This document shows positions 1 to 23,354 of a stretch of DNA of 23,354 bases, piece after piece. The stretch is from a virus. Every line of letters starts with the position of its first letter. Position 1 is the first letter of the stretch. Where the stretch lies: IMG/VR virus record IMGVR_UViG_3300025889_000977, positions 1 through 23,354 of that record; one strand, written 5' to 3'. The notes below the pieces were generated by a model, which was not told the origin of the DNA, did no database searches, and saw only the letters and a list, made by a program, of their open reading frames with translations. Position numbers and translations under genes: made by a program.

Positions 1-162
1 TATCCTTGGTTTGCACCTCAGATGCAAGTCTTCGAGTCTGGTGAGGTTCAGGACATGTGTGGTGAGGATGTCAGCTTCTGTCTCGATGCAAAGAAAGCAG
101 GCATGGAGATCTGGTGTGATCCTCGTATCCGTGTGGGGCATGAAAAAACTCGCGTCATCTGA
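1..162 (+). CDS. Glycosyltransferase-like protein, C-terminal fragment (5' end outside window)
   Basis: Frame 1 is open from the window edge to a TGA at 160-162, giving the last 53 residues of a protein. The fragment contains GEDVSFCLDAKKAG followed by DPRIRVGHEKT. This resembles the end of the catalytic domain in GT-A type (family 2-like) glycosyltransferases, where an acidic E-D pair followed by F-C-x-x-A/R-x-A/K-x-G contributes to acceptor or metal binding and a late G-H histidine follows. The likely role is transfer of a sugar onto a phage or host surface component, but the donor-binding half is not in the window and the substrate cannot be inferred. It overlaps the next gene by 23 nt. 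Arginines use CGT/CGC, unlike the structural genes downstream. Family assignment is moderately sure; specificity is unknown. Confidence 0.7.
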   Translation, partial: YPWFAPQMQVFESGEVQDMCGEDVSFCLDAKKAGMEIWCDPRIRVGHEKTRVI

Positions 163-319
163 GGGAGTTTTTAGAGTTTGTGTCGAAGGGCGCGTAGTCT
201 TCTCGGGTAATGAGGATGAAGCCCTTGACATGATCCAGGACCTCTCTGTACAATACTTTGAAACGGGTTCACCTGACCCGTCTACCATCACCTTAGAAAA
301 AATTCCTGAGAATGGCTAA
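140..319 (+). CDS. Conserved-looking small protein, 59 aa, unknown function
   Basis: I place the start at the ATG at 140, inside the 3' end of the glycosyltransferase-like gene. The reading frame extends further upstream, but those residues would lie wholly on top of that gene and look like a shadow translation. The 59-aa product begins MKKLASSEGVF, has an alternating hydrophobic stretch (VCVEGRVVFSG), then an acidic helix-like segment (NEDEALDMIQDLSVQYF) and a polar tail. No motif is recognisable. The layout, a short beta hairpin followed by an amphipathic helix, is common among small T4-like cyanophage proteins of unknown role. It overlaps the glycosyltransferase-like gene by 23 nt and the next gene by 8 nt, so it is probably co-transcribed and coupled. 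Confidence 0.72.
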   Translation: MKKLASSEGVFRVCVEGRVVFSGNEDEALDMIQDLSVQYFETGSPDPSTITLEKIPENG

Positions 320-458
320 ACTGAAAGCATCCCTTACAGGGAAAACAATTATTCAATCGAAACCGAAGAATACTCGACAGGGCTGCGGTCAACACACTAA
401 ATATGCCGCAACTTCACGAAACAAAGCACGTAAGCGTTACCGAGGTCAAGGAAAATGA
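312..458 (+). CDS. 48-aa strongly cationic protein, unknown function
   Basis: The frame runs from ATG at 312 to TGA at 456-458. It overlaps the upstream gene by 8 nt and the ferredoxin start by 4 nt (ATGA arrangement). The product has 9 lysines and 5 arginines in 48 residues and no aspartate or glutamate at all. Its last 13 residues ([13 protein letters not shown]) resemble the basic tails of ribosomal or other RNA-binding proteins. There is one cysteine (C25, in RQGCGQH). I infer nucleic-acid binding from composition alone and name no function. The overlaps on both sides and the clean charge pattern argue that it is a real gene rather than chance. Confidence 0.75.
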
Positions 459-742
459 GTTATAACATCGAACTTCGTACTCCAGAAGGAACCGTAAACA
501 TCACCTGTGATGAAGACACCTACATCCTCGATGCAGCAGAAGAACAAGGAGTTGATCTTCCATATAGTTGCCGTGCTGGTGCATGTTCTTCTTGCGCCGG
601 TAAGGTTCTTGAAGGAACTCTGGATAACGAGGATCAAACCTTCCTTGATGATGAACAAATGGAAGCCGGTTACGCACTCCTTTGCGTGGCTTATCCAACT
701 AGTGATCTTGTCATTCAAACGGATGCTGAAGAGGAACTCTAA
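455..742 (+). CDS. petF: Plant-type [2Fe-2S] ferredoxin
   Basis: The product is a 95-aa soluble one-electron carrier. The cluster ligands are visible as C39, C44 and C47 in CRAGACSSC, with C77 in ALLCVAYP. This is the C-x4-C-x2-C-x29-C spacing of photosynthetic ferredoxins, and the length matches the family. The C-terminus is acidic, as expected for docking to ferredoxin-dependent reductases. Cyanophage ferredoxins are known accessory genes; the one in phage P-SSM2 can supply electrons to the phage phycobilin synthase PebS. No bilin reductase or other obvious partner lies in this window, so the electron acceptor here is unknown. An AAGGA sequence a few bases before the ATG can serve as the ribosome binding site. 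The gene overlaps its upstream neighbour by 4 nt and its downstream neighbour by 1 nt. Confidence 0.97.
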
Positions 743-834
743 TGGCTCCAAGGTACATTCATAAAAATGGTAAATCCTATATTGATAAAAGGACACTACC
801 AAAAAAGAATAAACCAAAGAGAAAGAAAAAATGA
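742..834 (+). CDS. 30-aa strongly cationic peptide, unknown function
   Basis: The ATG at 742 shares its A with the TAA stop of ferredoxin (TAATG), and a GAGGA sequence at 731-735 lies at good Shine-Dalgarno distance. This is one of the clearer ribosome binding sites in the window. The peptide ends at TGA 832-834, which overlaps the next start (ATGA). Ten lysines and three arginines in 30 residues, against a single aspartate, make it extremely basic, with the charge concentrated in the second half (PKKNKPKRKKK). No family is recognised. The good ribosome binding site and the overlaps at both ends support it as a real translated ORF; a role as a coupling leader for the next gene is the main alternative. 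Confidence 0.62.
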   Translation: MAPRYIHKNGKSYIDKRTLPKKNKPKRKKK

Positions 835-1535
835 GTCAACTAGTCGTCAATCTCCCTCCACAGAAAGTCTGGGTTCGTAAAGAATACCTCAGAGACCTAC
901 AGGACGGTCATGGCGAGTTTGTAGAAGGCGTCTGGGTGTCGGCTAAGTCGATACCTGGGCGCGCATTTTATTTTGAGACATACTTGCCTGAATATGCAGC
1001 AATGTATGATAAACTCCCTATCAGTGCATTTGTGTCCCGTCCAGAGACGCCTGACCCCGATCTAGACCTTCCTAATCTACAGTTCTGGAACTGTATGGAC
1101 TATGGTGTCAGATGTATTGAGAAACAGTTCATTGGATCCATGGACTTTGAGTTGAGAACTCGCAACTATGGCTCAATGAAAGGTGAATATTTGTTTACAT
1201 TAGATAATTTCCATCCTGATGTGGACATAACTAACTGTAACGTGAGTGAAATTCCAGACGAACACAAGTCTCATAACTGCATTGAGCTTGAAAATGGTCA
1301 ATTTGCACTCTATCCAAACAACAGAATGCGTATTTTTGACCTCTCGATCACTCCAGAGGAACCAAAAATCCCCGATTTCAAAGTTTCTACCAAATATTAC
1401 CAAGTTGAGAACGGTGTAAGATGGGGTAGATTAGGTGATACGGACGAATATTTCTGGAAAACACCTGAGGAAAGTGAAATTTGTCCAAATTGCGGACAAA
1501 ATCCTTGCGATCCACGTTGTATAAACGCTGACTAG
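831..1535 (+). CDS. 234-aa protein with four-cysteine zinc-knuckle-like tail, unknown function
   Basis: The ATG at 831 overlaps the preceding stop by 4 nt and the frame ends at TAG 1533-1535. The first ~185 residues look like a globular, mostly beta protein rich in aromatic residues and prolines, with no signal peptide or membrane segment. Near the start, VWVRKEYLRDLQDGHGEF reads like a conserved binding motif, but I do not recognise the family. The C-terminus carries C218, C221, C226 and C230 (CPNCGQNPCDPRC), a C-x2-C-x4-C-x3-C arrangement that could bind one zinc. Regulatory or nucleic-acid-binding roles are possible but not shown. Arginine codons are a mix of AGA and CGN, intermediate between the genes before it and the structural genes after it. 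Confidence 0.85.
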   Translation: MSQLVVNLPPQKVWVRKEYLRDLQDGHGEFVEGVWVSAKSIPGRAFYFETYLPEYAAMYDKLPISAFVSRPETPDPDLDLPNLQFWNCMDYGVRCIEKQFIGSMDFELRTRNYGSMKGEYLFTLDNFHPDVDITNCNVSEIPDEHKSHNCIELENGQFALYPNNRMRIFDLSITPEEPKIPDFKVSTKYYQVENGVRWGRLGDTDEYFWKTPEESEICPNCGQNPCDPRCINAD

Positions 1536-1537
1536 GG

Positions 1538-1571
1538 ATAGGAACCCCTTAAAAAGTTCTGTTTTTCCTAT
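1538..1571 (+). other. Inverted repeat between two genes
   Basis: ATAGGAA at 1538-1544 is perfectly complementary to TTCCTAT at 1565-1571, separated by a 20-nt loop. It fills most of the 48-nt gap between the 234-aa and 63-aa genes. It is not followed by a T-run, so it is not a classical intrinsic terminator. It could be an mRNA end-stabilising or processing hairpin, or chance. The only other gene-free stretches in the window are even shorter. Confidence 0.3.
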
Positions 1572-1583
1572 AAAGACAGAAAA

Positions 1584-1775
1584 ATGGCTCAAAATCCAGT
1601 AGACTTAGGTCAAGATTTTATCAAAAGTGGGATGAGATTGATCACTCATCCTTCCTCTGATGCACTTTTAGACAAGGCTAAGAAGAAAAAGTACGGAGTT
1701 CCTGAAGATAGAATGTCAAGACCATGTGGAGGCGCTGGTGGTTTTGATGACTTTGTAGAGCGTTGGCATGAATAG
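1584..1775 (+). CDS. 63-aa small protein, unknown function
   Basis: The frame runs from ATG at 1584 to TAG at 1773-1775. The product starts MAQNPVDLGQDFIKSGM, has a lysine cluster (KAKKKKYG) mid-way, then a glycine-rich turn (RPCGGAGGFDDF) and ends VERWHE. No membrane segment or known motif is visible. It is the last gene before the late promoter box at 1776 and directly precedes gene 25, so it may belong to the preceding operon. There is no clear Shine-Dalgarno sequence upstream. I regard it as a real gene because of its amino-acid composition and its position filling the space exactly, but assign no function. Confidence 0.7.
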   Translation: MAQNPVDLGQDFIKSGMRLITHPSSDALLDKAKKKKYGVPEDRMSRPCGGAGGFDDFVERWHE

Positions 1776-1783
1776 TATAAATA
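1776..1783 (+). promoter_or_regulatory. T4-type late promoter box TATAAATA
   Basis: TATAAATA at 1776-1783 matches the T4 late promoter -10 element exactly. It begins one base after the TAG of the 63-aa gene and ends 23 nt before the gene 25 ATG at 1807, which leaves room for a short leader. T4 late promoters have no -35 box and are read with the phage sigma factor gp55, and cyanophages use the same motif. It most likely drives 25, 6 and the giant gene 7 as one transcript. Confidence 0.82.
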
Positions 1784-1806
1784 TAGCAGAAAAATTGTAT
1801 CGTTAG

Positions 1807-2211
1807 ATGCCTGTCGTTCGCACATCACGTCGATTTAAGGATATTTCATTGTCCTTCCGAAGGCATCCTGTAACTAATGACGTGGTTGCAATCACAAATG
1901 AGGATGCAATTAAGAGATCTGTCAGAAATCTCGTCGAAACAATTAATAATGAGAGACCATTTAACTCTTTAATTGGCTCTGAGGTAAGAAGTAGTCTCTT
2001 CGAACCTGCTGATCGTGACGTTTTGACAAGATTAGAGGTGGAAATTGAGACTTCTATTAAAAACTTTGAGCCAAGAGTGAACTTAAGGTCGGTTTTGGCA
2101 TCGCATCCACCCGATACTAATGAAATTACGGTAGAAATTACCTACGACATCATTGGATTACCGTTACCGACACAAGAAGTAACATTTATTCTTCAACCAA
2201 CTAGAGAATAA
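1807..2211 (+). CDS. 25: Baseplate wedge protein gp25
   Basis: The 134-aa product belongs to the GPW/gp25 family, the small sheath-like wedge protein of contractile tails and type VI secretion systems. Recognisable features are the helix NEDAIKRSVRNLV (residues 31-43), the NNERPFNS segment just after it, and the conserved E-P-R at residues 88-90 in NFEPRVNL, followed by a beta-strand C-terminus. In T4, gp25 attaches to the gp6-gp7-gp53 wedge core and helps seed sheath polymerisation. Length is normal for the family (T4 gp25 is about 132 aa). The gene starts 23 nt after the late promoter box and ends in TAATG, so its stop overlaps the gene 6 start. No strong Shine-Dalgarno sequence is seen. 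Some databases label this family lysozyme, which is misleading. Confidence 0.95.
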   Translation: MPVVRTSRRFKDISLSFRRHPVTNDVVAITNEDAIKRSVRNLVETINNERPFNSLIGSEVRSSLFEPADRDVLTRLEVEIETSIKNFEPRVNLRSVLASHPPDTNEITVEITYDIIGLPLPTQEVTFILQPTRE

Positions 2212-4094
2212 TGGCGTTCACTCAATATACAAACCTCGATTTTGAACAGATTAAAGCGTCTCTACGCGAATATTTGAGGTCAAACTCCAATTTTACGGAT
2301 TTTGACTTTGAAGGATCTAACCTGTCCATTCTCATTGACACTCTGGCTTATAATTCGTACATTACGAACTATAATGCCAATATGGTTGCGAATGAATCAT
2401 TTATTGATAGCGCTACTTTGCGCGAAAATGTCGTAGCTTTAGCAAGAAATATCGGTTATGTACCTGCATCAAGAAGAGCCTCAACCGCAAATGTGAGTTT
2501 TTTCGTTGATCTGGGGTCAGGAACCACTAAATCTAGTGTAACCCTCAAGGCGGGTCTTGTGGCCGTCGGAGATTTTGCAAATACGAACTATACCTTTGCA
2601 ATCTCTGAAGATGTAACTTCTCCAGTTGTTGATGGAATTGCATCTTTCACATTAGACATCAAACAGGGAACATATCTCACCAAAGAATTCACTGTAGATA
2701 CCGCTCAGTCAAATCAAAGATACATTCTTCCAAACCCATTTATTGATACTTCAACACTTGTAGTCAAAGTAAAGGATACTAACTCTTCATCTACTGAAAA
2801 GACCTATTCAATGGTCGATAATATCGTTGGTATCAAGACTACTTCTGAAGTTTTCCTAATCCAAGAAGTTCAGGACGAAAAATATGAAATTCTGTTCGGT
2901 GATGGGGTAATTGGCAAGAAGTTATCCTCTGGAAATGTAGTCAAAGCCTCTTATGTTGTCTGTGATGGACAAAATGGTAATGGCGTAGCTAACTTTGCCT
3001 TTGCTGGTAAGTTGGTCAATAACGATGGTGGACTGATTACCACTGGAATTTCCGATATCACCACAAATCAACCATCAAGAAATGGTGCGGAGATTGAAAA
3101 CATCAGCACAATCAAAAATCTAGCACCAAGAGTATACGCATCTCAATATCGTGCTGTTACTGCGAATGACTATGAAGCAATCATTCCCACAATTTACTCA
3201 AATGCAGAAAGCGTAACTGCATATGGCGGTGAAGAATCAACTCCACCTCAGTTTGGTAAGGTATTTGTCTCTATCAAACCCAAAATGGGTCAGTTTGTCT
3301 CTGATTTCGATAAAAGACAAATTTTGGAGAAATTGAAGGGTTATTCTGTAGCTGGAATTAGACCAGAAATTATCGATCTCAAGTATCTGTTTGTTGAGAT
3401 TGATAGTACTGTTTATTATAACTCAAACATGACCTCAAGTACCTCTGTTTTGAGGACAAAAGTAATCAATTCTTTGAATACCTATTCAAACTCTTCGGAT
3501 TTGAACAAGTTTGGTGGCAGATTTAAGTACAGTAAGGCTCAAAGAATTATTGATGATACTGATACTGCGATTACATCAAATATTACAAAGGTAATTATTC
3601 GTAGAGACCTTGAAGCTGACACTGCAAACTTTGCTCAGTATGAACTTTGTTATGGTAACAAGTTCCACAATCGTAGAGAGGGTTATAACATCAAATCTAC
3701 TGGATTTACTGTAGATGGGATTAGAGGAACTCTTTATATGAGTGATGCTTATGTAAGTGAGACCAGAGGAAGAATTTTCTTGTTTAGATTAAGTTCAACT
3801 GGTGTAGTTGAAATCGTAAGAAGTAATATTGGAACCGTTAGATATGACACTGGTGAAATCCTTATAGATACAATAAGGATTTTGTCAACAGTTAAACCGA
3901 ACAATGTAATTGAAGTTCAAGCCATTCCCGAATCTAACGATATCATTGGTTTGAGAGATCTTTATGTTCAACTTTCTGTTGCCAATAGTACCATTAGTAC
4001 AGTTGAAGACTTAATTTCGACAGGCGCTGATACATCAGGTACTAGGTTTATCTCCACTTCTAGCTTCTCCAACGGAAAATATATTAGACAGTAA
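2211..4094 (+). CDS. 6: Baseplate wedge protein gp6
   Basis: The 627-aa product is close to T4 gp6 (about 660 aa), the wedge protein that dimerises to knit six wedges into the baseplate inner ring and is related to the gpJ family. The N-terminal region (about residues 30-90) has the family pattern of DFEGSNLSILIDTLAYNSY followed by ANESFIDSATLREN and a GYVP loop. A second conserved block lies at about 291-326, with N-G-A-E then APRVYASQYRAVTANDYEAI, as in gp6/gpJ proteins. The remainder is beta-rich. The gene is flanked by TAATG overlaps with 25 and with the giant gene, which implies translational coupling and controlled stoichiometry. Nothing appears broken or inserted, in contrast to its two large neighbours. 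Confidence 0.94.
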   Translation: MAFTQYTNLDFEQIKASLREYLRSNSNFTDFDFEGSNLSILIDTLAYNSYITNYNANMVANESFIDSATLRENVVALARNIGYVPASRRASTANVSFFVDLGSGTTKSSVTLKAGLVAVGDFANTNYTFAISEDVTSPVVDGIASFTLDIKQGTYLTKEFTVDTAQSNQRYILPNPFIDTSTLVVKVKDTNSSSTEKTYSMVDNIVGIKTTSEVFLIQEVQDEKYEILFGDGVIGKKLSSGNVVKASYVVCDGQNGNGVANFAFAGKLVNNDGGLITTGISDITTNQPSRNGAEIENISTIKNLAPRVYASQYRAVTANDYEAIIPTIYSNAESVTAYGGEESTPPQFGKVFVSIKPKMGQFVSDFDKRQILEKLKGYSVAGIRPEIIDLKYLFVEIDSTVYYNSNMTSSTSVLRTKVINSLNTYSNSSDLNKFGGRFKYSKAQRIIDDTDTAITSNITKVIIRRDLEADTANFAQYELCYGNKFHNRREGYNIKSTGFTVDGIRGTLYMSDAYVSETRGRIFLFRLSSTGVVEIVRSNIGTVRYDTGEILIDTIRILSTVKPNNVIEVQAIPESNDIIGLRDLYVQLSVANSTISTVEDLISTGADTSGTRFISTSSFSNGKYIRQ

Positions 4095-7000
4095 TGATCG
4101 ACACCGCTTCCAAGAAAGTCCAGATCAATCAGATCGTTAGAAGTCAATTACCTTCTTTTGTTCAAGAAGAAAGTCCATTATTTATTGATTTCTTAAAACA
4201 GTACTACCTTGCACAAGAATACCAAGGTGGTCCAATTGATATCATTACGAATTTAAATGAATATCAAAAGGTAGAGACTTTCAGTGGTAACGATAATCTC
4301 ATTGGATTTACTACTTGCACAAGTGCAGTAACTTCTTATGATGATACTATCAGTGTGACTTCTACGGCTGGATGGCCGCAGAAATATGGTCTTTTAAAGA
4401 TCGGTGATGAAATCATTACATATACGGGTGTAACCACAAACACGTTTACTGGGTGTATTCGTGGATTTAGTGGTGTAGAAAGCCTTCATAAGTCAAATCA
4501 ACCAGAAAGTCTGGTATTTACGTCTTCTACAGCAACAGATCACATCTCATCATCTAGAGTTGAGAATTTAAGTAATCTGTTCTTAAGAGAATTTTGGAAA
4601 AAAACCAAAGAACAGTTTTTACCTGGATTTGAAGATAGAGCTCTCAACAACTCTGTAGACAAGGCAAACTTTTTACGTCAGGCAAAAGATTTTTATGCTT
4701 CGAAGGGAACTGATGAAGCTGTAAAAATTCTTTTTAACGTTCTCTACAATGAGAGATCGGAAGTTATCAAACCAATTGAATATTTGATCGCACCATCTGA
4801 TGCAGACTATGTTGTAACTGATGATTTAATTGCAGAAGCTATTAGTGGTGATCCAATAAAGGTCATTGGACAGACTTTGTACCAAACTGGTAACGAAGGA
4901 GTAACTGGTTCGATATTTAATGTTCAGAGATATCAAAAGAACAACAAAGAGTACTACATTATAAGTTTAAGTAAAGGATCTGAAACTGGTGAGTTTGTTG
5001 TAACTGGATCTTCTACTTTATTAAAAAATGTAGCTATTGGTGCCACTGTGGTAACCGTAGATTCAACTCTTGGTTTTGAAAACACGGGCTCACTGTACGT
5101 TGGTGCTGGACAAACGGTAGGAATTGCTACTTATACAAGTAAGTCTTCAAATCAGTTCTTTGGTGTAACAGGTATCACATCAGCTTACTCTGATGGGGAA
5201 TTTGTACGAGGACTGAGAACTGTATATGCATTTGAAGATGGTGATTCTACAAAACCAGTTTATTTCCGTCTGACCTCAGTTGTTTCTGGTGTTGATCTGA
5301 ATGATGTTGGTTATTTGCGTTCAGGTGATATTATTAAACCAAAAACTTTAGGTCATGTATCTCCAGCTAACAACTACAGATTGAATTCTTGGTTGCATAA
5401 CTTAAAAACCAAAACAAAAGTTGCAAAAAGAGTTGATACTAACAAGTCGGTTATTGATACAGTAACTAACAATGTTACTACTGTTAGCCCACACCTTCTT
5501 CAGTTGGATGATTCGGTAACTCTTGTTGATGAGAGTTCTGCAATTCCATCAAACGTTGAAGGAACAGTAAGTCAAATTATTAGTTCACTGGAATTTAAGA
5601 TTAATATAACTTCTGGTTCTATTAATACATCTAAAACATATAGTGTAAGAAGAAATCTTAATTTTGCATCTAGCAATTCTGCATCGAATAGTGTATCTGC
5701 ATTCTTATCAAATGTTCAGAATACTTATTCTGATGTCGATGGACAAAAGTTCTATGTAACTTCTGGATCTTTACCATCATATAGAATCTATGCAACTGAC
5801 AGAAGAAAAACTTTTGAATCAAGTGATGTAAGTGGAACTCGTATTAGCATTACTAATCATGGATTCTATAATGGAGATCTGATTAAGTATTCACCAGTTT
5901 CAATTGGAACTAGTGCGATTGGTGGACTAACAACGGGAACCACGTATGCAGTAACCAGAATTGATACTGATACTATTTCACTTTCAAATAGTTTGTCTGA
6001 TGCATATTCGAAGAGATTTATCTCTCTTTCTGGAGCCGGGACAACTCACTTTGTTCTCCCATTAGAACTCTCTAACAAAAAACTTCAATATCAGAACTTC
6101 TTAAGAGAATTTCCCGTAACACCAGAACTTAAAGAGTTTGATAAACCTCTTAAGAATGAAAATATTGGAATGTTCAATAATGGTGTTGAAATTTTTTCAA
6201 ATAGATCTGGAGATTCAATTTACTATGGCTCTGTAGAAAATATTGATGTTGAAAATGGTGGATCTGGATATGATGTAATCAACTCACCAAATATTCACAT
6301 TGGTGATACGGTTGGTTCTGGAGCTACTGCATACGCAGTTGTTGAAAACGGAACTTTCAAGTCTATTGAGTTGCTTTATGGTGGATATGATATTAAAAAA
6401 GTTCCTTCCGTAAAAATTACTGGTGGTAATGGATCTGGCGCAACGGCTTCTGCAAGACTTAGACCACAGAGAAATACGAAAACATTTAATGCTGACATTG
6501 ATGTCAATATTTCTGGAAATCAAATTATATTCGGATCAAATCATCTCTTCTTTAACGGAGAATCTGTAGTTTATACTAAGGCGGATAACTACGCATCTGT
6601 TGGTGGTCTTGTTAATGGTTCACTGTATTATGTTCATAAAGTAAGTGACACCATCGTTCAATTGATGAACACATATGATGACGCTTTGGCTGGATTAAAT
6701 CCAATTAACTTGACAAGTAAGTCCGCTGGTACTAATACACTTAAAGCCACAACAGAAAGAAACGTAATTGATAAAATTGTAATTGAAAATTCTGGATCAG
6801 GATATTCAAACAGAAAAACTACAGTAAATTCTGTAATCTATCCACCATCTTCAATTTCTGATGATATTAGAAGTGGCATTAATACATCCGATGACTATGT
6901 GTACTTTAGAAATCATGGATTTGAATCTGGAGATCTTATTGAGTATTCTTCAAGTGGAAGTGTAATTGGTGGCCTTTCTGCATCAACCAATTATTACGTT

Positions 7001-10000
7001 ATTAAAGTAGACACAAACAGATTTAGAGTTGCTGATGCTGGTATTGGTACAACATCTACAACTCAAAACTTTGATAAGAATAGTTTTGTTGATTTAAGAT
7101 CTGTTGGAGCTGGTACACACACATTTAAGTATCCAGATATCAATGTAAGTATTGATGTAATTTCTGGTGTTGCAAATACTTCTATTTCCAGTCCAAGAGT
7201 TAGACCTGTCTGCACTGGATCAATAAGTGATGTTCAAATCACAAGTGTTGGAAGTGGATATGGTGTAACTGATACATTTAACGTACATAGAAGACCCAAT
7301 GTAACCATTTCTAATGGTAGTGGAGCTGAGATTGATGTTGTTGTTCTGAATGGTGAAATCAATCAGGCTTTAATCAAGACTGGTGGTAGTGGATATGCAA
7401 CTCCTCCAACATTAACTGTCAACGGAAGTGGAAAGTATGCAAAACTTGTTCCTACGGTTACTAATGGCGTCATTACATCTGTAAGTATTGTAGATAAAGG
7501 TGCTGGTTATTTTCAGAGAGACACTACTATTACAGTTACACCTGTTGGTAGTGGTGCTAAGTTTAGAGCTGATGTCAAGAAGTGGGATGTTGATTTTGTA
7601 CAGAAGTACAAAAAGACTATCAATGAAAATGATGATGGTATTATTATTCCAAGTCAAAATACGGACTATGGAAGTAAGTACTCTCATGCGTATTTGCCAA
7701 GGAAACTGAGATTGCTTCTTGGTGATAATATTGAAAGTAATTTTGTAGAAAAGTCAACAGTTTCTCACTCACCTATTGTTGGTTGGGCTTATGATGGATC
7801 GCCTATCTATGGACCATATGGATATTCGTCAGCAACTGGTGGAACTGTTCGTAGATTGATCCCAAGTTATACTTTAGACACTAAGTCGAATAGACCACCA
7901 ACGACTGTATATCCTCTTGGATTCTTCGTGAATGATTGGAACTACACAGCTGATGGTGACCTAGATGAGTATAATGGTAGATTCTGTAAGACACCAGAAT
8001 ACCCCAATGGTGTATATGCATATTTCTGCACAATTAATGCATCAAACAGTTCCGAAATCCCATTTGTAAGTAATAGAGAACCTCTGTTCCCATATATCTT
8101 GAATGGATTTAAGTTTGAGAAGAATTCATTTAATGAACAACCATCCTCCACTCAAAATCTCTCCATTCTGAACAGCGGTAATCTTGTAAGAAATACATAT
8201 CCATACAAATTTGGATTTTCTGGATCGGAATATGATTATCTTATCACCAATAATCTACAGTTTACAGAACTTGCGGTAAGATCCATCAAACCAATTGGTA
8301 TTAGTACAGTTACTGTAATTAATGGTGGTGACAGATATAAAGTTGGAGAAAGACTAGTTTTCAATAATCGGAACTCTGGTGGTAACTCTGCCTCAGCCAA
8401 AATTAAGACGGTTGTTGGAAGAGGAATCACTCAAATTTCATATACAGAAACTACGGTTGATAACATTGCATTTAATTATGATAATCAAGTTGTAACTGGT
8501 ATTGCAACAACGTCTCACAATTTATCAAACAACGATATTGTAATCGTAAGTGGTATTGGAACTGGTGAACTCAGTTTTATTGAAGGTGCAAGAACAATTG
8601 CAGTTTCCTCCGTAACAGCTAGACTTGACGTTGGTATTGGTACAAGTGGCGCAACAGGAATTACCACAACTCTCAATCTGGAACTTTCTGGGTCATCTAA
8701 TGCGATTTCCGTAGATGATGTGTTGATTGTGGGATCAACTCCCGAAAGACTTCGCGTTCTGTCTATTGATCGGGTAAACAACAAATATAGAGTTCGTCGT
8801 CAGGCAGGACTTGTAACTTCCTATGCAGCTGGTGAACTGTTGACAGTGGATCAACGGAAGTTCACTTTCATTGTTGGTGTTAAAACTGATCTGTCTATTG
8901 ATCCAAACAAGAAGATTGTATTTAATCCACAAAATTCCATCGGTATCGGGACAACAGTAGTTGTTCAGTCTGTTGCTGGGGTTGGAACAACTACTGTAAT
9001 AAGGGTAAAATCAAACGATGGAACAATACTCACAAATCATCAATTACCTCCCTCTGGCTCTACTGCAGACAACAGTATTACGATTGCAAATCATGGTTTT
9101 AGGACTGGAGAAAAATTGGTCTATGGTAGAGGACTTGTTGGAGTAGCTTTAACTGTATCAAATACTTTAAACTTAGCAAATCCATTTGATCTTGTTGATG
9201 GTCAGACTGTATATGCAGTCAATAAAGGACAAAATCTCCTTGGTATCACAACCACTCAAACTGGAATTGGAACAACATCAACATCTCTATATTTCTTACC
9301 AGTTCAAAATGATACTGGTGTAGAACACTCATTTACAACACAGAATAAAGAGTATGTTGGTTCTGTGAAGAGATATGATGTTACCGTTGGTACTTCTACT
9401 AACCACAATTTAAGAACAAGTGATAAAGTAACAGTAAATGTTCTGCCAAGTTCTACATTATCTAAATCCATTGAATATGACACTGTTGCTAGAAAAACAA
9501 TCGTAGATCCAAAGTATTTTGGAACATCGGCTGTAGGTGTTGGTACTTCAGTTTCTATTATTACAATTAGTAATCATGAATTTAAGAGTGGTGACAAAGT
9601 ACTTTATATCTCATCTAATCCAGCATCACCTCTCATCAACAAAGGCGAATATTATATTAAAAAAATTGATGATAATAGATTTAGATTATCAACAAATTAT
9701 GTTGATGCTGTAGGATTTAATAACAACTACATTGGAATTACAACCTTTGGTTCTGGTATTCATAAGATTGCAAAAATCAATCCATTGATAACTGCTACTA
9801 GAGGTAGAACCATTGGATTTGCTGTTTCTGATAGTAGCTTGTCTGATCTCAAACTTGAATTCTTTGAAGATCAAGACTTCATTAACAGATATGATGGTTT
9901 TGGAATTAGTACTGAAGTAACTAGAAGTGGAACATCTGGTTCATCTGGAGCTTTGGTAAACCTCAAACTTTCTGGAAATGTTCCACCTGTTCTGTATTAC

Positions 10001-13000
10001 AGATTAATTCCAACTAATCTTGATACTATCGATGTATCAAAGAGAGATAGTTCTCCTGATGAAGATGTTGTCAATGGATCAAAAATTGTAATTAATAATA
10101 GTGTATATTCTGGAACCTTTGGAATTACAACAACTTCTATCACTCAATATAAGTATCAAGTTAAGGAAAAACCAGAATCTTCTTCATATACATCATCTGG
10201 AATTACCACTTTCAAATATGTAACCAATTCAGCTACTGCTGTTGGACCAATTAATGAAATCGATGTTACTTTCCCTGGTGTTGGTTATGAAAAGTCTCCT
10301 GGAATTAGTACTGTAAGAACAACTTCTGGTTTCAACGCTGTTCTTCGTGTGTATGATGAAAACATTGGTAAATCAAGATTTGATGAAGTTATAAAGATTG
10401 GATTTGATTATCCATCAGACAAATCAGTAAAACCAAAGATTGATATTCCATCCTTTGTCACTCTGACCAAGAATTATAAGATTTCTGAGGTTGGAGTTGT
10501 GACGACTGGAAGAAATTATCTAACTGCACCAGATCTTGTTGTAGCTGGTAGGTCGGATATTCAACTTCGTGCAAATCTTGAAGGAACCTCCATCGATTCT
10601 GTTGATGTTCTTAGTGCTGCTCGTGGATTTAATGATGTTTCTAACCCCGCAAGAATATTTGCTGTTAGAAACAGTAACGGTATTGGTATTGTAACTGCAT
10701 CTTCAAATGGATCGACTAATTTCCTAACAATTTCTCAACCTACAAATGGTTGGGCTGCAGATGGATCTAACTTCCCATTTGTAGTTGGGGACAAGATTTT
10801 TGTAGAAGGGGTTGGAGTTACAACATCTCCTCTGACAACTGGTGGATATAATTCTGATGATTATGATTATGCATTCTTTACTGTTGCCACTAGAAATCCA
10901 ACCACATCACAAATTACTTACTCAATCACTGGTCTAGGAACAACTGGTGGAACTTTTGATCCAAATAATAGTGCGGGTAGAGTTATTAAGAGAAGTGACT
11001 TACCAACTTTTGAGGTAAAGGTAGAGACTGATGAGTTCTTGAGTGGTGAAAGAGTAACCTATGCATCAAATGGCTCTGGTATTGTGTTTGAAAATGATGG
11101 ATACAGCTCCATTACAAATACTTTGAGAATTGAGAATACAAACTCAGAAATTCTGAATGGATATGTCATTAAGGGATCTGTTTCTGGTGCAGAAGGAACT
11201 GTTGCTGATGTTAAATCATATGAAAAGTTCTTCAACACTGGATACAAAGCTGAAAGACCAAAAGGTTGGCAAAGGGACACTGGAAAGTTAAACAATGACT
11301 TCCAAAGGTTGGAAGATAGTGATTACTATCAAAACTTCTCTTATTCGATCAAGAGTGAAGTTCAAGAAACAACTTGGAAGGATGCCGTTGAAAGTATCAT
11401 TCACCCAACAGGGTATAAGAAGTTCTCCGATCTTGTAATTTCTTCAAATTCCACCGCTGGTTTTGCTAGAAGTAGAGATCTAAGAGTAACTGCTGGTGCA
11501 GCTAACACTTCCCTGTTCATTAACATTGACAACATCAAGTCATTCTATAATAGAGATGATTTTGATATTGCCTCTGAAGAGACAATTGCCAACGGTCTTT
11601 CTAAGTTTATTACATTCCAAAATAAGAACATCACAACGTTTGTCAACATTGTTTCTAACAAGGTAGATCAAATTGATGATATTTCTGGAAGTTTCACTGG
11701 AATTGGAACGACTACAAGCGCTTTACTAGTTGGTCTGACATCATTTAGACTTACTACAAATAACGGAAGTGAAATTCCATTCACCAAGGCTTTTGATGGA
11801 TCTAGTTCCTCTGTAATTTCAGTTGGATCTTCGATTATTAGAATTAATAATCATAATTTCCAAACTGGTGAGAAAATTAAATATGATCCTGGTAATGAAG
11901 TATATGGAAACAATAGAGTTGGTATCGAAACGACCAATAAAGTTATTGGTGGAGTTTCCACAAGTTTCTTACCAAGTCAACTCTTTGTTATCAAGATTGA
12001 CAACAATAACTTCTCCCTGGCTGGATTAAACACTGCTGTCACTAACAACGAACCACTTACATTCCGTTCAGTTGGAACTGGATCTTTACATTCATTCGAT
12101 ACAATTAATCCAGATAATAGAGTTATTATTGACCTTGATGGAATTATTCAGTCACCTCTTTACAAGAAGAACGTAGGTGTTGCTCTCACTGAAGCCGTGG
12201 GTGTTGGATCGACTACTATCAAGGTTGTTGGTGTTACATCAGTTACCACTAATGATTTGTTAGAAATTGATAGAGAAATCATCAGAATTAAAACAGTTGG
12301 ATTTGGATCAACCAATGTTCTTGAGGTAGAACGTGGAGTTCTTGGTAGTGTAGCCGCTGGACACACAGTCGGTGCGGCTGTAACCATGAAAGATGGTGAT
12401 TTCCACATCGTTAAAGATGTAATTCACTTCATTGCTCCTCCATATGGACCTGTAGGTGTCAACACTCTACAACCTGGTATTTCCACACAATCTAGTTTCG
12501 CTGGACGTATCTTTAACCGACAAGATCCAACAACAAACTTTGTATTTGATGATCTTTCAAATAGATTTACTGGTGTTGGGAAGACCTTTACTCTTCTTCA
12601 AAATGATCAAGATGTAACTGGAATTGTAACCACTAAAACTGGTGGGGGTGGAGTTGTAGAAGTTATTAATAATGGTGTCATTCTAATCAACAATATTTTC
12701 CAGAGACCGACTGTTGATTACAATATGGATGAAAGACAAGATCCTGGTATTGGTGCTTCTATCTTCTTTACTGGAGATGATAGAGAAAGTCTCCCTAGAG
12801 GCGGAATTGTAAATCGTGTTACGGTAGGATTTGGATCTGGATATCAGAACCTTGTTGCGGCTGCAGCAACTGCAATTATTAATGGTGCTGGATCAATCGA
12901 ATCTGTTGTCGTAACGGGTGGTGGATCTGGATATAGATCATCAAATTCTGTTGACATTCAAGTTCTTAATCCACTTGGAATTGGATCTACCGCCGTTCTT

Positions 13001-15748
13001 TCTGCGACTGTTGGTTCAGCTGGAACTGTTACTGGAATCACTACTGTAAGTGGTGGTACTGGATATGCGTCTACAAATCCACCAATTATTATTGTTGGTA
13101 TCCCAACAGCATATTCCAATGTTTCGTTTACTGGCGGTCAAGGCAGTGGTCTTGAGGCGACAATTGTAGTCGGTACTGGTGGTAGTGTAATTGACTTTAA
13201 TATTACTAATAATGGAATTGGATATGCCAATGGTGATGTTCTTACAGTCGCTGGTATTCCCACAGATCCAAATGTTGGTGCAGGATTTAGTGCATTTACA
13301 TTTACCGTAAATGCGACATATGATGATAAATTCTCTGGATTTAGTTTTGGTCAACTCTTACCATTGTATGATTTTTCTGGTGAATTTAATGGATCCAACA
13401 AAGTATTCACAATCAGAACCCGTATCACACAAGAGATAGTAAATATCGATTCAAATGATACATCTATTGAACCAGGTAATAATCTTCTCGTTGTTTTAAA
13501 CGACGTTCTTCAAAGACCTGGAGAGAATTACATTTTTAATGGTGGTACTCAGATTGAATTTACCGAAGCTCCAAAATCTGGTAGTAAACTTCAAGTTCTG
13601 TTCTTCAGAGGATCTAACACTGATGTAGATAGTGGTAGTCCAATCCAAACTGTTAAGGTTGGAGACAAACTTCAACTTCAGAGGGAAAGAAACTTCTTAC
13701 AACAGTTGAGAAGAACTGTGACCGATATTACAGGAGTAAGTAAGGTTCAAACCAACTTGTATGGTGGCGTTGGCATTAACACCGATCCAGCTTTCACAAG
13801 AATGGTTTCTTGGGAAAAACAAACTAGTGATTTGATTATCGATGGCCAGGAATTATCCAAGGCAAGAACCACTTTAATTGCAAAACTGCAACCAACTACT
13901 AGAATTATTCAAAATGTTGGTATTTCGTCTGACACCATTTTCGTCGAAAATGCATTCCCAATCTTTAGTGCATATGATAATAGATCGGATAGAAACACAG
14001 TTCCTGGTGTTGGTATCAACGTAATTAGAGAGAATAATGTAGATCAGGCTGACGCTTCCGCCACTGTTTCTATTGGAGGAACTATCTCTTCGGCTACGGT
14101 AACTGATCCTGGACTTGGTTATGAAACTGTTCCAACCGTTTCTTTTGCAACAACATACCAACAAATCAAAGAACTTGGTAAAACCTGGACACAATCAACT
14201 TCTAATACTGATATTGAATACAATGATGTAACTTATACATCTGGTGTCTTTATTGCTGTCGGAAGTACATCTGGAATTAATACTTCTTCGGATGCCGTAA
14301 CTTGGAATGATACTGGTGTCAGTGGATTTGGAACATTCTTTGGTGTTGATAGAATTTCTACGAACATTGTAGCCGTTGGTTTGGGTGGAACTATCGCAGT
14401 AAGTTCTAATGCATCCACATTTAATAGTGCTAGAATTTACAGTAGAACATTGACTGGTTTCCTTTATTCTTATTCAGATACAACTATTACCCAAGATCTT
14501 AACGCTTTTGTTGGTGGATCTACTAAGGGTGTTGCTGTTGGTGCTGGTGGAACCATTCTGTTTACTGAACAAGGATCATCGGGTTTTGGAACTGCTTTCG
14601 TAATCACAAGTAAGTATTCCTCACAAAACCTGCGTGGTGTTGGAAGTAGAGGAAATCTATTCGTTGCTGTTGGTGATAATGGATCTATTCTTAGATCTAC
14701 AAATGGTGAAATCTGGGCCGGTGTAACTACTACTGCAATTACAACAAGACTTAATGATGTTCACTATGCGGATGATAAGTGGATTGCTGTTGGTGCAGCT
14801 GGAACGATTGCAAGATCTACAGACAATGGATTGACATGGAGTGTTGTTTCTTCTGGTTCAACATTCAACCTGAACTCTGTTTACTACAATGATAATGTTT
14901 GGGTTGCAATTGGTCAGAGTGGAATGGTCCTCAATTCTGTGGATACAAACACTTGGTATAAGAAGTTTGTTGGTGTAGGAACCGATTACAATGGACTTAC
15001 GTTTGGTGGAGGAAAACTGGTAACGGTTGGTCTCTCTTCCAACATTGCATACAGTGTTCCTGAGACAGTATCTGCAGCCGCTACTGCAACGGTTTCAGCT
15101 GCTGGAACTATTTCTGCGATCACCATAACTGACGGTGGATTTGGTTATGATTCAAACAAATCTGTAGAGGTTCTGATTTCCGTAGAACCAGTTACAATTG
15201 AAACAGTGACAAGTGTTGAATGTGATGGTGATTATGGACTTGTCGTTGGAGTTGGAACAAGTGCAACTGGTGTTGGAACCGATAGTCCAATGGTCCAATT
15301 CGAACTTGATTCAAGTTCTTTCCTTGATCAGGCTGGATTTGGTAACATTGTAAGAAGTGGAATTCAAACTGGATACTACTTTGTTGTAACAAACTCTGTG
15401 GTTGGTAATGGTTTGACATCCATTAATACGGATGCAAGTGTAATTGGAGTTGGAACCACTTTCATCGACAATGTTTATCGTGCTGATTCCGTTGTAACCT
15501 CCAGTTCTGGTATTGTTACAGTATTCTCCAATGTTCAGTCCTTGGCTGGACTTGGAACAACCAGTCTGTCACCAAAAATTGGTAATTATAGTTGGGGAAG
15601 ATTCTATAACTTCACCAGAAACGTTCTTAATCCGCAGTCCTTTACAATCAATAACCAAAATGGTTATACGGGAATAACAACTGCTCCACTTGTGGTTCGT
15701 GTTCAAGGACTGAGTGAAAACTATAGTGACTTTGATCAGACCTCATAA
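4094..15748 (+). CDS. 7: Giant baseplate wedge protein, gp7-like, 3884 aa, multi-module
   Basis: One uninterrupted frame of 11.6 kb encodes a protein of roughly 0.4 MDa in the gene 7 position between 6 and 8. Residues 1-60 and 152-306 match the C-terminal part of T4 gp7 as I recall it: compare AKDFYASKGTDEAVKILFNV here with the YDFYSTKG...FLFKVLYNE segment of T4, then the later GQTLYQTG. The continuation of that region (YSIKS...W...HPTG) appears only at residues 2379-2460. Between and after are modules: RG-type at 77-140, 309-418, 1523-1593 and 2696-2764; NHGF-type at nine sites; GGxGY-type; a YHYH-like domain at 1215-1320; two NGVLQ-type modules at 2819-2903 and 3092-3181; and a seven-blade propeller at 3370-3655. 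T4 gp7 is about 1032 aa, and its N-terminal two thirds has no visible counterpart here. The gene starts by TAATG overlap with gene 6. A gp7 role is supported by position and core similarity; functions of the inserts are inferred. Confidence 0.85.
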   Translation: MIDTASKKVQINQIVRSQLPSFVQEESPLFIDFLKQYYLAQEYQGGPIDIITNLNEYQKVETFSGNDNLIGFTTCTSAVTSYDDTISVTSTAGWPQKYGLLKIGDEIITYTGVTTNTFTGCIRGFSGVESLHKSNQPESLVFTSSTATDHISSSRVENLSNLFLREFWKKTKEQFLPGFEDRALNNSVDKANFLRQAKDFYASKGTDEAVKILFNVLYNERSEVIKPIEYLIAPSDADYVVTDDLIAEAISGDPIKVIGQTLYQTGNEGVTGSIFNVQRYQKNNKEYYIISLSKGSETGEFVVTGSSTLLKNVAIGATVVTVDSTLGFENTGSLYVGAGQTVGIATYTSKSSNQFFGVTGITSAYSDGEFVRGLRTVYAFEDGDSTKPVYFRLTSVVSGVDLNDVGYLRSGDIIKPKTLGHVSPANNYRLNSWLHNLKTKTKVAKRVDTNKSVIDTVTNNVTTVSPHLLQLDDSVTLVDESSAIPSNVEGTVSQIISSLEFKINITSGSINTSKTYSVRRNLNFASSNSASNSVSAFLSNVQNTYSDVDGQKFYVTSGSLPSYRIYATDRRKTFESSDVSGTRISITNHGFYNGDLIKYSPVSIGTSAIGGLTTGTTYAVTRIDTDTISLSNSLSDAYSKRFISLSGAGTTHFVLPLELSNKKLQYQNFLREFPVTPELKEFDKPLKNENIGMFNNGVEIFSNRSGDSIYYGSVENIDVENGGSGYDVINSPNIHIGDTVGSGATAYAVVENGTFKSIELLYGGYDIKKVPSVKITGGNGSGATASARLRPQRNTKTFNADIDVNISGNQIIFGSNHLFFNGESVVYTKADNYASVGGLVNGSLYYVHKVSDTIVQLMNTYDDALAGLNPINLTSKSAGTNTLKATTERNVIDKIVIENSGSGYSNRKTTVNSVIYPPSSISDDIRSGINTSDDYVYFRNHGFESGDLIEYSSSGSVIGGLSASTNYYVIKVDTNRFRVADAGIGTTSTTQNFDKNSFVDLRSVGAGTHTFKYPDINVSIDVISGVANTSISSPRVRPVCTGSISDVQITSVGSGYGVTDTFNVHRRPNVTISNGSGAEIDVVVLNGEINQALIKTGGSGYATPPTLTVNGSGKYAKLVPTVTNGVITSVSIVDKGAGYFQRDTTITVTPVGSGAKFRADVKKWDVDFVQKYKKTINENDDGIIIPSQNTDYGSKYSHAYLPRKLRLLLGDNIESNFVEKSTVSHSPIVGWAYDGSPIYGPYGYSSATGGTVRRLIPSYTLDTKSNRPPTTVYPLGFFVNDWNYTADGDLDEYNGRFCKTPEYPNGVYAYFCTINASNSSEIPFVSNREPLFPYILNGFKFEKNSFNEQPSSTQNLSILNSGNLVRNTYPYKFGFSGSEYDYLITNNLQFTELAVRSIKPIGISTVTVINGGDRYKVGERLVFNNRNSGGNSASAKIKTVVGRGITQISYTETTVDNIAFNYDNQVVTGIATTSHNLSNNDIVIVSGIGTGELSFIEGARTIAVSSVTARLDVGIGTSGATGITTTLNLELSGSSNAISVDDVLIVGSTPERLRVLSIDRVNNKYRVRRQAGLVTSYAAGELLTVDQRKFTFIVGVKTDLSIDPNKKIVFNPQNSIGIGTTVVVQSVAGVGTTTVIRVKSNDGTILTNHQLPPSGSTADNSITIANHGFRTGEKLVYGRGLVGVALTVSNTLNLANPFDLVDGQTVYAVNKGQNLLGITTTQTGIGTTSTSLYFLPVQNDTGVEHSFTTQNKEYVGSVKRYDVTVGTSTNHNLRTSDKVTVNVLPSSTLSKSIEYDTVARKTIVDPKYFGTSAVGVGTSVSIITISNHEFKSGDKVLYISSNPASPLINKGEYYIKKIDDNRFRLSTNYVDAVGFNNNYIGITTFGSGIHKIAKINPLITATRGRTIGFAVSDSSLSDLKLEFFEDQDFINRYDGFGISTEVTRSGTSGSSGALVNLKLSGNVPPVLYYRLIPTNLDTIDVSKRDSSPDEDVVNGSKIVINNSVYSGTFGITTTSITQYKYQVKEKPESSSYTSSGITTFKYVTNSATAVGPINEIDVTFPGVGYEKSPGISTVRTTSGFNAVLRVYDENIGKSRFDEVIKIGFDYPSDKSVKPKIDIPSFVTLTKNYKISEVGVVTTGRNYLTAPDLVVAGRSDIQLRANLEGTSIDSVDVLSAARGFNDVSNPARIFAVRNSNGIGIVTASSNGSTNFLTISQPTNGWAADGSNFPFVVGDKIFVEGVGVTTSPLTTGGYNSDDYDYAFFTVATRNPTTSQITYSITGLGTTGGTFDPNNSAGRVIKRSDLPTFEVKVETDEFLSGERVTYASNGSGIVFENDGYSSITNTLRIENTNSEILNGYVIKGSVSGAEGTVADVKSYEKFFNTGYKAERPKGWQRDTGKLNNDFQRLEDSDYYQNFSYSIKSEVQETTWKDAVESIIHPTGYKKFSDLVISSNSTAGFARSRDLRVTAGAANTSLFINIDNIKSFYNRDDFDIASEETIANGLSKFITFQNKNITTFVNIVSNKVDQIDDISGSFTGIGTTTSALLVGLTSFRLTTNNGSEIPFTKAFDGSSSSVISVGSSIIRINNHNFQTGEKIKYDPGNEVYGNNRVGIETTNKVIGGVSTSFLPSQLFVIKIDNNNFSLAGLNTAVTNNEPLTFRSVGTGSLHSFDTINPDNRVIIDLDGIIQSPLYKKNVGVALTEAVGVGSTTIKVVGVTSVTTNDLLEIDREIIRIKTVGFGSTNVLEVERGVLGSVAAGHTVGAAVTMKDGDFHIVKDVIHFIAPPYGPVGVNTLQPGISTQSSFAGRIFNRQDPTTNFVFDDLSNRFTGVGKTFTLLQNDQDVTGIVTTKTGGGGVVEVINNGVILINNIFQRPTVDYNMDERQDPGIGASIFFTGDDRESLPRGGIVNRVTVGFGSGYQNLVAAAATAIINGAGSIESVVVTGGGSGYRSSNSVDIQVLNPLGIGSTAVLSATVGSAGTVTGITTVSGGTGYASTNPPIIIVGIPTAYSNVSFTGGQGSGLEATIVVGTGGSVIDFNITNNGIGYANGDVLTVAGIPTDPNVGAGFSAFTFTVNATYDDKFSGFSFGQLLPLYDFSGEFNGSNKVFTIRTRITQEIVNIDSNDTSIEPGNNLLVVLNDVLQRPGENYIFNGGTQIEFTEAPKSGSKLQVLFFRGSNTDVDSGSPIQTVKVGDKLQLQRERNFLQQLRRTVTDITGVSKVQTNLYGGVGINTDPAFTRMVSWEKQTSDLIIDGQELSKARTTLIAKLQPTTRIIQNVGISSDTIFVENAFPIFSAYDNRSDRNTVPGVGINVIRENNVDQADASATVSIGGTISSATVTDPGLGYETVPTVSFATTYQQIKELGKTWTQSTSNTDIEYNDVTYTSGVFIAVGSTSGINTSSDAVTWNDTGVSGFGTFFGVDRISTNIVAVGLGGTIAVSSNASTFNSARIYSRTLTGFLYSYSDTTITQDLNAFVGGSTKGVAVGAGGTILFTEQGSSGFGTAFVITSKYSSQNLRGVGSRGNLFVAVGDNGSILRSTNGEIWAGVTTTAITTRLNDVHYADDKWIAVGAAGTIARSTDNGLTWSVVSSGSTFNLNSVYYNDNVWVAIGQSGMVLNSVDTNTWYKKFVGVGTDYNGLTFGGGKLVTVGLSSNIAYSVPETVSAAATATVSAAGTISAITITDGGFGYDSNKSVEVLISVEPVTIETVTSVECDGDYGLVVGVGTSATGVGTDSPMVQFELDSSSFLDQAGFGNIVRSGIQTGYYFVVTNSVVGNGLTSINTDASVIGVGTTFIDNVYRADSVVTSSSGIVTVFSNVQSLAGLGTTSLSPKIGNYSWGRFYNFTRNVLNPQSFTINNQNGYTGITTAPLVVRVQGLSENYSDFDQTS
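4547..5011 (+). other. gp7 core segment, first half (within the giant gene)
   Basis: Residues 152-306 of the giant protein hold FLREFWKKTKEQFLPGFE, then ANFLRQAKDFYASKGTDEAV and LFNVLYNERSEV, then GQTLYQTGNEGVTG and a strand ending YYIISLSKGS. The order of these elements follows the C-terminal third of T4 gp7 as remembered (Y-D-F-Y-S-T-K-G, F-K-V-L-Y-N-E-E, V-G-Q-T-I-Y, then a W-T-V-T-I strand). This is the part I use to assign the gene to the gp7 family. Confidence 0.75.
7736..8053 (+). other. YHYH-like domain (within the giant gene)
   Basis: Residues about 1215-1320 contain VGWAYDGSPIYGPYGYSS and then LDEYNGRFCKTPEYPNGVYA followed by Y-F-C-T. This is the arrangement of the YHYH protein family (AYDGxPIYGPYG, then L-D-x-x-N-G, T-P-E-x-P-x-G, YHYH, T). 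The eponymous YHYH tetrad is replaced by Y-A-Y-F at residues 1308-1311, so both histidines are missing. If those histidines bind metal or catalyse in other members, this copy would be structural. Two cysteines (in RFCKT and YFCT) flank the motif. Confidence 0.75.
11228..11473 (+). other. gp7 core segment, second half (within the giant gene)
   Basis: Residues 2379-2460 contain DSDYYQNFSYSIKSEVQ, TTWKDAVESIIHPTGYKKF and DLVISS. T4 gp7, as remembered, has the matching order S-Y-Y-V-M-K-I-K-S, W-K-S-D-V, then H-P-V-G-F-G-F about thirty residues after its first core segment. In this protein the same two pieces are about 2,070 residues apart, so the inserted material must loop out from a continuous fold. 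Confidence 0.62.
12815..13271 (+). repeat. Cluster of GGxGY protein repeats (within the giant gene)
   Basis: Residues about 2908-3059 contain four consecutive copies of a roughly 35-45 residue unit built around an aromatic turn: VGFGSGYQN, TGGGSGYRSS, SGGTGYAST and NNGIGYANGD. Each is followed by a beta strand (for example VDIQVLNP, PPIIIVGI, VLTVAGIP), and several also by a G-S-G/G-I-G segment and a further strand. The codon-level similarity is high around the glycine turn, suggesting recent tandem duplication. Single or paired copies occur elsewhere in this protein, in gp8 and in the next gene. Confidence 0.75.
14201..15058 (+). repeat. Seven-bladed Asp-box beta-propeller (within the giant gene)
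   Basis: Residues about 3370-3655 contain seven repeats of the form L-N-x-V-x-Y, then W/F-V-A-V-G-x-x-G-x-I-x-x-S, and in several a T-W strand end. The A-V-G strands start near residues 3386, 3425, 3480, 3523, 3563, 3603 and 3642, mostly 39-43 residues apart. Asp-box-like turns are visible as SSDAVTW, STNGEIW, STDNGLTW and SVDTNTW; the third blade is degenerate (FTEQGSSGF). The pattern fits sialidase/BNR or Ycf48-like propellers. In a virion protein a ligand-binding or structural role is more likely than catalysis. Confidence 0.82.
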
Positions 15749-15751
15749 ATA
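15744..15751 (+). promoter_or_regulatory. Late-promoter-like box CATAAATA before gene 8
   Basis: CATAAATA at 15744-15751 differs from the T4 late box by its first base only and overlaps the TAA stop of the giant gene. The gene 8 ATG is 20 nt further on, almost the same spacing as the box before gene 25. It would give gene 8 and the DUF4815 gene their own late transcript, independent of the 11.6-kb gene upstream. Confidence 0.62.
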
Positions 15752-15771
15752 AAACAAAAAGTCTAATAAAA

Positions 15772-17376
15772 ATGCCCGCGATTATTTCAGATCAATTTAG
15801 AATATTAAATGCTGCGAATTTCGTCGCTGGTGTAGCGGACACTTCACAGTCTTATTACACTTTTATTGGATTACCAAACTCCAATGATGTTGCAGCTGGT
15901 TATGGTACTACCGATTGGAATACCAATACACCAGCTCCTAAGGATGGGTTTAGAGAGTATAATGATGATTATGATACCATGATCGCTCTCAAAAAACTCA
16001 CCACTGGTGATGTAAAGAGATTGGTTAGAAAGTACACATGGACATCTGGAACTGTCTATGAGATGTACAAAAACAACTATACTAGGACAAATCTAAGTCC
16101 TCAAACATCATCGACTAACCTCTATGATGCAAAATATTATGTGGTGAATAGTCAATACAGAGTATATCTTTGTATTAATAACGGCCAAAGTCCAGAAAGT
16201 CCTCTTGGGGGTCGATCTCTTGATGAACCAACATTTACTGGTCTTGAACCAAGATCGGCGGGAACCAGTGGTGATGGATATGTTTGGAAATATTTGTATA
16301 CAATCAATCCATCAGACATTATCAAATTTGATTCGATTGATTATATTCCAGTTCCTGAAAGCTGGGGATCTGGAGATACATCTGACGTAAAAAATAACGC
16401 GGTTGATGGAAAAATCGAAACAGCATTGATTGTTAATGCTGGTGGTGGTTATCAACCAATCTCTACTACTTTCTCAAATATTCCAATTTTGGGAGATGGG
16501 ACTGGTGGTAAAGCTAGTGTTACTGTAGATTCTCAAGGTAAAGTATCTAACGTTGCGATTACTAATGGTGGTACTGGATACACCAGAGGAACAATTCAAT
16601 TTTATCCTGGTGCTCCTGGTGCCGAAACTGGTGGTGCAATTGCAGGTCTTTCTGCAGTTGGTGTTGGCACAACGTCTGTAGCTCAGTTTGAAGTTGTTAT
16701 TCCACCTCCAGGTGGACATGGATATGATGTTTATAAGGAGTTGGGTGCTTTTAGAGTTCTTCTCTACTCTCGTTACGAAAATGACGCTTCAAACCCAGAC
16801 TTCATTACTGGAAATGACTTTGCAAGAGTTGGTGTAGTTAAGAGCCCACTTACTCCTGCTGGTAGTTTACTCACTCAATCAAGAGCAAGTGCCTTAACAG
16901 CTCTGAAGTTGAGAAACTTAACTGGTGGTGATATTGCAAACACCACATATACTGTAGATACTCCAGTTTATCAAACAATTGGTGTTGGATCTACCGCTGT
17001 TGGTTATGTTGCCAACTGGGATTCATCAACTGGTGTTCTGAAATTATATACACCAGTTGGACTTGGGTCAACTGCATACGGGTTTAGAAGTATAGATTTC
17101 ACTTCGCAAATTGGTGCTGGTGGAACATATGTGGTTAGTGGACAAACTGGTGGAGATGCTCTTGGCATTGAAACTAGCTTTGGTAGTTCCGCAAATCCTG
17201 GAACCGCAACGACTGTTGGATCCGCATCAGTTCAACTTGGACAAAGTTTTGTTCAAGGTGTTGCTTTACCAGAAGTTCAAAAATATTCTGGTGAGATCTT
17301 ATACATAGATAACAGGGCAGCGATCCAACGCAGTGCCACCCAGAAAGAAGACATCAAAATCGTATTAGAGTTCTAA
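15772..17376 (+). CDS. 8: Baseplate wedge protein gp8, enlarged by inserts
   Basis: The 534-aa product matches T4 gp8 (334 aa) at both ends and in the middle. The N-terminus reads ISDQFRILNAANF; GDGYVWKYLYTINPSD lies near residues 170-185; and the C-terminus SGEILYIDNRAAI...EDIKIVLEF parallels the T4 ending SGEMIYMENRPPI...EEINILFTF. In T4, gp8 dimers bind gp7 and gp10 in the wedge periphery. The extra ~200 residues sit in two places: about 219-320, with GGGYQP, GGTGYTRG and GVGTTS motifs, and about 380-495, with GVGSTAVG and GLGSTAYG motifs. These inserts use the same module vocabulary as the giant protein upstream. The gene lies 20 nt after a late-promoter-like box and ends 4 nt before the next gene. 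Confidence 0.93.
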   Translation: MPAIISDQFRILNAANFVAGVADTSQSYYTFIGLPNSNDVAAGYGTTDWNTNTPAPKDGFREYNDDYDTMIALKKLTTGDVKRLVRKYTWTSGTVYEMYKNNYTRTNLSPQTSSTNLYDAKYYVVNSQYRVYLCINNGQSPESPLGGRSLDEPTFTGLEPRSAGTSGDGYVWKYLYTINPSDIIKFDSIDYIPVPESWGSGDTSDVKNNAVDGKIETALIVNAGGGYQPISTTFSNIPILGDGTGGKASVTVDSQGKVSNVAITNGGTGYTRGTIQFYPGAPGAETGGAIAGLSAVGVGTTSVAQFEVVIPPPGGHGYDVYKELGAFRVLLYSRYENDASNPDFITGNDFARVGVVKSPLTPAGSLLTQSRASALTALKLRNLTGGDIANTTYTVDTPVYQTIGVGSTAVGYVANWDSSTGVLKLYTPVGLGSTAYGFRSIDFTSQIGAGGTYVVSGQTGGDALGIETSFGSSANPGTATTVGSASVQLGQSFVQGVALPEVQKYSGEILYIDNRAAIQRSATQKEDIKIVLEF

Positions 17377-17380
17377 GAAA

Positions 17381-20300
17381 ATGCCCCAAGAGACTAACCT
17401 CAATGTTTCTCCGTATTATGATGACTTTAATGAAGACAAGAACTTTAATCGGGTACTTTTTAAACCCGCTAGTCCAGTACAGGCAAGAGAATTAACTCAG
17501 CTACAGACAATTCTCCAAAATCAAATTGAGAGATTTGGTCAACACTTCTTCAAAGAAGGTTCCGTAGTTATTCCTGGTCAAATTGCATATGACCCACTGT
17601 ATTACGCAGTGGAGTTAAATGATACTTTCCTTGGTATTCCACTATCAGAGTATCTTGAACAACTTGTCGGTAAGAAAATTAGAGGTTCTCAGTCTGGGGT
17701 AGAAGCCACTGTAGTAAATTACCTTTTAGATAAGGATTCTGAAAGAGGCAATAATACACTTTATGTAAAATATTCTAAGTCGGGTAGTGATTTCTCCACT
17801 GAAACTTTTTCTGATGGAGAAAACCTAATCACTGATACGAATATTGAGTACGGTCTTTCCCGCATCACATCTAATAATCCATTTGCTACTTGTATTGCAT
17901 CAAATGCAACTTCCACTGGTTGCGCAGCTGCAATTCAAGAAGGTGTATACTTTATTCGTGGATTTTTCGTAAAAGTATTATCCCAAACGGTTATTCTCGA
18001 TCAATATGATGCAACTCCAAACTATAGAGTTGGTCTCTTCATCGATGAAAATATTGTAACTGCTTATGATGACCCAAGTCTATTTGATAACGCAGCTGGT
18101 TTCTCTAATGCAACAGCTCCTGGTGCAGACAGATTCCAAATTACAACAACACTGATCAAGAAAGGTCTTGATGAGTTTAATGATGAGAATTTTATTGAAC
18201 TGATTAGATTAGAAAATGGAAGAACACAGAAGTTTGTTAAGAAAACTGATTATAATCTCATCCGCGATGAGTTAGCTAGAAGAACTTTTGATGAAAGTGG
18301 TGATTACTATGTGAAACCATTCCAAGTGTCTGTTAAAGAGTCTTTGAATAACAGACAGGGTAATGGTGGTGTTTATTTACCAACTCAAAAAACGGCTCAA
18401 GGTGGCACACCAAGTAATGATTTGATGTTGTATCAGGTTTCTCCTGGTAAGGCATATGTTAGGGGATATGATATCGAAAAACTCAATACATCATATATTG
18501 ATGTAGAAAAACCAAGAGATGCAAAGACCATTGATACTGCATCATTTGTCTTTAATGGTGTAAGTTATCTCAAGATTAACAACGCATTTGGATCACCTGT
18601 CGTTGGTTTTGGCACTACTGCTGTTGTAAGTCTTAGAGATCAAAGAGTTGGGACTGTAGGTGGAACGGCTTCTGGTGCAGAAATTGGAAATGCCAAAGTT
18701 TATGATTATAAACTGGAGTCATCTACATATTCTAATGATGCATCTAAGTATGATGTATATTTGTATGATGTTCAAACATTCACAGAAGTAACGGTAAGTT
18801 CTAATCTTACTCAAACCACACCTGCACTGATTGAAGGTGCAAGAAGTGGTGCCAAAGGATTTTTGAAGAATAATGTAAGTTCTTCTCAATCACTTACACT
18901 CACATCCACAAACGGACAATTCATTAATGATGAACCAATCATCATTAATGGTATTCAAGATAGTAGAGTCATTACTTCCGTTAGAGAGTATTCTTTTGAT
19001 GATGTAAAGTCTATCTATCAAACTGTTGGCATCAATACTTTTAATGCTGATACCGTTCTTTCTAATAGATTTTCTTTTGCTCCAGTTGGAACCAACTTTA
19101 CTATTGGAGTAGCTGGTATTGTAACCGCTCCAGGAAATAGATTCTCTGTTGGAATTAAAACTGGCGATATTGTAACTTACAACAGAAGTGGTTTCTCTGA
19201 TCCAACATTCAATAGAGTTGGATCTCTTTCATCTGATGGATCAACCATTACTCTTGTTTCACTTGGAGCTAGTGTAAGTGGAGTTTGTGATGGAGGTCTC
19301 ACCACAACAGAAATCCAGACAAGCGACTTCACACTTCTCAGACCAAATCTGATCAATTCGAAAAATTCCAGTCTCACAACGAGGCTGCCAGAATCTTACA
19401 TTTCAAATGTAGACCTGAGTAATTCTGAACTGCAAATTAGAAGACAGTTCTCTCTTAATGTTTCCAGTAACAGAGGGTCTGTAACTGTATCAGAAACAAA
19501 TCAGTTCTTCCAACCATTTGATGAAGAAAGATATAACCTCGTATATTCTGATGGAACTGTTGAATCTCTAAATTCACAGAAAGTCACATTTAATTCTACT
19601 TTCAAGACAGTAACTCTTGTTGGTTTGAGTAAGGTTTCAGATACAAATGCAATTCTTGTTAGCACTCTCAAGAAAATAGACACAAAACCACAGAAAAAGA
19701 GTATTTCTAGATGTGGCAAACTGGTTGTTTCTAGATCAAAGTATGACTATTCTGGATCAACTAATACCAGTTTCAATGATGGGTTAACATACAATGCAAT
19801 TTACGGAACCAGAGTTCAGGATAATGAAATTTGTCTAAATGTTCCTGACGGTCTTCGTGTACATGCGGTATTTGAATCAAGCACTACATCCAACCCAATT
19901 CTTCCAAACATCGCATTAGTAAATAGATCTTCGGACCTTACTAATACACTTCAAGGTGAATTGGTAGTTGGATCCACTAGTGGTGCAGTTGCTAGAGTTG
20001 TTACATCAGCCGCAGGTAACGTTGATATCGTTTACAAAAATGAACTAAGATTCGTTGTGGGTGAGAGTGTAATTTTCCAATCTTCTGGAATTACTGGAGA
20101 AGTATCTTCTGTAATCATCGGTGACAAAAACATTGTCACCAACTTCACATTCGACAATGGACAAAGACCAGAGTTTTATGATTATGCTAGAATCATCAGA
20201 AATTCTGATTCTCCAGAACCAAAGAAGAGATTGGCCATCGTTTTCGATCATTACACTGTAGATTCTGGTAACACTGGAGATCTTGGTGTTGTTAATAGTT

Positions 20301-23300
20301 ATTCTCCAGATACATATCAAGATGATTTGACATCCTTTAGAGGTCAACCCGTTACGGATTATATTGATATTAGACCAAGAGTTAAGAACTACAACACTTC
20401 CTCCGATACGGATAGTCCTTTTGAATATGACTTTAGAGATTTTAGCTCTTCTGGATCATATGTGCCAAATATTCTTGTTGGAGAAGAAACACTAACCGTT
20501 GGTTATTCATTCTATCTCCCTAGAATTGATAAGATTTTCCTCTCCAAAGATGGATTCTTTGAGATCAAAAAAGGATCACCATCTGAAGCTCCTGTCGCTC
20601 CAGAAAGTCCTGCAGGATCATTCACCGTAGCTACAATTTACAACAGACCATATCTGCATAATGCGTCTAAAGAAACTACGGTTGTTCTTGCAAAACACAA
20701 GAGATATACAATGTTTGATATCTCTAGACTTGAAACAAGGATTAAGAATATTGAATTCTATACACAACTTTCACTCCTTGAAACAGACACTGCCAATTTA
20801 AACATTAGAGACTCTGTAACAGGCCTTGATAGATTTAAGTCTGGTTTCTTTGTTGATAATTTTAGAGGTCACTCATCTCACAATATTCGACATCCAAACT
20901 TTAGATCATCCATTGACAAGGCTCAAGGTCAACTTAGACCCATGCACTATACTCATGGAATTGATCTTCTTCTTGGTTCCGAACAAGTAATTGGTATTGG
21001 AACAACTGCAAATCCAAACGTTGATCTCACACAAGTAACCGATCTTCAATCAAATGCGCTTAGAAGAACTGGAGATGTAGTAACTCTTAACTATTCAGAA
21101 TCTGAGTTTATTAAACAAAGATTTGCCACCAGAACTGAGAATGTAAACCCATTTGCAGTTATTAACTGGGTTGGTGTTGCTCAATTGAATCCAGCGAGTG
21201 ATGTCTGGGTAGAGGAAAAACGCCTTGATGTTAATAACATCATTCTTGAGGGTGGATATCAATCATTCATGGACACCTTCTCTGTAGATCCCAATACTGG
21301 ATTGGCTCCAATTGATTGGGGTTCATGGCAAGAAGAGTGGAGCTCTGTTGATACAAGCACCACAGAACTCTCAAGAGAAATTCAGTCATCAGAAGTTTTA
21401 AGTGCAACTGGTTGGAGAGGTGGATTTACTGAAGGTGGAGAACAGTTAGCAACAGAAAGTCAAGGTCTTGTTTCTAGAACAAGAGAAGTCACTATGCAGG
21501 ATAGTTTCCTGGTTAATAGTGAACTCAATATCAGTGTTGATCGCGGACTTACTAGATCTGGTATTCAACTGCAAGCCAGTGAGAGAATTGATACTCGATC
21601 AATTGGGACAAGACTCATCAGTAGAGAACTTATTCCATACTTAAGATCTAGAAACATCGAGTTTGTATCAAACAGAATCAAACCAAGAACACGTTTCTAT
21701 GTCTTCTTTGAAGATCAAGATGTAACTCAGTATGTAACACCAAAACTTCTTGAAATCTCAATGACTCAGGGAGTATTCCAAGTCGGCGAAACTGTTAAAG
21801 GAACTATGCCACTTGGTACAGTTGACGGAACAAATGCAGAGATTACATTCAGGGTTGCACAAACAAATCACAAGTATGGTGCATACAATTCACCATCAAT
21901 CATCTATGATGTAAATCCATATTCTGATACTGTTGGGCTCAGTTCAACTTACTCAGCAACCAGTACAGTCCTTAATGTTGACACCGCTTCTCTACAACAA
22001 GAAGTTCTTGGAACATTTACTGGTTATGTTGCAACAAATATGAGACTTGTTGGACAAACAAGTGGTGCTGAAGCAACTGTAACGGATCTAAGGTTGATTA
22101 GTGACGAAAAAGGTGCCTTGATTGGAACTCTGTTCATTCCTAATTCAACATTACCAACGACTCCACAATTTACAACGGGCACTAAGACCTTCAGAATTAC
22201 AAGTAGTCCAGTTAACTCACTCAGCCCAAGTGATAATCCTTCAACTGCAGAAACTTCTTTCCGCGCAGAAGGTGCTCTTGATACTACTCAGGAAGATGTG
22301 GTTGGTATTAGAAATGTTGACATTCAGAGAGAAACGGTCTCCGATAGCACAGTAACCAATCAAACTGTTACTAGAACGGTTCAAACTCAATCATTTGAAG
22401 AGAGAACCGTTGCACAGAACCAGTGGTACGATCCTCTTGCAGAATCATTTGAAGTTGTCGATGATAACGGTGTATTTGTTTCTTCTTGTGATATCTTCTT
22501 CCAATCAAAAGATGCAAATATTCCTGTAACTCTGCAGATCAGAACAATGCAAACTGGTCTGCCTACAAATACGATTGTTCCTTTTGGTGAAGTTGTTTAT
22601 GAACCATCCCAGATCAGTGTTTCTGAGGATGGGACGGTAGCCACAAGATTTACTTTCCCATCTCCTGTTTATCTTGCTGGTAAGAAAGAATACGCACTTG
22701 TTCTTCTTTCCGCATCTAATAACTACAGGGTTTATATCTCCAGAATGGGTGAAGAGGACCTGTCTACAGTCAGTCTTCCTGAAAGTGAGAGAACTATTGT
22801 TTCTCAACAACCTTATATGGGTTCATTGTTTAAATCACAAAATGGTTCAACTTGGGATCCAAGTCAACTTGAAGATCTTAAGTTCACTCTTAACAAGTGT
22901 TCTTTCGTCCCTGGCCCTGGAACTCTCAAACTCTATAACCCAGAACTTGGCGTTGGTAAGTTTGAAACTGCCAGATTAAGACCACAACCTCTTGAGTTCT
23001 ATTCTCATGAAATCAACGTTGGGTTTGGTAGCACCGTTGTTACCAGAGACTTTAGTGTTGGATCTAAGTTTACTCAGGTTGGCAATAGAACGGCCGAAGG
23101 AAATCTTGTTAAGTCTCTTGGTGCAATCAAGATCAATACAAGTGCAACGGAAGCTGGTGGAATTACAACCAACAGAGTTGGAACTGGTCTAACACCTTCC
23201 GCATCCAACTTCACATATACTGGTATTGCTTTGACGAGTATCACTGGTAATGGATCTGGTGCAATTGCAAATATTCAAGTTGCTAGTGGTTCTATTGGTG

Positions 23301-23354
23301 TTGTAACTGTAACTAGTGGTGGATCTGGATACGCTGTTGGTGATGTTCTGGGAT
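17381..23354 (+). CDS. DUF4815-type virion structural protein, 1991+ aa, 3' end outside window
   Basis: The frame opens at ATG 17381, 4 nt after the gp8 stop, and has no stop codon to the window edge (1991 codons read). The N-terminus carries the DUF4815 pattern: YYDDFNEDKNFNRVLFKP, then PVQARELTQLQTILQNQIE and HFFKEGSVVIPG; AYVRGYDIEKL follows at residues 358-368. Later conserved-looking blocks are a long helical segment near 1330-1410, LIPYLRSRNIEFVSNRIKP at 1417-1435 followed by RFYVFFEDQDVTQY, and QWYDPLAESFEV at 1681-1692. Its last visible residues (SGGSGYAVGDVLG) begin a GGxGY module like those in gp7 and gp8. It occupies the slot of T4 genes 9/10, so a role in the baseplate periphery or fibre attachment is likely but not shown. 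Confidence 0.9.
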   Translation, partial: MPQETNLNVSPYYDDFNEDKNFNRVLFKPASPVQARELTQLQTILQNQIERFGQHFFKEGSVVIPGQIAYDPLYYAVELNDTFLGIPLSEYLEQLVGKKIRGSQSGVEATVVNYLLDKDSERGNNTLYVKYSKSGSDFSTETFSDGENLITDTNIEYGLSRITSNNPFATCIASNATSTGCAAAIQEGVYFIRGFFVKVLSQTVILDQYDATPNYRVGLFIDENIVTAYDDPSLFDNAAGFSNATAPGADRFQITTTLIKKGLDEFNDENFIELIRLENGRTQKFVKKTDYNLIRDELARRTFDESGDYYVKPFQVSVKESLNNRQGNGGVYLPTQKTAQGGTPSNDLMLYQVSPGKAYVRGYDIEKLNTSYIDVEKPRDAKTIDTASFVFNGVSYLKINNAFGSPVVGFGTTAVVSLRDQRVGTVGGTASGAEIGNAKVYDYKLESSTYSNDASKYDVYLYDVQTFTEVTVSSNLTQTTPALIEGARSGAKGFLKNNVSSSQSLTLTSTNGQFINDEPIIINGIQDSRVITSVREYSFDDVKSIYQTVGINTFNADTVLSNRFSFAPVGTNFTIGVAGIVTAPGNRFSVGIKTGDIVTYNRSGFSDPTFNRVGSLSSDGSTITLVSLGASVSGVCDGGLTTTEIQTSDFTLLRPNLINSKNSSLTTRLPESYISNVDLSNSELQIRRQFSLNVSSNRGSVTVSETNQFFQPFDEERYNLVYSDGTVESLNSQKVTFNSTFKTVTLVGLSKVSDTNAILVSTLKKIDTKPQKKSISRCGKLVVSRSKYDYSGSTNTSFNDGLTYNAIYGTRVQDNEICLNVPDGLRVHAVFESSTTSNPILPNIALVNRSSDLTNTLQGELVVGSTSGAVARVVTSAAGNVDIVYKNELRFVVGESVIFQSSGITGEVSSVIIGDKNIVTNFTFDNGQRPEFYDYARIIRNSDSPEPKKRLAIVFDHYTVDSGNTGDLGVVNSYSPDTYQDDLTSFRGQPVTDYIDIRPRVKNYNTSSDTDSPFEYDFRDFSSSGSYVPNILVGEETLTVGYSFYLPRIDKIFLSKDGFFEIKKGSPSEAPVAPESPAGSFTVATIYNRPYLHNASKETTVVLAKHKRYTMFDISRLETRIKNIEFYTQLSLLETDTANLNIRDSVTGLDRFKSGFFVDNFRGHSSHNIRHPNFRSSIDKAQGQLRPMHYTHGIDLLLGSEQVIGIGTTANPNVDLTQVTDLQSNALRRTGDVVTLNYSESEFIKQRFATRTENVNPFAVINWVGVAQLNPASDVWVEEKRLDVNNIILEGGYQSFMDTFSVDPNTGLAPIDWGSWQEEWSSVDTSTTELSREIQSSEVLSATGWRGGFTEGGEQLATESQGLVSRTREVTMQDSFLVNSELNISVDRGLTRSGIQLQASERIDTRSIGTRLISRELIPYLRSRNIEFVSNRIKPRTRFYVFFEDQDVTQYVTPKLLEISMTQGVFQVGETVKGTMPLGTVDGTNAEITFRVAQTNHKYGAYNSPSIIYDVNPYSDTVGLSSTYSATSTVLNVDTASLQQEVLGTFTGYVATNMRLVGQTSGAEATVTDLRLISDEKGALIGTLFIPNSTLPTTPQFTTGTKTFRITSSPVNSLSPSDNPSTAETSFRAEGALDTTQEDVVGIRNVDIQRETVSDSTVTNQTVTRTVQTQSFEERTVAQNQWYDPLAESFEVVDDNGVFVSSCDIFFQSKDANIPVTLQIRTMQTGLPTNTIVPFGEVVYEPSQISVSEDGTVATRFTFPSPVYLAGKKEYALVLLSASNNYRVYISRMGEEDLSTVSLPESERTIVSQQPYMGSLFKSQNGSTWDPSQLEDLKFTLNKCSFVPGPGTLKLYNPELGVGKFETARLRPQPLEFYSHEINVGFGSTVVTRDFSVGSKFTQVGNRTAEGNLVKSLGAIKINTSATEAGGITTNRVGTGLTPSASNFTYTGIALTSITGNGSGAIANIQVASGSIGVVTVTSGGSGYAVGDVLG

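Follow-up and report, generated by a model that had tools for sequence, protein, structure and literature searches.

The window, by which we mean the whole stretch of DNA analysed (23,354 nucleotides, IMG/VR record IMGVR_UViG_3300025889_000977), carries the genes of four baseplate wedge proteins in the order 25-6-7-8, all of them, as every feature described below, on the plus strand. These are gp25 (1807..2211; Pfam GPW_gp25, E 2.5e-13), gp6 (2211..4094; Pfam Gp6-like_1st, E 1.6e-17, and PHROG 219), a giant gp7 (4094..15748) and, downstream, gp8 (15772..17376, 534 aa; Pfam Phage-Gp8, E 4.9e-10, and PHROG 438). The giant ORF overlaps gp6 by one base, starts with ATG and has no internal stops, its 3,884 codons corresponding to a protein of 415.7 kDa; a first-pass annotation had placed a 3,884-residue protein in the gene 7 slot, and an intact reading frame is indeed found there between gp6 and gp8. 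The protein is matched by the PHROG 2885 baseplate wedge subunit profile in four stretches (E 0, 3,316.7 bits), the best of which sets window gp7 residues 3-2542 on positions 4-2553 of the 4,179 in the profile. A CDS of 3,884 aa occupies the equivalent slot of S-CAM9 (NC_031922), and 10 of the 14 IMG/VR loci that were found with the second core block described below have an ORF of 3,882-3,891 codons, counted from stop to stop; among these ten, one ORF is open at the contig edge, and locus L107 is probably S-CAM9 itself. The agreeing lengths in S-CAM9 and in other contigs rule out an assembly artefact or a broken ORF.

Resemblance to T4 gp7 is concentrated in two blocks. Block 1, together with the beginning of domain V (aa 152-307; 4547..5014), and block 2 (aa 2376-2455; 11219..11458) were both located by profiles and phmmer, the former also by a structural match of window residues ~238-405 to T4 gp7 760-852, and an N-terminal core helix region (aa 10-62; 4121..4279) was placed by a profile that matches 12 of 13 gp7 proteins, T4 being the exception. 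When the whole window protein was compared with the PDB by phmmer, T4 gp7 was the single sequence returned (E 0.035), window residues 193-263 aligning to T4 727-787 in block 1 and 2415-2442 to 862-889 in block 2; the two alignments are collinear, the second being not significant alone (score -4.3). T4-free profiles of seven sequences each, run against 177,635 PDB sequences, place the two PDB gp7 sequences first and second, with E 1.7e-4 and 4.8e-4 in the case of block 1 and E 0.031 and 0.044 in that of block 2, where the next match is unrelated (0.15). Upon inclusion of T4 and three more relatives, T4 gp7 fits at 4.1e-24 (block 1) and 1.7e-19 (block 2), values that are circular for T4, and the second gp7, that of 9f4a (Klebsiella phage KP1 variant), at 3e-17 and 1.6e-16; the E-values of the N-terminal and block core profiles, as those of the iterated module profiles used below, come from small sets and are circular after the first round.

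The Pfam family PF23786 ('Phage baseplate wedge subunit') reaches E 2.6e-5 in the window protein, its 24.3 bits lying just below the cut-off of 27, and is itself not listed in T4 gp7. Gp7_5th (domain V) has no match in the window at E 0.1 and Gp7_helical has none there, the N-terminal helical profile shared by the 12 proteins did not reach T4, and T4 domain VI (PF21456) has no match at E 0.01 in the whole window protein nor in five relatives scanned whole. In the extended profiles block 1 ends at T4 residue 817 and block 2 begins at 831, while the short core profiles stand 56 residues apart in T4 and 2,108 in the window; the insertion site in window gp7 is close to T4 residues 829-832. The earlier description of a gp7 C-terminal-like region in two blocks is supported by the collinear phmmer alignments and by the T4-free profiles, which place gp7 first and second, and its spacing of about thirty residues in T4 and some 2,070 here was a fair estimate, the values being 13-56, depending on the profile, and about 2,070. 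On the evidence of sequence comparison, the window protein is a gp7 whose collinear two-block core is opened at one site.

The ~640 N-terminal residues of T4 gp7 are absent from the window protein, which is not of the T4-type subtype and in which the core helix profile begins at residue 10, in agreement with the first-pass annotation, where the N-terminal two thirds of T4 gp7 was not visible. They are likewise missing from the 16 named phages other than T4 that were compared, and because the core helix stands at the start of the protein in all 16, these residues are better read as an addition in the T4 lineage than as a loss in the window protein. S-ShM2 and S-WAM1 have ~610 additional residues before block 1. 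Among 12 records, the gp11 family occurs in one (T4) and the gp9/gp10 family in three (T4 and, weakly, Melnitz-2 and Mosig), neither being found in the four cyanophages included.

The insert between the core blocks (aa 308-2375; 5015..11218), defined as the gap between the core profiles with boundaries set by alignment, comprises 2,068 aa and 222 kDa. The small beta module Ma, first present ahead of block 1 (aa 76-136; 4319..4501; iterated profile), has a profile-defined Ma-like counterpart directly after this block (aa 312-363; 5027..5182) and a further copy within the insert (aa 1519-1596; 8648..8881; iterated profile). Five HGF beta modules were placed by profile, at aa 579-662 (5828..6079), 803-888 (6500..6757), 929-1013 (6878..7132), 1656-1739 (9059..9310) and 1816-1892 (9539..9769), the second of which has a barrel shaped like Uba1 residues 180-259 (Z 9.4). 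GSGY repeats lie at aa 717-837 (6242..6604), with profile-profile matches to the gp7 inserts of Mosig/Melnitz-type, X1/BUCT608 and S-CRM01, and at aa 1094-1137 (7373..7504); on iteration the profile for GSGY and that for HGF drifted one into the other, and conservative counts are used. A YHYH domain (aa 1192-1318; 7667..8047; Pfam PF14240, E 1.8e-26) follows, and a profile-defined C2 domain (aa 2303-2377; 11000..11224) lies directly upstream of block 2. In the model, the insert is, over the part covered, a succession of small beta domains together with YHYH. A gp18 domain I identity is suggested for GSGY by Pfam in the X1 insert (E 2.9e-6) and by structure in the Mosig-type insert (Z 8.6); neither of the two GSGY segments taken from the window, each combined with 39 relatives, matched gp18 in Pfam or the PDB, and gp18 is absent among the 50 structural matches listed for the window model.

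Beyond block 2 the protein continues into a C-terminal extension (aa 2456-3884; 11459..15745), in which phmmer and Pfam found no match to T4 gp7 and which carries a sixth HGF module (aa 2575-2664) and Ma (aa 2698-2786). It includes an Asp-box (BNR) propeller-like segment (aa 3383-3645; 14240..15028), for which phmmer gives PDB matches among Ycf48-like proteins (E 2.2e-5), the BNR repeat itself falling below the cut-off (E 0.031). A profile finds this propeller in the window and in S-CAM9 and misses it in P-SSM2, P-HM1 and S-ShM2; a few other phages have weaker matches, and its distribution over phages (19 records) is patchy. As to its capture from a cellular gene, one scan of genome contigs gave no relative. 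Both the extra modules between the blocks and the extension of ~1,400 residues anticipated from the sequence are thus recovered, the former through the Ma, HGF, GSGY, YHYH and C2 profiles and the latter with ~1,430 residues.

We have compared the residues between the short core profiles in 17 named phages and the window. The gap is 56 in T4 and Desulfovibrio 7757, 203 in pf16 and 208 in X1 and BUCT608, increasing to 319 (Mosig), 338 (Melnitz-2), 753 (phiN3) and 1,070 (S-CRM01); in marine cyanophages it amounts to 1,507 (S-CAM4), 1,545 (S-RIM44), 1,755 (S-CAM1), 2,108 (window), 2,116 (S-CAM9), 2,178 (P-SSM2), 2,308 (P-HM1), 2,699 (S-ShM2) and 2,770 (S-WAM1). Among contigs, gaps are 315-335 in 79 of Mosig type and 336-373 in 80 of Melnitz type, and in 62 cyanophage ORFs, retrieved through their resemblance to window block 2 or YHYH, they are 2,101-2,328. 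Both blocks are found in eight of eight named marine cyanophages with 1,507-2,770 residues between them, which rules out a recent insertion confined to this phage, and the giant split gp7 looks like the normal form in this group. A narrow range of insert sizes is likewise ruled out there, by the gaps of 1,507-1,755 and of 2,770. These data also bear on the proposal that the ORF is an assembly artefact, or arose by fusing gp7 to structural genes next to it and not by growth at an insertion site. Similar modules do occur in other structural proteins, and PHROG 460 and 701 have matches in gp7 as well as in gp8; however, the extra residues are flanked by core blocks on both sides, the ORF lengths agree in S-CAM9 and other contigs and gap sizes are graded among relatives, and we consider this explanation highly improbable.

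Some modules recur at the insert edge and inside the insert in several T4-related phages, as judged from profile comparisons. GSGY comparisons of the window with the Mosig/Melnitz-type alignment and the X1/BUCT608 and S-CRM01 inserts gave values of 54.7-96.0 in eight comparisons, and in none of these did any of 30 column shuffles reach the real value (maxima 0.5-4.3); for C2, the hhalign value between the window and its Mosig/Melnitz-type counterpart is 96.5, the best of 15 shuffles being 8.4. A C2 copy precedes block 2 in five of 11 relatives listed (P-HM1, S-CRM01, Mosig, Melnitz-2 and phiN3), with further copies elsewhere in some of them. The GSGY match is not clear in the pf16 and phiN3 inserts (0.9-9.5) and the C2 profile is missing in six of the 11 relatives, P-SSM2 included, so that some insertions or insert edges may be independent. 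In the gp6 tree the deep order is unsupported, the marine group has 93/98 and is unstarred, and the tool warns of long branches; since the placement of S-ShM2 at the base of the marine group is not fixed, lineage-wise growth of the insert is not supported. We do not propose that the insert arose by duplication of the barrel, since the flanks resemble each other weakly and not in register, with 51.2 across 18 columns for Mosig/Melnitz-type and 0.7 for the window clade.

Whether the two blocks contact each other in one fold, a check suggested with the first-pass annotation, was analysed on structure models, including that of a relative modelled with both flanks, a Mosig-type gp7 with a gap of 319 residues. 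For this model, the first Foldseek match is a 9f4a chain of gp7 length (E 2.4e-4, prob 0.99), and VIA-align sets model residues 240..614 on 9f4a 761..854 at rank 1 (Z 10.5, 94 aligned, rmsd 2.6) and 247..614 on 5iv5 765..856 at rank 2 (Z 10.2). Pfam domain V corresponds to T4 gp7 766-861, and the Mosig-type barrel laid on it draws residues from both flanks of the insert, its last part coming from residues up to 603-614; in this model pLDDT is 26-55 in the block helices and falls to 55 within 601-610. The window model covers residues 150-1340 (mean pLDDT 84) and ends before block 2. In it, T4 gp7 765-840 lies on model residues 91-246 (window 240-395; 76 aligned, rmsd 2.1, Z 8.2), and the domain V matches (Z 8.2, 8.1 and 7.8) take ranks 25, 27 and 31, near the level that the tool calls common and behind ubiquitin-E1 rows that match another module; Foldseek gave nothing at E 0.001 or better for this model, 9f4a being at rank 2 (E 8.8e-3). 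In the relative, one domain V barrel is thus predicted from both sides of the insert, the block helices being of low confidence, and the two blocks may be in contact; the window model, ending before block 2, has its barrel closed by residues ~388-395.

As these residues occupy the position of the last strand, domain V may already be closed where the long insert starts. The window would then have a complete domain V (aa ~240-395, with Ma in its last hairpin) and the following ~1,980 residues would be an inter-domain array before block 2, a reading favoured by the Z 8.2 match of the window model and one that we regard as possible although not probable. Against it, the ~388-395 strand may be a stand-in in a model cut before block 2, the relative folded with both flanks takes the end of its barrel from residues up to 603-614, and the alignment is read as having a short strand-like segment preceding block 2. 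The ORF encodes gp7 in a T4-like marine cyanophage close to S-CAM9 (Kyanoviridae), with a core opened at one site by about 2,070 residues, and we consider it fairly probable that the blocks meet on (gp6)2 and that the insert forms a peripheral arm.

In such an arrangement, blocks 1 and 2 would meet on the (gp6)2 dimer and there build the core of the wedge, as in T4 and in TssG of the T6SS, and the insert would leave the core by a loop comparable to the TssG loops that anchor receptor-binding-like trimers; we infer by this analogy that the gp7 insertion loop and the TssG loop may be equated. The insert would stand out from the core as an arm composed of small beta domains, six gp7 copies would bring about 1.8 MDa more than T4 gp7, and arm and C-terminal extension together would make up much of the peripheral baseplate, the arm carrying or replacing the role of the T4 gp7 N-terminal domains and gp10/gp11. 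In functional terms, a receptor-anchoring loop of the gp7 core may have grown into much of the baseplate periphery, and it is plausible, as the first-pass annotation suggested, that gp7 has been rebuilt into a scaffold that carries external modules. A different proposal is that the insert is mainly an array of host-recognition adhesins, in which YHYH and further modules would bind sugars of the cell surface, its structural role being small. The patchy occurrence of the C-terminal propeller would fit it; however, conservation in the window clade is even, averaging 61.5% in the insert against 69.6% and 71.8% in the core blocks, with the YHYH bin (1201-1320) the most conserved of the insert (73%) and the lowest 120-residue bin at 54%. 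No hypervariable patch was found in the insert within this clade, which argues against the insert as the main receptor-binding part, and the order of blocks and YHYH is kept in the 62 ORFs, though it was block 2 or YHYH by which these were retrieved, so that we find adhesion as its main role unlikely. Returning to the peripheral arm, we offer tentatively, and as a more doubtful extension, that in marine T4-like phages the T4 periphery (gp7 N-terminal domains, gp10 and gp11) was replaced by one covalent arm grown in the gp7 core loop, receptor sensing and baseplate opening passing through a single chain of 0.4-0.6 MDa into the gp6-gp7 trifurcation.

In a comparison published in 2020, gp7 is reported as absent from these cyanophages and apparently substituted by VrlC (PMC7029224). 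This claim is contradicted by our data, which identify gp7 in phages where it was held to be missing, and the hypothetical proteins in the gene 7 slot of Mosig and Melnitz-2 thereby get the name gp7. Among the entries listed in a literature search with subscription journals mostly outside its coverage, none describes a split gp7 core. One site in a core machine protein accepts from 56 to about 2,770 residues; given the gp7 identification and this one-site series, the T4 N-terminal addition and the cyanophage insert look like two different ways of building the baseplate periphery.

With respect to known systems, the window protein shares with T4 gp7 (5hx2, 5iv5) and 9f4a gp7 the order of core blocks and the domain V barrel, and with T4 also the gene slot and the neighbours gp25, gp6 and gp8. 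It differs from both in the ~2,070 residues inserted near T4 829-832, in the ~1,430-residue C-terminal extension, in lacking the T4-type N-terminal ~640 residues and in a domain VI not detected by Pfam. YHYH lies between both blocks in all eight marine cyanophages of PHROG 2885 (P-SSM2, P-HM1, S-CAM9, S-CAM4, S-RIM44, S-CAM1, S-ShM2 and S-WAM1), whose gap sizes and C-terminal extensions vary; the gp7-slot proteins have 5,195 aa in P-SSM2, 4,446 aa in P-HM1 and 3,884 aa in S-CAM9, and several of these proteins already bear the GenBank label gp7 or baseplate wedge, structural protein being the other annotation. In this slot, Pelagibacter phage Mosig and Methylophilales phage Melnitz-2 have the same core, site and C2 before block 2, with GSGY modules in the joint alignment of both, but a gap of 319-338, no YHYH profile match and the annotation hypothetical. 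A relationship of TssG and P2 gpI-type proteins to gp7 is described in PMC6300606 and PMC5813253; the former has TssG loops anchoring TssK trimers in T6SS, and PMC10457771 ascribes to the flexible, unresolved regions of XM1 gp17 a share in binding the tail spike. TssG and XM1 gp17 are far smaller than window gp7 (242 aa for XM1 gp17); by these descriptions both take the place of gp7 in a heterotrimer of the (gp6)2-gp7 kind, their loops or flexible parts holding peripheral receptor-binding proteins.

The window carries, in a virus record of 23,354 bases, gp25 (1807-2211), gp6 (2211-4094), a 3,884-aa ORF in the gp7 slot (4094-15748), gp8 (15772-17376) and a DUF4815-domain protein that starts at 17381 and runs past the window end, a position occupied in P-HM1 and Mosig by a gene annotated VrlC. 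In S-CAM9 (Kyanoviridae), which is close to the window among the named phages compared, the gp7-slot CDS also has 3,884 aa. For a further ORF of 234 aa (831-1535) the match is PHROG 3704 (E 2.9e-112), a family that bears the label ferredoxin; the annotated ferredoxin of S-CAM9 is a separate 96-aa gene following a 250-aa hypothetical gene, and S-CAM4 has a ~219-aa gene called ferredoxin. This label may be wrong.

The large ORF matches PHROG 2885 ('baseplate wedge subunit'), with residues 3-2542 as the best stretch, and comparison of the whole protein with PDB sequences returned a single sequence, T4 gp7 (E 0.035), aligned in two collinear segments, 193-263 to T4 727-787 and 2415-2442 to T4 862-889, the second not being significant by itself. 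Profiles of the two conserved core stretches, block 1 (residues 152-307) and block 2 (2376-2455), were built without T4 from seven sequences each, and among 177,635 ranked PDB sequences two gp7 sequences came 1 and 2 in both cases, with E values of 1.7e-4 and 4.8e-4 for block 1 and of 0.031 and 0.044 for block 2 (next 0.15). Block 2 is weak when taken alone, but its position, its order and the compact relatives support the assignment. Clearly, the gp7 slot contains a gp7 core with a very large conserved insertion. The first-pass annotation had described a giant gp7 whose core is split by ~2,070 residues, a wedge initiator that seemed to be rebuilt as a scaffold for external modules: the collinear segments and the block profiles that rank gp7s first bear out the observation, and the interpretation is supported in part, the function of the insertion being something that we infer.

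Extended profiles stop at T4 residue 817 and resume at 831, a break within Pfam gp7 domain V (T4 766-861), and in the window they stop near residue 307 and resume near 2376. The gap, taken as the distance between short core profiles, amounts to 56 in T4 and Desulfovibrio phage 7757, 203 in pf16, 208 in Xanthomonas X1 and Stenotrophomonas BUCT608, 319 in Pelagibacter phage Mosig, 338 in Melnitz-2, 753 in Sinorhizobium phiN3 and 1,070 in S-CRM01, which is of reservoir origin. In marine cyanophages it is 1,507 (S-CAM4), 1,545 (S-RIM44), 1,755 (S-CAM1), 2,108 (window), 2,116 (S-CAM9), 2,178 (P-SSM2), 2,308 (P-HM1) and, at the largest, 2,699 (S-ShM2) and 2,770 (S-WAM1), and a YHYH domain (PF14240) lies between the blocks in all eight named ones. 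Both blocks were found in 79 of the best 80 of 449 loci retrieved with Mosig (gaps 315-335) and in all of the best 80 of 145 retrieved with Melnitz-2 (gaps 336-373). The best 80 of 597 YHYH loci, together with 14 loci of the window clade, gave 62 ORFs with both blocks and YHYH (gaps 2,101-2,328), a set biased toward window-like members as it was chosen by similarity to window block 2 or YHYH; the remaining matches lack one block, many being clipped at the edge of the fetched stretch, and loci L103 and L192 are one contig. The split form looks common to marine T4-like cyanophages. A second place of growth in gp7 is seen in S-ShM2 (L014:13126-30402) and S-WAM1 (L275:12114-28585), where ~610 additional residues separate the N-terminal helix from block 1.

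Within the window protein we observed six copies of the HGF beta module, GSGY repeats (717-837 and 1094-1137), a single YHYH (1192-1318), three Ma modules (76-136, 1519-1596 and 2698-2786) and a Ma-related copy directly after block 1 (312-363). A propeller-like segment in the C-terminal extension (3383-3645; window 14240-15028) has Ycf48-like proteins as its sole PDB sequence matches (E 2.2e-5), Ycf48 being a photosystem II assembly factor; counterparts occur in 19 phage records, of which 11 lie in genes with a gp7 or baseplate wedge label. One phage gene carrying this segment bears the annotation 'photosynthesis system II assembly factor'. Mean identity to five window-clade relatives is 69.6% for the N-terminus and block 1, 61.5% for the insert, 71.8% for block 2 and 65.0% for the extension, and the lowest 120-residue bin is at 54% for the insert and at 47% for the extension, where it falls in the propeller part.

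Some modules are shared at the insertion site. The C2 domain, directly upstream of block 2 (2303-2377), has a copy at that place in five of the 11 relatives listed (P-HM1, S-CRM01, Mosig, Melnitz-2 and phiN3), its profile finding none there in P-SSM2, X1, BUCT608, pf16, T4 and the Desulfovibrio phage; additional copies lie elsewhere in P-HM1, S-CRM01, Mosig and Melnitz-2. Aligned by hhalign, window-type and Mosig/Melnitz-type C2 score 96.5 across 47 columns, against a maximum of 8.4 in 15 shuffles. The GSGY repeats match the inserts of the Mosig/Melnitz type (best 96.0), X1/BUCT608 (95.2) and S-CRM01 (94.6), and in each of eight comparisons all 30 shuffles stayed below the real score (maxima 0.5-4.3); no clear match resulted for pf16 (0.9, 1.3) and phiN3 (4.1, 9.5). 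In a gp6 tree of 14 phages the marine phages group with S-CRM01 (93/98, not starred) and the window pairs with S-CAM9 (99/98), P-SSM2 being next (100/99), and the placement of S-ShM2 and the deeper branching order are left without resolution. The window gp8 is likewise enlarged (534 aa, T4 gp8 having 334), with a match to PHROG 460/701 at residues ~209-314. As these families match the gp7 insert too, an inserted module of the same type may be present in gp8.

The Mosig-type gp7 of locus L031 (874 aa) was modelled from a 58-row alignment with a mean pLDDT of 59, the 10-residue means being 68-93 over residues 251-600 except for 411-450 (30-44). The top Foldseek match is a 9f4a chain of 1,031 residues (E 2.4e-4, prob 0.99), called gp7 from its length, the gp7 name being carried by 9f4a_AY; an S-layer protein comes second (prob 0.20), and third is a chain from the T4 baseplate that is similar in size to gp7 (E 4.6e-3, prob 0.91). 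VIA-align places three gp7 chains on top: model 240..614 to 761..854 of 9f4a (Z 10.5, rmsd 2.6, 94 aligned), 247..614 to 765..856 (Z 10.2, 90 aligned) and 239..603 to 758..843 of 5hx2 gp7 (Z 8.7, rmsd 4.2, 85 aligned). Since nearly all of the 94-residue chain span is aligned and the model range covers 375 residues, one predicted gp7 barrel of L031 draws residues from either side of the insert. The block helices themselves are poorly predicted (pLDDT 26-55). The next VIA-align row is T4 gp18 (Z 8.6), to which insert residues 373-495 are similar; with a match of the X1 gp7-slot protein (L011:8779-10275, aa 260-338) to tail sheath Gp18 domain I above the Pfam cut-off (E 2.9e-6), this hints at a relation between gp7 insert modules and the outer domain of the tail sheath.

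A model of window residues 150-1340 (mean pLDDT 84, pTM 0.70) evidences the block 1 helices followed by nearly pure beta structure, and gp7 domain V falls on ~238-405 (Z 8.2, 8.1 and 7.8 at ranks 25, 27 and 31). The last barrel strand is supplied by ~388-395, because block 2 is absent from this model, which allows either this strand or another to close the barrel. In Foldseek no PDB entry matched with E ≤0.001 (9f4a ranking second with E 8.8e-3); elsewhere the model is similar to common small barrels such as Uba1 residues 180-259 (Z 9.4) and ATPase N-terminal barrels (Z ~7-8), which may be likeness of shape alone. Among predicted viral proteins the model best matches the baseplate wedge initiator from Synechococcus phage Bellamy (TM 0.77, normalised by query length).

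According to one published account, pelagi- and cyanomyophages lack T4 Gp7, for which VrlC appears to be a substitute (PMC7029224). Contrary to that statement, members of both groups retain gp7 in its slot, and in P-HM1 and Mosig a gene annotated VrlC is present alongside it. Sullivan et al. 2010 (PMC3037559) place gp7, as highly divergent, among the non-cyanophage core genes. GenBank labels read gp7 (P-SSM2, P-HM1), 'gp7-like' (S-CRM01) and baseplate wedge (S-CAM9, S-WAM1), and therefore the name is not new; the literature searched yielded no description of the split-core anatomy or the gap series. The gene-7-slot proteins of Melnitz-2 and Mosig (L007:7192-9882, L008:8983-11607), with both core blocks present, are annotated hypothetical.

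As to function, the gp7 core would have been opened at a peripheral loop, and the insertion would have grown into an arm forming the baseplate periphery. Six copies would have a computed mass of 2.49 MDa for the window protein vs 0.72 MDa for T4 gp7. The gp11 family of T4 occurs in one of 12 records (T4 itself) and the gp9/gp10 family in three, neither being found in the four cyanophages among them. T4 gp7 is described as a wedge protein, six per tail, with one domain swinging outward on baseplate opening and another touching gp10 (PMC3004832). In TssG, the T6SS counterpart, two core loops carry receptor-binding-like TssK trimers (PMC6300606), and in the 242-aa gp7 orthologue of XM1 flexible parts that the structure leaves unresolved reportedly contribute to binding of the tail spike (PMC10457771).
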